Assembly: GCA_022825235.1 (NCBI GenBank)
Contig: JAJDYI010000046.1
Coordinates: forward strand, 1-64,000
Direction: 5' to 3'
Source: Alphaproteobacteria bacterium
GTDB taxonomy: Bacteria; Pseudomonadota; Alphaproteobacteria; TMED109
DNA: 64,000 bases
Below the pieces are notes generated by a model. That model was given only the letters and a program-made list of their open reading frames with translations, did no database searches and was not told the DNA's origin. The translations under genes were made by a program, and so were the position numbers. Shown here piece by piece: positions 1-64,000 of this stretch (positions within the stretch are counted from its first letter, which is position 1; each line of letters begins with the position of its first letter).

Positions 1-43
1 CAGGGATGTTGCTTGCGAATCTCAACCCTAACCGGAGATCACG

Positions 44-271
44 ATGGCCACCGCCGCCGGCCCGCCGCCGCCTGCGCCTTGGGGGCGCGGCGACGGGCCG
101 GCGGGCTTGCCCCTGCTACACCACGCCGAGGGACACAACCCCGAGTGCAACTGCCGCGTCTGCAAAGGCACCGGTCATTTCCTGTCTCCCCAAATTGGGG
201 ACAGCAGGGCCGGAGGGGGCGTCACCGAGCCCTGCTGTCCCGCCCGACTGTGCGACATTCCGAAAGGATGA
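44..271 (+). CDS. Small Pro/Gly-rich hypothetical protein with cysteine cluster
   Basis: A 75-residue reading frame starts at an ATG preceded by GGAG at good spacing. It begins with a proline-rich stretch, continues with GLPLLHHAEGH, then carries closely spaced cysteines (CNCRVCKGTG and a later CCPARLC) that could bind a metal. The stretch from about base 91 to 140 is repeated in diverged form at 35624-35672, where the same GLPLLxHAEGH peptide can be read, so the frame may have been under selection. No family is recognised. It could also be non-coding repeat DNA. Confidence 0.35.
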   Translation: MATAAGPPPPAPWGRGDGPAGLPLLHHAEGHNPECNCRVCKGTGHFLSPQIGDSRAGGGVTEPCCPARLCDIPKG

Positions 272-559
272 GACACCGGCCAACCCGCCGCGATCGCTGC
301 ACCCCACCATTGCCCTCGACGGACGACGGGCACTTGCCACATGCGCTCGGTCCGGACTGCACGTCTCATCGGAGCGGTTGAACCGGTGCCGTGCAGGCGA
401 TTCGCCGCATCGCGATCACGCGGGCCCGGTTGGAAAACCGCCGCCTTGCGGCCATATCCTTCATCAGCGCACGCAGGGACCGCGAACGCTGGGGCCAGGG
501 ACCGGTACCCTCCGCTCTTTGGGTGACAAGCTGGATTGTGTCCCGAAGCTGGCGCGGGA

Positions 560-1318
560 TTACTCGCAGACCACGCCGTCGCCGTCACGGTCGTGCATAT
601 GGACGTAGGCTGGATGTCCCTTCCCTACTGGGGCGATACCGTGACGCCGAGCTTCTTTGCAGGTGATCCGGCCGTTGCCGTTGTCGTCCCACAGTGCAAG
701 AGGGTCGACGTCGATATCGCCTGCTGCGGCCTCGGGAGCATCGTCCGGCGGCGCGAAGACCATCTCGGTCGAAGGGCAGCCTCGAAGCACGTCGTCAAGC
801 GAGCCGGCTTCCTCTCGATCGATCGTGAGCGAGTACTTCTGCCGCACTTCGATTACCCGAGCGGCGAACCAGCACCGATTGAGGTCCGGGAGCCACTCGG
901 CCGCGTCCGAATCGCATTTGCCGCCCGCGTTGCACCGGTTCACGTGCGGCGCCGCCAGGGTCAGGTTGAGAAGATCCCTCGCAAACTCGGCCTTGAGCTC
1001 GGGCCCTGCGCCGCACAGACCGCTGTCGTGAGCCTCGGATCGTGCGACGATGTGCTCGATGTCGGTCTGCTTGCGGTCGATGAAGTATGTGCCCGTGTAG
1101 GGACCGTAGATGCGGTCGCCCAGGCCCTCGATGATCTTGAGCTCGACCGACTGCGGGTAATGGTAGTCATCCGCGCTGTAGGAGTCGCAACGGTCTTCGG
1201 GCGCGACAACGAGACCGCGCCAAGTTTCCGATGCGGACACTCCGGCCGAGGCGGCGAGTGCAATGACGAGAACGGCAGGCCCGCGAAGGACTGCGAGTAG
1301 CAGGTGCAAGCGTGCCAT
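560..1318 (-). CDS. Secreted HNH-type nuclease with C-terminal Excalibur domain
   Basis: The 252-residue protein starts at the ATG that opens a clear signal peptide (MARLHLLL, hydrophobic to about residue 30, cut near VSAS). An HNH/DUF1524-like core follows: DIEHIVARSEAHDSGLC at residues 86-102 supplies the catalytic-type histidine, with an asparagine-containing helix around 118-130 and several cysteines. Residues about 207-252 are an Excalibur calcium-binding domain, with DRDGDG at 243-248 and paired cysteines. This architecture is known in secreted nucleases of the EndA/nuclease-A type; the substrate here is inferred to be extracellular DNA or RNA. An upstream in-frame extension exists but would bury the signal peptide, so the downstream start is preferred. 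Confidence 0.85.
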   Translation of the reverse strand: MARLHLLLAVLRGPAVLVIALAASAGVSASETWRGLVVAPEDRCDSYSADDYHYPQSVELKIIEGLGDRIYGPYTGTYFIDRKQTDIEHIVARSEAHDSGLCGAGPELKAEFARDLLNLTLAAPHVNRCNAGGKCDSDAAEWLPDLNRCWFAARVIEVRQKYSLTIDREEAGSLDDVLRGCPSTEMVFAPPDDAPEAAAGDIDVDPLALWDDNGNGRITCKEARRHGIAPVGKGHPAYVHMHDRDGDGVVCE

Positions 1319-1609
1319 CGAGAACCTCGTGTGTACGAACGTGGAAGCAGTGCCTTGAAGTGGCCAATCCATTTTAGGCGCCACGGACTCCCTCGTAACT
1401 TCCCGCCAGCCGCCGCCCCTGCCCGCCGACCGACCGAATGTTGTCCGACCGGGCCGATCGTCCCTGCGCCCTGAACAGAACCGAGGGTTAGTCGGTTTCA
1501 CGACCTGGCGGAACAGATTCTCGGGACCTCCACGAGAGGATTCTCGCCATTGCCGTATACAATCACTGCCCGACAAGTACCTCCGAGTTTGAGCTCGCTG
1601 ATAGCCTGC

Positions 1610-2243
1610 TCAGCTGATCTCCGCTTCCTCGCGTATCTGATTGAGGGTTTTTCCGTCGTAGACCCAGTGATCGGTGCCAGCAACCTGATATCCCACTAGT
1701 TCTGAAGCCGCACGGCTCAGAGAATAGGTTTGTCCGTGCATGTTATCTGGCGCACCTTCCGTTAATGCAATCGTCTTCCCGTCCGGATTAACCTCAGCGA
1801 CAATTGACAAATCTTTCGCAAAGGCCAGCTTTTCGCCTGGTTTGATACCAAAGTTCTTTAACCTGAAGATATTTCTTCTTGCTAGCCTTTTCTCCGCACC
1901 TGTCACTCCCTCGAATTCATCCTCTGGAGTGACGTCTTTTCCGGGAGCAATTTCAACTAGCTGCTTGGCCTGTTCAGGATCAATTACAAAAAATTCCCTG
2001 CTAGCATTAAGCCGCATTGAATCTAGACCGGCATGTAATTTCCTTTCGACAGCAATGGCGTTCTCCACTTCACGGGCATAATAACAGGTAAACCGAGCAG
2101 GGACCCCGGTATTCTGGTACAATTTCTCCATCCGTTTCTTAAGGTCAACGGTCCTTCCAATTTTTATTATTGTCTCTTGGAACGCCGGGTTTTGAAGAAT
2201 GTATATGAGCCCTTTTTTTTTCGGTTGGTTTGGCTGTCGTCAT
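1610..2243 (-). CDS. GIY-YIG (T5orf172-type) nuclease-like protein, frameshifted in an A9 run
   Basis: The frame open from 2131 starts inside a domain. Reading further upstream gives GLIYILQNPAF and IKIGRTVDLKKR, the GIY and YIG halves of a T5orf172/Mug113-type nuclease, then NTGVPARFTCYY and VERKLHAGL. The frame closes upstream without a start. If the run of nine A (plus-strand T at 2213-2221) were eight, a perfect frame would open at the ATG at 2243 (MTTAKPTEKKGLIYIL). The gene is therefore either frameshifted or misread at the homopolymer, or phase-variable. The C-terminal half (about residues 110-210) is not recognised. Base composition is more AT-rich than the neighbours, which suggests transfer. 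Confidence 0.75.
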
Positions 2244-2668
2244 CGCAGTCTCGCCCTCTCTTGCACATGCAAAGTACAGACACGAACTTCTGCTATCGCT
2301 CCGCGCCTTGCAGTACTACAGCAGCTGAATCTACCGGCAATGCCTTCGGCGTGCTTTCGTGCCCCACTGTACCACGATGTCGGAACTCAACAAGCAGTCA
2401 CCCCCAATTGGTTGATTCAGACCATCGTTACGTGCGGGGGCAACGTGTTCCGGAGGAACTAACTTATTCCTCGACCGCGAAGCCACACCCAGCGAGCCAT
2501 GCCTCTACAGGGAGGCAACGGAATCAGTCCTACATCGCTACGAGGGCACCGTCGGAAAGATCATAAGCTACGCTTGGGTGGGCTGGGCAAGTCGGCTGCC
2601 CAAACTAAACTCATTGAATCCAACTGATTCGGCCAGCAGCCAAGTGACGAACAAGAGGGCCTGCACAG
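2244..2668. other. Intergenic, no gene recognised
   Basis: Between the frameshifted GIY-YIG gene and the channel gene there is no frame with convincing coding character. Any promoter for the GIY-YIG gene should lie in the first part of this stretch. Confidence 0.4.
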
Positions 2669-3388
2669 CTAGCTTTGGCTCTCGGATTGAGATTTCTCTC
2701 GACGAACTTGCGATAGCGCTGCAGCCACCAACCCGGCGGGAACGGCGACAATTCCGAGTCCGCACATCAGAATGACAAATGTGAATAGTTTGCCGCCGAC
2801 GGTAACTGGGTACACGTCGCCGTAACCCACCGTTGTGAGGGTGGCGGTTGCCCACCACAGACTATGCAGGATGCTCGCGAAAGCCTCGGGCTGCGCCTCG
2901 TGCTCGAAGTACCAGATACCCGCCGCCGACAAGTAGAGCAGCGCGGTAGCAACACCAACAAAGAGCACGATCTCTTCCTTTGCGAGTGCCATTGCTTTCC
3001 CGAACCGGGCTATAGCCTTGTTATACCGGCTCAGCTTCAGGATTCGCACGACGCGGAATAGCTGCAGTACCCGCACGACACGTAAGTCCACGCCGCCCAG
3101 CGTCAGATAAAACGGGAGGATGGCCACTACATCCACCAATCCGTGAAAGCTAAAGGCGTACCGGAGCTTTCTCTGTGTAGTTCCGATTCGAAGCGCATAT
3201 TCGATCGTGAAAAGGCCCACGATGACGACCTCCAACCATGAGAAGACCGCCCGGATTCTCGGCGACAAGTTCGGAAGCGTATCAATGGACACGGTGATCA
3301 CTGAGACAAGAATGAGGCCCATTACGATCATGTCGAAGATGCGACCGGGCGTCGTGTCGCTCCGCTGAACGATGTCAGAGATGGTCAT
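2669..3388 (-). CDS. Voltage-gated potassium channel, six-transmembrane
   Basis: The 239-residue protein has the layout of a bacterial Kv channel. S1-S4 lie between residues 15 and 122, with a voltage-sensor-like S4 that carries arginines at regular spacing (LRVVRVLQLFRVVRILKLSR, 102-121). S5 follows at about 137-160, then a pore helix with the selectivity filter TVGYGD at 186-191 and S6 at about 198-225. It should form a tetrameric inner-membrane K+ channel. There is no C-terminal RCK domain; the protein ends in a short charged tail. The ATG is preceded by GGAGGAGCTGC, a strong ribosome site. It stands alone with no obvious operon partner. Confidence 0.93.
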   Translation of the reverse strand: MTISDIVQRSDTTPGRIFDMIVMGLILVSVITVSIDTLPNLSPRIRAVFSWLEVVIVGLFTIEYALRIGTTQRKLRYAFSFHGLVDVVAILPFYLTLGGVDLRVVRVLQLFRVVRILKLSRYNKAIARFGKAMALAKEEIVLFVGVATALLYLSAAGIWYFEHEAQPEAFASILHSLWWATATLTTVGYGDVYPVTVGGKLFTFVILMCGLGIVAVPAGLVAAALSQVRREKSQSESQS

Positions 3389-4054
3389 GCAGCTCCTCCT
3401 TGCGGTGGGTGGAAGCGGTTCTTTGATCAGGAACGTGACAGCCGACTAGGACTTCAGCAGAGCAAACACGAAACCAGTGAACTAGGACAGAAATTACATC
3501 GGCGTTCCGAAGAACACACGCACACTGAACAACGAAGGTCGGCAACTTGGCTGCCGCCACATCCGGATCCCGTTCTGCAGAGTCCGGGAGATCGTCGAAA
3601 ACGGCACGGTAACCTGTTTGAGGAGTGTGTCCCAGCTACTGCCGTTCTTGCGCGCCTTAATTGCGTCGCCCCGAACCCCTAACTTCACTTCCTATGCTTG
3701 AGAAACACCAAACAAAGCAGTGTCGAACTTACGGCCGTCAACATGCCTCACCCAACCGGTCGGGCAGCCTGCATTTGATGGGCTGTTGCACGACAAATCC
3801 AATGGTTGGCGTGGCTTGGCTCGCTTGATCCCCGCCAAACTGCCATCCCCTCTACTTGCCACGGAGTCCATTCCAGCGCATGCTCATGGGGCCTCAGGGC
3901 TTCGTCACTAGCTGAATCGCGACGGTGCCTTCAGAACGAATCGCGAAAGAAGGGCAAGCAGCGTGGTCTCCGACCGAACGAAAAACCGGAGCGCCTGCTT
4001 CAGCCGTGACAAGCCCTGCGGTGCCGCGTAGCATCAGTCCGGCGCAGTCAGCAA
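3389..4054. other. Intergenic, no convincing gene
   Basis: Short frames on both strands overlap one another and show no recognisable domain. A 168-residue antisense frame (3894-4400) overlaps the small Gly-rich frame and the start of the next gene and is not supported. Confidence 0.4.
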
Positions 4055-4201
4055 ATGGAGAAAACTGTGGCAAGAGGATCAGGAGGAGATGGTGGATCAA
4101 AGGGTGGAGGCTCCAAGGACGGCAGAGGTTCTGGAGGGTGGCCTTCCACGACAGGCAACCCCTCAGGCGGCGGTCGCGACAACGCTCCGCCCAAAAAGTA
4201 G
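4055..4201 (+). CDS. Small glycine-rich protein (48 residues)
   Basis: The frame opens at ATG 4055 and ends with TAG at 4201. The product begins MEKTVARGSGG, is rich in Gly, Ser and Lys, and ends with GWPSTTGNPSGGG followed by RDNAPPKK. The composition and low-complexity tail look like a real small protein rather than chance, because the other frames across this stretch are not organised. No named family is claimed. It lies about 100 bases upstream of, and on the same strand as, the conserved gene at 4305 and may be co-transcribed with it. Confidence 0.4.
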   Translation: MEKTVARGSGGDGGSKGGGSKDGRGSGGWPSTTGNPSGGGRDNAPPKK

Positions 4202-4304
4202 ACCTACCAGCCATTCCACGGACGACCATTTCGACGGCATAGATGAATCGCCGGACGCCCGCTGTGGCGGGAAACCGGCATCCCTGCTCTAGAATTCCGC
4301 CAAG

Positions 4305-5219
4305 ATGGCCGAGACACGCCGCTTCATTCAGTTCCCGCATCCGGGCCAAGAGCAAACTCACGCTCGCGGCTGCAAATGGAGTTGCAATGACTACCCCCAC
4401 CGGCGAAAGTTCATGCAGCTACATGGGAAATGGATCGACGAAATCACATGGCGGTCTGGCGGTAATGGTACGAAGTGCTGTGCCCCTCTATGGGCGTGGG
4501 GGGAGTGGGAGCCGGAGTCGAGGTGCCTCTGCAAATTGAAGGCGTCCGACCAGCAGCATCCCAACCATCTCTGGGAGCCCTACTACATTCACAAACCCAA
4601 CTGCCGAGGGCTGCACAATACGGACCCTTTTGTTTTCGGAGACAAGTTCCTCTATTCGAACTGTCGTCAAACCAGCACTCCAGGACTGAGGCAACTGGTT
4701 CGCGGCTCGGTGATTGCGTTCGGGAGTGGCAAGCAAGTCAACGGAGAGCGGAAATGGATGCTCGATACGGTGCTGGTGGTCAATGACTTCATTGACTATG
4801 AGGCGGACAAGGCGCGCATTGATCTCAAGGGATGGGTACCCGACACATTTCACGACGTGACCGGTAGCCCGCTGTCCGACAACCCCCGCGACGAGGACTC
4901 GTCACCGGGAACATGCATTCCGGGCGCTGGGCCCTTTCGGCTTTACCGTGGCGCAACACCTGCTGATCGCGTGGAGGGGATGTTTAGCTTCTTTCCAGCA
5001 ATGCCCGGCACGGGAACCGAAGGGTTCCCACGACCATTCATCGACTTGGGGGACAAGTACTTCGATTGTTTCAACCCCAGCAACTGGCGCGCCGTGAAGG
5101 GGTTAAGGGTCGAGCCCACAAGTGCCAGCGTGCGCAAGATGTGGAACTGCATTGTCGAACAGGTCCTGAGCAAGGGGTGCGTACTGGGCACATTTGCCGA
5201 AGAACCGCGATGCCAGTGA
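4305..5219 (+). CDS. Conserved hypothetical protein, function unknown
   Basis: The 304-residue soluble protein opens MAETRRFIQFPHPG. Other motif-like stretches are HRRKFMQLHGKWID, a tryptophan-rich WGEWEPES (about residue 65), HNTDPFVFGDKFLYSNC and a region around LVRGSVIAFGS. The many conserved-looking Trp, Cys and His residues suggest a compact folded domain, possibly enzymatic or nucleic-acid binding, but no known catalytic motif is recognised. It has no signal peptide or membrane segment. The gene runs towards the PLD-type nuclease gene with only 37 bases between their ends. With the restriction enzyme downstream, the setting suggests a defence or mobile island; its own role is unknown. 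Confidence 0.7.
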   Translation: MAETRRFIQFPHPGQEQTHARGCKWSCNDYPHRRKFMQLHGKWIDEITWRSGGNGTKCCAPLWAWGEWEPESRCLCKLKASDQQHPNHLWEPYYIHKPNCRGLHNTDPFVFGDKFLYSNCRQTSTPGLRQLVRGSVIAFGSGKQVNGERKWMLDTVLVVNDFIDYEADKARIDLKGWVPDTFHDVTGSPLSDNPRDEDSSPGTCIPGAGPFRLYRGATPADRVEGMFSFFPAMPGTGTEGFPRPFIDLGDKYFDCFNPSNWRAVKGLRVEPTSASVRKMWNCIVEQVLSKGCVLGTFAEEPRCQ

Positions 5220-5256
5220 AGACGGCCAAACTGGCGCATGTGGCGTTGGCTTGAGC

Positions 5257-6282
5257 TTAAACAATGTGACCATACCTTCTGCCGCTACTCATCATCCTCA
5301 CATCTGCAACGCGATGCTTAAATGCAGAATCGAAATCCTCCGCCTCGAGCGCCAATATCGTAAAGCCCCCAACCTCGGCTGAGAACACCAGGACCTTGCC
5401 ATCGTACATGTCTAGTCCGTGCGTTTCCGGAACCGGCAGCGTTATTTTCTCCATCATGTTGCCGCCCAGCCGGAGATCTCTCGTCACTGAGCCGCCGAAC
5501 GGGGGCTTGAACGTGACGGGTCCAATCACCGACTTCGGGGCCAGATCCGGTACCACCTCGTACCCGAAGTAGCGACACATCCCTCGAGGCATGTCAATCT
5601 GATTTCCTGGCTTGTCTGGACCCCGATTGCGGGTCACGTAACCTGTTTCGATCCAGAACATGTCGATATTCTCAAAGTCTGGATTCGTCCCCTCATCGAC
5701 CGCTATTCCTGGCAGCGTGGCCGTCCACCGTTCCTCATAGACGTCAACAATGTCCACTGCTGGCGTGGCGGTTTGCCACATACTTTCCGCGGTGTTCAAA
5801 GCCGCCTTAAGGGATGCACCAAACATCGGCTTCGTTTTTGCTTGCACAGTTATCCCCGATTCCACACTCCGTTGAAGCCCGTTCGAGGAAAGGTTGCCGG
5901 AACCAGCGATCATGCCGAATCGCGTATCCTCCCTGTTGAGTAAGAACGCCGTCTTCAGATGGAAGTCACGACTGGGGGCGAACCCTGCTCGTCCTACCGT
6001 CTGAACTCCGTCGTAGATGCGGACGTCCGTATTCGCTCGCCCGATGATGTAGCGAAGCGCGCTGGGTTGGGTTCTGCCGTAGTCAATCCCTAGCAGCCAG
6101 CGCGAAGGTACCTGTTTCCAAAACTCTTCCCCGAACGAACGCCCGAATGCGATCACGCCCGAATAGGCTGCGTAGGCGTAGAGCCCGAAAAACTCCCGTG
6201 TTTCGGCCCATTGATGAACCCGTAGCAGCTCCGACAGCGTGGTCCGCCCACAGGCATCTGCATGGACAAACGCCTTGATCAT
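5257..6282 (-). CDS. Phospholipase D-fold nuclease-like protein
   Basis: The 341-residue protein carries one HKD-type motif: H108 and K110 in DFHLKTAF, followed by AGSGNLSSNGL at about 126-136, matching the HxK(x)nGS/N signature. This is the active-site layout of PLD-family nucleases, including BfiI/NgoFVII-like restriction enzymes, which use one motif per subunit and dimerise. The N-terminal 100 residues and the C-terminal 180 residues are not recognised. It has no signal peptide, so a cytoplasmic DNA- or RNA-cleaving role is inferred. It sits between a conserved gene of unknown function (convergent) and an MmeI-like enzyme (same strand, 568 bases away). Confidence 0.8.
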   Translation of the reverse strand: MIKAFVHADACGRTTLSELLRVHQWAETREFFGLYAYAAYSGVIAFGRSFGEEFWKQVPSRWLLGIDYGRTQPSALRYIIGRANTDVRIYDGVQTVGRAGFAPSRDFHLKTAFLLNREDTRFGMIAGSGNLSSNGLQRSVESGITVQAKTKPMFGASLKAALNTAESMWQTATPAVDIVDVYEERWTATLPGIAVDEGTNPDFENIDMFWIETGYVTRNRGPDKPGNQIDMPRGMCRYFGYEVVPDLAPKSVIGPVTFKPPFGGSVTRDLRLGGNMMEKITLPVPETHGLDMYDGKVLVFSAEVGGFTILALEAEDFDSAFKHRVADVRMMSSGRRYGHIV

Positions 6283-6850
6283 GGTGCAACTCTCTGGTGT
6301 AGCTCAATGCCGGAGACTAGCGGAGAATGATCCAAAGCAGACGTGCCGTTCACTCAACGTCCGGTGGCGTCAACCGTGTCAACTCCGTCGTTTCTCCGTC
6401 CACTCCATCCAATTGTGCAAGACGCCGGTACTCGCGTCGCGGCGCTCCCGCTGCAGCCATCAGCAGTCCCGCATCCTCGTCCGACAGTGTTTCTGCTCCC
6501 CTCGGCGCCAACACACGGTAGGCCGCGCCGCATTCGCCCCATATGGCCGGACCCAGCAGGCGAACAGTCTGAACAGGAGCCTGTGGTCCCATTCAGTGGT
6601 CACGACGCTCAACGTCCTCAACACATCCGCCTGTTCCTAATACCAGCGCCGCTGGTCGGACCAACGATCGCGTTTGCTCCCCATCACACTTGAACGCATG
6701 CGAACGGGGATCGTGCCAATAGAGACCCAGCAGTTGCCGGAATGCAATGTTTCCCCGGCTTCGATCACTGTCGCCAGTCTGGAGCGAAGACAACTCATAC
6801 GGTGGAAAGACGGGAGTGCTCCTGCCGTCAAGTATCTGTGAAGCAGGGCG
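6283..6850. other. Gap with a possible decayed minus-strand frame
   Basis: On the minus strand a frame runs from 6793 to 6350, interrupted by one TGA at 6593-6595 directly followed by ATG. Its conceptual product is not recognised and its composition is only weakly protein-like. It may be the remains of a small gene downstream of the methyltransferase. No terminator or RNA gene is seen. Confidence 0.25.
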
Positions 6851-9706
6851 CTACATTGTCAGGTTAAGCGCCAACAGGTTCCGCAGCACGTCATCCTCGG
6901 AAATCTCAGCATCCCACCCGTACGCCGCCGCCACCGTGGCATCGAGGGCGGCTTGCGCGTCGTCGAGCCATTGCGGGCGCGTGTTGTAAAGCTTGGTGAG
7001 CGTGCGCACCTTGAGTTCTTTCGCCGCCTCATCGTCGCGGGCGACAGGGCGCGCTGGGTAACCGGGGACTGGCTCCTCCACCCACTCCACCCATTCGGGC
7101 GGGTTGAGCCAGCGGTCGCGCAAATCGACCAAACGCCGCGCAGCATCGGCAATGGCGACGGCGCGCGGGTCGGTGGCGTAGTCGCCGGCGGGGATGTCGG
7201 GGGAGAGGCCGTCCGGGAAGGGGAAGGTCTCGAAGGTGGTGGTCGGCGTGTAACGCGGGTCGTTACCCTTGCCGAGCCATGTTCCGAGCCGTAGCGACCA
7301 CGCTTTGTGGAACCGACTATGCAGGATTCCGAACGTGACATCGTCATCGCGCGCGATAACGATCAGCTGGCAGTCAGGGCAAATTCGCACATCCAGCCAG
7401 GCAAACAACCGATGCTTGGCGACGCGCGGCGTCGCGATGTAGCGAGGCAGACCTTCGAGCGCACGCCACATGTTTGGCCGAGGATTCCAGTGCCTGAACC
7501 AGTATTTTCTGCTTGCCGGTTCCCGATTTTCCTGTCGCTTCGGCTTTACAAGTGCCTCGACATGCGCGAAGGGCGCCTCGTACAGCGCCGCATCCGTTCC
7601 GCTCATGGATTCACCGAAATCGACGATCCACTTGCCGGACGGTCGGCGGGTCAGGTCCAAACTGTTCATCCACGGCCGGAGAACGTCTGCGTTGGGCCGT
7701 CCGTTCGGGTTGTCCGGAAGGCGCAACCATTTGCGCGCCAAGTCGCCCGGAATATCGAAAGAACCACGTTTGATGTCCCCCTGGAAGGCGGTGCCCTGAT
7801 TGGGTGACAGACGCCTGGCTTGCGTCAGGTCGGTGCCTGCTCCGTCAACCATGGCCGTAAGGTCGGCGTGGATTTCGTCCACGACCCGGCCATCTAGTCG
7901 TGTTTCTGCCCGGCACCCGCCATCCGCGGCAGCGAAACACACGATCGAAACCCGCACCGCAGCACCATCAATGACCCAAGGCTCGTCCGACCATGCCTCG
8001 AAGATGGTGCCTTGATCGATGATGTTCTTCAGCACGTTGCGGTTGGTGCCCCCACGAATCGAGTTCGTCGCGACAAGTCCAACCCGCTGAACCTTTCCGT
8101 CCACCAACAGCCTTCCCGCTTTCGCAAACCAGTAGCAGACCAGGTCTGGTTTTCCGTCGATCATGGCCCGGTAGAGCTTCGGCAAGGTTTCGGCGATGTA
8201 ATCCCCTAGTTCTCTTCGTATCTTTCTGTTGCCCAGGAACGGCGGATTGCCGATCACGACGTCGGCCGCCGGCCAGTCTGGTTCAGTCCCATCCGGAGCG
8301 AGGATCGCATCGCGGCATTCGATGGTCTCGAGTGGGTCGAGGATGGGATCGGTCGATGCGCCGAACCCGTTGCGCCGCATCCACTGGATTTCACCGATCC
8401 AAACCGACACGCGGGCAAGTTCCGCCGCATAGGCGTTGATCTCTATGCCCTTCACGTTCGCCGGGCCGATCTCCGGGAACACGCGTTCCAGCCCCAGCGT
8501 CTCCGCTTCCAGCTGGGCCCGGTGCTCGATGTCCTTTAGCGCGTGCAGCGCTAAGTAGAGGAAGTTTCCCGAACCGCAGGCAGGATCGAGCACGATGAAA
8601 CCCCGCAGCCGTTCAAGGAAGGCTCGAAGAGCTTGGTCGGCCTGCCGCCGGTACCGAGTCTGAGCCGCAAGCGATCCCGCGGCGTCGGCGCGCTCGACCA
8701 TGCCCGCGATCCCGACCTTCGCCGTCTCCCACTCCGCGAGCAGCGGCCGGACGATCACCGGCTCGACGATCCGCATGATCTTGTCGCGGTCGGTGTAGTG
8801 CGCGCCGAGCTGCGAGCGCTTGTCCGGATCGAGGCCGCGCTCGAACAGCGTGCCGAGGATGGAGGGGTCGATCTCCGACCAGTCGAGCGTCGCTGCCTTG
8901 AGCGCTGTTTCTATGTCTTCCCGGCCCAGCGGCAGCGCGGTGTCGTCGTCGAACAGCCCGCCGTTGAACCACGCCACCGCCTCGAAACCGATCCGCCCGC
9001 CAGTGGCCATCGCGCCGAACAGGTCGCGCGCCAGGTCGACGAACCCCTCCGGTCGCCGCCGCGCGTGCTCAAGCATCCGCGTGAACATGCTGTCGGGCAG
9101 AAGACCTACGTCCTCGGCGAACATGCAGAACACCAGCCGGTTCACGAAGTGCGCCACCGCCTGCGGGTCGTGGCCGCGCTCGCGCAGCGACTGGGCAAGC
9201 TTTGCGAATGTCGCTGCCGCGCGCTCGGTCAGCGCTTGCCGCGTCTCGCCGGGGCGCAGCCGCTCCGGGTCCGACATTGCCCACTTCAGCTTGTCCCGTT
9301 TGGTTGCGTCGGCTAGATCGTCGAGCGCGACCTCGTACGTCTTGCTTACGCTGTTCGTCCAGTTGGTGCGGATGCGAAACCGCTCCATATCCGAGACGAT
9401 CAGCAGCGGCGGGTTCTCCAGCGCCAGCGCGTACTGCCGAAGTTGACCGAACGCCGCGTCGAGGTTGGCGTGCTTGCCCTTGTACTCCCAAGCGAAGCAA
9501 CCGCGCTTCCACACGTCGGCCCAACCTTCGCCGCCTGTGTCCTTCCTCGCGCCGCGCTCGAAGCAGTAGCGCTCCCCGGTCGGGTCGGCCTCCGCTGGCG
9601 TCGGCTCGCCCAGCAGTCGGCACAGGTCGATGAAATGCTCCTGCGCAGCCGAGCGCTCCTTCAACTCTGAGGCCCGCCACTTGGCGATGAATGCACCGGG
9701 CGTCAT
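6851..9706 (-). CDS. MmeI-like type IIG/IIL restriction-modification enzyme
   Basis: The 951-residue protein combines nuclease and adenine methyltransferase in one chain, as in MmeI. The N-terminal PD-(D/E)XK site is D64, E74 and K76 (WEYKGKH). A helical connector follows, with LGAHYTDRDKIM just before the methyltransferase. Motif I is LDPACGSGNF (residues 373-382) and motif IV is NPPF (487-490), giving a gamma-class N6-adenine methyltransferase. The remaining C-terminal part is the expected target-recognition region. The start at MTPGAFIAKWR is chosen because MmeI relatives begin there; in-frame starts lie up to 9841. Its catalytic residues are intact and it needs no partner subunit. Confidence 0.93.
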   Translation of the reverse strand: MTPGAFIAKWRASELKERSAAQEHFIDLCRLLGEPTPAEADPTGERYCFERGARKDTGGEGWADVWKRGCFAWEYKGKHANLDAAFGQLRQYALALENPPLLIVSDMERFRIRTNWTNSVSKTYEVALDDLADATKRDKLKWAMSDPERLRPGETRQALTERAAATFAKLAQSLRERGHDPQAVAHFVNRLVFCMFAEDVGLLPDSMFTRMLEHARRRPEGFVDLARDLFGAMATGGRIGFEAVAWFNGGLFDDDTALPLGREDIETALKAATLDWSEIDPSILGTLFERGLDPDKRSQLGAHYTDRDKIMRIVEPVIVRPLLAEWETAKVGIAGMVERADAAGSLAAQTRYRRQADQALRAFLERLRGFIVLDPACGSGNFLYLALHALKDIEHRAQLEAETLGLERVFPEIGPANVKGIEINAYAAELARVSVWIGEIQWMRRNGFGASTDPILDPLETIECRDAILAPDGTEPDWPAADVVIGNPPFLGNRKIRRELGDYIAETLPKLYRAMIDGKPDLVCYWFAKAGRLLVDGKVQRVGLVATNSIRGGTNRNVLKNIIDQGTIFEAWSDEPWVIDGAAVRVSIVCFAAADGGCRAETRLDGRVVDEIHADLTAMVDGAGTDLTQARRLSPNQGTAFQGDIKRGSFDIPGDLARKWLRLPDNPNGRPNADVLRPWMNSLDLTRRPSGKWIVDFGESMSGTDAALYEAPFAHVEALVKPKRQENREPASRKYWFRHWNPRPNMWRALEGLPRYIATPRVAKHRLFAWLDVRICPDCQLIVIARDDDVTFGILHSRFHKAWSLRLGTWLGKGNDPRYTPTTTFETFPFPDGLSPDIPAGDYATDPRAVAIADAARRLVDLRDRWLNPPEWVEWVEEPVPGYPARPVARDDEAAKELKVRTLTKLYNTRPQWLDDAQAALDATVAAAYGWDAEISEDDVLRNLLALNLTM

Positions 9707-10135
9707 CGGGCCCATTTCGCCCGCACGACCGATGCGTGGCTGGAATCGAATTGTCTCACCAAACGGTACACGCGCTCTCGTTCCGAACCCGGGTTGCTCC
9801 GCTGTCTCCGGCAACATGCAGTCACCCGTCGCGGGCTGCAAGATGAAACACAGAATGGGTACTCACCGACGATGTCGCTCCTGATCGATGCCAGTCGGCA
9901 GCCGATGCGGAACAGGCTCAGGTGTCGTGGCCCCGTCGTCTCGCTTCAAGCGCCGCGAAGGCTCCAAACCCTTGCGACAGCGGCGATTGCGGCCGACGAC
10001 GGTGGGGAGGGCGCGAGCGCCGATCGGACTCCATTCGGAGCCTGCTCGTACACACCCGACGCGCCGCTGGCGCCTCGGGCGAGACCTGACGGCTCACCTT
10101 TCTCTGACGTTTTCCTTGATTTGCCGTTGAGTTAG
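9707..10135. other. Intergenic between restriction enzyme and recombinases
   Basis: No gene is recognised. Several overlapping frames occur but lack domain character. A small hairpin, GTCGGC-TTC-GCCGAC, lies at 10136-10150 just beyond this stretch. Confidence 0.35.
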
Positions 10136-10173
10136 GTCGGCTTCGCCGACTGGCACGGAGGCCTGCGCGGGCC

Positions 10174-10240
10174 GCGTTGTCTGTTCTGGAGGACCGTTCT
10201 GTTCCCTGCGAACGAACGGCGCCCCAGGGAACAGACAACG
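10174..10240. repeat. Nested inverted repeats upstream of the recombinase pair
   Basis: CGTTGTCTGTT at 10174-10184 is exactly inverted as AACAGACAACG at 10230-10240. Inside it, TCTGTTCCCTG at 10198-10208 is exactly inverted as CAGGGAACAGA at 10225-10235. The structure ends about 12 bases before the GTG start of the first recombinase. It could be recombinase binding arms, an attachment site or an autoregulatory operator. It has no T-tract, so a simple terminator is less likely. Confidence 0.6.
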
Positions 10241-10251
10241 GAGACGTACCC

Positions 10252-11394
10252 GTGCGCATCCACGCCACCATCAACGAGCGGCTGCTCCGCCGCACCTTCC
10301 GCGAGCGGAAGATCGGTCAGTCCGGCCTCACCGTCATCGACGAGGACCTCCCGGCCTTTGGTCTCAAGGTCCCGAAGAACGGGGCCCGAAGCTTCTTCGT
10401 CCGCGTCGTGCGCCGGCTTGGCGCCGAGAACGTCGTCCTCGGCACGACCGACACCCTCACCGCCGCCCAGGCTCGGGAGCAGGCGCTCGCCGCGGTCGCG
10501 GCCGCGAAGGCAGAGCACGCGAGCGGACCCCGATTCGCCGAGTTCGACAAGGAGTTCGAGCGCCGCCAGGCCCGGCGCTGGAAGCCGGCCACGCGGGCGG
10601 CCAACCGCCACCTGGTCGAGCGCTACCTCCTGCCCTTCTTCGGCGCCATGTCCGTCGCCCAGATCACCCGGGCAGACGTTCGGCGCTGGTTCGATGCCCT
10701 GAGCGGCACCCCCGGCAACGCCAACCGGACCCTGCCGGTCCTCTCCGTCATGATGCGCCAGGCGGAGCTGTGGGAGATGCGCCCGCAGGGGTCGAACCCC
10801 TGCCGCGGCCTGCGACGCTACCGGACGACCCCCCGCGAACGGTTCCTGTCGACGGACGAGCTGCTGCGGCTCGGCTTCGTCCTCGACCACGCGGACGACC
10901 GACAGGCGGCCGCCGCGATCCGGCTCCTGCTGTTCACCGGCGCGCGGTCGTCGGAGATCACCGGGCTCCGGTGGAACTGGATCCGCGGTACCCGCGCCAT
11001 GCTGCCCGACTCGAAGACCGGCCCCAAAGCGATCCAGCTCCCGCCGCCCGCGCGGGCCGTCCTGCGCGGCCTGCCGCGCGCCGGGGCGTATGTGTTCCCG
11101 AGCGCGGCGGGAAACGGCCCGATGTCGGACCTCGGCCGGCGCTGGCGGAAGCTGCGCAGCCTGGCCGGGCTCGACGACGTGCGTCTCCATGACTGCCGGC
11201 ACTCGTTTGCGAGTCACGCCGTGATGAGCGGCCTCGATCTCTACACCGTCGGTCGTTTGCTCGGCCACGCCGATACCGCCTCCACCGAACGCTATGCCCA
11301 CCTCGCCGACGCGCACGTCCGCGCGGCGGCAGGGCGCATCTCCGGCATCGTCGGCGACGCCATGACCGGTGCAGGGAAGGAGTGCCAGCGATGA
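10252..11394 (+). CDS. Tyrosine recombinase/integrase, first of a coupled pair
   Basis: The 380-residue protein has an N-terminal arm-binding domain (1-85), a SAM-like core-binding domain (95-190) and a complete catalytic domain: R232 in TGARSSE, K255 in DSKTG, H313 and R316 in HDCRH, H339 in LLGH, and nucleophile Y348 in ERYAHL. The GTG at 10252 is chosen over an upstream TTG because GGAG lies eight bases before it and the domain begins there. The last codons overlap the next recombinase as ATGA, so the two are translated together. Sequence similar to its LPDSKTGP region recurs at 14.9 kb. Confidence 0.92.
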   Translation: MRIHATINERLLRRTFRERKIGQSGLTVIDEDLPAFGLKVPKNGARSFFVRVVRRLGAENVVLGTTDTLTAAQAREQALAAVAAAKAEHASGPRFAEFDKEFERRQARRWKPATRAANRHLVERYLLPFFGAMSVAQITRADVRRWFDALSGTPGNANRTLPVLSVMMRQAELWEMRPQGSNPCRGLRRYRTTPRERFLSTDELLRLGFVLDHADDRQAAAAIRLLLFTGARSSEITGLRWNWIRGTRAMLPDSKTGPKAIQLPPPARAVLRGLPRAGAYVFPSAAGNGPMSDLGRRWRKLRSLAGLDDVRLHDCRHSFASHAVMSGLDLYTVGRLLGHADTASTERYAHLADAHVRAAAGRISGIVGDAMTGAGKECQR

Positions 11395-12563
11395 GCGGGA
11401 ACAGGCACCGCACCCGGCTGACCGTGAAGGTTATCGGCGCGGCCAGGCCAGGCGCGAAGGAGTACACCCTGTGGGACAACCTACTGGCGCATTTCGGGGT
11501 GCGGGTGCAGCCGTCCGGCGTCCGCTCCTACATCGTCCAGACCCGCGCCCAGGGACGCATGCGCAAGATCACGCTCGGGCGCTTCCCCGAACTCCCGCTC
11601 GATGCGGCACGACGGGAGGGCGCGGCCGTCCTCGCTCGTCTGTGGGGCGGCGAGGACGTGACACCGCCACGGAAGCGACGGGCGCCGCGGTTTCGTGACT
11701 TCGCCGCCCGCTACCGCGAACGGCGCCGCTACCGGTGGAAGCCGTCCTCGCTCGAGACCTACGACGTCTATCTTCGCAGCCGGCTGATGCCCGCGTTCGG
11801 GAGGCTGCGGCTCGACGCAATCGATCATGCGTGCGTCTCCGCCTGGTTCGACGCCGTGAGCGCTGAGCGGCCCGGCGCCGCCAACCGGGCCTTCGAGATC
11901 CTCCGCGCCATGCTCCGCACGGCCCGCGAATGGGGCGACCTCGGCGAGCACGTCCCAGACGCCTGCGCCAACATCGTCAAGAACGCGCGCAGGCCGGTCG
12001 CACGGTACCTCGACCGGAACGAACTCCATCGCCTTGGCACCGTGCTGGACCGGCGCCAGGAGGCAGACCCCTGGCCGGTCGCCGCCATCCGCCTGCTGAT
12101 GCTGACCGGCGCCCGGGTCTCCGAAGTCCTCCACCTCGCGTGGAGCGCGATCGACGACCTGGACGACGACGGCGCCAGCGCCCGACTCGGCGACTCCAAG
12201 ACCGGGCCGCGCACGATCTGGTTCGGACCCGAAGCTGCACGGCTGCTCGCAGCCCTGCCCCGGCACGACGACGGCCGGGTGTTCCCCGAGGACCTCACCG
12301 CCCAACGGCTCCGGACGTTCTGGCGCAGGGTGCGCGAGGACGCCGGGCTCCCGGGTCTCCGCCTCCACGACTGCCGGCACAGCTACGCCTCCCAGGGGGT
12401 CATGCACGGCGTGGGCCTCACAACCGTCGGCCTGCTCCTCGGGCATCGCAGGCGCGAGACGACCGCAATCTATGCCCACCTTGACGACACCGCCCTGCAG
12501 GATGCCGCGGCCCAGGCCGCGGCCGTCATCGCCCGCGCCATGGACTACCGCCTGGAGCGCTGA
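11391..12563 (+). CDS. Tyrosine recombinase/integrase, second of a coupled pair
   Basis: The 390-residue protein starts at ATG 11391, overlapping the upstream stop as ATGA, with AAGGAG in front. It has an arm-binding domain (10-90), a core-binding domain (100-200) and a catalytic domain with R242 (TGARVSE), K270 (DSKTG), H326 and R329 (HDCRH), H352 (LLGH) and Y361 (IYAHL). It is clearly related to its neighbour but diverged, so an ancient duplication is inferred. Tandem tyrosine recombinases can act as a heteromeric integration machine for a mobile element; no cargo boundary is identified here. Confidence 0.92.
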   Translation: MSGNRHRTRLTVKVIGAARPGAKEYTLWDNLLAHFGVRVQPSGVRSYIVQTRAQGRMRKITLGRFPELPLDAARREGAAVLARLWGGEDVTPPRKRRAPRFRDFAARYRERRRYRWKPSSLETYDVYLRSRLMPAFGRLRLDAIDHACVSAWFDAVSAERPGAANRAFEILRAMLRTAREWGDLGEHVPDACANIVKNARRPVARYLDRNELHRLGTVLDRRQEADPWPVAAIRLLMLTGARVSEVLHLAWSAIDDLDDDGASARLGDSKTGPRTIWFGPEAARLLAALPRHDDGRVFPEDLTAQRLRTFWRRVREDAGLPGLRLHDCRHSYASQGVMHGVGLTTVGLLLGHRRRETTAIYAHLDDTALQDAAAQAAAVIARAMDYRLER

Positions 12564-12814
12564 AGCCGCGGCAACGCCTGGGCCTGCGCGGTTGTGTCCC
12601 TGGGCATAGTGGCGGCAGACCGGCGATGCGCCGCGGCCCGGGCGCGCCGATGCATTTGCAGTCGGCCCCTGCGCGCGGGACGGCAACGCGGAACGCGTGG
12701 CGGGACCAGCTGCAATTGCGGCCGCCTCCGAACGGGGGCAGGGCAGTGACACAGACAGGAAACCCCACTCTGAGACAGACATAACTTCTATCTCATCGCA
12801 TTCCGGGGGCGGCC
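12564..12814. other. Intergenic, nothing recognised
   Basis: No coding frame, RNA gene or clear repeat was found between the second recombinase and the convergent GIY-YIG gene. Confidence 0.3.
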
Positions 12815-13627
12815 TCAGTTTCGGTTCAGACCAAATGCGCCGCGAGACCGCAGTATTCCCTTCCAATGACTTTCGCGCGCCAGAATCACATCGTCGGCCG
12901 TGCGTGCCGCATGGCTTTCCAGCAGCGCGAACCGGACGTGCGCGCGGCAATAGTCCAGTCCGCGGCCGTCCAGCAACGCCCGGACCTCGACGTTGCCGCC
13001 GTGACCGGTGTCCGCGTACGCACCCCAGCGTGCCCAGACACCCTGATCGCCGGAGGCGGAGCCGACATACATCCTGCCGGTTCGTGTATCCGTAATCAGG
13101 TACACCCCCTTCGCGTGCTCCAGCGCGCCGCGCCAGTCGGGCCGGTCCGCGCGGACCAGGGCTTCCAGTTCGGCAAACCCGATCTCAAGCCAGTCGTGTC
13201 CGGGGAACTTCCGGCCGGCATGGGGCTCCGGCAGGAGCTCGCTGACCGTGAACCGGTCGATCTGGTTCTCCAGGTTGATCCGCGTGCCCCGCTGCCGGTA
13301 CGTCGTGTGCAGCTTCAGGCGGCCGACAAACCCCGCCCCCTGCTCCGTCAGCTCCACGACATAGCGATCCGGCAGGCGCTCACGGACCCGCCAGATGCCG
13401 CCGAACAGCCACTGGTCGGGCTCGTGGTAGAACGCGATCACCGAGAAGATGTAGGGGCGATTGAACCAGTTTTGCCGGGACCGGTACTCCTGCCAGCCCT
13501 GCCACTCCTGTCGGCTGCGCACGAACACGTCCAGGGGATGCTCTTGTCCGTTGTGCCGTGCGAAGTGCAGCTTGTACTGCCGCGGCTCCGGAACCGGAAT
13601 GACGTCGGAAAGCCGGATATCCGTCAT
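12815..13627 (-). CDS. GIY-YIG nuclease domain protein
   Basis: The 270-residue protein starts at the ATG preceded by TAAGGAG, an ideal ribosome site. Residues 1-165 form an N-terminal domain of unknown function rich in Trp, Arg and Tyr. A C-terminal GIY-YIG nuclease domain follows, with GVY at 174-176, YVG at 187-189, an arginine in the following helix (WARW), a glutamate in RESHWK (about 252) and an asparagine near the end (268). Proteins with this layout are seen beside restriction or mobile genes, but no function is proved. The catalytic residues visible are intact. It lies next to, and on the same strand as, the EEP gene. Confidence 0.85.
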   Translation of the reverse strand: MTDIRLSDVIPVPEPRQYKLHFARHNGQEHPLDVFVRSRQEWQGWQEYRSRQNWFNRPYIFSVIAFYHEPDQWLFGGIWRVRERLPDRYVVELTEQGAGFVGRLKLHTTYRQRGTRINLENQIDRFTVSELLPEPHAGRKFPGHDWLEIGFAELEALVRADRPDWRGALEHAKGVYLITDTRTGRMYVGSASGDQGVWARWGAYADTGHGGNVEVRALLDGRGLDYCRAHVRFALLESHAARTADDVILARESHWKGILRSRGAFGLNRN

Positions 13628-13797
13628 GCAAGGCTCCTTACACTCCCGTGCTGCGGTGACCTGCAGGCGCGCTGCCAGGAGGCGACGCTTCGGCGGCAAC
13701 CCGAACGGGCAAGGTCAAATACACAATGTGAACCCCCACCAGGATTGCTGGCGGGCGGGGAACCAGTGACGGCGGGTCCGGCCAACCGCTTCGCGTC

Positions 13798-14661
13798 TCA
13801 GCCGGACTGCAAGGCGGATGCGATCGGTTGCGGGAATTCAATCGCGATACGGCAGTGATCGCTGGGACCCCATTCCTTTGGCTCATTGAGGGCCCGGACG
13901 GACAGGGCACTGGCAATACCTCGCGAAGCGAAGACGTAGTCGAGCTGGCGGTCTGCCATTGCCGGCGGCCTTCCCGGCAACCGCCAGGTGGGGACATTCA
14001 AGCTGCCCCCTGGCAGGACATCAGGCCAGGGGTCGGCCCGCCTGCCGTCCGGGAACTGCGGTCCCATGCATGGGAGGCCCATCGCCTCCATACGTTCGAA
14101 CACGGTCGCGTAGCGTGCGGCCCAATACGGGCTGCCGTCCGCGCTGTAGCCGCGCATCAGGTTCAAGTCGCCTGCAGCGACTATCCGGTGCCCGCGTTGC
14201 CGCCCCACGAGGAGCGCCAGGTCGGAGACGAGCCGATGCGCGGACGCGTCCGAGTAAATCCAGGACCCGTCGTTTCTGAAAGGGCTTTCCAGTTCCGCGT
14301 ACATGGAAACCGCCACGAAGGGTTCCCCTGAGCGCGGCATTACGCGGGCTGCGGTGAGCGTACCGGGCGAGGACACCGGGAGTTCACCGTGCGCTGCCTG
14401 GCCGATTGGCGCCGTGAGCAGCCACTCGACCGTTGCGCGGTCCGAGAGCACGGCAATCGCCGAGCGCCACGGCGCGCGCCTGTTCTGCTCACGAGCAGAC
14501 CAGGGCGCCGGATCGACCTCGATCCTTGCGGCAACGTCGCCTGGCGGACGGCAGGCTTCCTGCAGGAGGGCGATGTCGACCCCCATATCCAGCAGGAAGT
14601 TCCAGGACTCTTGTTTGTGCGCCATATTCCAGGAGACCATGGTTATAGATCCGTCATGCAT
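13798..14661 (-). CDS. Endonuclease/exonuclease/phosphatase (EEP) family protein
   Basis: The 287-residue protein has the DNase I-like fold signature: N12 in VSWNMAH, E35 in LLQEACRP, D165 and N167 in AAGDLNLMRG, D241 in QLDYVFAS, and S267-D268-H269 in PSDHCRI. These are the metal and phosphate ligands of EEP phosphodiesterases, so it should cleave phosphodiester bonds of a nucleic acid or a small phosphorylated molecule. No signal peptide is present. It is probably in one transcript with the GIY-YIG gene downstream (170 bases apart). The start is at the first ATG, since the core strand begins within ten residues of it. Confidence 0.88.
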   Translation of the reverse strand: MHDGSITMVSWNMAHKQESWNFLLDMGVDIALLQEACRPPGDVAARIEVDPAPWSAREQNRRAPWRSAIAVLSDRATVEWLLTAPIGQAAHGELPVSSPGTLTAARVMPRSGEPFVAVSMYAELESPFRNDGSWIYSDASAHRLVSDLALLVGRQRGHRIVAAGDLNLMRGYSADGSPYWAARYATVFERMEAMGLPCMGPQFPDGRRADPWPDVLPGGSLNVPTWRLPGRPPAMADRQLDYVFASRGIASALSVRALNEPKEWGPSDHCRIAIEFPQPIASALQSG

Positions 14662-14864
14662 GTCGGAAGCCTTCGCAAATCCCGCCGCCGACGCGCACCT
14701 TAGTACAACTCCATACAGCGGGTAAATCGAGGCCTCCTAAGGGGCGGGCGAAGCCCGCTTCACCTTTCGCTTGCCTTGCGGCGCGGGTTCCAAGCCGGGA
14801 GCGTGACGGGCGGGGCGGACCGCGGTCGCGGCCGCCGACCGGGAGCGGCGGTACACGGCGGTCG
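14662..14864. other. Intergenic with small hairpin
   Basis: A hairpin, GCGGGC-GAA-GCCCGC, occurs at 14744-14758. No gene is recognised before the recombinase remnant. Confidence 0.3.
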
Positions 14865-15000
14865 GGTTCCGCGCCATGCTGCCCGACTCGAAGACCGGCC
14901 CGGACGCGAACCGGCTCCCGCCGCCCGCACGGGCGGTCCCGGATGGCGTGCCGCGCGTCGGCGCGTATGTGTTCCCGAACGCGAGGGGTCCACGGGGATG
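14865..15000 (+). pseudogene. Tyrosine recombinase remnant (catalytic-lysine region)
   Basis: The frame reads RAMLPDSKTGPDANRLPPPA and then a GAYVFPNARG stretch, matching residues about 248-287 of the recombinase at 10252, including the catalytic-lysine hairpin. The DNA is also very similar. Nothing of the N-terminus or the HxxR/Tyr boxes is present, so this is a dead fragment. It lies just beyond the 3' end of the autotransporter gene on the opposite strand. Confidence 0.75.
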
Positions 15001-15136
15001 CGCTCGCCAGTGCGCGGATTGCGGCCCGCGCGCGCCGGCCGGACAGTTCTGCCGCCCCCAAGAGCCTGTGTTGCAGCTCGGTGTCGGCGTATCCGACGCC
15101 GGGATTCCGCGTGCTGGCGACGCTCCCGCCGTGAAC

Positions 15137-15170
15137 GGGCTGCGACGGCCGGGCACGGCCGTCGCAGCCC
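15137..15170 (-). terminator. Strong hairpin after the autotransporter gene
   Basis: GGGCTGCGACGGCC at 15137-15150 is perfectly inverted at 15157-15170 around a six-base loop, seven bases past the stop codon of the minus-strand autotransporter. No T-tract follows, so intrinsic termination is likely but unproved. GC-rich sequence also follows the stop of the related gene at 61059. Confidence 0.6.
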
Positions 15171-15176
15171 GCGCCC

Positions 15177-17588
15177 CTACCAGCGGAAGCCGGTCTCGAG
15201 CCCGATCCGGTGCTCCGGCGCCTGGTCACCCGCGGCCTCGCGGCGGGCCGCCTCGACGCCGAGCGTGAACGATTGCCACCGCCCGGACGCGAGCCGCCAG
15301 CCGAGGCGGACGTCCCGCGCCTCGCCGAACCCAAGCCCCACGTACGGGGTGCCCGTCAGGCCGCCCGTGAGCGACAGGCCGTACCCGAACTCCGCATCGA
15401 GGCGCGCGCCCGGCAGCTCGCCGCCGTCGCCGATCAGCGCGGCCGGCCGCGCGTCCCACACCCGGCCGCCCTGCACGCCGGCGCCCCACGACGGCGTCAT
15501 GGCGAGCGACAGGCCGCGGCCCGACGGATCGGGCGCGATCCGGAGCGAACCGCTCGCACCCCATTCGCCGTAGCGGTCGTCCTCGTGCGCGGCGAGCCCG
15601 TAGACGCGGAACTCCGACGTCAGGCCGCGCGACGGGTCGGACCACGCCAGGCCGGCGCCGACCTCGAGACCTGAGCCGGTCTCCGCATCGCCGCCGTCGT
15701 GGCGGAAGCCCAGCGTGAGCGACGGCTCGACCGAGCCCCCGCCCGCGAGGGCGAAGATGCGCGATCCCTCCAGCACGGCGCGCACGCGGCTGGCCTCCCC
15801 AGTGGCGGCCGCGAGGTTGCCGACGCCGGGCGCGGACACGCCCGCCTGCTCGGTGCGCACGAAGAACGCGTCCGTCTTCAGCGCGAGCGCGAAGCCGCTG
15901 CCGGCCCCGGGCCGGAGCAGTTCCGCGCGGCCGCCGGCCGCCACCAGCTGCAGGGCGATGTCCGCGCGCTGCGAGGCGCCGTCGCGCGCGAGCGACAGCT
16001 CGCCCTGGCCCGATCCGACCATGCTCCAGAACGACAGCCGCTCGCCCGCCCGGAGGCGCGCGTAGGGCGTGACCATCGAGAGCGCGCCCTCGATGGCGTA
16101 CCCGGCGCCCTGCGGCGCGAAGCCGGCGCTGCCGGTCTCGATGCTCTCCGACAGCACCAGGCCCAGCAGCAGGTTGTCCCGCTCCCAGTCCATGCCGAGC
16201 ACCCCGGTCATGGTCTCGCTCGTGAACGACAGCCCGCCGGGCGCGGCGCCGGAGGAACTCCCCGCGAGCGCCCGGCCCCAGCCGGTCATGGCACCCAGGC
16301 CGGAGACGTCGCCCGCCGTGAAGCGGAACGAGGAGCCCAGCAGCAGCTCGCGTAGATCCATGCTGCGCGCCTCGCCGGTCGCGTCTCCGTCCCGCCAGCG
16401 TTCATGCTGCTGCGGCAGCGGCGCGCCCGCGAGGTCGAGACGCTGGCCCGCGATCGTCAGGTGCGAGGCCGTGCCCGGACCTGCGGCCAAGCGGCCTTCC
16501 ACCGCCTCGAGCATTTGGCCCGCGACCGTGCGCCCGAACCGCGCGAGCCACTCCGTCTGGAGCGGGTCGGTGTTTACGATGGTGCCCGTCGCCTCGCCGT
16601 CGGCGATGCGCGCGCCAGCGGCGTTCGAGAGCGTGAGCGTGAGCGTCTCCGCGCCCTCGTCGTGGGCGTCGTCGAGCACCGGCACCGAGACCGTCTTCGC
16701 CGTCTCGCCCGCCGCGAAGGTGAGCGTTCCCGATGTCGCCGTGTAGTCCGCGCCCGCCGTCGCCGTGCCGTCCGACGTGGCGTAGGCCACTGTCACGCTG
16801 TTCGTCGCCGCGCTGGCGAGCGTCACCGAGAAAGCGAGGGCGGCGCCGTTCGCTTCCGTCACGCGGACGTCGGCTACCGACAGCCCCGCAAGGGTGGCGA
16901 GACGCGACTTCAGCCAGCGCAGGCCGCCGTTATTCACCTTCGGCTGCGACGGCCCCCAGCCGGGCGCCGTCGGATCCCCGAAGAAGAAGCGCGGCATGAT
17001 CGAGTTGCTGACCCTAGCCAACAGAGACACCTCGGCGCGGCTTGCGTGGCGCGTCACATAGCTGACGCCCGCAGTGGCGAGCGCCTGCACGGCCTGCCCG
17101 TACCGACGCACAGCGGCGGCATCGGACGGGTCGTGGTAGATCACGAACCGGGGCGCGGCCGGCGTCTCGGATTCGCCGCTGGCCCCGCCGGTGGCAGTCG
17201 CCGTGGTCCCGCTCGCCGTGCCCTCCGCCAGCAGGGAGTTGTCCGCGTCCAGCGCAGCCACGTTCACCGTGTAGCTCGTGCCGGCGGACAGATCCGTGAT
17301 CGTGTGGCTGTTGGCGCTCGCCTGCACCGCGCCGCCGTAGTCGCCCGCGCCGGTCTTCCAGCGCACGTCGTAGCGCGCCGCGTCCTGCACCTCGTCCCAG
17401 TTTACGGCCAGTTGGGTGGGCTTGTCCGAGACGGAAGCTACGGTGAGCCCGGTCAGCGTCGCCGTTCCCTCGCCGTCCGGAAGCTGCTGATTGCCGGATT
17501 CCCCGCGCGCCAGCGAACCGGTGGTGGCCGTGCCCTCAGCCTCGCCGGCAGCAATCGTGCGGTCGGGTTGACTGGGAGTCGGGAGGGG
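15177..17588 (-). CDS. Autotransporter adhesin, C-terminal half (after in-frame stop)
   Basis: This frame is directly continuous with the upstream half (17589-19643), separated only by a TGA at 17591-17589. It reads an FN3 domain (AARYDVRWKTGAGDYGGAV), a module with VIYHDP and PRFFFGDPTAPGWGP ending in VNNGGLRWLK, a Calx-beta domain (GADYTATSGTLTFAAGETAK), then a beta-barrel autotransporter domain over the last 300 residues ending in GLETGFRW. It has no signal peptide of its own, so it cannot work alone as an autotransporter. The FN3 and following residues are nearly identical to the gene at 61059, pointing to duplication. It is followed by a perfect hairpin. Confidence 0.85.
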   Translation of the reverse strand, partial: PLPTPSQPDRTIAAGEAEGTATTGSLARGESGNQQLPDGEGTATLTGLTVASVSDKPTQLAVNWDEVQDAARYDVRWKTGAGDYGGAVQASANSHTITDLSAGTSYTVNVAALDADNSLLAEGTASGTTATATGGASGESETPAAPRFVIYHDPSDAAAVRRYGQAVQALATAGVSYVTRHASRAEVSLLARVSNSIMPRFFFGDPTAPGWGPSQPKVNNGGLRWLKSRLATLAGLSVADVRVTEANGAALAFSVTLASAATNSVTVAYATSDGTATAGADYTATSGTLTFAAGETAKTVSVPVLDDAHDEGAETLTLTLSNAAGARIADGEATGTIVNTDPLQTEWLARFGRTVAGQMLEAVEGRLAAGPGTASHLTIAGQRLDLAGAPLPQQHERWRDGDATGEARSMDLRELLLGSSFRFTAGDVSGLGAMTGWGRALAGSSSGAAPGGLSFTSETMTGVLGMDWERDNLLLGLVLSESIETGSAGFAPQGAGYAIEGALSMVTPYARLRAGERLSFWSMVGSGQGELSLARDGASQRADIALQLVAAGGRAELLRPGAGSGFALALKTDAFFVRTEQAGVSAPGVGNLAAATGEASRVRAVLEGSRIFALAGGGSVEPSLTLGFRHDGGDAETGSGLEVGAGLAWSDPSRGLTSEFRVYGLAAHEDDRYGEWGASGSLRIAPDPSGRGLSLAMTPSWGAGVQGGRVWDARPAALIGDGGELPGARLDAEFGYGLSLTGGLTGTPYVGLGFGEARDVRLGWRLASGRWQSFTLGVEAARREAAGDQAPEHRIGLETGFRW

Positions 17589-19643
17589 TCACCGCGCCTC
17601 AACCTTGACCGTGTACTCCGTGTTGCCCGAGAGCCCGGCGATACGCTCGGTCACGGCATTGGGGTCATCCCTGGTCGGCTCGGTCCACGCGTCGCTGGAG
17701 CCGGTCCTCCTGTAACTCACCACGTAGGTGTATGGCTGGCCCGCCCTCGGCGACGACCAGGACACGTCCAGCTTGTCGCCGTGGCCCGGCACGGCGCTGA
17801 CGGCGACGGGACCGAACGCATCGCGGGTCCTGCCCACCGCTTCGCCATACCCGATCTCGTGGTTCTCGACGCCGCGCAGCGCAACCACCCTGACGGTGTA
17901 CGTCGTACCGGGCTCCAGGCCAGTTAAGGCGGTGCCAACATTGCCGCTGCCATCTTTGCCCAGGTTGGCCCTGCTCAGAGTTGCAGCGACCGTGAACCGG
18001 GTCGCCGGGTCCGTGCCCTTCCGGTACTCGACCCGGTAGGCAGAAGTGTCGGGCATATCCTGCCATTGCACGCTGAGCCTTTCCGGGGAAACATTGCCCG
18101 TTCGGACCTCGACCGCCCGCAACGTCACCGCCGGGACGGTCGCGCGCGCCTCCGCGAAAGGGCCGAAGCCGTCGCCCAACCGGGCGATGACCTTCACCGT
18201 GTAGGTGACGTTGGGGGCCAGCTCCTCGATCCGGTGGGAGGTCGCCCTCGTGGCGAGGAAGCGATCCAGCTCGTAGTCGTCTTCGTCCAGTTCGTATTCC
18301 TGCCCGTCCGTCTTCCACTGCACAACATATTCCACCAGCAGTCCTTCCACCGCCGCCCAGGATACGTCCAGCGCGGTCGGGTCGCCGGATGCCGGCGAAA
18401 CGGTCAGCCCGAAAAGCCCTCTCTGCTCCGGCAATGACACCGACGCCGATCCCGTCTCGGTGTTCACGATGGTCCCGGTCGCTTCGCCGTCGGCGATGCG
18501 CATGCCGACGGCGTTCGTGAGGGTGAGCGTCAGCGTCTCCATGGCCTCGTCATGCGCGTCGTCCAGCACCGGCACCGAGACCGTCTTCGCCGTCTCGCCC
18601 GCCGCAAAGGTGAGTGTGCCGCGCGTCGCCGTGTAGTCCTCGCCTGCCGTCGCCGTGCCGTCGGCGGTCGCGTAGTCCACCGTCGCGAACCCCGCCGCCG
18701 CATTGTCCAGCGTCACCGTGAAGTCGAGGGTGGCGCCGTCCGCCTCGGTGACGCGCGCGTCGGCGACCGTAACGCCCGGCTCCACCGGCGCGGGCGTGTG
18801 CCGCAGTACCACCGGGGGCAGCTCCCACCACGAAGACCGCGTCGCGGTGTTCACGTGGACCAGGTAATGCCACTCGGGGTTGAAGTCCTCGATCTGCACA
18901 CGGCAGCGACCGGCGGCGTAGCAGGTATGCTCCAGGATCGAGTGGCGATCTTTCCCCATGATGTGGTCGTCATCCCACCCCCACTTCATGTCCGCAACCG
19001 GGCGCGTGGCCGCGATCCACTCGACGGAGTACGGCAGGATATCGTCCCGCTCGGTCGCCTCGTCCAGCGTCCAGGTCACCAGACCCGACGCCGAGAGGGT
19101 CACGTTCCGGGGCACCCGGTCGGAGTCCGAGGGCTGGATGCCGTCCCCCGGCCGCGTGAGCGGCAGATCGGGTCCGTCCCCCGGCGAGGCTCCCGCCGAG
19201 AAACCTACGGCCTGCGCATCGGCCTGGGGGACCGCGAGCATGCCGGGGACGAGTAGCAGGAACGCCCCGGCGAGGGTGCGCGCCAAGCTGGATCGCAGTC
19301 GGGGGAAAGCGCGGAAGAAAAAGCGGGGAGTGGTCCCGCCGCGTGGCGGGCGGCGCGAACCGGCAAGGGCTGGCTCAGGAGAGCGGACCCGGCGTCGGGG
19401 AAGATGAACGCGGCAGGAGAATGCAGGCAGCGCCGCCGCGGCCCGGCGGAGCGCCCTCGCAACGGAAGACGCAGGTACGGCCCTGGGCGCTAAATCGTGC
19501 TCGTGTCTCCCAAAGGCATGCAGGGGAGACCGCCCGCTGCCCGCACGCACCTTGCCACCCGGCAATCCAGCCTCACAGATTCGCATCGCCCAGTTCCCCG
19601 TGCACCCATTTTCCCTAGAAGTGCGCCGCGCATTGTATTCCAA
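17589..19643 (-). CDS. Autotransporter adhesin, N-terminal half (ends at in-frame TGA)
   Basis: The passenger half begins with a signal peptide (LAGAFLLLVPGMLAVP, cut near ADAQA). The true start is uncertain: the frame is open from 19643 but the leader suggests a start nearer 19286 (TTG). A Calx-beta domain follows (TAGEDYTATRGTLTFAAGE), then at least three fibronectin type III domains with SVQWQDMP and GLEPGTTYTVRVVALRG. It stops at TGA 17591-17589 after VKVEAR, and the same frame then continues to the barrel at 15177. The undisturbed frame would give about 1,490 residues. It is inferred to be an outer-membrane adhesin now inactivated by a nonsense codon. Confidence 0.8.
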   Translation of the reverse strand: MEYNARRTSRENGCTGNWAMRICEAGLPGGKVRAGSGRSPLHAFGRHEHDLAPRAVPASSVARALRRAAAALPAFSCRVHLPRRRVRSPEPALAGSRRPPRGGTTPRFFFRAFPRLRSSLARTLAGAFLLLVPGMLAVPQADAQAVGFSAGASPGDGPDLPLTRPGDGIQPSDSDRVPRNVTLSASGLVTWTLDEATERDDILPYSVEWIAATRPVADMKWGWDDDHIMGKDRHSILEHTCYAAGRCRVQIEDFNPEWHYLVHVNTATRSSWWELPPVVLRHTPAPVEPGVTVADARVTEADGATLDFTVTLDNAAAGFATVDYATADGTATAGEDYTATRGTLTFAAGETAKTVSVPVLDDAHDEAMETLTLTLTNAVGMRIADGEATGTIVNTETGSASVSLPEQRGLFGLTVSPASGDPTALDVSWAAVEGLLVEYVVQWKTDGQEYELDEDDYELDRFLATRATSHRIEELAPNVTYTVKVIARLGDGFGPFAEARATVPAVTLRAVEVRTGNVSPERLSVQWQDMPDTSAYRVEYRKGTDPATRFTVAATLSRANLGKDGSGNVGTALTGLEPGTTYTVRVVALRGVENHEIGYGEAVGRTRDAFGPVAVSAVPGHGDKLDVSWSSPRAGQPYTYVVSYRRTGSSDAWTEPTRDDPNAVTERIAGLSGNTEYTVKVEAR
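19535..19600. repeat. Dispersed intergenic repeat, copy 1
   Basis: A GC-rich stretch with CCCGGCAATCCAG and TTCGCATCGCCCA, repeated in diverged form at 20117-20180 and 58061-58125. Copies 1 and 3 are followed by an AT-rich block containing ATGGGGAAGAC. It lies within the open frame upstream of the adhesin signal peptide, which argues that the adhesin starts downstream of it. Confidence 0.5.
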
Positions 19644-19684
19644 ATGTATTCAACGACAAGGATATGGGGAAGACATATCGCTCA

Positions 19685-19696
19685 AATGTCAATAAC
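19685..19696. promoter_or_regulatory. AATGTCAATAAC motif upstream of adhesin gene
   Basis: This 12-mer sits in an AT-rich block upstream of the minus-strand adhesin and recurs exactly at 42435-42446 upstream of the Cache-autotransporter. It is a candidate regulatory site; no regulator is assigned. Confidence 0.3.
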
Positions 19697-20411
19697 AGAG
19701 ATTATTTGGCAGATAGTGCCCGGATAAAGGCTCTAATGTATCGGCATATCATTTTTGAAAGTACTTCCGATGTGACTTATCGCTCGCACGCTCAGGCGCT
19801 GCGGGCGCTGCCGCGGGCATCCGTCCGCCACCGCCCCGATCGGGCTGGTTCCGCGGGGCACCCCGGGATTCGCCATGTCTGGTACCCGCGCCCGCCCGGC
19901 ACCCGCCGCTGCACATGGAGGGTGGCAGGCACAGATCGGGGACCGCGTCACGGTCTCAGGAGGCGACGGCAGGTTCTGCGTTGCGCGGTGGCCGCTGGCG
20001 GTGTCGAGACTGTCCGGACGCACGGACGTTAAACTGCGAGATGCCGCGCCATTCCCGCGAACCCCGAGCGCGCATGTCTCCGCCGCTTTCCAGCACTCGC
20101 AAGGCGGCCACCCGCCGCGCTGTCCGCGCGCGCCTTGCCGCCCGGCAATCCAGACTGGATCGTTCGCATTGCCCACCCCCAGTGAACCGGATACCCCCTG
20201 CGAATCGCCGCGCGCAACGTATGCTTGCTGTCATCCATGATCAGGCTGTTGTCGGCAATATGACGTACATGGCGATAACAGGCATTGGTCTCGCCACGCC
20301 GGGCCGATCAAAGTCTTTTGTCAATATCTACAACCGGGCATAAAGTATCGTGACAGTGACAAATGGCCTGCGTCCGCAGTCGATGCGGCCGTTGCCGAAG
20401 AGGACGGAGCG
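19697..20411. other. Divergent intergenic region between adhesin and hybrid kinase
   Basis: Contains an AT-rich block (about 19640-19790), the second copy of the dispersed repeat (20117-20180) and another AT-rich block (20220-20370) just before the kinase gene. The promoters of both genes should lie here. The ATCGTGACAGTGA string near 20347-20360 recurs before the kinase fragment at 27.5 kb. Confidence 0.4.
20117..20180. repeat. Dispersed intergenic repeat, copy 2
   Basis: Shares GCCCGGCAATCCAG and TTCGCATTGCCCA with copy 1. It lies 230 bases upstream of the hybrid kinase gene. Confidence 0.5.
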
Positions 20412-22715
20412 ATGACGCAACGCGACGAAACGGCCCAGCAGACGGAACCCGGCAGCCATCTCTCCGCGCTCAGCGCGGCGGTGCTGCGCATCGGCGCGAG
20501 CCTCGACCTCGACACCGTTCTCACCGAGGTGCTCGACGCGGCCCGCGCGCTCACCGGCGCGGGCTGCGGCGCCATCGCCACCGTCGATGCCGCCGGGCGC
20601 CCCGGCGACTTCGTCACCTCCGGCCTCACGGAGGACGAGCACCGTGCGCTCGAGGACTGGCCCGACGGGCCCAATCTCTTCGCGCATCTCGGCGGACTTG
20701 CCGCGCCGATCCGGCTGGCCGACCTCGCGGAGTTCGTGAGCGCGCTGATTCCCACACCCTGTCCGATCGACTGCGGCGCCTTCCAGGGCACGCCGATGCG
20801 CCACCGCGGCGTCCATGTCGGGAGCTTCTTCCTCGGCACCAAGGAGGGCGGGTTCACCGAGGCGGACGAGGAGGTGCTGGTGCTGCTCGCCGCCCAGGCT
20901 GCGGCGGCGGTCGCCAACGCGGGTGCGCACCGCGAGGAACGGCGCGCCCGGACCGACCTCGAGGCGCTGGTCGAGACCTGCCCGGTCGGCGTGGTGGTGC
21001 TGGATGCCGCCACCGGCGCGCTCGCCTCGTTCAACCGGGAGGCGCGGCGCATCACGGCCGGGCTGGTCTCGCCCGAGCTCCCGGTCGAGCGGCTGCCCGG
21101 CGCGATGACCTGCCGGCGGGGCGACGGGCGCGCGGTCACCCTCGACGATCTCGGGCGCGCCGAGACGGTGCGCGCCGAGGAGGTCGAGCTCTCGGTGCCC
21201 GGCGGGGCCAGCGTCCGCACCTTGCTGGATGCGACCCCGATCCGCACCGAGGACGGCGCGGTGGAACGGGTGGTGGTGATCCTTCAGGACCTCGAGCCGT
21301 TCGAGGCGCTGGCGCGCTCGCGCGCCGAGTTCCTCTCCACGGTGAGCCACGAGCTGCGCGCCCCGCTCGCGGCGATCAAGGGCTCGGCGATGACGGCGCT
21401 GGAGGGCGCGCGCGAGCCCGACCGCTCGGAGCTGCGCCAGTTTCTGCGCATCGTCGGCGAGCAGGCCGACCGCATGGACGGGCTGATCGGCGACCTGCTC
21501 GACGCCGGGCGCATCGGCGCCGGCGTGATGCCGGTCGATCCCGAGGCGCAGGTGCTTTCCGGGCTGGTCGAGCGGGCGCGGACCGCGTTCGCCGGCGCCG
21601 GCGGCAAGCACGCCGTGGTCGTCGACCTGCCCCCGGACCTGCCGCGCGTGATGGCGGACCTGCGGCGCATCGTGCAGGTGCTGGACAACCTGCTGACCAA
21701 TGCCGCGCGGCACTCGCCGGAGGCCGCTCCCATCCGGGTGGCAGCGGCGCGCGACGGGGCGCACGTGGCGGTCTCGGTTGCCGACGACGGCGAGGGGATG
21801 GCGCCGGAGCGCCTCGCGCACCTGTTCCGCCGCCACGCCGGCATCGACGAAGGCAGGGCCGGCGGGTCGGGGCTCGGACTGGTGATCTGCCGGGGTCTCG
21901 TGGAGGCGCACGGTGGGCGCATCCGGGCCGAGAGCGCCGGGCCGGGCCGGGGCACCACGGTCACCTTCACGCTGCCGGCGGCGGAGGAGCCCCCCACCGC
22001 TTCCGTGCCTGCGGCAGCCTCGCCCGATGGGCGGGACCGGCCTGCGGTCCTGGTGGTCGACGACGACCCGCACGCGCTCCGCCAGATGCGCGACGCGCTG
22101 GCGGCGGCGGGCTACGAACCCGTGACCGCCGCCGGGCCGGGCGAGGTGGCCCGCCTGGTCGAGACCCGGCGCCCGGTGCTCGCGGTGCTCGACCTGGTGC
22201 TGCCCGGCGCCGACGGCATCGAGCTGCTGCGCACCCTGCCGGTGCTCGCCGACCTGCCGGTGATCTTCGTCTCGGCCTACGGCCGGGGCGAGACCATCGC
22301 GCGGGCGCTGGAGGCGGGCGCGGCCGACTACATCGTCAAGCCCTTCTCGCCGGCCGAGCTGGTGGCGCGGGTCGGCGTCGCGCTCAACCGCCATGCCGGG
22401 CCCGGGCCCTTCGTGCTCGGCGACCTCGCCATCGACCGCGCGACCCGCCGCGTCACCGTCGCCGGCACACCGGTGCGGCTCACCGCCATCGAGTACAAGC
22501 TCCTGCACGCACTCTCGCTCGACGCCGGCGGGGCGACGACCTACGAGACGCTCCAGCGCCGGGTGTGGGGCGACCGCGGCGGCGCCAACCCGCAGGCCGT
22601 GCGCAACGCCATCCGCAAGCTCCGCCACAAGCTCGGCGACGACGCCCGGAACCCGAAATACATCCTCAGCGAGCGTGGCCTCGGCTACCGCATGCCCGGG
22701 CCGGATGACCAGTGA
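20412..22715 (+). CDS. Hybrid histidine kinase with receiver and C-terminal winged-helix DNA-binding domain
   Basis: This 767-residue cytoplasmic protein folds a whole two-component pathway into one chain. A GAF domain (15-170) and a PAS-like domain (180-295) precede HisKA with H313 in STVSHELRAP, HATPase_c with the N box (LDNLLTNAARHSPEA, N426/N430) and G box (GGSGLGLVICRG, about 484-495), a receiver domain (545-655) with phospho-acceptor D594 and K643, and an OmpR-type winged helix (665-762) ending GLGYRMP. It has no membrane segment, so it should sense an internal ligand or redox state through GAF/PAS. The next gene, 166 bases on, encodes a formate/nitrite-type channel. A truncated copy and two fragments of the same family lie elsewhere in the window. 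Confidence 0.93.
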   Translation: MTQRDETAQQTEPGSHLSALSAAVLRIGASLDLDTVLTEVLDAARALTGAGCGAIATVDAAGRPGDFVTSGLTEDEHRALEDWPDGPNLFAHLGGLAAPIRLADLAEFVSALIPTPCPIDCGAFQGTPMRHRGVHVGSFFLGTKEGGFTEADEEVLVLLAAQAAAAVANAGAHREERRARTDLEALVETCPVGVVVLDAATGALASFNREARRITAGLVSPELPVERLPGAMTCRRGDGRAVTLDDLGRAETVRAEEVELSVPGGASVRTLLDATPIRTEDGAVERVVVILQDLEPFEALARSRAEFLSTVSHELRAPLAAIKGSAMTALEGAREPDRSELRQFLRIVGEQADRMDGLIGDLLDAGRIGAGVMPVDPEAQVLSGLVERARTAFAGAGGKHAVVVDLPPDLPRVMADLRRIVQVLDNLLTNAARHSPEAAPIRVAAARDGAHVAVSVADDGEGMAPERLAHLFRRHAGIDEGRAGGSGLGLVICRGLVEAHGGRIRAESAGPGRGTTVTFTLPAAEEPPTASVPAAASPDGRDRPAVLVVDDDPHALRQMRDALAAAGYEPVTAAGPGEVARLVETRRPVLAVLDLVLPGADGIELLRTLPVLADLPVIFVSAYGRGETIARALEAGAADYIVKPFSPAELVARVGVALNRHAGPGPFVLGDLAIDRATRRVTVAGTPVRLTAIEYKLLHALSLDAGGATTYETLQRRVWGDRGGANPQAVRNAIRKLRHKLGDDARNPKYILSERGLGYRMPGPDDQ

Positions 22716-22881
22716 GGCGACGCATCCCCATATCGGCCGGCGCGAATCCCGCGGCCCGTCGAAGCTCGGGCGCGCGGACAGCTTCCATCGAGTGGGTGCC
22801 ACCGTCCCGGAACGGTATCGCAACGGTCCCGGACAGTCGCGCAATCCGCCGCTCCGACGACAAGGCGTCCAGGGATCCGGG

Positions 22882-23700
22882 ATGAGCGAAGACCGCTCCC
22901 CCCATCCCTTCGACATCGACGCCTACGCGCCGGCGGAGATCGCACGGCGCGTCGAGTCCTCCGGCGTCGCCAAGGTCAACCTGCCGCTCCTGCAGACCCT
23001 GGCTCTCGCCGTGCTGGCCGGCGCGTTCATCGCGTTCGGCGGGATGAGCTACACCGTCGTCGTCACCGGCTCCGAACTCGGCTTCGGCCCGACGCGCCTT
23101 CTCGGCGGCGTCGCGTTTTCCCTGGGCCTGGTCCTGGTGGTGATCGGCGGCGCCGAGCTCTTCACCGGCAACAACCTCATCGCGATGGCCTGGGCCGACC
23201 GGCGGGTGACGACGCGTCGGCTGCTGCGGAACTGGCTGCTCGTCTATGCCGGCAACGCCGTCGGCGCGCTCGGGAGCGCGGCCGCCGTCCTCCTGTCGGG
23301 CATCCTGGATGCCGGGGGCGACCTCCAGGAGACCGCCGTCGCCATCGCCGAGGCCAAGATCGCGCTGGGCGCCCCGGAGGCCTTCTTCCGCGGCATCCTG
23401 TGCAACGTCCTGGTCTGCCTCGCCGTCTGGCTGTGCTTCGCCGCCCACACCGTCACCGGCAAGGTGCTGGCGGTCGTCTTTCCGGTCTCGGCATTCGTGG
23501 CGCTCGGCTTCGAGCATTCCGTCGCCAACATGTACCTGATCCCGGTCGGCCTCTTCGCAGGCGGCACCGTGCCCGCTGCCGCCGACCTGGCGGCGATGGC
23601 GCAGAACTTCGCCGTCGTCACCCTCGGCAACATCGTCGGCGGTACGCTGCTGGTGGCACTCGTCTACTGGCTCGTCTACCTGCGCCACCGGCAGGACTGA
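22882..23700 (+). CDS. Formate/nitrite transporter (FNT) family channel
   Basis: The 272-residue protein has the FNT layout with six hydrophobic segments: about 38-58, 70-92, 110-135, 165-188, 195-215 and 240-262. Family signatures include GAELFTGNN near residue 90 and NMYLIPVGLFAGG near 215. FNT pentamers carry formate, nitrite or hydrosulfide across the inner membrane; the substrate is not decided by sequence. ATG 22882, preceded by AGGGATCCGGG, is used because the frame upstream is the shadow of the kinase gene. A decayed copy of the same family lies at about 35.7-36.1 kb on the other strand. Confidence 0.9.
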   Translation: MSEDRSPHPFDIDAYAPAEIARRVESSGVAKVNLPLLQTLALAVLAGAFIAFGGMSYTVVVTGSELGFGPTRLLGGVAFSLGLVLVVIGGAELFTGNNLIAMAWADRRVTTRRLLRNWLLVYAGNAVGALGSAAAVLLSGILDAGGDLQETAVAIAEAKIALGAPEAFFRGILCNVLVCLAVWLCFAAHTVTGKVLAVVFPVSAFVALGFEHSVANMYLIPVGLFAGGTVPAAADLAAMAQNFAVVTLGNIVGGTLLVALVYWLVYLRHRQD

Positions 23701-23779
23701 GCGACGTGCCACGGCGCATGGCAGTCAAGGGCCGCTTTCACCGTACCCGGATGCGGCAATGCCGGTTCGCCCGCGCGCC

Positions 23780-24113
23780 ATGATCGTCGAGGACCAGACC
23801 GGGGTCGTGGACTTCCTGTCGACCGCCGACGCCCACGGCATCGGCGAGGCGGAAGTCCGCATCAACCGCCGCACGACGCCCTCGATCTACCAGCGGACGG
23901 ATCGGCTGGGACGGGCCGGGCGAGGTCGTCGACTGGATCGTTTGCATGGCGCTGTTCGACGAGGACCGAGTCTTCGACGAGCTCGCGCTCCGTCGGGAGC
24001 TTCCCGCCAGCCTGGTCGACGGGCTGGCGGATGCGGTGGCGCGGTTTTACGACGGCGCCACGATCACGCCAGAGTTCGGCGGCCGCGGCACTCCTTTGCA
24101 AGGTCGCCAATGA
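23780..24113 (+). pseudogene. Remnant of an AAA/aminoglycoside-phosphotransferase-like protein
   Basis: From ATG 23780 the frame reads MIVEDQTGVVDFLSTADAHG, the usual N-terminus of bifunctional APH-like/P-loop proteins, then jumps to RINRRTTPSIY, so about 45 residues are missing. Near 23910 the frame shifts and continues as GEVVDWIVCMALFDED and LPASLVDGLADAVARFYDGA until the stop at 24113. The kinase core and the C-terminal ATPase part are absent. This is a dead fragment formed by an internal deletion, a frameshift and a C-terminal truncation. Confidence 0.7.
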
Positions 24114-24174
24114 TATGTGCATGGCCGCCCATGATATGGTTCAGCCATACGCACTCCCTCCAGGCAACGCTGCG

Positions 24175-24411
24175 ATGAAGACCACGCTCAATCTGAACGA
24201 TCAAGTGCTGCGCCAAGCCAAGGGACGGGCAGCCCGCGACGGCATCACGCTCACGAGATTTGTCGAAGACGCTTTGCGCGCGCGTCTCGCCGACGCGCGC
24301 GCCAGAAAACGAGGCTTCCGTCTGCGACTTGAGACGGTGACCGGAACTTCTCCGCCCAACGTCGACATCGCCGACCGCGACGCGCTCTACGAGGTGATCG
24401 ACCGCGTGTGA
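24175..24411 (+). CDS. Antitoxin of a VapBC-type pair
   Basis: The 78-residue protein begins MKTTLNLNDQVLRQAKGRAA, a ribbon-helix-helix-like start followed by TLTRFVEDALRARL, typical of VapB-type antitoxins. The C-terminal half is basic and then acidic and should wrap the toxin. Its stop overlaps the toxin start by four bases (GTGA), the usual coupled arrangement. An upstream in-frame extension exists but the DNA-binding strand begins at this ATG. Autorepression of the pair by the complex is expected from the family. Confidence 0.85.
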   Translation: MKTTLNLNDQVLRQAKGRAARDGITLTRFVEDALRARLADARARKRGFRLRLETVTGTSPPNVDIADRDALYEVIDRV

Positions 24412-24836
24412 TCGCCGTAGACACCAACATCCTGATCTACGCCCATCGCGGCGAGACTGATCTGCACCGCCCGGCCACCTTGCGCCTCACCGCCTTGGCC
24501 GAGGGTGTGGAGCGGTGGGCTCTTCCGATCTTCTGCGTCACTGAGTTCATGCGGGTGGTCACGCATCGGCGCGTGTTCAATCCGCCGACCACCGTGGCCC
24601 AGGCCGCCACGTTCATCGAGAGGCTCATCGCCGCCCCCAGTTGCGAACTGCTCCAGCCCGGACCCGAGTTTCTCGATCTGCTGATCGCAAGTGTCCGTGA
24701 AGCCGATGCAAGCGGCAATTTGATCTTCGACGCGCAGATCGCAGCGCTCTGTCAGGAGAACGGAATCGACACGATCCTTACCAACGACCGTGACTTCGCA
24801 CGCTTCGAGTCCCTTCAGGCGCACCGACTTGAGTAA
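24408..24836 (+). CDS. PIN-domain toxin of a VapBC-type pair
   Basis: The 142-residue protein starts with GTG and reads MIAVDTNILIYAHRGE, giving the first PIN acidic residue D5. Further acidic ligands are E in CVTEFMRVV (about residue 45), D in LIFDAQIAA and D in ILTNDRDFARF. Four such residues coordinate Mg2+ or Mn2+ in VapC ribonucleases, so this should be an RNase neutralised by the overlapping upstream antitoxin. Length and motif order match the family and nothing is missing. Confidence 0.9.
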   Translation: MIAVDTNILIYAHRGETDLHRPATLRLTALAEGVERWALPIFCVTEFMRVVTHRRVFNPPTTVAQAATFIERLIAAPSCELLQPGPEFLDLLIASVREADASGNLIFDAQIAALCQENGIDTILTNDRDFARFESLQAHRLE

Positions 24837-24961
24837 GGAATTGTGGACATTCATCTCATTTCCTACACCTGCCCGCAAACGCCATGTGGGTTAGTGGGAC
24901 CGCCATTCCGAAGCGATCGAAACGCCGCTGGCAGGCGGCCGCCTGAGCGCGAGGCTCTCAA

Positions 24962-25822
24962 ATGCATGGCGACATGAAATACCAAGTCGCATTGTCTTTT
25001 GCCGGTGAGCAACGACCCTACGTCGAAGAAGTAGCTCATCACCTCGCCGCACGGGGAATCGCGGTGTTCTACGATGACTTTGAAAGGGTGGGGCTCTGGG
25101 GACAGAACCTGGCGGAAGCGTTTCACAAGGCGTTTGAACGGCAATCCGATCTAGTCGTGATGTTCGTGTCCAACGCCTACATCGAAAAGCCGTGGCCAAG
25201 CCATGAGCGGCGGTCGGCACTGAGTCGCATGGTCCGCGACCGAAGCGATTACGTTCTTCCCGTCCGTTTCGACGATACGCCAGTGGATGGGCTGCCCGAG
25301 GACGTTGCCTACCAAGGTGCAGATCAACGTACTCCCGCACAACTTGCCGCGATGATAGCCGAGAAGTTGGGAATTCAGCCCTTCCAGGGCAAGGCTTCCC
25401 AAGTACCTCCACCGAGAATGACATCGCCCACCGGCGAAGCCGTCTTTGACTACAGCAGCTACAACGGGCGCTACGTCATCGGTCTCGGAGAACTGGAATT
25501 CGAGACAATGTGGACCAAAGCAAGCGATACCAACATCCATGTATACAACGAGCCCGCGTCGATCAACGGAGTCGCACTTGCTCGAGGTTGTGCGTCGATT
25601 TCTCAAGTGCTCAACGCTGCATCATTGGATTACACATCGAGGACCCGAACCGTTTCTCTCGGCGGGATTGCGGTATTACGCAATACGAGGGGCTTCTACG
25701 CCGCAATTCACGTACTCGGAATCAAGGATGACAGCCGCCGCGATGACAGGGATGAACTCCGCTTTCGATACGCCATACAGGCTGATGGTTCGGACAACTT
25801 CGCCGAGTTCGTAGACAATTGA
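24962..25822 (+). CDS. TIR-domain protein with C-terminal domain of unknown function
   Basis: The 286-residue protein opens with a TIR domain (KYQVALSFAGEQRPYVEEVA to about residue 135), containing the box-1-like ALSFAGE, FYDDFE and a conserved-position glutamate in SHERRSAL (NADase-type glutamate). Residues about 155-286 form a second beta-rich domain beginning FDYSSYNGRYVIG, not recognised. Bacterial TIR proteins commonly act as NAD-cleaving effectors or signal generators in antiphage immunity; that role is inferred. No partner gene adjoins it in the same direction; the VapBC pair lies 125 bases upstream. A downstream ATG (24974) is an alternative start. Confidence 0.85.
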   Translation: MHGDMKYQVALSFAGEQRPYVEEVAHHLAARGIAVFYDDFERVGLWGQNLAEAFHKAFERQSDLVVMFVSNAYIEKPWPSHERRSALSRMVRDRSDYVLPVRFDDTPVDGLPEDVAYQGADQRTPAQLAAMIAEKLGIQPFQGKASQVPPPRMTSPTGEAVFDYSSYNGRYVIGLGELEFETMWTKASDTNIHVYNEPASINGVALARGCASISQVLNAASLDYTSRTRTVSLGGIAVLRNTRGFYAAIHVLGIKDDSRRDDRDELRFRYAIQADGSDNFAEFVDN

Positions 25823-25854
25823 CCACTGCACGAGACCATTGAGGTCGACCGCGA

Positions 25855-26043
25855 TCAATCGCGCCCTTCCTTTCTCTCGTAGAGCATGCCGCGATCATCC
25901 AGGTTCACGCCGGCGAGTGCAGGTCCCCGCTTGGTCAGAAGCCTGGCCCGGAAATCCCGCACGGGGGGGTTCCCTTCGACCCGGAGATAGTCCCGCAGGA
26001 CGCGCTCAATCGGGCGGGTCAGCGTTTCGCCGCCCCGGGCAGC
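25855..26043 (-). pseudogene. C-terminal fragment of an unrecognised protein
   Basis: A minus-strand frame without a start codon reads GETLTRPIERVLRDYL, then a VRDFRARLL segment, and ends GMLYERKEGRD at a TGA. The composition is strongly protein-like, but the frame is closed upstream by a TGA, so only the tail of a gene remains. The family is unknown. Confidence 0.3.
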
Positions 26044-26106
26044 TCACGCCTTAGAGTGCGTCTGTCATCAAGAGAATCCCACGAGGATTCAATTTTGGGT
26101 AAGGAT

Positions 26107-26292
26107 ATGATTCAAAGGGGTTTTGACGGCACAGGAGGCCGGACACTTGACTCGAATGACCTTCGTGAGCGCGTGGTGCGCGCCCATCTCAACGGCGAGC
26201 CGATCCGCTCGGTGGCGGCGCAGTTCGGGGTCAGCGTGTCTTCGGTGCCGAAGTGGGTGGCGCGCTACCGTGCCACGGACAGCGTCGCTTGA
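26107..26292 (+). pseudogene. IS630-family transposase N-terminal fragment
   Basis: The frame reads SNDLRERVVRAHLNGEPIRS and continues VAAQFGVSVSSVPKWVARYR, the helix-turn-helix start of IS630/Tc1-type transposases, and stops at 26292 (TGA). The DDE domain is absent. A C-terminal IS630 remnant lies at 53.8-54.3 kb, not adjacent. Confidence 0.75.
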
Positions 26293-26686
26293 CTGGTTCC
26301 AGGCTTCTGGGTGTCGAAGCCGTCGCCGAGGCGTGCGGCAAGGACACGGCGGAGGGCGCTGGCCATGCCGCCGCAATCGGAACGTTCCCGTAACCGCCGC
26401 TTCAGCCTGCGCGGCCTGGCGAAGGTGTGGAGCGAGCGAGTCTTCGTGTGCCTGGCGCTGAACATCCGGCGGATGAAGGGCCTGGCCCCCCGGCGTGAAG
26501 CGCCCCTGAGCGTGGTCCCTACCCACTGCGCGAGCTTCGAAGGTCCCGGTACCCGGTCGATAGACCGCCTGCGTCAAGTTCGTCTCGCCACAACATCGGC
26601 AAGTCCGGCCCGTCACACCTTCCGTGCACACGGCGGCGAAGAGACGCCGACGCGAACCTCGTCAAGGCGCCCTCGGGCGCACGCTC
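26293..26686 (+). pseudogene. Transposase debris, IS1182-like C-terminal fragment
   Basis: After the IS630 fragment the frame containing RFSLRGLAKVWSERVFVCLA and LNIRRMKGL (about 26400-26480) resembles the C-terminal end of IS1182/IS5-type transposases. The surrounding frames are broken. Two different insertion-sequence remnants thus appear fused here, ending beside the cyanovirin-like gene. Confidence 0.5.
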
Positions 26687-27157
26687 CTAGTTGACCACGA
26701 TCTCGCCCTTCGCGTTCACCCGGTAATACGAGGCCAGTCCTTTAAGGAAATGTTCCGAGTGCACAATTGTCTCTGTCTCGCAATACGCCACCAGCGTGAT
26801 CCCGTTGGTCCACACATGCAGACCCACTTCGGAGCAAACGCTGTGAAAGCCGCTCCCGCCCCAATACAAGCGAGCGGTCTCGGTCGCCGGGTCTTCCTCA
26901 TAGCCGACCTCGTCGGAGAGATTGGTACTCGTCTGCTCCCTGTCGTCGTTGTCGTCGCTGACCCGGCACCACGCCGTCATATCGGCATGTTCCGACGTCA
27001 CATCCACGCTGAATCGGTCACAATCCTCGTGGAGCTTCCCCGTGCGGGGCTCGACGGTCTGCTGGGCCGACGCGGGGCCGGCCAGCACCGTAGCAATGCC
27101 CAGCGCGGTGACCGCACCAATGAGAACTCTTGTCGCTGAAACGTGATTGGCACTCAT
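26687..27157 (-). CDS. Secreted cyanovirin-N homology (CVNH) protein, copy 1
   Basis: The 156-residue protein starts at MSANHVSATRVL with a signal peptide cut near PASAQQ. The mature part resembles one CVNH domain: TGKLHEDCDRFSV, then MTAWCRVSD, SGFHSVCSEV and VAYCETE give the four spaced cysteines and the paired C-x-W/A-x-C-R pattern of this sugar-binding fold. It ends with YYRVNAKGEIVVN, shared in kind with copies 2 and 3 (33927 and 34569). Export to the periplasm or outside and glycan binding are inferred from the fold. It has no operon partner; transposase debris lies downstream and a kinase fragment upstream. Confidence 0.75.
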   Translation of the reverse strand: MSANHVSATRVLIGAVTALGIATVLAGPASAQQTVEPRTGKLHEDCDRFSVDVTSEHADMTAWCRVSDDNDDREQTSTNLSDEVGYEEDPATETARLYWGGSGFHSVCSEVGLHVWTNGITLVAYCETETIVHSEHFLKGLASYYRVNAKGEIVVN

Positions 27158-27466
27158 GAGCCTCCCCCTTGTCGCCGTTGGCACACTGCCGATGAAGCGC
27201 GCAGCCATCACCCAGTGTGATATCGCGGGCTCAACCACTCTCAGGGCAGCCGGACCGGCACGGCACGCGGATTCCGCGCAGCGCATTCCGGCTGGCTATC
27301 AAGGCTTCGTAATCGGCCTCCAGATCATGGTACAGCCCTTGCAGTATATCAAGATCGTAACTTTCCGCAAGGTTATTGCAGATGATTCCGCTATCAGTAG
27401 TACATTAGAGGATAAGATAGGCGGCGATACTCTCTGAAATATATCAATAAGGATCCAGTACATATC
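27158..27466. other. AT-rich intergenic region between CVNH gene and kinase fragment
   Basis: The part from about 27330 to 27466 is AT-rich, like the block before the intact kinase gene, and contains ATCGTGACAGTGA at the start of the fragment. No gene is recognised. Confidence 0.35.
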
Positions 27467-27850
27467 GTGACAGTGATTGATAGCCCGCGTCCCCAGGCCG
27501 TGCGGCCGTCGGAGGAGGATACGGCCCGGATGGAATGCGGCGAAGCGACACGCGAAGCGGTCCCCCGCGAATCTCCGTCCGCGCTCGGCATGGCGGTCCG
27601 GCGCATCGGCGCGAGCCTTGACCTTGACGCCGTACTCAAGGAGGTACTCGATACCACCCGCGCTCACCGGCCCAGGTTGCGGCGCCATCGCCGCCATCGA
27701 TGCGGCCGGCAGACCCGGCGACTTCATCACTCCGGCCTACTTGACGAGCACCGGATTCGCCTGCGGCTTGGGCCGAGTCGCGCCGAGGCGGTCCTCGAAA
27801 CCCGGCGCGCAGGCCCCGTTGCCGGCAGCCATGCTCCCCGGCACGTCGCC
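27467..27850 (+). pseudogene. Hybrid kinase remnant (GAF N-terminal fragment)
   Basis: From 27467 the frame reads AVRRIGASLDLDAVLKEVLD, matching residues 23-42 of the intact kinase at 20412. Near 27660 one base is missing relative to the intact gene and the match continues in the next frame as GPGCGAIAAIDAAGRPGDFI. Similarity ends near 27740 and the rest of the kinase is absent. The promoter region also resembles that of the intact gene, so a duplicated locus was truncated. Confidence 0.75.
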
Positions 27851-28100
27851 AGATGATGTCACGGCAGCGGCCTTCGTCGCCTGCCTGCCGAGGACCTTCA
27901 TCGGCCTCCAGGCAGGTAAGTCCTCAATCGTGATGCGGCAGCAGCAGCCGTACCGTAATGGCGGCGGCCGGCTGAGGAATCCGATGGAACGACAGCAGGG
28001 CCATGGATGGCGAATTCGAACGCGGCCGGACGGGCTCCGCGCCCCAGACGGCCGAGGTTCGCATTGCGGCGCGCCGCACCGTCCGGTGCTGCAATTGAGG
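27851..28100. other. Degenerate intergenic stretch
   Basis: No recognisable gene lies between the kinase fragment and the end of the convergent efflux operon. Confidence 0.3.
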
Positions 28101-29354
28101 TTATGAACGCAGCGCCGCGATCGGTTCGAGCCGCGACGCCTTGTGGGCCGGGTAGAGACCGAACGCCACGCCGATGCCCGAGGAGACGCCTACGCCCATG
28201 ACCATGGCGGTCACCGACACGGAAAAGGGCCAACCCGCGAACAGGCAGATGCCCAAGGATGCCGCGGCGCCCGCCAGCACGCCGAGCGCACCCCCCAGAA
28301 GGCAAAGCACGACCGATTCGGTGACGAATTGCTGGCGGATGTCTCTCCGGCGTGCGCCGACCGCCCGTCTGAGTCCGATCTCCGCACGCCTCTCGCTCAC
28401 CGAGATGAGCATCAGGTTCATGACCCCGACCCCGCCGACGATCAGCGAGATGCTGCCGACCGCAGCGAGCAGCAGCGTGAACAGCTGCCCCTGGTTGCGC
28501 ATCCGGTCGATGAGTTGTTGCGCAGCCGTAACCTCCATCCGGAGGCCCGGGACACGATGGTGGAAGTAGGAGACCACAGCCTCCGTCGCCGCCTCGGGAA
28601 GCACACCCGGGGCGATGCGGGCGACGATGCGGCGGAACGGCGTATCGGTGGCAACGCGCCGCGCGGCTTCGAGCGGAATAAACACGGTGTCGTCGGGTCT
28701 GAGATCCTGCCCGAAACGCCGGGTCTCGGCCGGACGAAGCACCCCGACGACACTGTACAGGCGCCCGTTGAGCCGAATATTCTCCCCGAGCACCGTGCCG
28801 GCGCCGGCACGGCTGATCGCGCGCGCCACGCCATCGCCCAGCACGCAGAAGCGCTGGTGCAGGTCCAGGTGGGATACGAATCGCCCGGCCGCCAGCTCAA
28901 GGCCGTTGATGCCGGCCAGGGATTCGGTGGCTCCCAGCACGATCGGCTGGTTCGGGATCGCCTTGCCCGCGTACATGGGGTCCCCGCCCACGTCCAGCCA
29001 TGTCGCGGCGGCCACGATCTCGGGCGTCTCGAGCACCAGGTCGCGGACGTCGGCGGCGGAGAAGTTCAGCGTCCTTCCCCGGACTCTCGTGTGCACCCGA
29101 CGGATCGCCAGGATATCGGTCCCGAGCCCTTCGAACTGCTTCAGCGCCTCTCCCTTCACGACCTCCCCGGTCGAGACCATCGCAATCACGGAGCCGATGC
29201 CCACCACGATGCCGACCAGGGCAAGAATGCTGCGGCCGCGAATGCTCGCGAGACTGGCCAGGGCCTCCTTGACGTTTGTCCTCGACAGCACGGTGACGGC
29301 CGCTCCGCTAGCCCTGATCAGGTGTCGTGGGTACGCGCCCCTCTTCGTGGACAA
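28101..29354 (-). CDS. MacB-type ABC transporter permease
   Basis: The 417-residue protein has the FtsX/MacB layout: an N-terminal membrane segment after NVKEALASLASIRGR (about residues 38-62), a periplasmic MacB_PCD-like domain (about 65-270) and three C-terminal membrane segments (about 295-320, 345-370 and 380-400) with NLMLISVSERRAEIGLRRAV. It should transmit ATP-driven motion to the tripartite pump rather than form a classical channel. It overlaps the ATPase gene by 47 bases and is last in a four-gene operon. A start a little downstream, near VTVLSRTN, is possible. Confidence 0.92.
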   Translation of the reverse strand: MSTKRGAYPRHLIRASGAAVTVLSRTNVKEALASLASIRGRSILALVGIVVGIGSVIAMVSTGEVVKGEALKQFEGLGTDILAIRRVHTRVRGRTLNFSAADVRDLVLETPEIVAAATWLDVGGDPMYAGKAIPNQPIVLGATESLAGINGLELAAGRFVSHLDLHQRFCVLGDGVARAISRAGAGTVLGENIRLNGRLYSVVGVLRPAETRRFGQDLRPDDTVFIPLEAARRVATDTPFRRIVARIAPGVLPEAATEAVVSYFHHRVPGLRMEVTAAQQLIDRMRNQGQLFTLLLAAVGSISLIVGGVGVMNLMLISVSERRAEIGLRRAVGARRRDIRQQFVTESVVLCLLGGALGVLAGAAASLGICLFAGWPFSVSVTAMVMGVGVSSGIGVAFGLYPAHKASRLEPIAALRS

Positions 29355-30006
29355 GCCCGTCCTCGACGCGAGCGCGGCGGCGGCACCGCTCTGAAACTTC
29401 CGGGCTGTGGGTCACGATGACGACGGCCATGCGCTGTTCGGAACAGAGGCGCTCGAACATGTCCATGATCTCGGCGCCGGTGTCGGGGTCGAGCGCACCG
29501 GTCGGTTCGTCGGCGAGCACGACCGAGGGTTCGCCGATGATCGCCCGCGCAACTGCGACGCGCTGCTGCTGGCCACCGGAAAGCTGGTTCGGTCGGTGGC
29601 CGGCCCGATCCGCCATGCCGACGCGGTCCAGCGCCTCGAGGGCCAGCCGCCTGACCCGTCCTTCGGGTTCCCGCCGGTAGATCAGTGGAAGTCCGGCATT
29701 CTGCGCCGCCGTCAGGCGCGGCAGCAGGTGAAAGGACTGGAACACGAACCCGATGCTGGCATTCCGCACGGCCGAGACCTCGTCGTCGTTCATCCCGGAC
29801 GCCTCCCGGCCGTTCAGGAAATAGGCGCCGCTTGTCGGGCGGTCCAGCAGCCCGATGATGTTCATGAGCGTCGACTTGCCGCACCCCGAAGGACCCATGA
29901 TCGACAGCAGGTCGCCCTCGTGCACGTCAAGCGAGACGCCGTTGAGAACCTCCACCGTCACGGGGCCGACCCGATAGCTCTTGCGGATGTCTTCCAGCCG
30001 GATCAT
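29308..30006 (-). CDS. MacB-type ABC transporter ATP-binding protein
   Basis: The 232-residue ATPase has all ABC motifs: Walker A GPSGCGKST (about 39-47), Q-loop in FVFQSFHLLPRL, signature LSGGQQQRVAVARA, Walker B VVLADEPTGALD and the switch histidine in VIVTHSPEV. It is of the LolD/MacB class. Its ATG overlaps the stop of the PAS-fused membrane fusion protein as ATGA, so the two are coupled. It energises the efflux or secretion complex formed with the neighbouring permease, adaptor and TolC-type channel. Confidence 0.95.
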   Translation of the reverse strand: MIRLEDIRKSYRVGPVTVEVLNGVSLDVHEGDLLSIMGPSGCGKSTLMNIIGLLDRPTSGAYFLNGREASGMNDDEVSAVRNASIGFVFQSFHLLPRLTAAQNAGLPLIYRREPEGRVRRLALEALDRVGMADRAGHRPNQLSGGQQQRVAVARAIIGEPSVVLADEPTGALDPDTGAEIMDMFERLCSEQRMAVVIVTHSPEVSERCRRRARVEDGLVHEEGRVPTTPDQG

Positions 30007-31820
30007 CCGGGACGCCTGCCCGGCCCATCCCCGAGAACCACCTCGTCGCCCGCTTCGAGACCTCGGGTGACATGCACCGAATCGCGGGTCGTCGCGCCGG
30101 TCTCGACCTCGATGCTCCGGACCTGTCCGGTGGCACGGTCCAGAACGCGGACCGACAGGGAGCCGCTTCGGCGCTGCACCGCGTGAAGTGGAACGAGCAG
30201 GGCACGCGGCATGTCCTGGATCACGACCTCGACGTCGACGGACATCCCGAGCCGCAGCAACTGCCGCACCTCCGGATCGAACGCGTCCAGTGCCGCGGCG
30301 AAGCTGAAGGACGCCGGCTGGCGCCGAGACAGGGCATCGACGGCCTGCGGGGACACGCTGCTGAGGGCGCCGGCGAGCGCGACGCCCGGAAAGGCGTCCC
30401 CGGTGACCGTGACCGGCTGCCCGACGCGCAGTTTCGCGACTTCCACCTCGTCGACGAATCCCTCGACCGACAGGGAATCGATATCCGAAACCCTCAACAG
30501 GAGCTGCCCGGGAGACACGGGCGTCCCCTCGAGGAGGCGCCCCGCCCCGCCCGACTGCCCCGCGAATCCGGAGCGTTCCTGCGCCGGTTGCATCACGATC
30601 CCCGATACCGGCGACCGCACCGTCGCGTGCGTCATCGCGGTCTCGATCTCCCGGAGCCGCTCCTCCACGGTCTGCAACTCCAGGCTCGCGACCTCCCTGG
30701 CCGCCGCCCCGCCCCGCTCCCGCACCGCCTGGAGATTGACTTCGGCGGCACTCTGCTCGGCCTGCAGGTTCTCGTACCGTTCCATCGCCGTTTCGTGCTC
30801 CAGTGCGGGGATGACCCCGCTCTCGAGCAGAAAGGCGGTTTGCTCGATCTTCCGCTGCTGGCTGTCGAGGGCGCGGCGGGACCGGTCGAGGGCACGGCGG
30901 GCGGCCAGCGTCTCCGGGCCGTTCTCCCAGTTGTCCAACTCCTGGACGCGCTTGATGGCTTCGATGTATTGCGCCCGGGTCGCGCGGTGTTCCTGGGCAA
31001 TCGTGGAGGTGTCGAGCTCGAGCAGTACCTGTCCTTGCTCGACTTCGTCGCCGTACTGGAAATGCAACGCGCCCACCGTGCCGGGGATCGGGCTGATGAT
31101 GTTCGTCTCCTGCCGGGCCGCAAGCCGTCCGGGGAATGACACCGCGGAAAGCAGGTGCTGCGGCTGGACGATCATGGTGGCGAGCGGCTCGCCGCCCTCT
31201 GCCGCCGCCGTCGTTACCGTCGCCGTCGAGGCCGCCACGACCGCTCCCCGGGTCCCCTGCCAGGCGTAGTAGCCGGCACCGAGGCAAATCGCGAGCACGG
31301 TCCCCGTCGCGATCGCCTTGATCACCTGCACGCGTCGGAGCGTGGACGACAACTCGCGGTTGCTCTCCTCGATCTGGCGGTAGGCCGTCTGCAGTTCCGC
31401 ATACTGCTCCTTGACCTGCTCACCCAGCCGAATCTCGGTCTCACGGAGCTCCTGGATCTCCGTGATGTCCGAGAACACCGCGACGATGCCGGTCCTCCGG
31501 CTGTCCGGACCGCTGCCCGCATGCAGCCAGGATGTGCTGATGTTGATCAGGCGCCGCTCGCCACCGGTCCGGATCTCGATCGCCTTGCGGCCGACATTGC
31601 GCTTCTCGCCGACCGCGTCGAAAACGGTTTCGGTGAACGCGTCCAGGCCCTCCAGCGCCACGAAGGCCTCGCCGAAACTGCGGCCCTCGACCTGACTCCT
31701 CTCCATGCCGAGAATGCGCGCGGCGGCGGCGTTGACGGACACGACCTTGCCGTCCAGCGCGACCGAGACGACGCCGTCGTCCATGTCGTCCAGAATGGTG
31801 TCGTGAACGAGCGCATCCAT
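30003..31820 (-). CDS. PAS-domain-fused HlyD/MacA-type membrane fusion protein
   Basis: The 605-residue protein has an unusual order. A cytoplasmic PAS domain (about 5-120) with GVVSVALDGKVVSVNAAAAR and FSDITEIQELRE is followed by a coiled coil (121-165), one membrane segment (167-187, ATGTVLAICLGAGYYAW), then a periplasmic adaptor: lipoyl-like half-motif (230-270, ISPIPGTVGALHFQYGDEVE), a long alpha-hairpin (about 275-400) and beta-barrel and membrane-proximal domains to the end. Classical adaptors have no PAS part. The ATG at 31820 is chosen because it opens the PAS helix, five bases after the TolC gene stop. A sensing role that gates the pump is inferred. Confidence 0.92.
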   Translation of the reverse strand: MDALVHDTILDDMDDGVVSVALDGKVVSVNAAAARILGMERSQVEGRSFGEAFVALEGLDAFTETVFDAVGEKRNVGRKAIEIRTGGERRLINISTSWLHAGSGPDSRRTGIVAVFSDITEIQELRETEIRLGEQVKEQYAELQTAYRQIEESNRELSSTLRRVQVIKAIATGTVLAICLGAGYYAWQGTRGAVVAASTATVTTAAAEGGEPLATMIVQPQHLLSAVSFPGRLAARQETNIISPIPGTVGALHFQYGDEVEQGQVLLELDTSTIAQEHRATRAQYIEAIKRVQELDNWENGPETLAARRALDRSRRALDSQQRKIEQTAFLLESGVIPALEHETAMERYENLQAEQSAAEVNLQAVRERGGAAAREVASLELQTVEERLREIETAMTHATVRSPVSGIVMQPAQERSGFAGQSGGAGRLLEGTPVSPGQLLLRVSDIDSLSVEGFVDEVEVAKLRVGQPVTVTGDAFPGVALAGALSSVSPQAVDALSRRQPASFSFAAALDAFDPEVRQLLRLGMSVDVEVVIQDMPRALLVPLHAVQRRSGSLSVRVLDRATGQVRSIEVETGATTRDSVHVTRGLEAGDEVVLGDGPGRRPG

Positions 31821-31825
31821 GTCCG

Positions 31826-33328
31826 CTACTCGAGGGCGCCCTCGACCTCGACCTCCCAGGTGTCGAGGACCGTGCCCGCCGTCCGGTCGAGTGTGCTCCA
31901 CGCATTCAGGTACCCGATCCTGGCGTCGAGCTCGTTGACCTGCGCGTTCACGAGGTCGGTCTGAAAGGTGGCCAGCCTGAAATTGGACGTCAGGCCCAGC
32001 TTCAGCTTGCCGTCCTCGATCTCGAGCTGCTGCCGGGCGAGGTCCAGCGCCTGGCGCGCCAACTCCATCTGCGTCAGCCCCAGCTCGACCGCGCTGACCG
32101 CGTTGCGCAGGCCGGCATCCAGCTCGCGGGCTTCGGTCGCGAGCGATCGCTCGGCCTTCCGCAGATCAAGCCGGGCAGCGATGTGCGCCCGCTTCGCGGC
32201 CTGCGTCGCGGCATCCCCCAGAGGGATGGTGAGCGCCACGCCGGCGGTGTAGATCCCCTTGTCCGCGTTGCCTCCCAGGTCCCGCAGGCCGGCGCCGAAG
32301 GAGGTGCCCTGTCCGCCGAACGCGGCCCGGGCCTCGAACGAGAGCTCCCAGAGCGTGCCGTCCGCGGCCTGGGCCAGCCGTATCGCCGCGCTTCGCAGGT
32401 TCAGGTGCGCCTTCAGGTAGTCCGCGTTGCGCTCCCGCGCGAGCGCCCGGATGCTCTCCAGATCGGGCCGCAGCGGCTCGACGGTCAGGGTCTGGACGGG
32501 CAGGACCCGGACATCGCCCTCCAGGTCGAGGAGGACGTTCAGGTCCAGCCCGGCGTCTGCCACGCGATTCCGGCTGCGGACGACTTCCAGCTCCCGCCTC
32601 GCGATGTCGGTCTCCGTCTGGACGATGTCCGTCCGCGCCATCCTGCCGGTATCGACCAGGAGTTGGTTGACCTCGAGCGTCTCCCTGGCCCGTTGCAGTG
32701 CGCTCTCGTTGATCTTCAACTGCAGGTCAGCCCGAATCGCCGCGCGGTACGCCTTGATCACCGAAGTGATCACGTCCATCGCGGCGGCCCTGAGATCCAG
32801 GACATGACGCTCCTCCTCGATCCGCGCCAGCCTGACCGGTGCGAGACCGACATCGAGCCCCGCACCGCGCAGCAGGGGATGGGAGAAGGCGAGTTCCACG
32901 CTGGTATCGTGCGCCTCGTCCGGTCCGCCCGAATGGCCGAGCCGCGCGGTCCAGGCCGGTCGCACGCTGACCGCTCCGCCCGTGGGCAGGCGCATGGTCA
33001 CGCGTGGCCCCGCGCCGAAGGTGTAGCCGCCGGTATCCGCGCCCCGGTCGGTGCGATAGCCGGCGGTCGCGGCCTCCAGGCTCACCTTCGGCAGGAAACT
33101 CTCTTCCGACTGCTCAAGGTCAAATCTGTGGAGGGTTCGGTCGAGCCTGGCATCGACGAGCGCGGGGTTGTCCCGGAGCGCCCGCGCTACCGCCTCGGCA
33201 AGGGTGAGCCGGATGGTCTCCGGCGGCGCAGCGTCGACCTCGGCGCCGGACGCGCCGGCCCAACTCTGTCCGGCGAGCACGACGGCAAGGCAGGCCATGA
33301 AGACACGCGGGCGCTGGTCACGCCCCAT
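31826..33328 (-). CDS. TolC-family outer-membrane efflux protein
   Basis: The 500-residue protein starts at MGRDQRPRVFMACLAVVL with a signal peptide cut near GASGA. The mature part has two repeated OEP halves of long helices, including LTLAEAVARALRDNPALVDA, QTETDIARRELEVV, LRSAAIRLAQA and QQLEIEDGKLKLGLTSNFRL, typical of TolC-type trimeric channels. It is first in an operon with the PAS-fused adaptor, ATPase and permease, so all parts of a tripartite pump are encoded together. An in-frame ATG upstream (33373) would bury the signal peptide. Confidence 0.93.
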   Translation of the reverse strand: MGRDQRPRVFMACLAVVLAGQSWAGASGAEVDAAPPETIRLTLAEAVARALRDNPALVDARLDRTLHRFDLEQSEESFLPKVSLEAATAGYRTDRGADTGGYTFGAGPRVTMRLPTGGAVSVRPAWTARLGHSGGPDEAHDTSVELAFSHPLLRGAGLDVGLAPVRLARIEEERHVLDLRAAAMDVITSVIKAYRAAIRADLQLKINESALQRARETLEVNQLLVDTGRMARTDIVQTETDIARRELEVVRSRNRVADAGLDLNVLLDLEGDVRVLPVQTLTVEPLRPDLESIRALARERNADYLKAHLNLRSAAIRLAQAADGTLWELSFEARAAFGGQGTSFGAGLRDLGGNADKGIYTAGVALTIPLGDAATQAAKRAHIAARLDLRKAERSLATEARELDAGLRNAVSAVELGLTQMELARQALDLARQQLEIEDGKLKLGLTSNFRLATFQTDLVNAQVNELDARIGYLNAWSTLDRTAGTVLDTWEVEVEGALE

Positions 33329-33362
33329 ACTTCCACATCCGGCGATTTCGGATGAGTCTCGG
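33325..33362. repeat. Diverged direct repeat, copy 1 (before tolC-type gene)
   Basis: CATCCGGCGATTTCGGATGA with its flanks recurs as CATCCGGTGATTTCGGATGA at 33520-33558, in the same orientation, with preceding sequence CGCCCC-TACTTCC versus CGCCCCGTGCTTCC. It overlaps the upstream region and start of the outer-membrane channel gene. Confidence 0.55.
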
Positions 33363-33519
33363 CTTGAACACAACTCCCCGCCCGTGTGTCATGAACGTAC
33401 GGCTATTGACACATTATGCGAGAATCCGGCTGCATGAAAGTGCTTGAACGTGTCCTATCGGGGTACAACAGGCAGGAAAGTGCTCTACAGGTTATTGAAG
33501 AAGAGCGGGCGTCGGGGAC

Positions 33520-33558
33520 GCCCCGTGCTTCCGCATCCGGTGATTTCGGATGAGTCCC
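33520..33558. repeat. Diverged direct repeat, copy 2
   Basis: Second copy of the element described at 33325-33362, about 200 bases away. A weaker relative (GAGGACGCCCCGTTTGACC, then a TGCGCGAATCC string) is seen near 35340-35390. Confidence 0.5.
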
Positions 33559-33669
33559 GCCGTGATCATGACCGACGAAGCGACGGCGAAGACCGATCGG
33601 GCTCAGTTGCCGGTAACCGGGCGGCGGCGAGCTTCGGAGCCCCAAGATAGTGGTGTCGAGCACGCGCAC

Positions 33670-33800
33670 CCTTCACTGCGGCTTCGGTCGGAGGGGGAAC
33701 GGGCGCGCATGGTCGCGGAGACGTGCGAGCCCGGTGTTTCGGTCAGGTCGGTTGCCCGCCGACACCATGTCGGCGACATGACTCCGAGCAAGCGGCGGCG
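33670..33800 (+). pseudogene. IS66/IS3-type transposase orfA remnant
   Basis: The frame reads GERARMVAETCEPGVSVRSV followed by ARRHHVG, closely like the helix-turn-helix start of IS66 TnpA or IS3 orfA proteins. Neither a complete orfA nor a downstream transposase is found, so this is a remnant. Confidence 0.6.
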
Positions 33801-33926
33801 ACAGGACCAAGATCAGCGAGGGTCGGACCGGGCGCACGGCTGCCGCGCCCGGGCGATCGGGGACGTGCGCCAACCCTGTGCCTGCAAGGGGTGCAGGCAG
33901 GACAAGCGCGCCGGCGCCGGGCGCGC

Positions 33927-34493
33927 TTATCTGAACTCCAGCGCGCCTTCCGTGCTCACCTGGTAGCACTCATTCAGGTCCAGAGATGTCGCCAGCGCCG
34001 CCGTGCGCGAGCATTCGATTGGCCACACCTCCTCGTTGCAGTTCTCGCTGGGCTGGTAGACGCACTCCGCCTTCAGCACGACGCGGGAGTAGTCCGCCTC
34101 GAGCTGGACATCGAAGCAATACTGCTGGAAGTGGCCCCTGTGGCAATGCAGGACGCCCCAGTCGTCACTGCCGACGGTGAGGTCAATGCTCGTCCGTTCC
34201 CTGTCGTAGCTGAAGTCGCTGACCCGGCACCACGCCCGCAGCTGCATGTCATGGTCGGTCTCCTGCAGGCTGAAGCGCTGGCAGTCATCGTGCAGGTTCC
34301 CCGTCCTGCCGGCCACCAGGCCGCCCTCGTCCTGAAGAAGGTCCGAAATGTCCCCCTGGTCGGGGATCTCGTCAACGTCGGCCACACCGGAGTGGTCGTC
34401 AGCCGAGGCCGGGGCGGCCATCAGGACCGCCGCGAGGCCCAGCACCGCGACCATGGAGACCGCGCCTCTCCTGCCAAATCGCCTTGCATTCAT
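33927..34493 (-). CDS. Secreted cyanovirin-N homology (CVNH) protein, copy 2
   Basis: The 188-residue protein starts with ATG behind GGAGGAG and has a signal peptide (MNARRFGRRGAVSMVAVLGL, cut near PASADD). An acidic linker (residues 33-62) leads to a CVNH-like domain: TGNLHDDCQRFSLQ, LRAWCRVSD, RTSIDLTVG, FQQYCFDVQL and LKAECVYQ, with an extra cysteine pair (ENCNEEVWPIEC) inserted in the last strand. It ends YQVSTEGALEFR. The family binds high-mannose glycans in known members; the ligand here is unknown. The gene follows copy 3 with 75 bases between them, so both may be in one transcript. Confidence 0.78.
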   Translation of the reverse strand: MNARRFGRRGAVSMVAVLGLAAVLMAAPASADDHSGVADVDEIPDQGDISDLLQDEGGLVAGRTGNLHDDCQRFSLQETDHDMQLRAWCRVSDFSYDRERTSIDLTVGSDDWGVLHCHRGHFQQYCFDVQLEADYSRVVLKAECVYQPSENCNEEVWPIECSRTAALATSLDLNECYQVSTEGALEFR

Positions 34494-34568
34494 GTGTTCG
34501 CTCCTCCAGTTGCGGGAAGCCGCCGGGGCTCCCCTTGTCCCCGTCGGCCCGTGCCGGGCCGGAGCGGG

Positions 34569-35087
34569 CTACCTGACCTCGAGTTCGCCGGCCGAGTTCA
34601 CCCGATAGTGCGGGGCCAGCTCCAGCGAAGAGACCTTCATGACGTAGGTCTCTCTCATGCACTCCCCGGTAAACTCGTCACGGAAAGAACACCGGACGCC
34701 GGCGATGCACTCGGCCGTCATCTTCAGGCCGTTGACATGCGACAGGAATTCGACGTCACGGCAATCTCGATGGAAGTCGCGCCCGCCCCACTGCAAGCGT
34801 CCGTCCCCTCCCTTGCCGATGTCGCTCGCCAGGTCGACGCTCGTCTGCTTCCTCTCGGTGTTGCCGTCACTGATCCGGCACCACGCCCGAAGCTCGAACT
34901 TGCTGGATCCCCAGACCGAACTGAACCGCTCGCAGTCCTGGTGGATTTCCCCGGTCCGTGCTTCCACAGGCGAATCCTGGCCTGCTGCCGGCCCGGCCAA
35001 CGCTGCCGCGATGCTCAGGGCGGCAATCATGGCCAAGGGCCCGCCCCGCTTCTGCCCGTTGCCGACACCCATACATTGTTCACGCAT
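34569..35087 (-). CDS. Secreted cyanovirin-N homology (CVNH) protein, copy 3
   Basis: The 172-residue protein has a signal peptide (LAMIAALSIAAALAGPAAGQ, cut near AAGQD) and a CVNH-like domain: TGEIHQDCERFSS, LRAWCRISD, QTSVDLASDIG, GRLQWGGRDFHRDCRDV and MTAECIAGVRC, the fit to the family being best here because of the LxWGGxxFxxxC core. Extra cysteines (RCSFRDEFTGEC) match the insertion in copy 2. It ends HYRVNSAGELEVR. An AT-rich region upstream (35100-35500) should hold its promoter. Confidence 0.8.
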   Translation of the reverse strand: MREQCMGVGNGQKRGGPLAMIAALSIAAALAGPAAGQDSPVEARTGEIHQDCERFSSVWGSSKFELRAWCRISDGNTERKQTSVDLASDIGKGGDGRLQWGGRDFHRDCRDVEFLSHVNGLKMTAECIAGVRCSFRDEFTGECMRETYVMKVSSLELAPHYRVNSAGELEVR

Positions 35088-35580
35088 CTTCGTGCCCCGC
35101 GTAAGACCCGAGACTCTGCGCAGGGTACGATCAGCAGATCACGAATGCCAATCGTAAATAGTTATAATTGAATTAGTAATATCTATGACGGTACAGACCC
35201 ATCGTCTGATCCCGTCGCAATGACCATTCGTCTTCCGGAATACATCCCTATAGAACAGTAAATTGTGTTTCCTCCAGTCGTCGCCGCCATGAACCGAATT
35301 TCAGATCCAGGCGATTGGCATTCGGAGCAGCGACGATGGCGAGGACGCCCCGTTTGACCCTCTATGGATACACTGTGCGCGAATCCTCCTGTTCTTCCGG
35401 ATACTCTCTTTCCCTGTGAGCGAATGAACATATTGATTATGATGGTTTATTTGTATTCCTAATATTGAAATAAGAAACACCTATATTTTTGCTGGCTCGC
35501 CTTGTGGCCGAACGACGATGTGTATGAAGGCGCGTGGCGCGCTTGGCGGGGTGGCCGTCCGGGACCACCAGAAGCTGGTC
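35088..35580. other. AT-rich intergenic region upstream of the CVNH genes
   Basis: Two AT-rich blocks (about 35145-35195 and 35430-35500) flank a GC-richer stretch that resembles the 33.3-33.5 kb repeat. The CVNH promoter is expected here. No gene is recognised. Confidence 0.35.
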
Positions 35581-35599
35581 GTGCCCATCCCTCCGCCGC

Positions 35600-35672
35600 C
35601 GCCAGTGCTGCCTGGGCGGCGGCGGGCCCACGGGCTTGCCGCTGCTACGCCACGCCGAGGGGCACAGCCGGA
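35600..35672 (+). repeat. Diverged copy of the 50-140 region
   Basis: GGGCTTGCC-CTGCTAC and CCACGCCGAGGG occur here and at 91-140, with a proline-rich codon run before each. A GLPLLRHAEGH peptide can be read here, but the frame is shifted relative to the proline part, so this looks like a decayed copy. Confidence 0.45.
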
Positions 35673-35689
35673 AGACTTGCTGCGACGCC

Positions 35690-36100
35690 GTTCATTCCCC
35701 CATCGGTGCCGCAGGTACGCGAGCCAGTACAGCAACTAGACCGGGACCTTCCCCCCCCCCCCACAATGTCCCCGAGCGTCACCGCGACGACGTTCTGCGC
35801 CATCCCCGCGAGTTCCTCCGCACCTGGCGCCGCCCCGCCCGCGAACAGGCCGACCGGGATCAGGTACAGGTTGGCGAGGCAATGCCCGAATTCCAGGACG
35901 ACGAAGGCGAAGGCTGGACACACGATCACCAGGATCTTTCCGGTGGCCGGGTGCACGGCAAAGCAGAGGCAGACAGCCGGACAATCCAGGACCTTGCAGA
36001 GGATGCCATGCCGGAAAGCCTCCATGGTGCCCCACTCGATCTTGTTGCGGGCGCTCGCGACAGCGGTCGCCCGAATATCGCGGACGGCGGGCAGATGATC
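35690..36100 (-). pseudogene. Formate/nitrite transporter pseudogene
   Basis: The minus strand reads NLYLIPVGLFAGGAAPGAEE, VCLCFAVHPATGKILVIV and VAVTLGDIVGG, matching the C-terminal half of the intact channel at 22882. The frame is broken after DIVGG by a run of twelve C (plus strand, 35751-35762), beyond which LLYWLAYLRHRWGNE continues in another frame. The N-terminal membrane segments are absent. It is therefore a truncated, frameshifted copy. Confidence 0.8.
35751..35762. repeat. C12 homopolymer tract
   Basis: Twelve consecutive C on the plus strand at the frame break of the channel pseudogene. It could be a slippage-prone site. Confidence 0.7.
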
Positions 36101-36351
36101 TTCGACGGTGTGTCGTCCGCCAGCGCCCAGGACACCTCCGCGGTTTCGCGGCCAATCGAGCCCTGGCGCTGCGATTGAATGCAACCGAGACCGCACGCCT
36201 TGCCGCCTAGCTAGAAGCGTGCGGGAGACTCCATCAAGCCGTCAAACGAGACAACACCGCCAAGAACATCATGTAGCTCCATTCGGCGTCTCACCGACTA
36301 AATCCGGACACCGGACCACGCGCTCAACCCTGCTTCCGGTACACTCCTCCC
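36101..36351. other. Intergenic between channel pseudogene and small membrane protein gene
   Basis: No gene is recognised. A promoter for the 36352 gene may include GGTACACTCC shortly before its ATG. Confidence 0.3.
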
Positions 36352-36723
36352 ATGAATACCGCCAACATCGAAATCAATCCCGACGACCTTGAAGCTGCAG
36401 GCATCCCGCCCAAGCACGCCGACGCCATCGCCCAAAAGATCTCGCTCGAGATCGCTCGCGCCGTCCGGCCGGGGACGGGCCCTTCAGCCATCACCATTCT
36501 GGCCACGGCCGCCGTACTCGGCTTCGTCCTGCTAACCAGCGTCTCCGGCTGGCCCCTAATCGACGCCAGCCAGGAGCGCACCGGGATCCGCAGCGCGCTC
36601 GAAGCCAACCGCAACCGAATTGACGCCGTCAACGAACGTCTGTCGACTTTCGAGACCGGCGTCTCTGAACGGCTCACACGTATCGAAACGCTGCTTGAGG
36701 AACGCTTGCCCGACAGGCAATAG
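36352..36723 (+). CDS. Small membrane protein with C-terminal coiled coil
   Basis: The 123-residue protein has a soluble N-terminal helix-rich part (1-40, with DLEAAGIPPKHADAIAQKI), one membrane segment (about 44-66, AITILATAAVLGFVLLTSV) and a heptad-like coiled coil (73-120, NRIDAVNERLSTF and ERLTRIETLLEERL). This resembles DUF1640-like or phage-associated single-pass coiled-coil proteins, but no function is assigned. A 12-base imperfect hairpin follows 33 bases after the stop. The passenger gene in the nearby IS1595 element encodes a protein of similar layout but different sequence. Confidence 0.7.
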   Translation: MNTANIEINPDDLEAAGIPPKHADAIAQKISLEIARAVRPGTGPSAITILATAAVLGFVLLTSVSGWPLIDASQERTGIRSALEANRNRIDAVNERLSTFETGVSERLTRIETLLEERLPDRQ

Positions 36724-36755
36724 CAGACACCGCCGCCACAAGTCTGATACCCCGC

Positions 36756-36782
36756 ATCCAGCGGACCACCGGTCCGCCGGAT
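36756..36782 (+). terminator. Hairpin after small membrane protein gene
   Basis: ATCCAGCGGACC is inverted as GGTCCGCCGGAT around a three-base loop with one mismatch. It is well placed as a terminator, although no T-tract follows. Confidence 0.5.
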
Positions 36783-36959
36783 GACCCCCTGCGCGGGGAT
36801 GGGAAACGGTCACCATATTTTGTGACGGTACCTACACTGCGGGGCCGTCCCATGACACGCCTGCCCGACGCGGCGAGGCGCGACCTGTCCGGGCACGGGC
36901 GGGACTTTCCGGCCGGGCACTGCCGCTCGCGCGGGCCATCACTGCCGAACGGCCCATCG

Positions 36960-37344
36960 CTGCTCGACGGCGGAAGCCTTCGCGTCCCTTGCCGCCCTGC
37001 CGGAACACGACCGCCGCGACGTATTCGCCGCCCCGGCCCGCCGCCTTGACACCGTGCCGGGCTACGTCGAGAAGGATTGCTGGATCTGTCTGGTCCTCGC
37101 TGCTGTTCGCCGGCCTCTCAAGCAAGAAAGGGAATGCGCTGTGCGCGGCGGGACCCCGGTTTCCAGGGGCTTCGGGCTGATCTGGCGCTTCTCGGCGGAC
37201 TTCGATCTCGTGGTTCGCGGTGAAAGGCTGGGCTTCGCCGGCGAGCGCGCCCCCACGGTCGGGAGGCGGCGCGCAGCCGGTGGCCGCGGCCGGCGTCCCT
37301 GGACGGCAAGCGCCGAACAGGACGCCGCAGGGTCAGCCCACTGA
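36960..37344 (+). pseudogene. AbiEii/AbiGii-type nucleotidyltransferase remnant (N-terminal part)
   Basis: The frame reads LPEHDRRDVFAAPARRLDTV, then PGYVEKDCWICLVLAAV, RGGTPVSRGFGLIWRFSADF and DLVVRGERLGFAGERAPTVG. This is the AbiEii layout VEKDxW, KGGTSLSK and RFSEDIDL, with the catalytic region degraded (GGTPVS, SADFDL). No start is found and the frame ends at 37344 without the C-terminal half. A C-terminal fragment of the same family lies at 42869-43225 on the other strand. Confidence 0.7.
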
Positions 37345-37523
37345 CGAGGCCGTCCACGGGCCAAGTGGTCCTGAGCGTAGTGAGTGGCGCACTGCCGAAG
37401 GGCCGGACGGTGCCACCTGATCCTGCGTCACACGTGCGGTATCGCACGCCCGTTGGGGGATTATATACCCCGCTTGATTTTTGATTTTCTCGATGCTGCG
37501 CTGACGGCCCGCAGGAGGACGTC

Positions 37524-38483
37524 ATGCAGCCACCAGGTAAGGCACACCGCGACGGCATTAGCATCATGCAGCTTACCGCCATGTTCCCTACGGAAGAAGC
37601 GGCGGAAACATGGTTTGAGGAGGTGCGGTGGGGTGCTACAAGTCGCCACTGCGCCAAATGCGGTTCCACCAATACCTACGAGGTAAAGCGCCGCAAACCG
37701 CAGCCCTACCGTTGCCGTAGCTGCAAGAGCTATTTCAGCGTGCGCACGGGCAGTGCGCTGGCCGAGACTAATTTGCCACTACGCACCTGGCTACATGCCA
37801 TCTACCTTTACATCACCAGCCTTAAATCTGTTAGCAGCATGAAACTGCACCGGGACCTGGGTATTACGCAGAAGACGGCGTGGTTTCTGTTGCACCGTTT
37901 GCGCACCGCATGGGACGGGGATCCGGCGGACTTGTTTACTGGACCTGTTGAAGTTGACGAAACGTATATGGGTGGGAAGGCCCGCAACAAGTCCAACCAC
38001 CAGCGCCGACAGGCAAAGGCAACGGGTAATGAGGTGGCACCCAAGACAGCCGTTGTGGGTGCAAAGGACCGCTGCATACGCAAGGTGGCCGCCCGGGTGG
38101 TGGCCGCGCCCAATATGGCCGAGTTGCTGGGTTTAGTGACGAAAACGGTTGGTGCAGACGCAGTAGTGTATACGGATGAGGCCAAGGCCTACCAGGGCCT
38201 GCCGCGCAGCCACGGCACGGTAAAGCATGGTGCAGGGGAATACGTGCGCGGCGATGTGCACACCAACGGTGTCGAGTCGTTTTGGAGCATGCTAAAGCGT
38301 GCCCACATGGGCACCTTCCACCACTTGTCCCCCAAGCACCTGCACCGTTACGTGGCGGAGTTCGCGGGACGGCACAACGTGCGCAACCAGGACACCATCA
38401 AGCAGATGCAGGCAGTGGTTGCTGGTACGCTGGGTAAACGGCTCATGTATGCGGAACTAGTGGCAAAGCGCCTCAAGCTATGA
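37524..38483 (+). CDS. IS1595-family transposase
   Basis: The 319-residue protein has an N-terminal zinc ribbon with C43/C46 and C64/C67 (CAKC, CRSC), a helical DNA-binding part, and an ISXO2-like DDE domain: D in VEVDETYMGGK (about 144), D in VVYTDEAKAYQGL and the last acidic/Asn motif in HTNGVESFWSMLKRAH. All expected catalytic blocks are present, so the element may still be active. It lies within the inverted repeats at 37456 and 39490. Its 3' end overlaps the convergent passenger gene by six bases. Confidence 0.95.
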   Translation: MQPPGKAHRDGISIMQLTAMFPTEEAAETWFEEVRWGATSRHCAKCGSTNTYEVKRRKPQPYRCRSCKSYFSVRTGSALAETNLPLRTWLHAIYLYITSLKSVSSMKLHRDLGITQKTAWFLLHRLRTAWDGDPADLFTGPVEVDETYMGGKARNKSNHQRRQAKATGNEVAPKTAVVGAKDRCIRKVAARVVAAPNMAELLGLVTKTVGADAVVYTDEAKAYQGLPRSHGTVKHGAGEYVRGDVHTNGVESFWSMLKRAHMGTFHHLSPKHLHRYVAEFAGRHNVRNQDTIKQMQAVVAGTLGKRLMYAELVAKRLKL

Positions 38484-38795
38484 TGACGACAAGACCTTTA
38501 CCAATAGCGCTCGTACGTCGCTGTTAAAAATCACCATTAGGACAAGCACGACAACTGCTAGGTAAAATCTATTTATTAGTCGTTGATTAGCAAGTTCGAT
38601 TTTGTCCGTAATAGTTTTAGGTATAGCATTAACCTGAGTTTCAATATTATTTACTTTGCCAGAAACCCTGGCCAACTCTGCTTCTGTTGCCAGTCCCTGC
38701 ACCTGACCCTCAAGCGTGCCAACGCGAGTGCTAAGGTCCACCGTTAACAATTCAGCAGCAATGGGCTGTCTTGCTGCGGGCTTAGCTGGCGTCAT
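38478..38795 (-). CDS. IS1595 passenger gene: coiled-coil single-pass membrane protein
   Basis: The product (about 105 residues from MTPAKPAARQP) has a heptad-rich helix (LSTRVGTLEGQVQGLATEAE and VSGKVNNIETQVNAI) and one C-terminal membrane segment (FYLAVVVLVLMVIFNS). It overlaps the upstream zinc-ribbon gene by 14 bases, and an in-frame ATG at 38828 would lengthen the overlap. No function is recognised. IS1595 elements with passenger genes are known; this pair is not one I recognise. Confidence 0.65.
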   Translation of the reverse strand: MTPAKPAARQPIAAELLTVDLSTRVGTLEGQVQGLATEAELARVSGKVNNIETQVNAIPKTITDKIELANQRLINRFYLAVVVLVLMVIFNSDVRALLVKVLSSS

Positions 38796-39099
38796 TGTTT
38801 TCTTTGCTTTGCGCGGGGTTAACAACACCAGTTGTAACCGCAGAGTAAAAGCGCATTTGGCTGCAGTTCATACAGGTTAATGCAACCATTGGATATGCCG
38901 TATCGCCTAGCTTAGCATCCTCTGTTGAACACAGTGCCAAAATGATATTTGGTAACAGGCCAAATATTTCGTGGCCACAACTATCGCAAGGCTGGTCAAC
39001 CGGGCCTGTGCGCTCCCTAAGCCACCGGGTAAACCGGCGCCTTTGAGCAGCAGTAAGATTAACCGTGGGCTCTGTAACAACTACCTTTGACTGAGGCAT
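38782..39099 (-). CDS. IS1595 passenger gene: small zinc-ribbon protein
   Basis: The product (105 residues from MPQSKVVVTEP) contains CDSCGHE and, about 35 residues later, CMNCSQMRF, a likely four-cysteine zinc site. The N-terminal part has a basic helix (AAQRRRFTRWLRERTG). Its end overlaps the next passenger gene. Regulatory or nucleic-acid-binding function is possible but unproved. Confidence 0.6.
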   Translation of the reverse strand: MPQSKVVVTEPTVNLTAAQRRRFTRWLRERTGPVDQPCDSCGHEIFGLLPNIILALCSTEDAKLGDTAYPMVALTCMNCSQMRFYSAVTTGVVNPAQSKENNDAS

Positions 39100-39136
39100 A
39101 ACAACAGGGCGCACTCACAGAGTTACGACTTAAGCT

Positions 39137-39210
39137 GGCGGGAATGCCCAAGTGGGCGCGGCTGCTTCAAACCCGGCTCGCGGTCGGTTCGAGCCCGACC
39201 GTCTCCACCA
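39137..39210 (+). other. tRNA-like sequence with T-arm and CCA end
   Basis: The 3' part has a perfect T-arm (GTCGG-TTCGAGC-CCGAC) followed by CGTCTCCACCA, like a tRNA acceptor end with CCA. A D-arm-like GCCC-AAGT-GGGC and an anticodon-loop-like CTTCAAA (UCA) lie upstream. The 5' acceptor strand does not pair with GTCTCC and the anticodon stem is poor, so it is a degenerate or partial tRNA rather than a working one. It lies inside the insertion sequence. Confidence 0.45.
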
Positions 39211-39498
39211 GCTTTAACCTTGGTGCATGGTGTGAGATCCGGTGAACCTGAATCACCACCCTCTGGCTGCACAAATGGCACACCAATTTGTTCCTCGTAT
39301 ATGCGCCGCATGGCAGCGCGCAAAAGGTCCATACCAGTATCCCCGCCCGGGTAACCAGATGCACCAGTGTATAGGCCCAATCTATTCCGGGGCAAGGCCC
39401 CATTATTGATAAAACCGATCACTGGTGTCCCATTAGGCTAGTTAGCACGTTGGTCGCGGGAGTACAACTCTAGCAGGGAATATAATCCCCCGCCCGTT

Positions 39499-39741
39499 GC
39501 ATTCAGGCTCGCTCACCACTCGCCAGCCCCCTCATACGCGAGATGCTCAACGCCGAGGTCACAAGGGGTGCCAGTCGTCTCGCACTTTCTCCGCCCCGTG
39601 CACGCCGAACCGGTGGAATCCCGGCGTCTCCTTGCTTCCGCGCCCGTCCTTGCCGCAGCCCTTTCGGAAGACCGACGGCGCAACTCCGCCCGTACTCGAT
39701 CCTCAGCGCATTCGTCGCTTTTTCGCGCCGGTCCTGCAATG
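39499..39741. other. Intergenic after the insertion sequence
   Basis: No gene is recognised between the IS right end and the convergent autotransporter stop. Confidence 0.3.
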
Positions 39742-42279
39742 TCACCAGTGCAATGCGCCGCGCAGCATCAGACCGTGCTCGGGCCGGTCGTCGTTGGCGG
39801 CCTCGTGCAAGTTGCCTTCAACGCTCACGCTCGCAGCCGGTACAAGCTGCCAGCGTGCGCCCATGCGCCACGACCGCGCGCCTTCGCCCGCGAGCCCGAG
39901 CCCCGCATAGGGCGTTACCACGCCCAGGCCGGGCGCCGTGCCGAGACCGTAGCCGACCTCCGCGTTCAGGCGCATCCGGTTGTCCGGCAACGCGCCGGCA
40001 GTGACGCCGCTCTCCCACAACCGCTGCACGCCGCTAGCCGTCGGGCCCCACGCCGGCTCCACCGCGAGCGCAAGCCCTCGTCCCGATGCGTCCGGAGCGA
40101 TCCGCAGCAGGCCGCTCACGCCCGTCTCCTCGTAGTCGCCGCTGTGGCTGAGCAGGGTCCGGACCCGGCCCACGACGGTCAGCCCGGACTCCGCGTCCTC
40201 ATAGCGCAAGGCACCCCCGGCCTCGATACTGCTGCCGGTCTCGCCGTCTCCGCCGTCGTTTCGCAATCCGAACTCAAGCGAGGGCGCGAACGTCGCGCCC
40301 GAGGCGAGCTTCTGGACGTGCTCCCCTTCCAATATCAGCCGCTGCCGGCTGGCACTCAGCGACATGTTCTCGATGGTCGCGGAGCCTTCGACGTCGGCCC
40401 AGGTGAAGGCCACCTCGCCCTTGAGGCTCAGGTTCGTGGTGCCGCCCCCGATCATCTCGTCGCTGGACAGCAGCGGCCCGCTCACGCCCGCCGCCACCAT
40501 CCGCTGCGTCAGGTCGCTCGCCTGCGTGCCCGCCGAGTCATCGTCGAGCTCCACCTCGCCCGAGCCCATGCCGCCCATGGCCCGCAGGTTCATGCCGCCC
40601 GGCATCTGCCAACCCACGTAGGGGTTGATGCTCGTCAGGCTCGTCGTGAGTTCGCCCGATGCGTCGGAGGCCGAGTAGTCCACCGTCCCTTGCGCATGTG
40701 ACACCGCGACACCCGCGAGCATGTCCGCGCCCAGCTTTGTATCGATCCCGAGACTGGCGCCCGTCACGTCGCCGTCATAGACCACCGACTGCGCGTTGCC
40801 GCCGGAGAAGCTTCGCCAGTCCCCGCTGCCCCAGAACGTCAGGTCTCCGAAGGGGCCCCCGCCTCCGTCGCCGGCCGCGTTGAGTGCCAACGTGAAGGAC
40901 GAACCCGCCAGCAGCCGGCCGAGGTCGGCCGTGCCGTTCCCCAGCGAACGTCCGTGCGCGAGCAGGGCATCGGGGAGGGTGAAGGCGCCGCCGACGCTGA
41001 ATCCCGTGGCGGGCGGGGCGCCCGAGGTCGCCCGCTCGATGCGGCCCGAGACGGCGTCGACCGTGCTCGCCGTCATGGCCCGCATGACCTGGGGCAGCAC
41101 CGACTTGACCACCGAGCTCCGGCTGGCAGCGATCACCTCGGGCGACCTCAGATAGTATCCCGATCCGACGATCAGGTTGAGCGGGATGACGCGGCCGAGG
41201 GAGTGGATTTCACCGGTGAACTCGCGGGCGTAGCCCACCTTGGGAATGTCGGCGCTGTCGCTGTCGTCAGCGGGATCGTCCCAGAAGTACTCCACGAAGC
41301 CGCCTTCCGGGCTGCTTTTCGCCGCTTCGATGACCTGCGGGAGAACGAGCCTCCCGGTCACGGCGTCACGGACGGTGGGCACCAGCGGTCTGAGCTCGAA
41401 CCGGTCCGGAAATGCGGCGTGAAACAGGATCGCGTTGCTGTTCAGATCCAGGATGTAGAGGCACACGGAACCGTGCCGCCAGGGCCCATGCGGGTTCCGC
41501 AGGGCGACCCTGACCTTCGAGTAATCCGCCGGATCACTGCTCGTCTGGTGCTCGAGAAAGAACTCCCCCGCCTGGGTGACGAAGGCTTTCAGGGTTGCAC
41601 GGTCCACCACGTCCATGGCCGTGACGGACGGGTCGCCGTGATCGATGGCTTCCTCAGCTACGTGCGATGCGTCGAGATCAAAGCCGGCCAGCAGCACGAT
41701 TGGGAGCCCGGTATGGGGCGCCGTATAGGTGGCGGCATAACCGGAAGCACCCGGCACATCGGGCGCGTTGAACGCGCCACCATTCCCGGCCGCCGCGTCA
41801 GCGAAAGCGGCCAAGGCAGTGGCAGGGCTCGCCAGATCGGCCGGGTTGATCCCCAGAGCTCGAAGGATCGATTGATAAATCAGAGGGTTGAGTGGCCTCC
41901 CCGACAATGCCATGGTCTTCGCGTGAATGAATATCCGGTCGGGCGCCAGTTGCACGAGGTAGGTGGAACCGGAACGGTAGGGACTTCCTTCCTGCCGGAG
42001 GAGACAGCCCATGTACACCGCCTCTTCCGTGGTGTTGTTGACTCTCTGGCTCAACTGATCCCGGACCGCAAGTACGAACGCCATCAGGCTGGCGCTCCCG
42101 TCCTCCACCTGCTGGGCCGTCACGGCCGGAGCCGGCGGAGGAGTCACGCCGGCGGAAAGTGGGCAGCCCCCCTGCATCTGCGCCGAGGCGTGGCGGGCAC
42201 CGGAAACAACGCCGGAGAGCACGAGCAGTGCGGTACAGAGAAGCATCGATGCCGTGGAGACAAACCTTCCCGTCTTCAT
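39742..42279 (-). CDS. Autotransporter with Cache-type sensor-like passenger
   Basis: The 845-residue protein has a signal peptide (residues 1-34, cut near HASAQ). The passenger (about 50-390) looks like two Cache-like modules: the first ends in GYAATYTAP and PIVLLAGFDL (about 180-202), the second in GGFVEYFWDDP, KVGYAREFTG and LNLIVGSGYYL (327-377), the usual final strands of small-molecule-binding Cache domains. Residues about 550-845 are an autotransporter beta-barrel ending RGALHW. Cache domains normally occur on receptors in the inner membrane, so display through an autotransporter barrel is unusual. ATG 42279 is chosen because the signal peptide starts there. Confidence 0.85.
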   Translation of the reverse strand: MKTGRFVSTASMLLCTALLVLSGVVSGARHASAQMQGGCPLSAGVTPPPAPAVTAQQVEDGSASLMAFVLAVRDQLSQRVNNTTEEAVYMGCLLRQEGSPYRSGSTYLVQLAPDRIFIHAKTMALSGRPLNPLIYQSILRALGINPADLASPATALAAFADAAAGNGGAFNAPDVPGASGYAATYTAPHTGLPIVLLAGFDLDASHVAEEAIDHGDPSVTAMDVVDRATLKAFVTQAGEFFLEHQTSSDPADYSKVRVALRNPHGPWRHGSVCLYILDLNSNAILFHAAFPDRFELRPLVPTVRDAVTGRLVLPQVIEAAKSSPEGGFVEYFWDDPADDSDSADIPKVGYAREFTGEIHSLGRVIPLNLIVGSGYYLRSPEVIAASRSSVVKSVLPQVMRAMTASTVDAVSGRIERATSGAPPATGFSVGGAFTLPDALLAHGRSLGNGTADLGRLLAGSSFTLALNAAGDGGGGPFGDLTFWGSGDWRSFSGGNAQSVVYDGDVTGASLGIDTKLGADMLAGVAVSHAQGTVDYSASDASGELTTSLTSINPYVGWQMPGGMNLRAMGGMGSGEVELDDDSAGTQASDLTQRMVAAGVSGPLLSSDEMIGGGTTNLSLKGEVAFTWADVEGSATIENMSLSASRQRLILEGEHVQKLASGATFAPSLEFGLRNDGGDGETGSSIEAGGALRYEDAESGLTVVGRVRTLLSHSGDYEETGVSGLLRIAPDASGRGLALAVEPAWGPTASGVQRLWESGVTAGALPDNRMRLNAEVGYGLGTAPGLGVVTPYAGLGLAGEGARSWRMGARWQLVPAASVSVEGNLHEAANDDRPEHGLMLRGALHW

Positions 42280-42868
42280 CCCAAGATCCCCTCGTCCCGT
42301 ACCGCAAACATTTTCTTGGCGACCTTGTGACGACGGTCGCTGGCCATACATCGTATTCGGATCGTAACCCAGTGACAAAGAGTCGGTCAGCGATCTACCG
42401 AACAGTGATGATTTGGGGGATAGCCGCGCGAGCTAATGTCAATAACTATCTCTTTAGCATGACATATTGTGATATTATGTATCCTGTCGGTGACTTACGG
42501 CCTGCATCCTCAAACAATGGGGCTTTTGACGAGGAGGATGCGGTGCGCGACGGCGCGCCGGGGTTCCTGGCGCTCGTCGAGGACATCCGGCGCCTGCAGG
42601 CTGAAGTGAGTCTCTCCTCCGCGCCGACTTCACGACCGTGAATGCCATTGAGGCCATCCTGTCCGCTCATATGTCGGAAACTCCTCACTAAGTATTTGTC
42701 CATATACTCTTTATTGAGAGTTCTGCTCTTCCCCCTTCCACCGCTGTTCAGTCGTTGGCAAACAACCGGCAAACACTTGGGGCGCCTACTACTGCGCGCG
42801 CACGCCGCCGCTGTCGAGCGCCGCTCCGCGCTCGGGCGGGCACGCCTGCAGGTCATTGCCCGTAGCGG
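42280..42868. other. Intergenic region upstream of the Cache-autotransporter
   Basis: The AT-rich stretch around 42400-42490 should hold the promoter and contains the AATGTCAATAAC motif. Between 42500 and 42640 a frame reads GFLALVEDIRRLQAEVSL, possibly a gene remnant. A second AT-rich patch lies near 42690. Confidence 0.35.
42435..42446. promoter_or_regulatory. AATGTCAATAAC motif upstream of the Cache-autotransporter
   Basis: Exact copy of the 12-mer at 19685-19696; here it lies 156 bases before the start codon. Confidence 0.3.
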
Positions 42869-43225
42869 TCACCCCAACAGCCGCAGGACTGTCTCCCTGT
42901 CGACCAGGTCGACGTCCTCTGCGCGTTCGAGCAATGGCCGCACGTCGCCCGCGACGAGATTCCAGTCCAGCCGCACCAGCCGCTCGGCAACCGCGCTGCG
43001 CCAGCTCACGGGCGTCATCTCCGTACCCGACCAGCCGGTCTGGCGCAGCGCCGCGTTCAGGAATGCGAGGTTTGGCGCCGGCCAGTCGGGGTCGCTGAGG
43101 TACCACACGAGGTCGTAGATGTCCCGACCCTTCGTGTACGGCCGTTGAAGCACCGCATGCAGCTTGCCGGCCAGCAGCGATGCACGGTCATGGTGGAAAA
43201 GCCGCAACGTCTCGTGCCGGCGCAC
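42869..43225 (-). pseudogene. AbiEii-type nucleotidyltransferase remnant (C-terminal part)
   Basis: The frame reads [20 protein letters not shown] followed by PYTKGRDIYDLVWYLSDPDW and LNAALRQTGW, the conserved C-terminal half of AbiEii/AbiGii toxin-family nucleotidyltransferases. The N-terminal catalytic part is missing because sequence upstream belongs to dinB. It continues on the same strand from the broken dinB and ends at 42869. Confidence 0.75.
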
Positions 43226-43829
43226 GAGCGTCGTGTCCGTTCACGGCGAAGCCGCGCGGCTTGTCCAGATCCGAGGCGATCTTGGCCAGGAACTTGTTGG
43301 TGCTGAGCCCGATCGAGAGCGTGATGGCAAGCTCGGTTTCCACCCGGCGCGCCAGCGCCGCCAGCGTGGCGGCGGGGCTGGCGCAGTGGAGGGATTCCGT
43401 GCCCGAGAGGTCCATGAAGGCCTCGTCGATCGAGAGCGGTTCCACCAGCGGCGTGAGTTCCAGCATCATCGCCCGAACCTCGCGGCCGACGGCGGTGTAC
43501 TTCTTCATGTCGGGCCTGACGACAACGGCCTCGGGACAGGCCTCCAGAGCCTTGAACATCGGCATGGCCGAGTGCACGCCGCTGGCGCGCGCCAGGTAGC
43601 AGCAGGCCGCGACCACCCCCCGGTGGTGCCCGCCCACGATGACGGGCCGATCGCGCAGCTCCGGGCGGTCGCGCTTCTCGACGGCGGCGTAGAACGCGTC
43701 GCAGTCGAGATGGGCGATGGCGAGACCGTGGAGTTCCCGGTGTCGGACGACCCGTGACGAGCCGCAGGCCGGACAGGCCTTGAGGACGGCGTCCGGCCGG
43801 CTGCCGCAGTCACGACACAGGGCTTCCAC
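43226..43829 (-). pseudogene. dinB: Truncated DNA polymerase IV (dinB), N-terminal part
   Basis: The product starts with a zinc ribbon (CRDCGS and CPACGS), the extension typical of alphaproteobacterial DinB, followed by the Y-family palm: [50 protein letters not shown] and [14 protein letters not shown] with the catalytic DE. It is intact to SNKF-like [20 protein letters not shown], then the sequence breaks at about 43240. The thumb and little-finger domains are absent, and an AbiEii fragment begins instead. It cannot be a full polymerase; normal length is about 350-420 residues. Confidence 0.88.
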
Positions 43830-43941
43830 GGACCGAGAATAGAACAGGCTTCAGATCGTGTGCAGTCGTCCGTCAGCCTGTCATTCCGAACCCGTTCGCC
43901 CGGCGACAAGAGCAGCGAGCCCGCTGGAAGCACGGCCCGCG

Positions 43942-43990
43942 GTCACATCTTGGGACGCAGCCTGGCCTCAAGCTCGAGGCATCCCTCCCC
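43942..43990. repeat. Left copy of the DUF2285-like gene end (direct repeat)
   Basis: GGTCACATCTTGGGACGC and AGCTCGAGGCA match GGTCACATCTTGGGTCGC and AGCTCAAGGCA at 49848-49892. On the minus strand both encode CLEL..R.RPKM and a stop. The left copy needs a frameshift to extend the match. The pair brackets the 44.3-49.7 kb operon in direct orientation. Confidence 0.55.
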
Positions 43991-44318
43991 CATGCAAGAA
44001 CATCACAATCTCGCGCACAACCTTCTGTTCAGCAGGAGCATCGGTGGGAATCTGACCCCCGACGGTAAGCGGGCCCCTCACGACGCGCGGGACTGACCCT
44101 TCCGTCCGCCGGGGCTGTGCTCGCCGGTCGACCCGGCTACGGCCCCACTGTTTCGGCCGAAGCCCGTCACCTGCTGGTGCACTTTCCATCGGGGGCCCCT
44201 CCATGCGGCAAGGCCGCGCCATGGAGTGGCTCGCATTACCGCGATCATCGAAATTCCTCAAGCCGCCAAGCTCCGCACATCTATTGAGTAATGTTACTCA
44301 ATATATTAGAATACCTCT
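43991..44318. other. Intergenic before the ATPase/nuclease operon
   Basis: Degenerate continuation of the DUF2285-like repeat, then a GC-rich stretch, then an AT-rich block (44276-44316, TTGAGTAATGTTACTCAATA is a perfect palindrome-like run) directly before the operon, a likely promoter/operator. Confidence 0.4.
44281..44304. promoter_or_regulatory. Inverted repeat upstream of the ATPase/nuclease operon
   Basis: ATTGAGTAATGTTACTCAAT, a 20-base near-perfect inverted repeat (TTGAGTAA/TTACTCAA around TG), lies about 15-35 bases before the ATG at 44319. Its position suggests an operator for a repressor or a symmetric activator site; no regulator gene adjoins. Confidence 0.55.
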
Positions 44319-45596
44319 ATGACAACCTACGAACGGGCCCAGATTTCCACGCTATTCAACCGGCTGCGCGAGAAGCCTCAGCGGCTCGCGATCGTGACCG
44401 GTCCGCGTCAAACGGGCAAGACCACACTGGTTCACCAGGTCCTCGGAAAGCTGGACTGTCCTTCTCGGTACGTGTCTGTCGATGAACCGGACCCTGCCAT
44501 CCTCCCTTCAGTTCCAGACTTGGGTAGTTCTCAGCCTGGATTCGCGGAGCATCAATTGTCCCCGCGCGACGGCTCAAGAGACGCGCGATGGCTGGTCATG
44601 CAGTGGGAACAGGCTCGGTTGGCCGCCGAAAGCTCCGACCGGGGTCTCGTCCTGGCGATCGACGAAATTCAGAAAATCCCGAACTGGTCGGAGGCGGTCA
44701 AGGGGCTGTGGGACGCCGACCGGCGAAGTGATCGGCGCCTGCACGTCATCCTGCTTGGCTCGGCCCCATTGCTCATGCAGCAGGGACTGAGCGAGAGCCT
44801 TGCCGGCAGGTACGAGACCGTCCGCCTGATGCACTGGTCGTTCGCCGAGATGTCGGCAGCGTTCGGTTTCGATCTCCAGCGCTACGTCTATTTCGGGGGT
44901 TATCCGGGCGGCGCCCCGCTCGTTCCCGAGCAGAGTCGATGGCGTGCCTATATCGCCGAGGCGTTGGTCGAGCCCAATATCGAGCGGGACATTCTCGCGA
45001 TGCAGCGGGTCGACAAACCAGCGCTGCTGAAGCGGCTGTTTCAGCTCGGCGCTGAGTATTCCGGGCAGATCCTCTCCTACAACAAGATGCTCGGCCAGCT
45101 TCAGGACGCCGGCAACACGACGACCCTGGCGCGGTACATCGACCTCCTGTCGAACGCAGGTCTCGTCACCGGCCTCCCCAAGTACGCCGCAGGAGCCCAT
45201 CGCCGGCGATCCTCCAGCCCCAAGCTCAACGTTCTCAACACCGCACTCATGGCCGTTGCGTCGGGATACACCTTTGAGGAGGCAAAGGCCGACCGCAGCT
45301 ATTGGGGGCGCCTTGTCGAAAGTGCGGTGGGCGCGCACTTGTTCAACACGGGCACGCCGGAACACCGTCTGCACTACTGGCGCGAGAACGGCTCCGAAGT
45401 GGATTTCGTCCTGACACGCGGTCGCAGACTGGTTGCCTTCGAGGTGAAGACCGGCGCGCGCAAGCCCAGGACAAGCGGGCTCGAACGATTTGCGGAGCGC
45501 TTCGATGTGCAGGCGTCCGTCATCGTCGGCGAGGGAGGCCTCCCCCTCTCCGAATTTCTGTCGACACCGGCGCTGGAGTGGTTCGACAACCCGTGA
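44319..45596 (+). CDS. AAA-family ATPase with DUF4143 C-terminal domain
   Basis: The 425-residue protein has Walker A TGPRQTGKTT (27-36), Walker B LVLAIDEIQKI (110-120) and the sensor-like VILLGSAPLLMQQ, typical of AAA_14/DUF4143 proteins. The C-terminal domain contains EVDFVLTRG and VAFEVKTG, giving a D...ExK arrangement like a restriction-endonuclease fold, usual for this family. Its stop overlaps the GTG of the next gene by four bases, so the two are coupled. The family is widespread, often beside mobile or defence genes, with unclear function; a joint role with the next protein is inferred. Confidence 0.93.
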   Translation: MTTYERAQISTLFNRLREKPQRLAIVTGPRQTGKTTLVHQVLGKLDCPSRYVSVDEPDPAILPSVPDLGSSQPGFAEHQLSPRDGSRDARWLVMQWEQARLAAESSDRGLVLAIDEIQKIPNWSEAVKGLWDADRRSDRRLHVILLGSAPLLMQQGLSESLAGRYETVRLMHWSFAEMSAAFGFDLQRYVYFGGYPGGAPLVPEQSRWRAYIAEALVEPNIERDILAMQRVDKPALLKRLFQLGAEYSGQILSYNKMLGQLQDAGNTTTLARYIDLLSNAGLVTGLPKYAAGAHRRRSSSPKLNVLNTALMAVASGYTFEEAKADRSYWGRLVESAVGAHLFNTGTPEHRLHYWRENGSEVDFVLTRGRRLVAFEVKTGARKPRTSGLERFAERFDVQASVIVGEGGLPLSEFLSTPALEWFDNP

Positions 45597-48500
45597 CGCC
45601 CACCGTTCGACGGACATGCCGCGACATCGGCGAGCCCGCCTCCCGTGGCCCTTCGGAATCTCCGTCCCGACCTGTCGAGCATTGGAACGACGAGGCAGCC
45701 TACGTGCTGCTTGGTCCTCCAGGCTCCGGCAAGACCACCATTTTCAAGCATCTGGCGGAACGCGAGGGCGGACAGTACGTCACCGCGCGCGATTTCCTGA
45801 CCTTCGACGACAGACCCGAGCGGCACGATACGGCTCTCTTTATCGATGGGCTCGACGAGACACGGGCCGGAGCAACCGACGGGCGCACACCGTTGGACAG
45901 TATCCGTGCCAGGCTCGACCGAATGGGCCGTCCGCGCTTTCGCCTGTCGTGTCGTGAGGCCGATTGGTTCGGAGCGAATGACAGGGATCATCTCAAACAG
46001 GTATCGCCCAGCAGAGCCGTCAAGGTACTCCGCCTCGATCCCTTGTTCGAACAAGATATCCACCAATTTCTGCGCGGTGTTCTGAGGATCGATGATCCGG
46101 AGGCTTTTGTCGCAGCGGCCCGAGAGAAGGGCATTCACGGATTACTGGTCAATCCACAGAGCCTGAACATGCTCGCGGTTGCGGTCGGAGCCGCCGGTGT
46201 CTGGCCCGAGACCAGAACGCAGGCATTCGACATGGCATGCCGGACCCTGCTTGCAGAGCACAACGAAGAACATCGTATAGCCGGTCCGGATCCGGGCGGA
46301 AGCGCCGATCTCATCGAGGCCAGCGGAAGGCTCTGCGCAGTGCAGCTTCTGACCGGTGCCGCGGGGTACGCACTGCCGGGCGCGGAGGGCGATCAGCATT
46401 TCCTCGGACTGGAGCGACTACCGGGAACGGAGCGCGAGATTCTTCGCCGCAGCCTTCAATCCAAGCTGTTCGAATCTCCCGCAGAGCGCCGGATGGCTCC
46501 CGTTCACCGGCAGGTCGCGGAGTTTCTCGCCGCGAGATATCTGGCCGCTCTTGTCGAGAACGGGCTGCCGGTCGGGCGCATCCTCGCACTGATCACCGGC
46601 TACGACGGCATGGTGGTCTCCGAACTGCGCGGCCTTTCCGCATGGCTCGCCGCACACAGCAAATCCAGCCGAGCGGAGGTGATCCCGCGCGATCCTCTTG
46701 GCATCGTTCTTTACGGAGACGCCCAACACTTCTCGCCGGAAGAAAAACGCCTGCTTCTGGATGGCCTCCAACGGCAAACTGCAGCGAATCCCCGCTTGAT
46801 CACCACCGTCCAGCTGGATTCGCGGCTCGGCGATCTCGTGTCCGTCGACATGGAGAACCAGGTCCGCGAGATCCTGGCCGCCCCGGCGCGGGAGGACTCC
46901 TGGCAATCCTTCGTCGTGATCGTGCTCGAGGCCCTTCAGCACAGCGAACCGCTTCCAAGGCTTGCCGATCCGTTGAAAGAGCTGATCCGCGATGGTGCGC
47001 GGTGGCCGAGGATTCGGGATCGCGCCATCGATGTGTTCCTGTGGCACCATCCGAATGACACCGAGGCCCTCGCCGAACTCAAAGAGCTGACTGCTGAGGT
47101 CTATGCCGGCAGGGTGGCTGATTCCGACGACGCCCTGCTCGGCCGCCTGCTGTCCACGATTTACCCTGCAGCGATATCGGAAACGGAGGTCATACGATAT
47201 CTCAGGCTCCCGCAACGACCCAACTACAGCCCCGAATACGAGTATTTCTGGACCGGACAGCTTCCCAAGCGATCGACACCAAGCCAGCTTGCCGTGCTCC
47301 TCGACCTGATCGTCGAACGCTACGACAACTTGCTTGCGGATGAACGGGCGCGCGGACTTCCGGCTTTCTTCTTGCGTCGCCTGCCCTCGAATCTGTTGGC
47401 CCGGTTTCTTCTGGTGTCGGGCGACGAGGTGGACGTGACCCGCTTGTTCCATTGGCTGGAGCCAGCCGCCAGGGCAGGCGACTGGACCTACGACCGTGAT
47501 CTCGGCAGCGAGGAATCACAAGAGATTCGCAGGTGGCTTGCAAGCCGCCCCGCCGCGTGGAAGACCCTGCTGGCGATGGGGATGGAGCGTTGCGCCGAGC
47601 GGCCCAATTCCCCGGAACCCTACGAGTTCTACAGCTGCATGCGCGAAGAAGAGCATGGCAGGCTGTTGGGTGTCGCTCGGCCCCGGGATTTCGGACTGTG
47701 GTGCCTCGACCGGGCGGTCGCCGCCAAGAGCCGGATCACCGCCGACTGGCTCATCGGCGAAGTTGCGGAAAGCCTGCACTACGGCCGTTCCGATGAGGGC
47801 CTTTCCCGCGAGGCTGTCTCGAGACACCTGGTCGGCTTCACCCGTCTCAGTGATGCGTTTGACAGGAGAATGGTCGAGCTTGAGGCCCGAACGTCCGACA
47901 GGGACAGCTCCAGTCCCCGCGCGCAGGCTCGGTTGCAGACCGAGCGACCGGACTGGCGCGACCATGTAAAGCCGCACGAGGACGAACTGCGCGGAAATAC
48001 GGGAAGGCCCCAGCTTCTGCACGAGCTCGCCACGGTGTATTTCGGCGGATACATCAACGTTCGCGGCAAATCACCGAGAGACAGGCTGAACGCTCTCCTG
48101 GCCGGCGACGAAGGCCTAGTCGACGCCGTTCTGTCCGGATTTCGCAAGACCATCGACCGGGATGATCTGCCTTCGGACACGAGGGTCATACGCCTCGGAA
48201 CCGCGAATCGGACGCACTATCTCGCCCTGCCTTTCATGGCGGGCCTGGAGGAAATGGCGAAAGCTGCGCCATCCGGCGAGATCGACATAGATCACGGACG
48301 CTTGCGGCTTGCACTGGCGGTTCATTACACCGTGCCGATGTGGCCCACTGCGCGGCATCCGGCCGACCGTCCGCCGCCCTGGTTTGCCTGGACGCTAGCC
48401 AACCGCCCCGAGGTCGCCGCCGATGTGCTCGTAAGGTCCGTTCTCTCGAAACTGCGCAAGGGCGCGCAATCTCCTGCGGGCATCCAGGAATTGGCGCATT

Positions 48501-49732
48501 CTCCGGACCATACCGAAGTTGCCCGCCTGGCCACGATGCCTTTGCTCAGGCAATTCCCCGTGCGTTGTGCATCCGGGCAGTTGTCGAGCCTGAACCACCT
48601 GCTGTTGGCCGCCAGGCGCCACTGCGACATTGGCCCGCTTCTGGAGTTGATCGAGGAGAGGCACGCCGATCATCGAATGAGCGTGGCACAGCGCGTCCAC
48701 TGGCTGGTCGCCGGCTTGTGCATCGCGCCAGAGTCGTACGTCGATCGGCTGGAATCGTATGCCGCTGGCAATGAACGCCGCATTCGTTTCCTGGCGGAAG
48801 CGGTGACCCGACAATTCGGCATTTCCCCCGATCTGAAGTACCGCCGGAGCGCGCCTGCGCTTCGGCTTCTGATCCGACTCATCGGCGCCTCATGCCGGCC
48901 CTATTTTCTTGACACGGACTCGGATGAAGGCGGCAAGGTGACCCCGGAAATGAACGCTGCCGGTTGGGTTCGAGACTGCATCGAACAACTGGCGAGCATT
49001 ACGACGGAAGGCGCTTCGCTCGCCCTTGAGGCGTTGTCGTCCGACAACGACTTGCGTCCCTGGCGTTCCCTTCTCATGGACGCCGCGTACCGGCAGGAAG
49101 CGGCCCGTCGCGAAGCCGAATTCGCCTATGGTGACGTCGCTCGGGTTCTTGCAACCCTCGCTGGCGGCGCTCCTTCGAACGTGGCCGACCTCGCGGCGTT
49201 GACCCTGGAAAACCTGAACGAGATTGCGCGTGCCATTCGCGACGGCAATACGTCCGACTGGAAGCAATACTGGAATGTGGATCATCGCGGCCGCCCACAG
49301 AGGCCCCGCCCGGAAGACACGTGCCGAGACGCGCTGCTGTCGGATCTGCGGAACAGGCTGATGCGCCTCGGTATCGACGTTCAGCCGGAAGGGCGTTACG
49401 CCAACGACAAGCGGGCGGACATTCGTGTTTCCTGTGAGGGTTTCAATGTTCCCGTGGAGATCAAGAGAAGCTGCCACCGCGATCTCTGGAGTGCAGTACG
49501 ATCGCAGTTGATTGCCCGCTACATCGTCGATCCGGGAACCGACGGGCATGGCATCTATCTTGTGTTGTGGTTCGGAGACACGAAAGAATGCCGACCCACG
49601 CCACCGGCGAAGGGATCACCGGTCGCTACTTCCCGTGAACTGGAACATCGCTTGTCGTCGACCTTGTCTGCCGAGGAGAGAAGAAAAATCAAGATTCGAG
49701 TCATCGACGTCTCCGATCCGAATGCAACTTGA
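45593..49732 (+). CDS. Large NACHT/STAND-like P-loop ATPase with C-terminal PD-(D/E)XK nuclease motif
   Basis: The 1379-residue protein begins at GTG 45593 (overlapping GTGA). Walker A is LLGPPGSGKTT (39-49), Walker B ALFIDGLDE (81-89) and the sensor segment RFRLSCREADW (115-125), as in NACHT-like ATPases. The long middle (about 250-1200) is helical and repeat-like, without membrane segments, as expected for a sensor arm. The C-terminus has KRADIRVSC (D1276) and VPVEIKRS (E1289, K1291), a PD-(D/E)XK signature, followed by QLIARYI and GIYLVLWFG. A phage-sensing nuclease is inferred. Unlike many such proteins, the nuclease is at the C-terminus. An alternative upstream start would lie inside the ATPase gene. 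Confidence 0.9.
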   Translation: MTPTVRRTCRDIGEPASRGPSESPSRPVEHWNDEAAYVLLGPPGSGKTTIFKHLAEREGGQYVTARDFLTFDDRPERHDTALFIDGLDETRAGATDGRTPLDSIRARLDRMGRPRFRLSCREADWFGANDRDHLKQVSPSRAVKVLRLDPLFEQDIHQFLRGVLRIDDPEAFVAAAREKGIHGLLVNPQSLNMLAVAVGAAGVWPETRTQAFDMACRTLLAEHNEEHRIAGPDPGGSADLIEASGRLCAVQLLTGAAGYALPGAEGDQHFLGLERLPGTEREILRRSLQSKLFESPAERRMAPVHRQVAEFLAARYLAALVENGLPVGRILALITGYDGMVVSELRGLSAWLAAHSKSSRAEVIPRDPLGIVLYGDAQHFSPEEKRLLLDGLQRQTAANPRLITTVQLDSRLGDLVSVDMENQVREILAAPAREDSWQSFVVIVLEALQHSEPLPRLADPLKELIRDGARWPRIRDRAIDVFLWHHPNDTEALAELKELTAEVYAGRVADSDDALLGRLLSTIYPAAISETEVIRYLRLPQRPNYSPEYEYFWTGQLPKRSTPSQLAVLLDLIVERYDNLLADERARGLPAFFLRRLPSNLLARFLLVSGDEVDVTRLFHWLEPAARAGDWTYDRDLGSEESQEIRRWLASRPAAWKTLLAMGMERCAERPNSPEPYEFYSCMREEEHGRLLGVARPRDFGLWCLDRAVAAKSRITADWLIGEVAESLHYGRSDEGLSREAVSRHLVGFTRLSDAFDRRMVELEARTSDRDSSSPRAQARLQTERPDWRDHVKPHEDELRGNTGRPQLLHELATVYFGGYINVRGKSPRDRLNALLAGDEGLVDAVLSGFRKTIDRDDLPSDTRVIRLGTANRTHYLALPFMAGLEEMAKAAPSGEIDIDHGRLRLALAVHYTVPMWPTARHPADRPPPWFAWTLANRPEVAADVLVRSVLSKLRKGAQSPAGIQELAHSPDHTEVARLATMPLLRQFPVRCASGQLSSLNHLLLAARRHCDIGPLLELIEERHADHRMSVAQRVHWLVAGLCIAPESYVDRLESYAAGNERRIRFLAEAVTRQFGISPDLKYRRSAPALRLLIRLIGASCRPYFLDTDSDEGGKVTPEMNAAGWVRDCIEQLASITTEGASLALEALSSDNDLRPWRSLLMDAAYRQEAARREAEFAYGDVARVLATLAGGAPSNVADLAALTLENLNEIARAIRDGNTSDWKQYWNVDHRGRPQRPRPEDTCRDALLSDLRNRLMRLGIDVQPEGRYANDKRADIRVSCEGFNVPVEIKRSCHRDLWSAVRSQLIARYIVDPGTDGHGIYLVLWFGDTKECRPTPPAKGSPVATSRELEHRLSSTLSAEERRKIKIRVIDVSDPNAT

Positions 49733-49847
49733 AATACGGCCTCAGTGCACTAGCCAAGAGTCTTCTCTCAAGTAACAAACCTTCTAATGACGGTGGCGAT
49801 CAGTACACAGAGCCGTCACCGACCGGCACGGCGCGATCCCGACCCAC
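49733..49847. other. Short intergenic after the operon
   Basis: No terminator hairpin was recognised before the DUF2285-like remnant on the opposite strand. Confidence 0.3.
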
Positions 49848-50230
49848 GGTCACATCTTGGGTCGCCGCCCGGCCGCGAGCTCAAGGCACCCGCCCCGCAT
49901 CAGGAACCGCGCCTTCTCCACCAGCCGTCGGACCTGCGCGCGCAACGCACTGTCGTTGTCGAACCCATCGCCGGCCACCGCGTCCTCGCCGTGGACCGCC
50001 GCCGCGATCTGGCGCTGCGACTTCCGAGCCGCCAGTCCCTCCACGGCAATCATCAGCTCCCTGTCACCCGACCCCCGCCCCGGCGAGGGACGTTCCCCGG
50101 TCGCAATTGCGCAAGCCTCCTCCAGCCGGCGGACGAACGCCTTCGGGTCCGCCCGCAGGTCGTGCCGCACCACCACGCCGTCCTCCGGTTCGAACCCGCA
50201 GCCGACCGCCAGCCTGAACTGCCCCTCCGC
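49848..50230 (-). pseudogene. DUF2285-like protein fragment (right copy of the repeat)
   Basis: The frame reads GQFRLAVGCGFEPEDGVVVR then DLRADPKAFVRRLEEACAI, SQRQIAAAVHGEDAVAG, LRAQVRRLVEKARFLMRGG and ends CLELAAGRRPKM. This is the tail of a DUF2285 family protein, DNA-binding regulators common in alphaproteobacterial mobile islands. No complete start is seen, so only the C-terminal part survives. Its last codons match the left repeat at 43942. Confidence 0.6.
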
Positions 50231-50330
50231 ACCTGCGCATCATGGGCGCGGCTCGCCGCAACACGACCGACCGGCGGTGCACACTCGCCCGCCATCCGCC
50301 CCCGGCCCTCGCGCGAGGTTTGACGACGCC

Positions 50331-51576
50331 ATGCGACCCTTCCCCATCGCCCGCGTGCGCCGGGAGTTCCCGGCGCTGGCCCAGTCGCACAACGGCAGGC
50401 CCCGCGTGTTCATGGACAACCCGGCCGGCACGCAGCTTCCCCGGCGGGTCATCGACGCCGTCGCGAACGCCATGGTGGATGCGGCTAGCAACTACGGCGG
50501 CTTCTTCGAGAATTCCCGCAACGTGGAGGCGATCTACGCCCGCGCGCACGCTGCGATGGCCGATTTCGTGAACGCGCTCGCCGGACGAGATCGTGGTCGC
50601 ACAAAGCATGACCGCGCTGACCCTGCACGTGTCGCGGTCACTGGGCCGGCGCTGGGCCCCGGGCGACGAGATCATCGTGACCAGCATGGACCACGAGGGC
50701 AACGTGTCGCCGTGGCTGCTGCTGGCGGAAGATCTGGACCTGGTCGTCAGGTGGCTGCCGTTCAACCGCGACTCCTGGAGGATCGAACCCGAGGACCTGC
50801 GGGCCCTGCTAGGCCCCAGGACCCGGCTGCTGGCGCTGAGCGCGGCGAGCAACCTCACCGGGTCGATCAACGACGTGGCGGCCCTGGCCGCGCTGGCGCG
50901 CTCGGCCGGCGCGCTGACGTATGTCGACGCGGTGCAGCTCGCACCGCACCGGTGCATCGACGTCCAGGCGCTCGGCTGCGACTTCCTGGTGTGCTCGTCG
51001 TACAAGTACTTCGGCCCCCACCTGGGCGTGCTGTGGGGGCGGCGGCAGCTGCTCCAGGAGCTGACGGCCTACAAGGTGCGGTGCGCCCCGGACGAGCCGC
51101 CATGGAAGTGGGAGACGGGCACCCCGCAGACCGAACTGCTCGCGGGCCTCGCCGCCTGCGTCGACTACCACGACTGGCTGGGACGGGAGGTGCGCGACGC
51201 GGGTTCGAGGCGTGCGCGCATCGAGGCGGCCTACCACGCGGTCATCGACCACGAGGCGGGTCTGGCAACGCGCCTGATCGCCGGCATCCAGGCCATCCCG
51301 GGCGCCACCGTGCACGGAATCACCGATCCCGGCCGGGTGGCGGGGCGGGTGCCCACGGTGTCGATGACCCATGCGCGCATCCCGCCGGCGCAGGCGGCCC
51401 AACGCCTCGCGCGCCAGGGAGTCTGCGTGTGGTCGGGGCACAACTACGCGCCGGAGGTCGTCAAGCACTTCGGGATCGACGAGGCGACGGGGGTGCTCCG
51501 CATCGGCCTCGTTCACTACAACACAGGGGAGGAGGTGGACGCGACGCTGGCGGCGCTGGAACGGGCGCTCACGTGA
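50331..51576 (+). CDS. Class V aminotransferase (cysteine desulfurase-like), frameshifted
   Basis: The protein reads MRPFPIARVRREFPAL and VFMDNPAGTQLPRRVIDA in the first frame to about 50585, then shifts frame and continues DEIVVAQSMTALTLHVSRSL, DHEGNVSPWLLLAED, the PLP lysine in CSSYKYFGPHLGVLWG, and VPTVSMTHARIP to the stop at 51576. Together about 415 residues give a complete fold-type I, class V enzyme of the CsdA/SufS-related group. The shift at NALAG/RDEIVV (about 50580-50590) needs one or two bases, so the gene is either disrupted or contains a sequencing error. Its substrate is unknown. Confidence 0.82.
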
Positions 51577-51617
51577 CCGCCGTGGTTCCATTACGGCGCC
51601 AGGCCGTTGGCCGCGGC

Positions 51618-53063
51618 ATGGAGCGGCTGGTGGTGATCCTGCAGGACCTCGAACCGTTCGGGGCCCTGGCGCGGTCCCGCGCGGAGTTCCTCTCCACCGT
51701 AAGCCACGAGCTCCGAGCTCCTCTCGCAGCGATCAAGGGCTCGGCCACCACGGCGCTGGAGGGTGCGCGCGATCCGGACCGCTCGGAGCTGCGCCAGTTC
51801 CTGCGCATCGTCGGCGAGCAGGCCGACCGCATGGACGCGCTGATCGGCGACCTGCTCGACGCCGGGCGCATCGGCGCCGGGGTGATGCCGGTCGACGCGC
51901 AAGCGCAGGCGCTGGTCGAGCGGGCGCGAACCGCGTTCGCGGGCGCCGGCGGCAAGCACGCCGTGGTCGTCGACCTGCCGTCCGATCTGCCCCGGGTGAT
52001 GGCGGACCCGCGCCGCATCGTGCAGGTGCTGAACAACCTGCTGAGCAACGCCGCGCGGCACTCGCCCGAGGCAGCTCCCATCCGGGTGGCGGCGGTGCGC
52101 GACGGCGCGCACGTGGCGGTCTCGGTCGCCGACGACGGCGAGGGAGTTGCGCCGGAGCGCCTCGCGCACCTGTTCCGCCGCCACGCCGGCATGGACGGGG
52201 GCGTGGGCGGAGGCTCGGGGCTCGGGCTGGTCGTCTGCCGGGGCCTGGTCGAGGCGCATGGCGGGCGCATCCGGGCCGAGAGCGGCGGGCCGGGCCGGGG
52301 CACCACGGTCACCTTCACCCTGCCGGCCGCGGAGGAGGCTCCCGCCGCTGCTGTCCCCGCTTCCGTCTCCCCGGACGGGCGGGGCGGGACCGCCATCCTG
52401 GTGGTGGACGACGACCCGCACGCGCTGCGTGGGATGCGCGACGCGCTGGCCGCGGCGGGCTACGACCCGGTCACCGCCGCCGGGCCGGGCGAGCTGGCCC
52501 GCCTGGTCGAGACCCGGCAGCCCGCGCTCGCCGTGCTCGACCTCGTGCTGCCCGGCGCCGACGGCATCGAGCTGATGCGCACCCTCCCGGCGCTCGCCGA
52601 CCTGCCGGTGATCTTCGTCTCGGCCTACGGAAGGGGCGAGACCATCGCGCGGGCGCTGGAGGCGGGCGCGGCCGACTACATCGTCAAGCCGTTCTCGCCG
52701 GCCGAACTGGTGGCGCGGGTGGGCGTGGCGCTCAACCGCCATGCTGCGCCCGGGCCCTTCGTGCTCGGCGACCTCGCCATCGACCGCGCGACCCGCCGGG
52801 TGACCGTCGCCGGCACACCGGTGCGGCTCACCGCCATCGAGTACCGGATCCTGCACACGCTGTCGCTCGACGCCGGCGGGGCGACCACCTACGAGACCCT
52901 CCAGCGCCGGGTGTGGGGAGACCGGGGCGGGGCCAACCCGGAGACCATGCGCAACGCCATCCGCAAGCTGCGGCACAAGCTCGGCGACGACGCCAGGAAC
53001 CCCAGATACATCCTCAGCGAGCGCGGCCTCGGCTACCGCATGCCCGCCCCGGATGACGGGTGA
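51618..53063 (+). CDS. Truncated hybrid kinase-receiver-winged-helix protein
   Basis: The 481-residue product begins MERLVVILQDLEPFGALARS and aligns with the 20412 protein from residue 285 onwards: H30 in STVSHELRAP, HATPase_c with LNNLLSNAARHSPEA and GGGSGLGLVVCRG, a receiver with AVLDLVLPGADG, and the winged helix ending GLGYRMP. The GAF and PAS domains are missing; the ATG falls where the PAS domain would end. It may be a constitutive or unsensed kinase, or a dead fragment. It follows the aminotransferase gene by 41 bases. The long in-frame open region upstream is coincidental. Confidence 0.88.
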   Translation: MERLVVILQDLEPFGALARSRAEFLSTVSHELRAPLAAIKGSATTALEGARDPDRSELRQFLRIVGEQADRMDALIGDLLDAGRIGAGVMPVDAQAQALVERARTAFAGAGGKHAVVVDLPSDLPRVMADPRRIVQVLNNLLSNAARHSPEAAPIRVAAVRDGAHVAVSVADDGEGVAPERLAHLFRRHAGMDGGVGGGSGLGLVVCRGLVEAHGGRIRAESGGPGRGTTVTFTLPAAEEAPAAAVPASVSPDGRGGTAILVVDDDPHALRGMRDALAAAGYDPVTAAGPGELARLVETRQPALAVLDLVLPGADGIELMRTLPALADLPVIFVSAYGRGETIARALEAGAADYIVKPFSPAELVARVGVALNRHAAPGPFVLGDLAIDRATRRVTVAGTPVRLTAIEYRILHTLSLDAGGATTYETLQRRVWGDRGGANPETMRNAIRKLRHKLGDDARNPRYILSERGLGYRMPAPDDG

Positions 53064-53109
53064 GGCGGCACACGGGCGGGAATGCGACAGTGCCTTCGTT
53101 GGTGACGGC

Positions 53110-53165
53110 CACAGCCGCGACGACGCCGGCCTGCCCGGATTACGGCTGCATGACCTCTGACACGG
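53110..53165 (+). pseudogene. Tyrosine recombinase remnant (HxxR-box region)
   Basis: The frame reads RDDAGLPGLRLHDL then TGA, matching REDAGLPGLRLHDC of the recombinase at 11391 just before its HxxR box. Nothing else of the gene is seen. It lies about 50 bases after the truncated kinase. Confidence 0.6.
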
Positions 53166-53371
53166 CCGGGCTTCGGTCACGGAATCCCGTTCCCCCGCCC
53201 GGTGCTTGAATCCGCGTCGGCGCCGCCAATCTATGAGACGAGCGGGCCGGCGAGGGCGACGCCGGCGCATGCATCGCCGATGCCGCCGACGATCCGCGCC
53301 GGAAGCGACGGCGCTCCGGCGCGGCCTCCCCGGCGCCCCTCGCTACGATTGCCTGGAGGAGGAACGGAACC
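53166..53371. other. Intergenic before the small heat-shock gene
   Basis: No gene is recognised. GGAGGAGGAACGGAACC lies just before the ATG at 53372 and includes a strong ribosome site. Confidence 0.35.
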
Positions 53372-53800
53372 ATGGTGCAACGTACCGATCTCGACCCGCA
53401 CTCCCACGACTGGTGGTCTCAATTGCTCGATCCCATGCGCCGCGTCGGGGCGCGCGTGGCGGAGTTCTTTTCGCCCAGCGCGGAAGCCGCCGCGACGGAA
53501 GAGTCGTACGAGATCGCGCTCGAACTGCCGGGCATGTCCGACGACGAGATTCAGCTGGAGGTCCACGCCGGCCGGCTGGTCGTGACCGGCGAGAAACGGG
53601 CGCAACGGGAGGAAAGCGGGAAGGACTACTAGTTTTCCGAGCGGGCCTATGGCCGGTTCCGCCGGAGCTTCCAGCTGCCCGGGGACGCAGACCTCGACGC
53701 GATCGGCGCCGCGCACAGGGACGGCGTTCTGACCGTCACCGTGTCCAGGCGTGCCTCGCAACGGCCCGAAGGACGGAGGATTCCGGTCGTCCGGGGCTGA
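53372..53800 (+). pseudogene. Small heat-shock protein (HSP20 family) with in-frame amber codon
   Basis: The product reads MVQRTDLDPHSHDWWSQLLD, then the alpha-crystallin domain: YEIALELPGMSDDEIQLEV and RLVVTGEKRAQREE, interrupted by TAG at 53630-53632 after GKDY. The same frame continues FSERAYGRFRRSFQLPGDAD and DGVLTVTVSRRA to a TGA at 53800. Family members have a tyrosine or another residue at that place (a Y-x-S-E-R pattern), so a TAC-to-TAG change would explain it. The complete protein would have about 142 residues. Without readthrough the domain is cut in half. Confidence 0.85.
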
Positions 53801-53814
53801 GCGTGACGGCGGCG

Positions 53815-54270
53815 CACCGGCACGATCAACGGACAGTGCTTCCCGCGGCTCCGCAGCCGGGAGTTCCTCAAGTTCCTGCGGGGGACCGAGAGCCACGTCC
53901 CGGACGGTCTCGAGGTCCCCCCGGTCATGGACAACCAAGCCGCGCGCAAGAACCCGGCCGTGCCACGCCGGCTGGCCGGGCGCCCGCGCTGGCACGGCCA
54001 CAGCCCCTCACCGGAGCCTCACGGCTGAACCAGGTGGAACGCCTGGTCGCGACGCCACCGACCAACAGCTGCGCCGCCGCATCCATCGCTCCACGCGGGA
54101 GCCTGAACAGGCCATCCGGGACTACATCGACACCGTCAACGTCAACCCGGGACCTTCCGGGGGACCAGGCCCGCCGACGAACTCCCCGCCACCATCAAAC
54201 CCTTCTGCCTGCGCACCCTCGACACCGCCCGGCGGCAGCACGGACCCACCAGAACTTCAGACGCGGGACA
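53815..54270 (+). pseudogene. IS630-family transposase remnant (DDE C-terminal part)
   Basis: The frame reads TINGQCFPRLRSREFLKFLR then VMDNQAARKNPAVPRRLAGR and PRWHGH, the second half of the IS630 DDE domain. Further on, in other frames, LNQVERLVA, RRRIHRSTREPEQAIRDYID and IKPFCLRTLDTA complete the usual C-terminus. Several frameshifts and a deletion are needed, so it is dead. It ends against the MMPL gene on the opposite strand. Confidence 0.8.
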
Positions 54271-54299
54271 CCGGTCAACTTCTCGATCGGGACATCAGG

Positions 54300-56585
54300 T
54301 CATTCCCTTTGCCGATCCAGTGCGAGCAGTAAGGCAGGGAGGAGCAGAAAATCGACGATGATCCCCAGGACGACCATGATCGTCACCATCAGGCCCAGGA
54401 TCCAGATGCCCTCGTATCCCGAGAATGCGAAGACGATGAAGCCCGCGGCCAGCACGGCCGTCGTGGTGAGCAGGGCGTGTCCGGACGATCGAAAGGCGTA
54501 TCGAACTGCCTGGTCGCCGGGAAGGCCATCGTGGCGGGCCTTCATGTACTTCGTCATGAAATGGATCGTGTCGTCGACAATGATTCCGAACGCGATCACC
54601 GTCGTCATGGCCGCCGGAAAGCTCACCTGTCCCACAAGGTAGCCCCAGAGACCAAATCCCATGGCCGGGGGAAGGAAATTCGGCACGAGGCTGATGAGAC
54701 CCAGGCGCACGCTCCGGAAGACCCAGACCAGGATCAGCGAAATGATGGCCATGCCGATCATCGTCCCCCGCAGGATGCTCTCCAGATTGCGCTGGGCCAG
54801 ATGCGCGAAAATCATGGTGATGCCCGAGGCCTCGCCGGTCAGTCCGGGGGCGTGGGCGGCGATCCACCTTTGGGCGCGGGCGTCGAGGGCGCGCATCTCT
54901 CGCGCCGAAACGTCAGCAACCGTCACGGTCATGCGGGTGGCCGACCTGGCGACGTCGATGCGGTCGTTCAGGTCACGGCCCAATGGGACCGAGAGTTCGT
55001 ACAGGAGAAGGTACTGCGCCGCGAGGTCCGAGGCCTCGGGCAGGTGGTACCGGGCGGGGTCGTCGCCGTGCATGTTCTGGTTCAGACGCTTCATGATGTC
55101 CGTGAATGCCCGGACGTGCACGACCTCCGGCTGCCCGTTGGCCCATTCGGCAAACGCCTCCACTCTCGCCAGGTACTGGGGATCGGTGATTCCGCCTTCC
55201 ACTTCGGACGCGAGCGAATACTCGAGGGCGTTCAATCCGGTGAGGTTCTGGCTGATGAAGTCCGTATCGCGCCGGAACTGGTAGCGGTCGTCGAACTGCT
55301 TGGTCCAGTCATCGCTGAATTCGTTGCGCGGGATGCCCGCAACCAGCACGAGCGACACGACGAGGCCGGACCACAGGAGCAGCTGGCGGCGCTCGACCAC
55401 GAACGCACCGAATCGTTCGAAGTACGCGGCCTGTCCGGGCGGGGCCATGCGTGCGCGCAGCGGCAAGATCGACAACAGCGCGGGCAGCAGGGTCATCGAA
55501 TACAGATAGATGCTCAGCATCCCGACCGCGGAGAGCGTCCCCATGATCTGTACCGGCGGCGAATCGGAGCTGTTCAGGCTCAGGAAGCCGATCATGGTCG
55601 TGGCCGAGGTAAGAAACACGGGCCAGGCGTTCAGCCGCAGCGATTCAGCGACGGCCGCCCGCCGGTCGACGCCCCGGCTCATGCTGAGGAGTACGCCCGT
55701 CACGATGTGAATCGAATGGGCCACGGCGAGCACCATCACCACGACCGGCACGCCTGCCGCGAGCGGACTGAACACCATCCCGGCCCAGCCAGCGAACCCG
55801 ATCGTGGTCAGGATGCCGAAGGTCATCATGACCACGATCGTCACCACGCCGAACAGCGAGCGCAGCAACAGCGCGGTGCCGATGAGCACCAGCACGAACC
55901 CGAGGGGTAGCGTCGCCTGTACGGCGTCCTCCATCGCCACATTGACCGTACGGTTGAGAATGAGGTCGCCCGTCATGTGAAAGCCGACTTCCGGATAGTC
56001 GCTCCGGGCCTGCTCCAGAACGCCACCGAGGTAGACCGGCACTTCGGCGACCATTGCACTTTGACTGTCGGGGTTGACGAAACTGATGACGAGCGCGCCG
56101 ACGCGCCCGTCCTCGGAGACCAGCCGGCCACGCAGTTCAGGATCGCCCCGCGCGACCTGCTCGATGCGGGCGAGCTCGTCGTCACTCAGTTCGGCCGCCC
56201 CCTCGACGAGGGGCCGGACGACAAGATCGTCAGCCTCCGCTCTGGTGTGATCGAAGTTCGTCAGGGAATCCACGCGGCTGGAGTACGGCGTTCGCCAGGC
56301 CGCCTCTGTCAGTTCCTCGATCGCTCCGAGTACGCGCCGGGTGAACACCGATCCGTCAGGGACCGATACGGCGATCAGTACCGTGCTCGACGCCGCATAC
56401 GTGCTCTCGAGTTCGTTCAGCGCGGCGAGTTGCGGATTGTCCTTGCCCAGCAACTGGCGGAAGTCGTCCGCCACGATCAGGCGGTCGCCGCCGGCCGCCG
56501 CCAACAGCATCAGGAGGGTTGCGAGGCCGATGACCCACCATCGAAAACGAAGCACGATCTCGATGTAGCGATCCAGATGGACCAT
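54300..56585 (-). CDS. MMPL/RND-superfamily transporter
   Basis: The 761-residue protein has two repeated halves, each with one membrane helix, a large periplasmic domain and a bundle of five helices. Visible segments include WWVIGLATLLMLLAAAGG at the start and FVLVLIGTALLLRSLFGVV after the first loop. FGIIVDDTIHFMTKYM lies in the second helix bundle and carries the paired acidic residues expected for proton coupling. This matches the MMPL group (hopanoid, lipid or siderophore-type export). The ATG at 56585 is chosen; a GTG at 56600 is possible. A DUF2236 gene on the same strand lies 91 bases upstream and may be in the same transcript. Confidence 0.92.
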   Translation of the reverse strand: MVHLDRYIEIVLRFRWWVIGLATLLMLLAAAGGDRLIVADDFRQLLGKDNPQLAALNELESTYAASSTVLIAVSVPDGSVFTRRVLGAIEELTEAAWRTPYSSRVDSLTNFDHTRAEADDLVVRPLVEGAAELSDDELARIEQVARGDPELRGRLVSEDGRVGALVISFVNPDSQSAMVAEVPVYLGGVLEQARSDYPEVGFHMTGDLILNRTVNVAMEDAVQATLPLGFVLVLIGTALLLRSLFGVVTIVVMMTFGILTTIGFAGWAGMVFSPLAAGVPVVVMVLAVAHSIHIVTGVLLSMSRGVDRRAAVAESLRLNAWPVFLTSATTMIGFLSLNSSDSPPVQIMGTLSAVGMLSIYLYSMTLLPALLSILPLRARMAPPGQAAYFERFGAFVVERRQLLLWSGLVVSLVLVAGIPRNEFSDDWTKQFDDRYQFRRDTDFISQNLTGLNALEYSLASEVEGGITDPQYLARVEAFAEWANGQPEVVHVRAFTDIMKRLNQNMHGDDPARYHLPEASDLAAQYLLLYELSVPLGRDLNDRIDVARSATRMTVTVADVSAREMRALDARAQRWIAAHAPGLTGEASGITMIFAHLAQRNLESILRGTMIGMAIISLILVWVFRSVRLGLISLVPNFLPPAMGFGLWGYLVGQVSFPAAMTTVIAFGIIVDDTIHFMTKYMKARHDGLPGDQAVRYAFRSSGHALLTTTAVLAAGFIVFAFSGYEGIWILGLMVTIMVVLGIIVDFLLLPALLLALDRQRE

Positions 56586-56676
56586 GTGCTTCAACCGCAC
56601 CCGTCACGTCCGGGTTCGATGGTCATGGTCCGCAAGAGCTGATCGGCGCACCGGCCTGCGCGCTGGCCGCCGCGAC

Positions 56677-57900
56677 CTACCAAGGGCTCTGGTCCACCGC
56701 GCGGACCCGATCCGGCAGCCGGTAGCTGATCCCCTCTTCGTCGTATTGCGTGGCGCCGAAAATCTGTTCGAACGCCTGCTCCTTGACCAGCGCCTTCTTG
56801 GCCAGCAACCGGAGAACGGATGCCCTCACGCGGTAATAGAGCAGCACGAGGCTCCGGATCCGGACGGTATTCGGATAGCCGTAGCGATCCGCCAGCTGGT
56901 TGCCGATCAGTGCCCGCGAGAGCCGGTATGCGTAGATCTGCAACGCTCTTCTTTCGGCGTCGGTCTGGACCCCCGCCATTGCGGGAATGGCCTTGAACAC
57001 GGCCGTCGCCACGCCGATCGAATCGTCGTCCGGGGGAGGCTCGCAGAGATGGCCGATCTCGTAGATTCGCCGTGCCTCGGCCTCGGACGCGAAGAGAATC
57101 GCGTCGGGAACGCCCAGGAGGTGGCCGACGTAACGCCAAATCCTGACAATGCTGTCGCGTTCCTTGCGGCTTATGGCCGAACCCATCGCAGCCGCGTGCT
57201 CGAACTGGCGGATGGAAAACGTGTACAGAGAGATTCCGCCGACGTGCGCCGCGCTGAGCGGAGTCCCCCAGGCCGTGTGATCCCAGCCGTCCGACGCCGC
57301 CAGCAATTGCCGCATGCGCGCGTGAATGAAGCGGATGCGCATCGACACTTTCCAACCGTCGCTGTCTCGGCGCAGGCCGTTGGGGAAATAGGTCTCGACC
57401 ATGTGGCGGTTGTTCTGCCGCAGCCTGCGTTCGGCCCCTGGACCAAGCCCGGTGACACGTCCGGTCATCGCGAACGACTTGCTCACCAAGGTGGAGAAGC
57501 CCTCCACCGCACTCCCCACGGCGTAGGCAACGAGCATGTTGCTCATGTTGTTGAAGAAGGCGCGCTGGCCGGGCACGAACGCCTCGAAATCAACCCAGTC
57601 GGGCACCTCCAGGTTGTCGAAGAACTCCCGTAGCGCCCGCGGCGCGGAGCGCAAGGCCGCCTCGTCGTCCTGCTCGATACCTGCACGGATGAACCGATGC
57701 AGGTCTGCCGGCGGGACGTCGGCAAGCTCCTCGAACACCGGGTCGAGTTCGGGATCCCCGATCGTGGTGTGCCGGATGTAGTTGTCGGCCGTCTCCTGGT
57801 CGACGGCGCGCGCCTTGGCGTAGCCCGCGACATATGCCGACGGAGGATCGAGTTCTCCAATCCTCCTGGCCAGGCGGCCGCTGCCGGCAACCGGTGTCAT
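56677..57900 (-). CDS. DUF2236 (MpaB/Lcp-like) oxygenase family protein
   Basis: The 407-residue protein has the DUF2236 layout: VPDWVDFEAFVPGQRAFFNN, NMLVAYAVGSAVEGFSTLV, then GWKVSMRIRFIHARMRQLL with candidate haem-region Arg/His, and WGTPLSAAHVGGISLYTF. Some members (latex-clearing protein) are b-type haem oxygenases; most, like MpaB relatives, are uncharacterised. No signal peptide is visible. It is upstream of the MMPL transporter in the same direction, so export or oxidation of a hydrophobic substrate is a reasonable inference. The ATG at 57900 (MTPVAGSG) is favoured; an alternative lies at 57927. Confidence 0.88.
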   Translation of the reverse strand: MTPVAGSGRLARRIGELDPPSAYVAGYAKARAVDQETADNYIRHTTIGDPELDPVFEELADVPPADLHRFIRAGIEQDDEAALRSAPRALREFFDNLEVPDWVDFEAFVPGQRAFFNNMSNMLVAYAVGSAVEGFSTLVSKSFAMTGRVTGLGPGAERRLRQNNRHMVETYFPNGLRRDSDGWKVSMRIRFIHARMRQLLAASDGWDHTAWGTPLSAAHVGGISLYTFSIRQFEHAAAMGSAISRKERDSIVRIWRYVGHLLGVPDAILFASEAEARRIYEIGHLCEPPPDDDSIGVATAVFKAIPAMAGVQTDAERRALQIYAYRLSRALIGNQLADRYGYPNTVRIRSLVLLYYRVRASVLRLLAKKALVKEQAFEQIFGATQYDEEGISYRLPDRVRAVDQSPW

Positions 57901-58488
57901 GTCGGCGGCGTCCGTGCGGGCCGGCACCGTGCCTCGCGTTCCAGGCCAGCCGCCAGCCGATGCAAGCCCCTGTTACTGGCCAGGAACGTCCACGGGCCTA
58001 GCACTTTCGGAAATAGCGACGATAGAGCCTGTGCACCACCAACGATGGCGGCCTTGACTCCGCACGCGCCGCGCGCGCTGCCCCCGGACAGCCCGGATCG
58101 GCTCGTTCGCATCGCCCGGCCCCCCATCGAACCCGTTTCCTCGCAACTTGAGCAATAGATAGTATCCAAAAAGTATCCGATGGGGAAGACTGGGTGGAAC
58201 CATCATCGCTTCAGGGCGACGTTCAGGGCATGAAGGCCCTTGTATGTATCTACATCATTTCCCTTTCCCGGAAGAAAGTATGCCGATAGCAATAATTGCC
58301 CAAATCCGCAGGCGGCGCAGCCGCCAGCAGCAAGGATCGGGCGTGGACAGAACGCGGCGAAGCGAGAGATTTCGCGCCGGTGACGACGCCTGGAAGCCGC
58401 GATACGTCCCCGCCGAGCGCGGCCGCGACGCGCCGTCCTCGCGCCGTCGCCGCCCGGCGCTTGAAGCCTCGGCGCCGCTCCTAATCTG
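57901..58488. other. Intergenic with dispersed repeat and AT-rich block
   Basis: Contains the third copy of the repeat (58061-58125) and an AT-rich stretch at about 58145-58260 with ATGGGGAAGAC, as upstream of the adhesin. The DUF2236 promoter is expected here. No complete gene is recognised. Confidence 0.4.
58061..58125. repeat. Dispersed intergenic repeat, copy 3
   Basis: GCTCGTTCGCATCGCCC and flanks match copies at 19535-19600 and 20117-20180 with more divergence. It lies about 160 bases upstream of the DUF2236 start. Confidence 0.45.
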
Positions 58489-58680
58489 TGATGCGACGAC
58501 CTACGAGACGCTGCGGCGCCGGGTGTGGGGCGACCGGGGCGGGGCCAACCCGGAGACCATGCGCAACGCCATCCGCAAGCTGCGGCGCAAGCTCGGCGAC
58601 GACGCCCGAAACCCCAGATACATCCTCAGCGAGCGCGGCCTCGGTTACCGCATGCCCGGGCCGGATGACGGGGTTAGGGG
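58489..58680 (+). pseudogene. Hybrid kinase remnant (winged-helix C-terminal fragment)
   Basis: The frame reads TTYETLRRRVWGDRGGANPE, then AIRKLRRKLGDDARNPRYIL and GLGYRMPGPDDG, nearly identical to the C-terminal 60 residues of the kinases at 20412 and 51618. The kinase and receiver domains are absent and no start codon is near, so it is a fragment. Confidence 0.8.
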
Positions 58681-59024
58681 GTGCGGTCGTCGGGCAGGCT
58701 GTCGCCCGCCGCCCCCGGCAGACGCTGGCGCAGCGGCCAGGTCGGCCCCGTGGCGTGGTCCTGGCGGCGCCCCTTCCTCCGGTGCATGCGCTTGAGCGCG
58801 AGGCGCGCCGCCGGACCGGCGGAAACCAGGACCTCCGGTTGCGCTCGATCGGCCGACCGGGCGCGCCCGGCGCGTGAGACCATTCTCCCGGCCGGTGTGA
58901 GAAATTCGTCATCCTGCGATTCCCCCGCCCGTGCCCGCGGGCCGCTCCCCTGCCCGCCCGGGCGGCGGTCCGGCGGTTCGTCGCCGGCAAGCGCGGCCAG
59001 GACGGAAGGTTGGCGTCCGCTCCC
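58681..59024. other. GC-rich stretch, no gene recognised
   Basis: No recognisable gene between the kinase fragment and the 47-bp repeat. Confidence 0.3.
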
Positions 59025-59071
59025 GGCGCCCGCCGGTATCGATATCCGCGGCAGGTTCGCCGATCAGGATT
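59025..59071. repeat. 47-bp direct repeat, left copy
   Basis: GGCGCCCGCCGGTATCGATA and what follows (to GATCAGGATT) matches 60453-60499 with five differences. Each copy precedes a recombinase remnant by about 200 bases, and the pair flanks the DUF3800 gene. Confidence 0.7.
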
Positions 59072-59229
59072 GCCTGGCCGTCGCGACACGCGCATCGGCC
59101 GCAATCCGGTCGACGCCTTGATCCCGAACCCGACTCCGGTGGGGGACCAGCATCGCACGCGGGCCCCTCTCCGACCGCAGGTCGCGGTCTCGTCCCGAAA
59201 GTGGATTGGTTCAACCTCACGGCCCTGAT

Positions 59230-59473
59230 TGACCTCGTTTGGGCTGGCCGTCCTCACAGACGCCGAGGACGGGATGCCCTGCGTGGTGGCCGCCTTCCGT
59301 CTGTGGCTGCCGAGCGACGGCCAGCTGTGGAAGATCCACGGTTCCCGCGCCGGGAACACGTCAGGGACGACAGCATGAACTGCCCGACGCGAAGACGGGG
59401 CCGTGTGGTGCCGCTCTGGCGCGACGCCCGCGCCGTGCTGGCGGACCTGCCCCGCGAGGAGAACAGTCCCTAA
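59230..59473 (+). pseudogene. Tyrosine recombinase remnant (middle region)
   Basis: Across three frames the stretch reads VVAAFRLWLP, EHVRDDSM, LPDAKTGP and RVVPLWRDARAVLADLPREE, the order seen in tyrosine recombinases from the first catalytic arginine region to the lysine hairpin. At least two frameshifts and the loss of the arginine segment make it inactive. Confidence 0.6.
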
Positions 59474-59610
59474 GTCATGGCCGGCCGATCGAATTCGCTT
59501 GCGAGCGTTACGGCCGGCACCTATATATGGGCCAAAGGATTGGGAATTTCCCGGTCGACAGAAGGGTCCTGGAGCTTCCGGGGCCCTTTTGTTTTTCCTG
59601 CCTTGGGCGG

Positions 59611-60345
59611 TCACGGCAGTTGAGCCCATCCGCCCAGCTTCCGTTGCACGATCTCGAAGGCGCGGTTGGGCTGGTCCGGGCGCAGGTGTGACAGCGCGAT
59701 GGGCCGCGCCGTCAGGTCCGCGAGTTGAAGCCCGACGGAGTTCGCCGCCTTCGGCACGAACACCGGCTGGAAATCGAACAGGCCGAAGTCCGGCCGGCCG
59801 GAACCCGAGGCGCCGTCGTTGGCGGCGATCCGGCGAAACTCCAGTTCCAGTTCCCGGTCCTCCTTCCTGCCGCGGCTCTCGAAGATGACATGGACCGTCC
59901 TGCCGTGCTGCTTCTCCCCGCTCAGCATGGCGTGCAACCGCTCCATGCAGAAATGAAGCGCGATCCCGTACGGATTCCGGGGGCCGGCGTATCGGGTTCG
60001 CAGGCGGTCCTTGTCGATGACGGCAGCGAAAATCGTCATCGGCGCCGCTTCGACCAGGCGGTTGAGATCGCTGTAGAACCGTTCGCGCAGTGCCCTGTCG
60101 GTCAGCAGGACGGCGAACGGTCCCTTGCTCTTGCGGATGTCATGTTCGTGCAGGACAACCGCGTCATGACCCCAGATGCCGAACTTGAAACGCTGGACTA
60201 CGGGGACGATGCCGGCGATGTAGTCGGCCTTGCGCATGGCGCAGAAGACCAGGGCAAAGACCGGGTACTGCGGATCGATGGCGACAAGCCCGTGATCGCC
60301 GCTCTCGTCCGCGTAGATCACGAATTCCGAGAAATCCGGCAACAC
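59611..60345 (-). CDS. DUF3800 domain protein
   Basis: The 244-residue protein opens FVIYADESGDHG, the hallmark acidic start of DUF3800, with HEHDIRKSKGPF, FAAVIDKDRLRTRYAG, HFCMERLHAML, VIFESRGRKEDRELELEF and LQLADLTARPIAL completing the pattern of acidic residues expected for an RNase H-like active site. No membrane or signal segment is present. DUF3800 genes are frequent in mobile and defence regions; the function is unproved. It is isolated, between two 47-bp direct repeats and two recombinase remnants, which suggests it arrived as cargo. Confidence 0.9.
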   Translation of the reverse strand: MLPDFSEFVIYADESGDHGLVAIDPQYPVFALVFCAMRKADYIAGIVPVVQRFKFGIWGHDAVVLHEHDIRKSKGPFAVLLTDRALRERFYSDLNRLVEAAPMTIFAAVIDKDRLRTRYAGPRNPYGIALHFCMERLHAMLSGEKQHGRTVHVIFESRGRKEDRELELEFRRIAANDGASGSGRPDFGLFDFQPVFVPKAANSVGLQLADLTARPIALSHLRPDQPNRAFEIVQRKLGGWAQLP

Positions 60346-60452
60346 GCCTCCGCTATCCCGCCGTCATCGGCGACGATGGCCAACTTAGCGAGTGATTGTC
60401 GGTCGAGGTAGCCGCCTGCAGAAGGTCCGCCGGGGCGCGGCCGCGTGCGCCT
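60346..60452. other. Short intergenic, nothing recognised
   Basis: Contains the upstream region of the DUF3800 gene; no further feature is seen before the right repeat copy. Confidence 0.3.
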
Positions 60453-60499
60453 GGCGCCCGCCGGCATCGATATCCGCAGTATGTTCGCCGATCGGGATT
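60453..60499. repeat. 47-bp direct repeat, right copy
   Basis: GGCGCCCGCCGGCATCGATA and what follows (to GATCGGGATT) matches 59025-59071. Confidence 0.7.
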
Positions 60500-60695
60500 C
60501 CCGGACCGTCCCGCCGGTGCACGACACCGGCCGCCGACCGGAGACGGGAGTCGACAACCGCCCGGAAGCCCGCCTGCAGACGCCGGGTCCCCTCCCCGCC
60601 GGCCGGGCTTCCATCCCGGTCGCCGATGCGCGCCAATGCCCAGACGTGACCATCCGGCCGCTTGCGGCACGCTTACGCGGCCGGCAGGAGGCAGC

Positions 60696-60860
60696 ATGGC
60701 CAGGCTCCGGCACCGCACGATCTCCAAGCGCACCGTCGACGCGCTCGCCGTCGGGGGCCGCGACGCCGTGTTCTGGGACCACCGGCTCCCCGGCTTCGGG
60801 GTCAGGGTCTATCCGTCGGGCGCGAAGGTGTAAATCGTGCAGACGCGCCGCGGCGACCGG
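60696..60860 (+). pseudogene. Tyrosine recombinase remnant (N-terminal arm domain, nonsense codon)
   Basis: From ATG 60696, behind GGCAGGAGGCAGC, the frame reads TISKRTVDALAVGGRDAVFW and DHRLPGFGVRVYPSGAKV, the arm-binding domain of tyrosine integrases, then TAA and IVQTRRGDRP in the same frame (family pattern KVYIVQTR). A tyrosine codon has become a stop. The core and catalytic domains are absent. The ribosome site is still good, so a short peptide might be made. Confidence 0.75.
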
Positions 60861-61058
60861 CCGCGGGGACCCGATACCGTGCCGGGGTTCGTCGTCATTC
60901 GCCGCCTCACGCCGGCCAGCGTCAACGGTGAACTGGAACGACCCCGCCCCGGCCGGGCAGGGAAGGCGCCAGCCGAGCCTGTGCCGCCGCTCGACGTCGG
61001 CGTCGCCGACGCCGTGGACCGGCACGGCGGCGGGGCACGGCCGTCGCGGCCTGTGCCC

Positions 61059-64000
61059 CTACCAGCGGAAGCCGGTCTCGAGCCCGACCCGGTGCTCCGG
61101 CGCGTGGTCGTCCACGGCCTTGCGGCGGGCCGCCTCGACGCCGAGCGAGAAGGACGGCCACCCCGCCGAGCTCAGCCGCCACCCCATGCGGTACTCGCGC
61201 ACCGTGTCCGACAGGCCGAACCCGACATTGGGCGTGCCCGTGAAGCCGCCGCCGAACATCGCGATGCCGTAGCCGAGCTCTGCATCGAGCCGGCTCGACA
61301 ACGGCGCGTCGTCATCCGCCGCGAGCCCGGACGCGTCCGACAGCATCCACAGCCGGTCCCGGCTGCCCGGGTCCGCGCCGTAGGACGGCGTGAGCGACGC
61401 AGACAACCCGCGGCCCGTCCCGCCCGGCACCAGCCGGATCGAGCCCGACACGCCCCACTCCGAGTAGCCGTCCGCGGCGTGCGCCGCAAGGCCGTGCACC
61501 CGGAGCGCCATGTCGAGGCCGCGCGACGGATCGGCGTAGCCGATACCGGCGCCGAGCTCCACGCCCGTCCCGGTCTCCGCGTCGCCCCCGTCGTGGCGCA
61601 GCCCGAGCGTCGCCGACGGCGTCAGCGTCCCGCCGTCCGCCAGCGCGAAGCGCCGCGAGCCGTCCAGCACCGCCCGGACGCGGCTCGCCTCGGCCTGCGC
61701 GCCGGCGAGGTTGCCCACGCCGGGCGCCGACACCGAGTCCGACTCCGTCCGCACCCAGAACGCGTCCGCCTTGAGCGCCAGCGCGAACCCGTCCGCCTCG
61801 TCAGGCGTCACCAGCTCGCCCCGCACGCCCATCGCGGCCAGGGTCATCGACAGGTCCGTGCCGTAACGCTCCGCCGCGCCGCCGTCGAGCTCCAGCGAGA
61901 GGCTTCCGCTGCCGGTCCCCGCCAGACCCCAGGCCGACAGGCGTTCGGAAAGCGTGAGCCGCGCGTAAGGCAGCATCGTCGTCACCGAGCTCCCCATCGC
62001 GTAGACCCGCCCCGCGCCCTGCGCGGTGCCCTCGCCGGCGCTGTGCGTCATCGCGAACCCGGTCAGCAGGCGGCCGCGCTCGTAGTCCATGCCCATCGCA
62101 CCGGTCGCCGCCTCGCCGCTCAAGGACAGACCCGTACCGGAACTGGAGAACTGCGACACCGACGCGCCCTGGCCCCAACTCGTGAACTGCGAGCCCGCGC
62201 CCTGCCCGAGCACCGCGCGGAACGACGTGCCCATCAGCAGCTCGCGCGTGGTCATCGTCCGCGAGCGGTTCCCGGCCGGGTCGCCGGACCAGGTGAGCCA
62301 CGATGCTGTGCCGGCTCCGAACGCCGGCGCCGGCGGCAGGCCGGGTTCACCCCCGGAGCCGTCGAGCGCGATGCGGTGCCCGCCCAACGTGAAGTGCGAG
62401 CCCGCATCCCGCGGCACCTCCAGCCGCGCCGTCACCGCCGCGATCGCATCCGAGGCCACCGCGCGGCCGAACCGCGCCAGCCAGTCCTTCTGCAGCGGAT
62501 CGGCGTTGGAGATCGTGCCCGTCGCCGTCCCGTCCGCGAGCGTCGCCGTGGCCCCCGGACGCGGATTGCTCAGCACCAGCGAGAACGTCTCCGCGCCCTC
62601 GTCATGCACGTCGTCCAGGAGCGTGACGGTCACCGACTTGCGCGTCTCGCCCGCCGCGAAGGAGAGCGTGCCGCTCGCCGCCGTGTAGTCCGTGCCCGAG
62701 GTCGCCGTGCCGTCCCGCGTCGCCCAGTCCACCGACACCGCTTCGCGCGCCGCTGCCGAGAGCGTCACCGCGAACGCGATCGAGCCGGACGACTCGCGCG
62801 CCGAGGCGTCCGCCACCGACACCGACACCGTCCCGGCGGACGCCGACGACGCCTGGGTCTGACCGAGCGCCGAGCGCAGCCACTTGAGGCCGCCGTTGTT
62901 GACCTTCGCCCGCGCCGGACCCCAGCCCTCCGCCTCCGGGTCGCCGAGGAAGAAGCGCGGCAGCACCGAGCCCGACACCCCGGCGAGGCCGTCCACCTTG
63001 GCCGTCCCCGACACGGTGCGCACCGCCCAGGACCGGCCTGCCGCCTTGAGCAGCCCGACCGCCGTCTGGTAGCGGGCCACCGCAGCGGCGCCGGCGTTGG
63101 GGTCGTGGTAGACGGTGAACGCGGCCGGCGCCGCAACGGGCTCGTCGTCATCGCGCACCGTCACCGATGCGTTCGACGGGTCGCCGACCTCGTAGCCGGT
63201 GCCGGCATCGAGCGTTACCGTCGCCTTGCCGTCCGGCTCGTCCCCGTCATCGTCCGCCGTCGCCACGCTGAGCGTGGCACTCGTCGCGCCCCCGGCGATG
63301 GAGAGCGTCTTCGCGCCCTCGTCGGAGGCCGCGACGAACGCGCCGTCCTCGGACACGGTGTAGGCGAGCGTCAGCCCGTCCGTCGGCGCCGCCTGCGAGA
63401 GCGTCACCGTGAACGACGCCGCCGTCCCCTCGTCCACCGCCGCGCCGGCCGCGACGGTCACCGTCGGCGCGGGCGGGGGCGACGATTCCTGCTGCTCCAG
63501 GAGCACCTTGCGCAGCCACTTCAGGCCCCCGTTGTTGACCCCCGGTTCCGAGGGACCCCAGCCCTCTTCCGCCGGGTCGCCGAGGAAGAAGCGCGGCATC
63601 ACCGAGTTCTCGACCCGGGCGAGGCGGTTCACCTCGCCGGCGCCGGTGACGGTGCGCACCGCGTAGGACCGGCTGGCCGCCTTGAGCAGCCCGACCGCCG
63701 TGTCGTAGCGGCTCCCCGCCGCCGCCGACGCGTGCGAGGGGCGCGGGTCGTGGTAGACCGTGAACTGCGCCGTGCCGATGGCACCCGTGGCAGCTGCTGT
63801 GGTCCCGCTCGCCGTGCCCTCCGCCAGCAGGGCGTTGTCCGCGTCCAGCGCGGCGACGTTCACCGTGTAGGCCGTGCCGGCGGCGAGGCCCGTGATCGTG
63901 TGGCTGTTGGTGCTCGCCTGCACCGCATCGCCATAGTCGCCGGCGCCGGTCTTCCAGCGCACGTCGTAGCGCGCCGCGTCCTGCACCGCCTCCCACGACA
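61059..64000 (-). CDS. Autotransporter adhesin with Calx-beta repeats, partial at right edge
   Basis: The frame stays open to the end of the window, so the N-terminus is missing. Order from the edge: FN3 (AARYDVRWKTGAGDYGDAV), a module with FTVYHDP and SVMPRFFLGDPAEEGWGP ending NNGGLKWLRK, a Calx-beta-like domain (VTVAAGAAVDEGTAASFTV), a second copy of the module (SVLPRFFLGDPEAEGWGP), a second Calx-beta (SGTDYTAASGTLSFAAGETR), then an autotransporter barrel of about 300 residues ending GLETGFRW. It is unbroken in the visible part, unlike the related gene at 15177-19643. A recombinase fragment lies beyond its 3' end, as at the other locus. Surface adhesion is inferred. Confidence 0.92.
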   Translation of the reverse strand, partial: SWEAVQDAARYDVRWKTGAGDYGDAVQASTNSHTITGLAAGTAYTVNVAALDADNALLAEGTASGTTAAATGAIGTAQFTVYHDPRPSHASAAAGSRYDTAVGLLKAASRSYAVRTVTGAGEVNRLARVENSVMPRFFLGDPAEEGWGPSEPGVNNGGLKWLRKVLLEQQESSPPPAPTVTVAAGAAVDEGTAASFTVTLSQAAPTDGLTLAYTVSEDGAFVAASDEGAKTLSIAGGATSATLSVATADDDGDEPDGKATVTLDAGTGYEVGDPSNASVTVRDDDEPVAAPAAFTVYHDPNAGAAAVARYQTAVGLLKAAGRSWAVRTVSGTAKVDGLAGVSGSVLPRFFLGDPEAEGWGPARAKVNNGGLKWLRSALGQTQASSASAGTVSVSVADASARESSGSIAFAVTLSAAAREAVSVDWATRDGTATSGTDYTAASGTLSFAAGETRKSVTVTLLDDVHDEGAETFSLVLSNPRPGATATLADGTATGTISNADPLQKDWLARFGRAVASDAIAAVTARLEVPRDAGSHFTLGGHRIALDGSGGEPGLPPAPAFGAGTASWLTWSGDPAGNRSRTMTTRELLMGTSFRAVLGQGAGSQFTSWGQGASVSQFSSSGTGLSLSGEAATGAMGMDYERGRLLTGFAMTHSAGEGTAQGAGRVYAMGSSVTTMLPYARLTLSERLSAWGLAGTGSGSLSLELDGGAAERYGTDLSMTLAAMGVRGELVTPDEADGFALALKADAFWVRTESDSVSAPGVGNLAGAQAEASRVRAVLDGSRRFALADGGTLTPSATLGLRHDGGDAETGTGVELGAGIGYADPSRGLDMALRVHGLAAHAADGYSEWGVSGSIRLVPGGTGRGLSASLTPSYGADPGSRDRLWMLSDASGLAADDDAPLSSRLDAELGYGIAMFGGGFTGTPNVGFGLSDTVREYRMGWRLSSAGWPSFSLGVEAARRKAVDDHAPEHRVGLETGFRW

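Follow-up and report, generated by a model that had tools for sequence, protein, structure and literature searches.

The window analyzed here, a 64,000-nucleotide stretch of alphaproteobacterial DNA, carries three genes for predicted secreted proteins of the cyanovirin-N homology (CVNH) family, which we refer to as CVNH1 to CVNH3. All three open reading frames lie on the minus strand, around the single efflux operon that an earlier note on this DNA had described, and Pfam recognized every component of that operon (Table 1). Two gene remnants were also found: that of the sensor-kinase gene sits between CVNH1 and the permease gene, and the other, upstream of CVNH3, derives from a membrane-protein gene that by eye resembles a formate/nitrite transporter.

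Table 1. Features of the exporter block and its surroundings.
Feature	Position	Strand	Description and evidence
Transposase-like HTH ORF	26059-26289		Pfam scan
CVNH1	26687..27157	(-)	156-aa secreted CVNH protein with four Cys
Sensor-kinase remnant	27463..27753	(+)	5' end of multicopy gene at 20346-20644; blastn 75.6%, 2e-47
MacB-type permease	28101..29354	(-)	MacB_PCD 1.5e-30, FtsX 3.4e-18
MacB/LolD-type ABC ATPase	29308..30012	(-)	ABC_tran 9.3e-32 (scanned as longer ORF 29311-31287)
PAS-HlyD/MacA-like adaptor	30003..31901	(-)	PAS 4.7e-9, PAS_9 1.4e-9 (over cut-off), HlyD_3 6.4e-13, HlyD_D23 8.9e-13
TolC-family outer membrane channel	31826..33373	(-)	Pfam OEP 1.1e-33; TIGR01844 2.7e-37, below its cut-off
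CVNH2	33927..34493	(-)	188-aa secreted CVNH protein with four extra Cys
CVNH3	34569..35087	(-)	172-aa secreted CVNH protein with an extra Cys pair
Inverted membrane-protein remnant	35704..36071	(-)	from gene at 23328-23690; blastn 71.5%, 1.7e-48; protein 54.8%, 5e-36
IS1595 transposase	37524-38483		Pfam scan

Three diverged secreted paralogues

The most likely start of CVNH1 is the ATG at 27157 (preceded by GGGGGAGGCTC) rather than the first ATG at 27286. Read by eye, the predicted signal peptides of CVNH1 to CVNH3 end in ASA, ASA, and AAG, leaving predicted mature N termini of QQT, DDH, and QDS, and the GC3 values (0.74, 0.86, and 0.80, respectively) argue that these are real genes. Pairwise similarity lies far beyond chance (tblastn E values from 6e-29, for CVNH1 and CVNH3, to 2e-12). 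Because the paralogues are only 35 to 44% identical, the duplications are not recent, and we rejected a recent origin.

The motifs RTGxxHxDCxRFS and AWCRxSD are invariant across the alignment, in agreement with the earlier note, whereas the YRVNxxGE tail that it listed as shared occurs in CVNH1 and CVNH3 and is replaced by YQVSTEGA in CVNH2. Its observation of extra cysteines in two copies, absent from the first, was borne out. Four conserved cysteines are common to all three proteins and fall into two repeats with one pair each; CVNH1 has four cysteines (positions 46, 64, 108, and 126). The four extra ones of CVNH2 are at positions 117, 152, 161, and 176, one of them replacing the W of WGG, while the mature part of CVNH3 has two extra (133 and 143), both beyond the second of the conserved disulfides; a further one, C5, lies ahead of the signal peptide or inside it. 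CVNH2 also carries an additional acidic stretch of ~30 amino acids after the signal peptide.

Family membership and distribution of the CVNH genes

CVNH2 (1.4e-7, 32.7 bits) and CVNH3 (4.6e-7, 31 bits) exceed the curated Pfam cut-off of 24.5 bits for the CVNH family (PF08881). CVNH1 (0.025, 15.8 bits) falls below it, but is clearly a paralogue of the other two by its sequence. All three matched the NCBIfam model mannose_binding_lectin (NF052356) below its equivalog cut-off of 80 bits (CVNH1, 3.8e-5, 24.3 bits; CVNH2, 1.3e-8, 35.4 bits; CVNH3, 1.9e-8, 34.9 bits). A profile built from the three proteins matched cyanovirin-N structures (7.9e-8), and a CVNH repeat profile weakly matched each half of CVNH2 and of CVNH3. 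Judged from these comparisons, all three are CVNH proteins, as had been proposed, with genes 2 and 3 assigned through significant Pfam matches and gene 1 through paralogy. In common with the family, they have a tandem-repeat sequence, conserved cysteine positions, G-x-L turns, and, in repeat 2 of CVNH1 and CVNH3, W-x8-C; they differ from it in the extra cysteine loops of two copies and in forming a set of three secreted copies around an exporter. AlphaFold2 models computed from three-row alignments were poor, with pLDDT values of 42.3 and 44.6. In the alignment, CVNH3 differs at most of the residues that we take to form the main mannose site of cyanovirin-N. Mannose binding by CVNH1 to CVNH3 is not indicated, and we regard the proteins as probable lectins.

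CVNH1 to CVNH3 are the only good matches within the genome, which upholds the suggested local expansion, and neither the rest of this genome nor 60 relatives yielded a further copy. None of six congeners has a CVNH gene at the corresponding locus. The family is less foreign to this class than the earlier note implied by calling it best known from cyanobacteria and fungi: CVNH matches occur in at least 8 of the 385 genomes searched from this class, a lower bound given that the search missed this genome's own copies. A scan of a collection of genome contigs returned only one match (L007), which lies in a histidine-kinase gene region according to the list of open reading frames and was discarded. 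No relative was found in a scan of viral contigs, and plasmid and phage searches with CVNH3 returned nothing.

A PAS-fused MacB-type exporter

By Pfam, the operon brings together a MacB_PCD/FtsX permease, an ABC ATPase, an HlyD-type adaptor, and a TolC-type channel, i.e., a MacB-type tripartite set. The equivalog models for E. coli MacA/MacB, PRK10535 and PRK11578, scored far below cut-off, the former (MacB, 4.5e-69) being the best NCBIfam model for the ATPase. The adaptor starts with a PAS domain, predicted to be cytoplasmic, followed by a coiled coil and one membrane helix (both by eye) and a periplasmic HlyD/MacA-like part. A plasmid search with this adaptor matched three records, only over the HlyD part. 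A gap of 557 bases separates CVNH2 from the channel gene, and one of 947 bases, holding a gene remnant, precedes CVNH1, so that the CVNH genes may not be co-transcribed with the exporter genes; this counts against reading the CVNH proteins as its cargo.

Sister exporters lie beside small secreted proteins

We read 11 PAS-type exporters in five genomes, 10 of them recovered with a single adaptor query, and Pfam found an N-terminal PAS domain on the HlyD adaptor in all nine copies scanned. A CVNH gene or genes for small secreted proteins with six cysteines (hereafter “minis”) lie within 2.6 kb of the exporter in 7 of the 11. These seven have mutually divergent adaptors and come from three genomes in two GTDB families. 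The other four, with neither kind of neighbor, form one close clade in the adaptor tree (support 100), and in two of the four the contig stops close to the operon. Among the linked clusters, some seem to lack components, with no visible ATPase in L034 and neither ATPase nor permease beside the adaptor in L035 and L036; in L083, a third secreted protein (2211-2948) was counted as linked, although the mini profile (A7) did not report it.

This linkage count is biased because the mini family was first noticed beside exporters. The clean case is G313, a genome of another family that A7 matched when run blind in 385 genomes of the class; its minis lie directly upstream of the same operon type, and the exporter was noticed only after the profile match. 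In G000, three of eight mini loci have an exporter no more than 6 kb away (binomial P = 5.7e-4), as do two of seven in G006 (P = 0.0039). The remaining five in each genome lie away from any exporter; as more than half of the mini loci are thus unlinked, those minis, if exporter-dependent, must use an exporter in trans. In a class sample of 160 genomes, the adaptor query matched only G000 and G092, G313 being outside the genomes listed there, and the A8 query matched only G000 among 398 genomes of the phylum. Exporters of this type and small secreted proteins are recurrently linked across two GTDB families, and the linkage to CVNH and mini genes suggests that the pumps release these proteins from the cell.

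Minis tentatively resemble one CVNH repeat

The minis, with six genes at one exporter (C74) and one to three at others, are small, highly divergent, and arranged in tandem arrays, and three orthologous pairs are under purifying selection (omega 0.25 to 0.39). Their sequences tentatively resemble one CVNH repeat (W-x8-C...C...N-x-x-G-x-L), and each mini may represent half of a CVNH fold. Some profile comparisons spoke for a similarity that goes further than cysteine spacing, others against it. The Pfam CVNH model matched none of eight minis scanned, a set including L033 10951-11283, which looks like a truncated mini and is not part of the mini count. With hhalign, A6 against A4 gave no match, and a further comparison gave a probability of 20%. 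The A7 profile matched no cyanovirin in the PDB; its sole match there, a 16-residue C-x3-W-x4-A-x3-C segment (E = 0.83), was not accepted as evidence for scavenger-receptor domains. No Pfam toxin family matched the eight minis, and no PHROGs family matched below E = 0.039; a reading of the minis as phage proteins was rejected on this ground. The mini L031:13690-13911 had no match in plasmids, and six weak matches to minis, from beyond the genus or from the family's other genera (E = 0.019 to 0.096, five of six with stops), were taken as chance.

Proposed export route and alternatives

Building on the CVNH membership, the operon composition, the PAS fusion, and the recurrent linkage to exporters, we read CVNH1 to CVNH3 as Sec-exported, disulfide-bonded CVNH proteins, probably lectins, that are most likely cargo of the neighboring PAS-gated, MacAB-TolC-like exporter, and we give this reading about an even chance. 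Sec would carry the CVNH protein into the periplasm, where the signal peptide would be removed and the protein would fold with two conserved CVNH-type disulfides, and with extra ones in CVNH2 and CVNH3. The MacB-type permease and ATPase, together with the HlyD adaptor, would then collect the folded protein in the periplasm and expel it via the TolC-type channel, as linkage and precedent suggest, and the predicted cytoplasmic PAS domain would switch or tune the pump on some signal. Once released, the proteins may bind glycans on a host, on a neighbor, or on the surface of the producing cell. The minis appear to be handled in the same way by sister exporters, both in this genome and in related ones.

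The CVNH proteins could instead be ordinary periplasmic or surface proteins that came to lie by chance beside a drug-efflux operon in an insertion-rich region. Such a neighborhood would fit the remnants of genes to either side of the block, the nearby IS1595 transposase and transposase-like HTH ORF, the six congeners without CVNH at the locus, and the unlinked mini loci elsewhere. We consider it rather unlikely in view of the recurrent linkage at seven divergent exporters in three genomes and two families, including the blind match in G313. The PAS fusion, which suggests a regulated pump, would also suit small proteins that act as accessory or ligand-sensing partners rather than cargo, such as periplasmic binding proteins loading a glycolipid, peptide, or other substrate, and PMC5985334 describes some relatives within the MacB family that act on lipids or lipoproteins. 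A fixed partner would, however, be expected to be single-copy and conserved, whereas the minis are many and variable, and we regard such a role as improbable. Small size, high divergence, tandem arrays, and a dedicated exporter could likewise point to a microcin-like export of toxins or antimicrobials that act on other bacteria and use the CVNH fold only for target recognition; but the Pfam search of the eight minis gave no toxin family, PHROGs gave no phage family below E = 0.039, and no candidate immunity gene was noticed, and we hold this to be very unlikely.

Our preferred reading of the CVNH proteins as exporter cargo has a broader form, which we put forward tentatively and with some doubt: a new two-step secretion route in which PAS-gated MacAB-TolC-like exporters are dedicated to a diversifying class of CVNH-type cargo, with two-repeat CVNH proteins and one-repeat six-cysteine minis as variants. 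The minis would then be possible half-CVNH units that need pairing to complete the fold. The CVNH fold has long been thought to derive from internal duplication, and the minis, if they are such half units, would show its one-repeat stage. CVNH proteins have been studied as antiviral lectins, and what they naturally do in bacteria is, to our knowledge, little understood; a sensor-fused, dedicated exporter beside CVNH genes would provide them with a testable function, as sugar-binding proteins released from the cell, and would add to the short list of protein cargoes for MacB-type pumps.

Comparison with known systems

MacAB-TolC, the enterotoxin STII exporter, shares with the present operon the MacB-type ATPase and permease domains, the HlyD/MacA-type adaptor, and the TolC-type channel, and PMC5985334 describes its export of a Sec-exported, DsbA-folded peptide; the candidate cargo here is likewise predicted to be Sec-exported and disulfide-bonded. 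In contrast to MacAB-TolC, the ATPase and permease are here separate genes, the adaptor carries an N-terminal PAS domain, and the putative cargo belongs to the CVNH family. The Aat system (dispersin/CexE) offers a second parallel, with two-step export of the ~10 kDa Sec substrate dispersin through a MacB-like pump that has a channel of its own, as described in the accessible sections of PMC7943197 and PMC8277102; those sections do not mention a PAS-fused adaptor. Unlike in Aat, no AatD-like acyltransferase was found among the Pfam-scanned neighbors of the window operon, and the predicted mature N termini are not glycine, the acylated residue in CexE. The CVNH proteins of the window also differ from the fungal CVNH-LysM effectors in being bacterial, in lacking a LysM insertion, and in being linked to an exporter. 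Those effectors (MoCVNH) are secreted CVNH proteins thought to act outside the cell.

Three secreted cyanovirin-type proteins at the exporter

The earlier note had described three paralogous genes for secreted proteins around an efflux operon, an arrangement that we confirmed, and had assigned them to the cyanovirin-N homology (CVNH) family, which our searches supported. Codon-position composition (GC3 of 0.74, 0.86, and 0.80 for CVNH1, CVNH2, and CVNH3) supports coding, so we regard them as real genes. Their common domain opens with RTGxxHxDCxRFS and contains four shared cysteines, with four additional ones in CVNH2 and two in the mature part of CVNH3. CVNH2 and CVNH3 passed the Pfam CVNH cut-off, CVNH1 fell below it (E = 0.025, 15.8 bits), and all three matched NCBIfam NF052356, each under its cut-off. 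Searched against the PDB, a profile of the three found cyanovirin-N chains (best E = 7.9e-8), 15 of 16 rows being cyanovirin-type; the proteins are new members of this known family. With CVNH3 alone as query, 4 of 17 rows were non-cyanovirin and weak (CcmA, E = 0.014 to 0.015), a likeness that we take as chance.

AlphaFold2 models from three-row alignments reached a pLDDT of 42.3 and 44.6, and the fold assignment is therefore drawn entirely from sequence profiles. In the profile-search alignment, CVNH3 differs at several positions of the main mannose site of cyanovirin-N. We therefore consider lectin activity likely from family membership, with mannose binding not indicated.

Genes and exporters, with their secreted neighbors
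Feature	Position	Strand	Description
CVNH1	26687-27157	-	156 aa, signal peptide
CVNH2	33927-34493	-	188 aa, signal peptide
CVNH3	34569-35087	-	172 aa, signal peptide
Window exporter			3 CVNH neighbors
C74 exporter (G000)			6 minis
C34 exporter			1 small secreted Cys-rich neighbor
C64 exporter			2 small secreted Cys-rich neighbors
G006 C129 exporter			1 small secreted Cys-rich neighbor
G006 C103 exporter			2 small secreted Cys-rich neighbors
G313 exporter			3 small secreted Cys-rich neighbors, 2 reported by mini profile
G381 mini-like + Calx-beta protein	L084 834-2366		Predicted secreted
Enzyme-like gene (G000 C74)	L031 1020-1925	-	Formylglycine-generating-enzyme-like (6.4e-62)
PIN-domain toxin	24031-24836	+	PIN domain (3.8e-15)
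TIR-domain protein	24962-25822	+	TIR_2 (7.6e-17), then ~170 aa without Pfam match
Autotransporter-type protein	39742-42378	-	Cache-like domain (below cut-off), autotransporter beta-domain (2.9e-9)

Recurrent linkage to PAS-fused exporters

Besides a TolC-type channel, the operon carries genes for an adaptor, a MacB/LolD-type ATPase, and a MacB-type permease. The adaptor has an unusual order, namely, an N-terminal PAS domain, a hydrophobic helix (by eye), and an HlyD part, with PAS and HlyD both over cut-off in all nine adaptors scanned, a set that left out two close copies (L037 and L038). In the open-access literature searched, we found no paper on a PAS-HlyD fusion; the whole words "PAS" and "sensor" are absent from the full text of the review PMC4446572, as is "PAS domain" from the first 300,000 of the 747,799 characters of PMC8277102.

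Querying 97 genomes with the adaptor yielded five copies in the genome of the window (G000), three in G006, and one each in G001 and G092; an eleventh exporter, in G313, was reached through the mini search described below. Reading the neighborhoods of all 11, we observed that seven exporters have one or more genes for CVNH or small Cys-rich secreted proteins at a distance of 0 to 2.6 kb. No such neighbor was seen on the contigs read at C2, G006 C28, G001 C55, and G092 C118, the last two of which stop near the operon, limiting the search there. In the tree, these four form a single clade (support 100, 66 to 98% identical), and the seven linked exporters are mutually 33 to 65% identical; linkage is thus present in every exporter lineage except one. 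This recurrent pairing, together with the mini family, is the unusual part. Some clusters look incomplete: L034 has no recognized ATPase gene, and at L035 and L036 neither ATPase nor permease was seen beside the adaptor. The formylglycine-generating-enzyme-like gene lies a few kilobases from the C74 exporter and its minis.

A family of small six-cysteine proteins

The minis, small secreted proteins that came to notice near sister exporters, were aligned in sets of 7 (A6) and 14 (A7) members. Across the alignments, C, W, A, C, C, C, N-C-x-G-x-L, and the last C are almost invariant. Their orthologous pairs between G000 and G006 have an omega of 0.39, 0.36, and 0.25, so these genes are maintained. 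A6 found 14 matches in G000 and 8 in G006, 9 and 3 of them exporter-linked. By locus, three of eight in G000 (P = 5.7e-4) and two of seven in G006 (P = 0.0039) lay within 6 kb of an exporter, P values that are optimistic because the limit was set after the data were seen and exporter neighborhoods are where we came across the family in the first place. The clean test of linkage is the A7 search in 385 class genomes, which matched mini-bearing secreted proteins upstream of the same kind of operon in G313, a genome of another family, and a mini-like domain fused to a Calx-beta domain in G381. The 15 kb read in G381 contain no exporter. By eye, the G381 and G313 proteins have a common N-terminal Cys-rich region.

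Whether the minis are half-CVNH units is, in our judgment, an evenly balanced question. Against the whole PDB, A6 found only five cyanovirin-N variants (best E = 0.22; effectively one independent match), aligned over one repeat, chain positions 48 to 98. We also built a profile from ten CVNH repeats, taken from five proteins encoded in other genomes of the class. Summed over the 14 minis, it scored 79.2 bits; the maximum was 20.5 among 200 shuffles that preserved the cysteines and 26.9 among 300 column permutations that left the Cys columns in place. The top three for this profile among 4167 six-frame segments were one mini, CVNH2, and CVNH3. The motif W-x8-C...C...N-x-x-G-x-L, composed after the families had been seen, occurred in 16 of these segments (the 14 minis, CVNH1, and CVNH3; shuffled controls, mean 0.66, maximum 3) and, among 2158 segments of 33 other loci, only in two G313 minis. 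Against the half-CVNH reading, the motif is absent from CVNH2 and other class CVNH proteins, Pfam CVNH matched none of eight minis, A7 no longer found cyanovirin-N in the PDB, and hhalign gave no match between A6 and the CVNH-side profile (A4) and a probability of 20% against the repeat set. The window CVNH profile separated minis from shuffles weakly, 1 of 200 sets (C, W, and G kept) reaching the real sum.

A possible export route

MacAB-TolC is described as picking up substrates in the periplasm, enterotoxin STII arriving there through Sec and being folded by DsbA beforehand (PMC5985334), and the 10-kDa dispersin as leaving in two steps via a MacB-like pump (PMC7943197 and PMC8277102). The CVNH proteins and minis resemble these substrates in Sec signal, small size, disulfides, and adjoining exporter. 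From this match, we propose that they would most likely be exported by Sec, folded through disulfides, and then released by the pump, and that the PAS domain would act as a cytoplasmic switch. The cargo would probably bind sugars. What the analysis itself establishes is the gene content and the linkage.

Distribution and genomic setting

Good CVNH matches in G000 were limited to CVNH1 to CVNH3, with two further ones at E = 0.27 and 0.30. No such gene was found in 60 related genomes, six of them congeners, or in 397 others sampled across the phylum. The Pfam CVNH model matched 8 of 385 class genomes, a lower bound because this search missed G000's own genes and a run on G000 alone reported CVNH2 only; CVNH is thus uncommon in this class, yet not new. 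Over the window region compared (19.5 to 39.4 kb), none of the six congeners matched the CVNH genes at the DNA level, and the kinase gene at 20.4 to 22.7 kb matched in all six, full-length in most. The permease-to-CVNH3 block is flanked by remnants of kinase and membrane-protein genes whose intact versions lie at 20.3 to 23.7 kb, which suggests an insertion or rearrangement and fits with congeners lacking the CVNH genes. A 73-base direct repeat, with 79% identity between its copies at 33298-33370 and 33496-33568, has one copy at the start of the TolC-type gene and the other upstream of it, and so duplicates part of the 5' end of the operon.

The sensor kinase/response regulator gene (20412-22715), multicopy in the six congeners, has partial copies at 51612-53067 and 58493-58672 (89 to 94% DNA identity). 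Elsewhere in the window, the TIR-domain gene is possibly a defense or signaling gene, and the PIN toxin gene follows a small ORF whose end resembles an antitoxin by eye, the two having the look of a VapBC pair. The cache-like and autotransporter domains at 39742 form an odd combination. Two large repeat proteins (15116-17399 and 60999-63995) have long common DNA stretches (67 to 91% identity), the motif VQDAARYDVRWKTGAGDYG, and, by eye only, a fibronectin-type look.

Follow-up and report, generated by a model that had tools for sequence, protein, structure and literature searches.

The gene at positions 30003 to 31820 on the minus strand of the window (the whole 64,000-nucleotide stretch of DNA analysed here) raises the question whether the periplasmic adaptor of an export pump can itself carry a cytoplasmic sensor, and what such a pump might sense and export. 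Its frame runs uninterrupted from the ATG at 31820 to the stop at 30003 and encodes 605 amino acids. A PAS domain (residues 8-121, positions 31458-31799; Pfam PAS_9 1.3e-9 and PAS 4.4e-9, the latter with 38.7 bits against a gathering score of 27) is followed by a conserved coiled-coil signalling helix with the motif L..E...ELQ.AY..E..N (residues 122-166, 31323-31457), a single transmembrane helix with R/K at its cytoplasmic side in the sequence (residues about 169-187, 31260-31316) and a periplasmic adaptor (residues 209-598, 30027-31196), which comprises an alpha hairpin (272-397) as well as lipoyl, barrel and membrane-proximal domains. The Pfam families HlyD_D23, HlyD_3 and Biotin_lipoyl_2 match at residues 228-508. 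The protein passes the model TIGR01730 for periplasmic adaptors of the HlyD/RND_mfp subfamily (124.3 bits against a curated cut-off of 94.9) and falls below the cut-off of the MacA equivalog NF008606 (61.5 against 342 bits). An AlphaFold2 model built on 37 relatives (mean pLDDT 86.8) displays a PAS fold and a complete adaptor with all four domains; between them, a single helix spans residues 120-187 without interruption and takes in both coil and membrane helix. The PAS part comes closest to CitA's cytoplasmic PAS domain (Z 14.3, rmsd 1.8, 103 residues), while the adaptor part is closest to MacA in MacAB-TolC (Z 19.5 over 328 residues). The sequence-only reading had joined a cytoplasmic PAS domain, a coiled coil and one membrane helix to a complete MacA/HlyD-type adaptor. 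Frame, Pfam matches, model and structural neighbours all bear this out, and the structure prediction that it had proposed as a check of chain continuity returned a single helix linking PAS and adaptor.

A fusion of this kind could be simulated by a wrongly assigned start codon. No ATG occurs between codons 39 and 216, and the internal GTG and TTG candidates have no clear ribosome site. In the window, the PAS ATG lies 5 nt past the stop codon of the preceding tolC gene. Of 34 loci, the window included, 28 have a PAS start that overlaps the stop codon of tolC or is at most 20 nt away from it; the overlap is exactly 4 nt in 16. In close pairs, dN/dS is about 0.1-0.45 in the PAS part, similar to the adaptor, and mostly even lower in the coil, so that both PAS and coil are under purifying selection. 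Mean column entropy amounts to 1.80 for PAS, 1.64 for the coil (the lowest of all segments) and 1.78 for the adaptor. Moreover, PAS distances correlate with adaptor distances (r 0.75, Mantel p 0.001), in agreement with a single ancient fusion. If translation began at an internal start, some 500 nt of PAS in every operon would be conserved yet untranslated. Hence, a real start just before the membrane helix, which the sequence-only reading had named as a way in which it could fail, is disfavoured by the coupling of the start to tolC, by a PAS conservation equal to that of the adaptor and by dN/dS in PAS. The other such way, a frame break between PAS and adaptor, is excluded by at least about 40 unbroken homologues, which also rule against a fusion created during assembly. 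The PAS-helix-TM-adaptor protein is thus confirmed as one real, conserved chain maintained by selection. The sole split locus, L050:2314-4143, holds the gene in two frames of 308 and 293 aa and represents either a pseudogene or an assembly error. Separately, the paralogue on contig C74 (L032:8617-8803) has no in-frame ATG, GTG or TTG upstream of PAS; its first in-frame start is located inside PAS, indicating a non-standard start or a sequencing error.

The search for the PAS-TM-HlyD architecture that had been suggested from the sequence yielded those at least about 40 homologues, which are full-length and spread over several phyla. Four further full-length paralogues, 35-41% identical, occur in the source genome, and three others among the 97 genomes searched (source genome counted in) carry the gene. 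A pattern scan of genomes of 84,980 species found at least 36 full-length loci, three of which are those of the same three relatives. According to their record titles, these loci belong to Alpha- and Gammaproteobacteria, Geobacteraceae, Desulfobacterales, Deltaproteobacteria, Nitrospinae and one bin labelled Acidobacteriota; the operon is also present in an isolate, Trichlorobacter thiogenes (L045). At the same time, the architecture is rare. With three candidates scored per genome, no full-length PAS match was obtained in 397 other genomes drawn from the phylum, and PAS-length matches were found in 8 of 345 genomes of the T. thiogenes phylum. A phage origin was rejected, as a scan of viral contigs revealed no relative. 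Among plasmid records, none covers 80% of the query, the matches being to the adaptor only.

The genes around the fusion define the pump to which it belongs. Upstream on the same minus strand, a TolC-family outer-membrane channel (31826-33328; Pfam OEP 1e-33) ends 5 nt before the adaptor start; its own start is taken as the ATG at 33328 within a frame that is open from a TTG at 33373. Downstream, a MacB/LolD-type ATPase with intact Walker A, LSGGQ and Walker B motifs in its translation (29308-30006, minus strand) starts in an ATGA overlap with the adaptor stop, followed by a MacB-type permease without ATPase domain (28101-29354, minus strand; MacB_PCD and FtsX, Pfam 1.5e-30 and 3.4e-18). The order tolC, PAS-adaptor, ATPase and permease is kept at nearly all loci. 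By Pfam, the combination of MacB_PCD and FtsX in the permease with a LolD/MacB-type ATPase corresponds to a Type VII ABC (MacB-like) transporter, so the assignment of the fusion to a MacB-type pump has held up. NF007826 is the top NCBIfam match for both the ATPase and the permease chain, yet each scores below its cut-off, which is set for a fusion protein. Scans for promoters and terminators gave results at chance level. An IS1595-type transposase gene lies near the operon (37524-38483, plus strand), and the window further encodes an autotransporter beta-domain protein of 878 aa (39742-42378, minus strand), a TIR-domain protein (24962-25822, plus strand; Pfam TIR_2 7.7e-17) and, adjoining the latter, a VapBC-like pair (24031-24836) that was judged by eye.

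Compared to known systems, the assembly most closely resembles MacAB-TolC of E. coli, a Type VII ABC tripartite pump with which it shares the adaptor fold, the MacB_PCD-FtsX permease, the LolD/MacB-type ATPase and the TolC-like channel. It differs in that PAS and a signalling helix take the place of MacA's short cytoplasmic tail, the ATPase is a chain of its own and not part of the permease, tolC lies inside the operon, and the proteins fall below the NCBIfam equivalog cut-offs for MacA and MacB. A split ATPase and permease with an adaptor is presumably also found in split MacB-type peptide exporters, among them the darobactin exporter DarCDE. The window ATPase is strongly matched by the DarD model, but the DarC and DarD cut-offs are both missed, and we know of no PAS domain described in exporters of the DarCDE type. 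The sensor-TM-adaptor class as such has a precedent in Alg44 of Pseudomonas, a PilZ-TM-adaptor protein acting as c-di-GMP receptor in post-translational control, which likewise places a sensor in the cytoplasm, crosses the membrane by one TM region and has a periplasmic domain homologous to membrane-fusion proteins (PMC3815931). There, however, the sensor is PilZ and the partner is the alginate polymerase Alg8 instead of an ABC pump. The generalization that adaptors usually have no cytoplasmic sensor therefore stands for most of them, but has to be qualified for the already described Alg44 (PMC3815931). On the sensor side, receptors of the CitA/S-helix kind share the CitA-type PAS fold and a helical linker of about 40 residues between sensor and output (PMC1592074), although their output is a kinase or cyclase and here it is a pump adaptor. 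The text of PMC1592074, which deals with the signalling helix, mentions neither HlyD nor membrane-fusion proteins, efflux or transporters. No paper joining PAS to a membrane-fusion protein or periplasmic adaptor, or describing PAS or GAF fused to the adaptor of an ABC pump, was found in the open-access literature; as subscription journals were outside the scope of the search, this is only a weak indication that none exists.

What the cytoplasmic part does can be approached from its natural variants. In one genome (G264, L103), a GAF domain (3.2e-12) replaces PAS, giving a GAF-helix-TM-adaptor that belongs to this adaptor clade and sits in an operon of the same make-up. In two others (L113 and L115), PAS is absent with the coil motif LRKAYLEVE kept, and a quick tree places both inside the PAS clade (99% support). 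Further members (L097-L102, L104 and L105) carry no sensor, and the tree requires four changes of the PAS label. Given the swap of GAF for PAS and the loss of PAS with retention of the coil, the cytoplasmic region acts like a sensor that can be exchanged. Export as such does not require a sensor, as the PAS-less members presumably work and some of them adjoin small secreted proteins. Ligand control of the pump would be consistent with the exchange of PAS for GAF and, by analogy, with findings on MacA, as PAS is attached exactly at the part that MacA needs for stimulating MacB, through a helix of the type by which receptors couple sensor and output (PMC1592074). In E. coli, MacA lacking its cytoplasmic region or TM helix is compromised in stimulating the MacB ATPase, and a pneumococcal adaptor without cytoplasmic region and TM helix fails to stimulate (PMC5985334).

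Two other roles for PAS and coil have to be weighed against such gating. Both might form a constitutive module for dimerisation or assembly which aids the adaptor hexamer (a trimer of dimers) or ATPase docking and transmits no signal. No heme or FAD signature was detected in PAS, where His, Cys and Trp each stay below half of the 37 rows in every column; PAS could hence be a passive dimeriser. Of the cytoplasmic segments, the coil is the best conserved, and it outlasts PAS in L113 and L115. We nevertheless consider this role unlikely, since PAS is kept across phyla at a conservation equal to that of the adaptor and since the one lineage that substitutes it uses GAF, another small-molecule sensor and not an arbitrary dimeriser. 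Alternatively, the signal could travel from outside to inside, in that periplasmic cargo or the state of the pump acts through the helix and lets PAS recruit a cytoplasmic partner, e.g. a kinase or a sigma-54 activator, which adjusts expression. Genes for STAS and HATPase_c_2 proteins upstream of tolC in Geobacter-type loci, sigma-54 activators nearby and the ability of BceAB-type relatives to sense via their transporter (PMC5985334) are in line with this, whereas other loci share no such regulator and the scan of window proteins did not turn one up next to the operon, which makes the outside-in route quite improbable. In Trichlorobacter-type loci (L043:240-1003), the genes preceding tolC encode STAS and RsbW-like HATPase_c_2 proteins, the kinase frame overlapping tolC, and a sigma-54 activator gene is found near the operon at L043:8790-10016.

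Candidates for the cargo were found directly beside the operon. Two genes encode small signal-peptide proteins with a CVNH (cyanovirin-N homology) domain, located at 33927-34493 (minus strand; Pfam CVNH 1.4e-7) and 34569-35087 (minus strand; 4.6e-7), whose scores of 32.7 and 31.0 bits pass the PF08881 gathering score of 24.5. A third candidate at 26687-27286 (minus strand), also a small signal-peptide protein, has no Pfam match at 0.001 but aligns with the two CVNH proteins and is regarded as their divergent relative. All three surround the operon on its own strand. The gene at 33927-34493 was the sole CVNH match in the search of the whole genome. Of 27 genomes, 3 gave a CVNH match, which in two cases lies within about 6 kb of the operon.

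Other loci adjoin small signal-peptide proteins with six conserved cysteines in the pattern C..W..S.AS..C ... C...C ... C ... C, a family that is represented in neither Pfam nor NCBIfam and often forms tandem arrays (L032:12782-14898, L027:8438-8785, L064:678-1019 and others). When a profile trained without four genomes was run on those four, 18 of 32 six-Cys genes lay within 6 kb of a PAS-adaptor gene, where 1.2% would be expected from the share of sequence that this distance covers; counted by contig, linkage was seen on 8 of 20 contigs (p 4e-11). Among the 97 relatives, only two possess the family, and both carry the PAS-adaptor (p 0.0013). Its modelled fold (pLDDT 86) retrieves CVNH proteins in all of the top 14 structural rows (Z 4.4-6.0 over about 50 residues; next row 3.5), and neither hhalign profile-profile comparison nor Pfam nor a PDB sequence search connects the family to CVNH. 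The model is suggestive of a fold like half of cyanovirin-N, a structural likeness only and one of middling Z. More generally, small frames with signal peptide and cysteines, called by a simple home-made signal-peptide rule, occur at 0.121 per kb in PAS-adaptor flanks compared to 0.009 in control loci, and 17 of 43 loci have a detectable gene of this kind within 3 kb. Other lineages place small Calx-beta or Lcl_C proteins beside their PAS-adaptor operons, the secreted Calx-beta proteins being located at L072:13171-14243, L053:161-1350 and L055:2925-4114.

The small Sec-dependent, disulphide-bonded protein STII is exported from the periplasm by E. coli MacAB-TolC (PMC5985334, PMC8277102), which makes small signal-peptide neighbour proteins natural candidates for cargo. 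These Sec-exported neighbours are likely what the pump carries. Against this, the true cargo may be something else, such as a drug, lipid or siderophore, with the secreted lectins merely sharing the neighbourhood. MacAB also exports macrolides (PMC5985334), the candidates vary by lineage (CVNH, six-Cys, Calx-beta, Lcl_C) and six-Cys orphans exist away from operons; linkage far above chance in the held-out genomes and the excess of cysteine-bearing frames in the flanks over controls, however, lead us to regard a different cargo as rather unlikely. The linkage of PAS-adaptor operons to CVNH or six-Cys secreted proteins is new here; the sequence-only reading had missed this likely cargo.

Taken together, architecture, conservation, operon, selection, the GAF swap and the linkage to small secreted proteins make it somewhat probable that the locus encodes an exporter of the MacAB-TolC type for small periplasmic proteins, in which the adaptor doubles as a cytoplasmic sensor and gates the ATPase. 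Such a four-part exporter, made up of TolC-like channel, adaptor, separate LolD/MacB-type ATPase and MacB-type permease, would push small, disulphide-bonded, Sec-exported proteins, here cyanovirin-like lectins, from the periplasm across the outer membrane. Two PAS domains may pair via the conserved helix, which continues into the membrane helix without a break, and this pair would sense a small molecule or a cytoplasmic state such as redox. A change in the PAS dimer would repack the helix, be relayed along it next to the ATPase and thereby set the adaptor's stimulation of ATP hydrolysis and, with it, export. Only tentatively do we go as far as proposing a one-component, ligand-gated secretion system in which the MacB-type adaptor itself is the receptor, PAS and GAF are exchangeable on an ATPase-switching helix, and the system is dedicated to small disulphide-bonded cyanovirin-like lectins.

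Control of tripartite pumps is generally attributed for the most part to gene expression. In the present system, the adaptor part known to stimulate the ATPase has a sensor covalently attached to it. The occurrence of adaptors with PAS, with GAF and with neither constitutes a natural swap experiment by which the way the adaptor's membrane helix triggers MacB becomes directly testable, and the linked cyanovirin-like proteins provide candidates for the natural cargo in a family of pumps about whose native substrates little is known.

Follow-up and report, generated by a model that had tools for sequence, protein, structure and literature searches.

The gene at positions 39742-42279 on the reverse strand of the 64,000-nucleotide stretch of DNA analysed here (the window) encodes a protein that we judge, on balance, to be a type Va autotransporter with two sCache_2-type domains in tandem as its passenger, and to work by surface binding rather than by signalling. 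The features of the gene and its product are as follows.

39742-42279, reverse strand: Cache-autotransporter gene, an ATG-started open frame of 845 aa, with homologues of the same architecture
42178-42279, reverse strand: signal peptide, residues 1-34 (MKTGRFV...ARHASAQ), which reads as Sec type by sequence inspection
41644-42132, reverse strand: Cache domain 1, residues 50-212, from the model and from structure and profile matches
41116-41634, reverse strand: Cache domain 2, residues 216-388, sCache_2-like by structure and profile matches
40840-41115, reverse strand: linker, residues 389-480, its first part a long helix (VVKSVLPQVMRAMTASTVDAVSGRI) that the prediction places at model residues 347-386
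39745-40839, reverse strand: autotransporter beta-barrel, residues 481-845, with Trp as the last residue, from a PF03797 match

Inspection of the signal peptide revealed no lipobox. When the whole window protein was searched with Pfam, the Autotransporter family (PF03797) matched residues 482-598 with 38 bits against a cut-off of 26 (E=2e-9), and the C-terminal region searched alone gave E=4.9e-10, while an NCBIfam search of the protein gave no match. The linker helix was modelled with low confidence, the model having been made without the barrel, and it looks as expected for an autotransporter pore segment. The original prediction had placed a passenger with two Cache-type segments in front of an autotransporter barrel. 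The motifs on which it drew were located at residues 180-188 (GYAATYTAP), 193-202 (PIVLLAGFDL), 347-356 (KVGYAREFTG), and 369-377 (LIVGSGYYL), and the arrangement itself is borne out by the Pfam score above cut-off, by the fold match of the passenger, and by the homologues of the same architecture.

A structure model of the passenger, built from an alignment of 80 passengers, had a pLDDT of 86 and a pTM of 0.82. The whole passenger was compared with known structures by plain Foldseek and then by VIA-align, and domain 1 was also modelled alone. Plain Foldseek gave no PDB match for the whole passenger at E<=0.001, only weak PAS-type matches at E>=0.02. For domain 2 (model residues 190-349), the top structural matches were all single-Cache chemoreceptor domains, namely 2QHK (Z 13.6, 3.3 A over 135 residues), 4K08 (Z 13.3, 3.2 A over 134 residues), 4EXO (Z 13.0), and the PscD domain 5G4Y (Z 13.0, 2.9 A over 132 residues). 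Domain 1, with a pLDDT of 94 when modelled alone, gave a list headed by Cache structures, the best of which was again 4K08 at a modest Z of 8.7 (3.7 A over 114 residues). The Cache fold that had been proposed for the passenger is thus present in the predicted structure, with Z of 13-13.6 for domain 2. In the model, each domain carries leading helices of its own, which points to a tandem of two single-Cache units, and the passenger looks like two such complete units rather than one classical dCache.

At the sequence level, the Cache signal of the window protein alone is weak, with a dCache_2 match at E=0.0011 that falls under the Pfam cut-off. The domain 2 stretch searched separately matched dCache_2 at E=4e-5, and among the relatives, 50 of 52 domain-2 rows matched dCache_2 and 44 of 52 matched sCache_2, two relatives (L044 and L103) exceeding the dCache_2 cut-off. 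A profile of domain 2 matched 4K08 at E=1.4e-4. The clearest case is a paralogue in the same genome (P0006, on contig C16), which contains two sCache_2 stretches (E=2e-17, 64 bits against a cut-off of 25) followed downstream by a barrel matching TIGR01414 above cut-off, and whose sequence matches the MCP sensor domain 4K08 in the PDB at E=3.5e-4. With this paralogue and relatives in other genomes, the search for homologues that share the predicted architecture was successful. Domain 1 of the window protein matched no Pfam domain, and among the 80 domain-1 rows, one matched sCache_2 and one dCache_2. Its homology follows from a profile-profile comparison with domain 2 (98.1%, E=6e-14) together with the P0006 paralogue, and by these comparisons domain 1 is a diverged duplicate of domain 2.

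The carboxylate of PscD is contacted by Tyr90, His103, Tyr143, and Lys156 (PMC5062169). Mapping of these contacts through the 4K08 alignment placed them at residues 273, 287, 331, and 347 of the window protein, and their conservation was counted over 80 aligned domain-2 sequences.

41461-41463, reverse strand: C273, equivalent to PscD Tyr90, a position held by Tyr in the other 79 rows
41419-41421, reverse strand: H287, equivalent to PscD His103, His in 78 of 80 rows
41287-41289, reverse strand: Y331, equivalent to PscD Tyr143, Tyr in 80 of 80 rows
41239-41241, reverse strand: K347, equivalent to PscD Lys156, Lys in 80 of 80 rows

The full Y-H-Y-K quartet is present in domain 2 of 77 of the 80 rows, and the window copy is one of the three exceptions, keeping three contacts and replacing Tyr with Cys at 273. 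This Cys could be a real divergence or a base error; as the replacement alters one of the four carboxylate contacts, the ligand of the window copy may differ. In domain 1 of the main family, our alignment shows Y107 kept in 79 of 80 rows and H119 in all 80, with the equivalents of Tyr143 and Lys156 missing, so that two of the four contacts are lost. On inspection, the C16 paralogue has all four contacts in both domains. Cys39 and Cys92 are nearly invariant across the family and may form a disulfide. Near pairs of heads gave dN/dS values of 0.05-0.45, indicating that the proteins are maintained by purifying selection.

Six Cache-autotransporter genes were found in the source genome, one in the window and five on contigs C56, C55, C80, C70, and C16, and every sCache_2 or dCache_2 match in that genome falls within these six. 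The C56 and C55 proteins are 70% and 62% identical to the window protein, and the C80 and C70 products are 69% and 63% identical to its head. The C80 and C70 genes are cut by contig ends inside the linker, and a reading of them as soluble forms lacking a barrel was dropped for that reason. Their two different heads run into identical final 141 bases at the contig ends (loci L016 and L017), which suggests near-identical barrels common to paralogues through gene conversion or cassette exchange; near-identical barrels would break an assembly, which fits the position of the contig ends. Barrels of the same type carry different passengers at other places in the genome, among them two Calx-beta and fibronectin III autotransporters in the window, at 15177-17390 and 61059-63998 on the reverse strand, with barrels 35-39% identical to that of the Cache protein. 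MCPsignal was absent from all seven genomes of the genus, the source genome included, in a search that was positive in seven of 14 control genomes. One source-genome protein has a weak dCache_1-like stretch and reads, by its sequence, as HAMP/phosphatase-type.

Directly upstream of the Cache gene (42869-43225, reverse strand) lies what seems to be the remnant of an AbiEii-type nucleotidyltransferase, 118 aa from its C-terminal part, followed by a 213-aa Y-family polymerase frame (43188-43829, reverse strand) with the IMS domain only, the remaining gene seemingly missing. A complete IS1595-type transposase (37524-38483, forward strand) is found close to the Cache gene on its 3′ side. Further along, an AAA_14/DUF4143 gene (44319-45596) adjoins a very large frame (45602-49732, forward strand) with 1376 aa in the window and only a sub-threshold AAA match.

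Relatives of the head were sought in 84,980 species genomes, a scan in which 289 pattern matches yielded 148 relatives, from which 78 distinct loci were kept. Among 71 C-terminal regions scanned, 38 matched Autotransporter, 21 matched FlgD_ig (19 of this set also matching Por_Secre_tail), and three matched further Cache domains. None of the 71 carried a signalling domain of the MCP, HAMP, kinase, or cyclase families. The window protein, with a barrel as its C-terminus, likewise does not have the layout of a chemoreceptor or sensor kinase. The claim that the displayed Cache domains have no route to a cytoplasmic domain is supported by the 71 C-termini as well as by the lack of MCPsignal in the genus. 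The FlgD_ig tails occur in Latescibacterota and Gemmatimonadota, and proteins with two or three heads before a barrel-like end were found in the same two phyla (L061, L068, L048); in the Gemmatimonadota loci L061:5830-10194 and L068:5584-11340, two and three tandem double-Cache heads, respectively, precede a single barrel. Extra sCache_2 domains follow the head in Bryobacterales/Terriglobia (Acidobacteriota loci L065, L071, and L072), where they replace the barrel, with a BA14K-like match in L065. Three Binatota loci (L076, L085, L100) end in an unrecognised C-terminal region of ~145 aa closing on ...NFVITDVE/Q, which may be another type of anchor. Neighbouring gene arrays of the family were present at L032, L036, and L047. 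In one Rhodospirillales bin, two members (L043 and L064) have barrels that are 90% identical and heads that are 61% identical, and the window barrel is closest to that of L064 (78%) while the window head is nearer to others. By these identities, head and barrel have separate histories.

All 78 loci lie on contigs of metagenome-assembled genomes (MAGs), and their names point to sponge or coral hosts. Ca. Synechococcus spongiarum is a named sponge symbiont, and Plut presumably stands for the coral Porites lutea. The jk18x bins come from Caribbean Ircinia (PMC9531527), and the prefixes RHO, COS, IRC, and CO fit, as names, the sponge species of PMC8163846. For the p16x and SB06xx bins, no published host source was found, and the SB bins were instead compared by DNA, many SB06xx loci being 87-95% identical to other bins over kilobases. 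The family occurs in Alpha- and Gammaproteobacteria, Deltaproteobacteria/Myxococcota, Gemmatimonadota, Latescibacterota, Acidobacteriota, Binatota, and Cyanobacteria, with single loci each in Nitrospira and Aminicenantes, for a total of at least eight phyla, a count that MAG misbinning may inflate. L046, from a Bryobacterales bin, and L086, from a Nitrospira bin, sit on short contigs or at the ends of contigs; both are possibly misbinned and were given no weight.

Within the window's order, the family was found in all seven genomes of the genus and in none of 21 others. Among 385 genomes of the class, only one outside the genus gave clear matches over most of the head, and three further weak matches resemble the Cache domains of ordinary chemoreceptors or sensor kinases. 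On the tree of heads, the phylum labels need 20 changes where the minimum possible is 7, and several of these are forced by strongly supported branches. Transfer of the head between phyla is therefore likely but not proven, because paralogy and misbinning can both contribute. A search of plasmid records gave no match. That sponge and coral bacteria of so many phyla have this head in common, on different anchors, suggests that it serves life within the host.

Given autotransporter biology, the barrel would insert in the outer membrane and leave the head outside the cell, where it would bind a carboxylate-bearing ligand and act through binding alone. Most probably it would adhere to acidic components of the host matrix or capture material from them. 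Surface binding is preferred over signalling because the head has no link to the cytoplasm, occurs in multi-head proteins and in sets of paralogues, and is shared among host-associated phyla; multiple heads, paralogues, and anchor swaps would likewise be more in keeping with avid attachment to a surface or matrix than with catalysis. Candidate acidic ligands in sponges include the pyruvated trisaccharides of the Microciona aggregation factor (PMC6027152) and the glucuronic acid of the sponge matrix (PMC6306507). In the known sCache_2 domains, the pocket encloses a free C2/C3 acid, and there may be no room in it for the end of a glycan. A broader form of the same proposal, that the tandem head is a laterally shared symbiosis module derived from a chemosensor and serves generally, as receptor or adhesin at the cell surface, for acidic glycans of the host matrix such as pyruvated or uronic ones, on phylum-specific anchors, is offered tentatively, as a possibility that we hold to be less probable than its opposite.

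The original prediction had named ligand scavenging, decoy, and adhesion as functions of such a protein, and among these multivalent binding at the surface to an acidic ligand of the host appears to fit best, the conserved carboxylate pocket also favouring it. Solute scavenging, with the surface Cache pair capturing small carboxylates such as acetate, pyruvate, lactate, and glycolate, or else other metabolites, so that their local concentration rises for uptake, would agree with the carboxylate quartet kept in domain 2 of the family and with the acetate, pyruvate, or propionate bound by the domains closest to it. We nevertheless consider it unlikely, as no dedicated transporter was seen beside the gene, surface copies would hold ligand only stoichiometrically while small acids pass through porins, and multi-head arrays and swapped anchors are given no special explanation. 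It is also improbable that the head is a decoy, mimic, or mask, sequestering a signal of the host or a competitor, imitating a host Cache protein of the alpha2delta type, or shielding the cell from phagocytosis or phage. Laterally shared host-interaction proteins are indeed numerous in sponge symbionts (PMC8163846), and the head is common to several phyla with several diverged copies per genome, but its nearest folds are bacterial sCache_2 sensor domains rather than animal Cache proteins, and purifying selection is unlike an arms race.

That the protein is still a receptor, with the barrel and a periplasmic partner relaying outside binding inward, is suggested by the usual role of Cache domains as sensors (PMC4822843). 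This is very doubtful for a barrel that has no periplasmic signalling extension, whose scanned neighbours include no sigma/anti-sigma or two-component genes, and whose head is also found on tails of FlgD_ig type in which no membrane part was recognised. Finally, the sub-cut-off Pfam scores of the window protein alone and the lack of a PDB match at E<=0.001 by plain Foldseek are what would be seen if the passenger were an ordinary one with a Cache likeness due to chance strands, a reading that the sequence and fold evidence from the relatives contradicts and that we find barely credible.

If surface binding by a tandem Cache head is correct, it bears on how these domains are annotated. Any annotated Cache domain is taken to be part of a receptor, and here a Cache family is uncoupled from signalling and would be shown on the cell exterior by a genus that lacks chemoreceptors. 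Cache matches in host-associated genomes should consequently not be counted as chemotaxis receptors. The same head on different anchors in many sponge and coral phyla is a testable candidate for a factor in the persistence of unrelated bacteria in the sponge matrix and, if the symbiosis-module proposal is true, would be a widely shared means by which sponge and coral microbiomes associate with their hosts.

Compared with known systems, the passenger is closest to the sCache_2 (PF17200) chemoreceptor domains of PscD (PscD-SD, 5G4Y), Adeh_3718 (4K08), and the V. parahaemolyticus MCP (2QHK/4EXO), with which it shares fold and profile and, in the family at large, the Tyr-His-Tyr-Lys carboxylate contacts, the first Tyr being Cys in the window copy. 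Those domains are the periplasmic halves of transmembrane MCPs, whereas here a tandem pair sits on a barrel of the outer membrane and lacks any cytoplasmic part. The dCache_2 family (PF08269), whose profile matches domain 2, likewise places two Cache modules in one extracytoplasmic segment, but as a single double-Cache unit with a shared long N-terminal helix, while the modules described here are homologous end to end and have, in the model, their own leading helices. With classical type Va autotransporters (PF03797), the protein shares the signal peptide, as read from its sequence, and the N-terminal passenger, helical linker, and aromatic-ended barrel. Passengers of this type are usually beta-helices, and some are enzymes. 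No earlier description of a Cache passenger on an autotransporter was found in the literature, and a full-text search combining Cache domain and autotransporter returned one paper, which by its abstract concerns biofilm regulation in a sulfate reducer; what is new is thus a previously undescribed type of passenger, as far as this search reached, on a known export system, in a family common to host-associated bacteria. Among the extracellular sensors of prokaryotes, Cache domains have been described as the largest superfamily (PMC4822843), and Cache Pfams were reported in 2021 to be enriched in sponge-associated Thaumarchaeota and proposed for host recognition (PMC7848895). Those proteins are archaeal and are likened to ours by description only, the relevant passage of that paper giving no architecture or anchoring. 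A published survey of genes laterally transferred among sponge MAGs (PMC8163846), whose text does not mention Cache, lists cadherins, fibronectin III, and eukaryotic-like repeats among its attachment genes; these too are common to sponge-symbiont phyla and likely surface-related, the difference being that the module described here is a ligand-binding sensor fold.

Follow-up and report, generated by a model that had tools for sequence, protein, structure and literature searches.

Do the two overlapping genes at 44319-49732 of this alphaproteobacterial contig form a genuine defence unit, and if so, of what kind? An earlier note, made from the letters of the window alone (the window being the whole stretch of 64,000 nt analysed here), had read them as a candidate defence operon, composed of an AAA/DUF4143 ATPase and a large protein with an N-terminal P-loop and a C-terminal nuclease signature, and had supposed that the operon was inserted as a unit between DUF2285-like repeats. 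The features considered are the following.

43933-43993, strand not given: left DUF2285-like 3'-end remnant, in the flank beyond the cassette
44279-49713, forward strand: extent of the transferred cassette, from blastn against L005/L053 and L006
44282-44303, forward strand: palindromic putative operator TATTGAGTAA-TG-TTACTCAATA, whose half-sites recur before gene-1 homologues
44284-44312, forward strand: promoter-like site TTGAGT-17 nt-TAGAAT, a sigma-70-like match
44319-45596, forward strand: gene 1, ATG start, 425 aa, an AAA_14 plus DUF4143 ATPase of the PDC-S01 family
44493-44573, forward strand: codons of the pairing-specific insertion of gene 1, about residues 59-85
45593-45596, forward strand: GTGA start-stop overlap of genes 1 and 2, read from the sequence
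45593-49732, forward strand: gene 2, GTG start, 1379 aa, an EruA-family protein with an N-terminal NACHT/STAND P-loop NTPase, a long helical arm and a C-terminal PD-(D/E)XK nuclease (the last predicted)
45713-45736, forward strand: Walker A codons of gene 2 (GPPGSGKT, residues 41-48), from the alignment
49307-49729, forward strand: predicted C-terminal nuclease domain of gene 2, residues 1239-1379, from invariant residues and predicted secondary structure
49840-49900, strand not given: right DUF2285-like gene end, in the flank beyond the cassette

The GTGA overlap of the two genes, already seen in the earlier note, lies at 45593-45596. Homologues L005, L006 and L007 have an ATG at the identical place, likewise overlapping the TGA of gene 1, which supports the GTG start of gene 2. 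A 1476-aa ORF with a TTG start in the program-made ORF list is spurious.

Two proteins of known families

The first gene encodes an AAA/DUF4143 ATPase, as had been proposed (Pfam AAA_14, E=1e-23; DUF4143, E=1.4e-29), and PADLOC assigns it to PDLC04791 (PDC-S01) with E=4e-166. The alignment places Walker A at G28-T36 and Walker B at D115-E116, and it reveals a nuclease signature of the protein's own, D362...E375-V-K377, which the earlier note had not mentioned. The predicted model has AAA+ structural matches to ORC, RuvB and RFC. PDC-S01 has been described as a single-gene candidate, an ATPase fused to a PD-(D/E)XK domain, and ranks fourth by frequency among prokaryotic defences; experimental validation is pending for most such candidates, PDC-S01 included (PMC12988326). 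Gene 1 is a clear member of this family by its PADLOC match and by the joining of an AAA ATPase to a DUF4143 PD-(D/E)XK domain, but it does not stand as a single gene: nine loci show it in an operon with EruA, homologues coupled to hsdR occur in two others, and it carries a 20-27-residue insertion that unpaired members lack.

The second protein matches the NCBIfam family NF058535 (antiphage_EruA), which bears the title NACHT domain-containing antiphage protein EruA, with E=1.5e-286 and 954 bits, residues 25-1374 being aligned to positions 15-1318 of the 1318 in the model. Since 954 bits falls below the curated equivalog cut-off of 1000 bits, we call gene 2 an EruA homologue and not an EruA equivalog; other members of its subclade, the paired L128 (1032 bits) and the solo L062 (1146 bits), lie above the cut-off. 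The homology is full length, from the P-loop to the putative C-terminal nuclease, and size and motifs are alike, whereas the coupling to a DUF4143 ATPase sets gene 2 apart from most sampled EruA homologues. HyoA (NF058534) is a distant relative, best matched over the C-terminal third (E=1.5e-42), but it constitutes a separate family of about 1430 aa, and the score of gene 2 is far under the HyoA cut-off of 1200. NF058536, which adjoins EruA in the NCBIfam accession list, was considered as a possible "EruB" and rejected as an unrelated acyltransferase. The earlier statement that no described system has this pair therefore has to be divided: the large protein is a homologue of EruA and gene 1 a PDC-S01 candidate, while the two-gene form is new. 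Judged by sequence, gene 2 is a member of a known antiphage family and the two-gene form of EruA a new variant of it. Within the papers searched, none relevant to EruA or HyoA was found, and neither name is mentioned in the DefensePredictor paper (PMC13092281).

The N-terminal part of gene 2 has the characters of a STAND/NACHT protein. Walker A (GPPGSGKT, residues 41-48) and Walker B (LFIDGLDE, residues 82-89, of the hhhhDxxDE type) lie where NACHT-like motifs had been noticed, and they are joined by an arginine motif and an NP..L..(G)xWPxTR segment, conservation being judged across 19-33 homologues. In an alignment of 33 EruA-type homologues (about 22-83% identity) the Walker A, Walker B and arginine-motif segments are kept, and the nuclease residues are kept without exception. 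The Pfam matches of gene 2 are weak and confined to generic P-loop families.

At the C-terminus, the D1276/E1289/K1291 signature of the earlier note was found at exactly these residues and is conserved in homologues: E1241, E1266, D1276, E1289, K1291 and Q1305 are invariant in 35 EruA C-terminal domains. AlphaFold models residues 1080-1379 with moderate confidence (pLDDT 67); the motif falls within a predicted alpha-beta-beta-beta-alpha-beta series, and hhalign brings D...ExK into register with the nuclease part of DUF4143 (E=3e-4, with a probability of only 40%). Foldseek with this model returned no structural match, a Pfam scan of the 35 C-terminal domains no nuclease family, and a sequence search of the PDB with the C-terminal domain no match; the same search with both full proteins gave generic AAA matches only. 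We interpret the invariant motifs and the order of strands and helices as an indication that the C-terminus is likely, though not certainly, a PD-(D/E)XK nuclease. The restriction-endonuclease fold assumed earlier is supported by motifs and predicted secondary structure, but not by Foldseek.

With the P-loop first and the predicted nuclease last, gene 2 has the reverse of the Avs arrangement, as the earlier note had pointed out. Avs/AVAST proteins, too, have a long arm of repeats and join a STAND NTPase to a nuclease, in gene 2 a likely one, and ATP-driven activation of gene 2 is by this analogy presumably similar. The differences are that the P-loop of gene 2 lies at residue 41, that an N-terminal effector is missing and that the predicted nuclease is C-terminal; no Avs profile is among the PADLOC hits.

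Pairing of gene 1 with EruA

At E<=1e-30, 13 of 385 genomes from the class and 33 of 398 from the phylum contain EruA-type genes, counts which take in weaker, HyoA-like matches and which derive from a partial sampling with several loci on MAG contigs. Of 35 near-full-length EruA loci, 26 lack a DUF4143 neighbour; in seven a gene-1 homologue lies immediately upstream of EruA, and in two a different DUF4143 gene lies immediately downstream. Adding L041, which is cut by a contig end, and the later-found L134/L138 brings the paired loci to nine in all (the window, L005, L006, L007, L064, L065, L041, L128 and L134), so that the co-occurrence of the two genes as neighbours across genomes, which it had been proposed to check, is indeed observed. 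That homologues of the large protein usually lack the partner, which the earlier note would have counted against its own reading, is true of EruA overall, but not of the subclade of the window, in which the pairing is tight, old and marked by a protein insertion.

The window, L005, L006, L007, L064 and L065 have a 4-nt overlap of gene 1 with EruA, and in L128 the two follow each other with a gap of 0; the four-base overlap is still retained at 35% EruA identity. One fully supported clade of the EruA tree unites the paired members with the unpaired L062, and the nine paired members likewise form one clade in the gene-1 tree (SH-aLRT 98 in a quick build with no bootstrap). The pairwise identities of gene 1 and of EruA are correlated with r=0.98 over eight loci. 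The single gene-1 clade, the parallel divergence and the unpaired L062 are explained if the partner was acquired once, the two genes were then inherited and transferred together over a long time, and one loss took place in L062.

In all paired gene-1 proteins (9/9) the second strand of the AAA domain is followed by an insertion of 20-27 residues, at about residues 59-85 in the protein of the window, which is absent from the unpaired relatives aligned. It forecast the pairing correctly in 6/6 loci fetched afterwards: L134 alone carries it and has EruA immediately downstream of gene 1, whereas in the other five, which lack it, EruA does not follow. The insertion is predicted to be disordered (pLDDT < 50 over residues 59-84), and it may represent a partner-binding loop.

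DUF4143 genes are coupled to nucleases in other ways as well. In G149, EruA is followed at a distance of 11 nt by an AAA_14/DUF4143 gene, the only DUF4143 gene found in that genome, and a Paracoccus plasmid carries a DUF4143 gene whose P-loop is degraded and whose start lies 2 nt beyond EruA. Both proteins fall nearest to PDLC04790, a PDC-S01 subfamily other than that of gene 1. By these sequence affinities the DUF4143-EruA coupling arose at least twice, and such repeated independent origin argues against chance. Two unpaired gene-1 relatives (L130, L132) overlap hsdR by ATGA, and in G790 the gene lies downstream of hsdM-like and hsdS-like genes and directly upstream of hsdR, where hsdR is assigned by profile, and hsdM and hsdS by position and the NPPF/Y motif only. 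It may be that gene 1 is portable and serves different nucleases.

Putative operator and cassette edges

The inverted repeat that the earlier note saw directly before the operon is real (44282-44303), but it does not mark an insertion boundary and is instead a putative promoter/operator of the gene-1 family. Even with 2 mismatches allowed, TTGAGTAANNTTACTCAA occurs nowhere else in the 3.85-Mb genome. The -35 element of TTGAGT-17-TAGAAT, the only sigma-70-like match in 44000-50300, lies inside the palindrome, and with the ATG of gene 1 at 44319 the predicted transcription start falls at or beside the start codon, leaving a short leader or none; L005 and L006 show the same spacing. Before gene-1 homologues, paired and unpaired, 42 half-sites with at most one mismatch were seen versus about 1.8 expected (24 loci), among them tandem arrays with a 22-nt period in L109 and in the Bacteroides locus L116, whereas before solo EruA genes 2 were seen versus 1.6 expected (28 genes). 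The site follows the gene-1 family from Pseudomonadota to Bacteroidota. Because it precedes gene-1 homologues even when these are unpaired, and does not precede solo EruA genes, autoregulation by gene 1 appears likely, and the gene-1 protein would be the simplest reader of the palindrome.

The claim that the operon moves as a unit is confirmed by blastn, in which the DNA is 86% similar to L005 (a Rhodospirillaceae MAG) and L006 (an Albidovulum MAG) from 44279-44280 to 49713, while the flanks of both, the two closest homologous loci, are unrelated to those of the window copy. What moves together is the operator and both genes, and nothing else. The DUF2285-like repeats said to bracket the operon exist as a direct repeat of 61 nt and 80% identity (43933-43993 versus 49840-49900), but the conserved cassette does not reach them, the left copy lying about 285 nt ahead of it and the right copy about 125 nt beyond it. 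A PF10074 gene (RovC_DNA-bd, formerly DUF2285) at 49850-50176 on the reverse strand (E=3.8e-12) has its 3' end in the right copy, and the left copy is no more than a remnant of about 17 codons. We therefore reject these repeats as bounds of an element, since the blastn edges lie inside them, and likewise the palindrome as an insertion end. No recombinase or transposase is present between 44279 and 49732, and no terminal inverted repeats were found at both cassette edges, the palindrome occurring only once in the genome.

Proposed function and alternatives

The defence-operon appearance of the locus thus holds good, and both genes belong to a real unit. We consider it reasonably probable that this unit is a horizontally moving two-gene antiphage module, in which an EruA sensor-effector is combined with a dedicated PDC-S01 partner. 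The helical arm of gene 2 would probably recognise a phage product, ATP-driven assembly would bring the C-terminal PD-(D/E)XK domains together, and the assembled protein would cut DNA, be it that of the phage, of the host or of both, and so stop the infection. These steps, and with them the antiphage activity of the window's copy, we infer from the family as annotated by NCBIfam and from general knowledge of STAND proteins. Gene 1 most likely binds the palindrome over the operon promoter and thereby sets the dose of a dangerous nuclease, binding and repression being expected to depend on TTGAGTAA/TTACTCAA. It most likely also works with EruA, presumably in physical contact through the pairing-specific insertion, and would activate it, restrain it or serve as a second nuclease. 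Operator, insertion and intact motifs are the grounds for both proposed roles of gene 1. We know of no phage test or other experiment on the pair.

It is also conceivable, though unlikely, that two independent defence genes merely travel together, EruA acting alone and gene 1 being free-standing with its own promoter. Such independence would fit the majority of EruA homologues, which have no DUF4143 neighbour, the majority of PDLC04791 homologues, which have no EruA neighbour, and the loss of the partner in L062. It is at odds with the overlap retained to 35% EruA identity, the single clade, the exclusive insertion and the correlation of r=0.98, and with the second, separate DUF4143-EruA coupling. 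Somewhat less probable still is that gene 1 is a transcriptional governor only, which represses through the palindrome and has EruA and hsdR as exchangeable passengers. That the operator belongs to the gene-1 family and that two unpaired relatives overlap type I restriction hsdR speaks for this, but complete Walker and D-ExK motifs exceed the needs of a repressor, and the insertion is specific to the pairing with EruA.

Toxin-antitoxin operons have a similar gene order and overlap, and an autoregulation such as is likely here, and by this resemblance gene 1 could restrain a toxic EruA nuclease that is freed when a phage interferes with gene 1. We regard this as very improbable, for EruA occurs widely as a solo gene, with no need of an antitoxin, and gene 1 is itself a nuclease-type protein. 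The proposal that palindrome and DUF2285 repeats are the ends of a transposable element carrying the genes is largely refuted and hardly credible any more. The cassette does occur in three unrelated contexts with sharp edges, and the 61-nt direct repeat is found on both sides; the palindrome, however, is also present upstream of gene-1 homologues that are unpaired, the right end lacks a second copy of it, the direct repeat lies beyond the cassette, and a transposase is missing within it.

Along with the preferred reading of a two-gene antiphage module, a wider one is put forward tentatively, as possible rather than probable. The PDLC04791 branch might be a portable AAA+/nuclease unit that stands with its own operator-promoter before varied defence nucleases (EruA, type I hsdR), keeps the operon repressed until infection, then takes an active part in the response, and has insertions tuned to each partner. 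If true, this would provide a function for one of the commonest unexplained defence candidates. For the EruA family, the locus means that EruA also exists in a two-gene form, and the tight coupling of PDC-S01 to a curated antiphage NLR-like protein, which evolved more than once, the insertion and the operator give testable hints of the way in which a PDC-S01 protein may work, with regard to partner, DNA site and residues.

On plasmids, EruA genes were found among defence genes (SIR2, Shedu, Ppl, Abi). A search of E. coli genomes with the DNA of an EruA relative gave no match. Viral contigs yielded nothing to P0001 alone, and three distant matches to the family alignment.

Surroundings of the cassette in the window

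Gene fragments lie close to the cassette on its left, and an apparently intact transposase gene is located about 6 kb to its left:

42869-43225 and 43188-43829, both minus strand: truncated AbiEii nucleotidyltransferase (C-terminal part only) and the adjoining IMS-domain (DinB-like) polymerase fragment
37524-38483, plus strand: IS1595-family transposase

EruA fragments and plasmid-borne solo EruA genes

Orphan C-terminal fragments of EruA occur in two unrelated genomes (L008:5977-6866 and L097:7965-8891) and start at a near-identical residue, 1089 and 1083, respectively. They may be products of decay or a free-standing domain. Solo EruA genes are found on plasmids of Agrobacterium (L092), Pantoea (L094) and Bradyrhizobium (L090), where their neighbours are Shedu/ABC-three-component, Ppl/Abi and SIR2 genes, a setting of defence genes.

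DUF4143 genes and operator half-sites in other settings

In Paracoccus (L095:9906-11129), the gene directly 3' of EruA encodes a DUF4143 protein in which the lysine of Walker A is gone but the D...ExK nuclease motif is retained. Several DUF4143 genes, some of them broken, cluster within 21 kb on contig C75 of the window's own genome (16112-37021). Tandem TTGAGTAA operator half-sites with a 22-nt period precede DUF4143 genes in two other genomes:

L116, upstream of 5004: Bacteroides
L109, upstream of 2685, minus strand: alphaproteobacterial genome

Unpaired gene-1 relatives, which lack an EruA partner, overlap a type I restriction hsdR gene by ATGA (L130:2694-4187; L132:2-1492, minus strand; L136; L137). 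At L137 an apparent degenerate copy of the hsdR start lies 5' of the ATPase gene, as would be expected had this gene been inserted ahead of hsdR.
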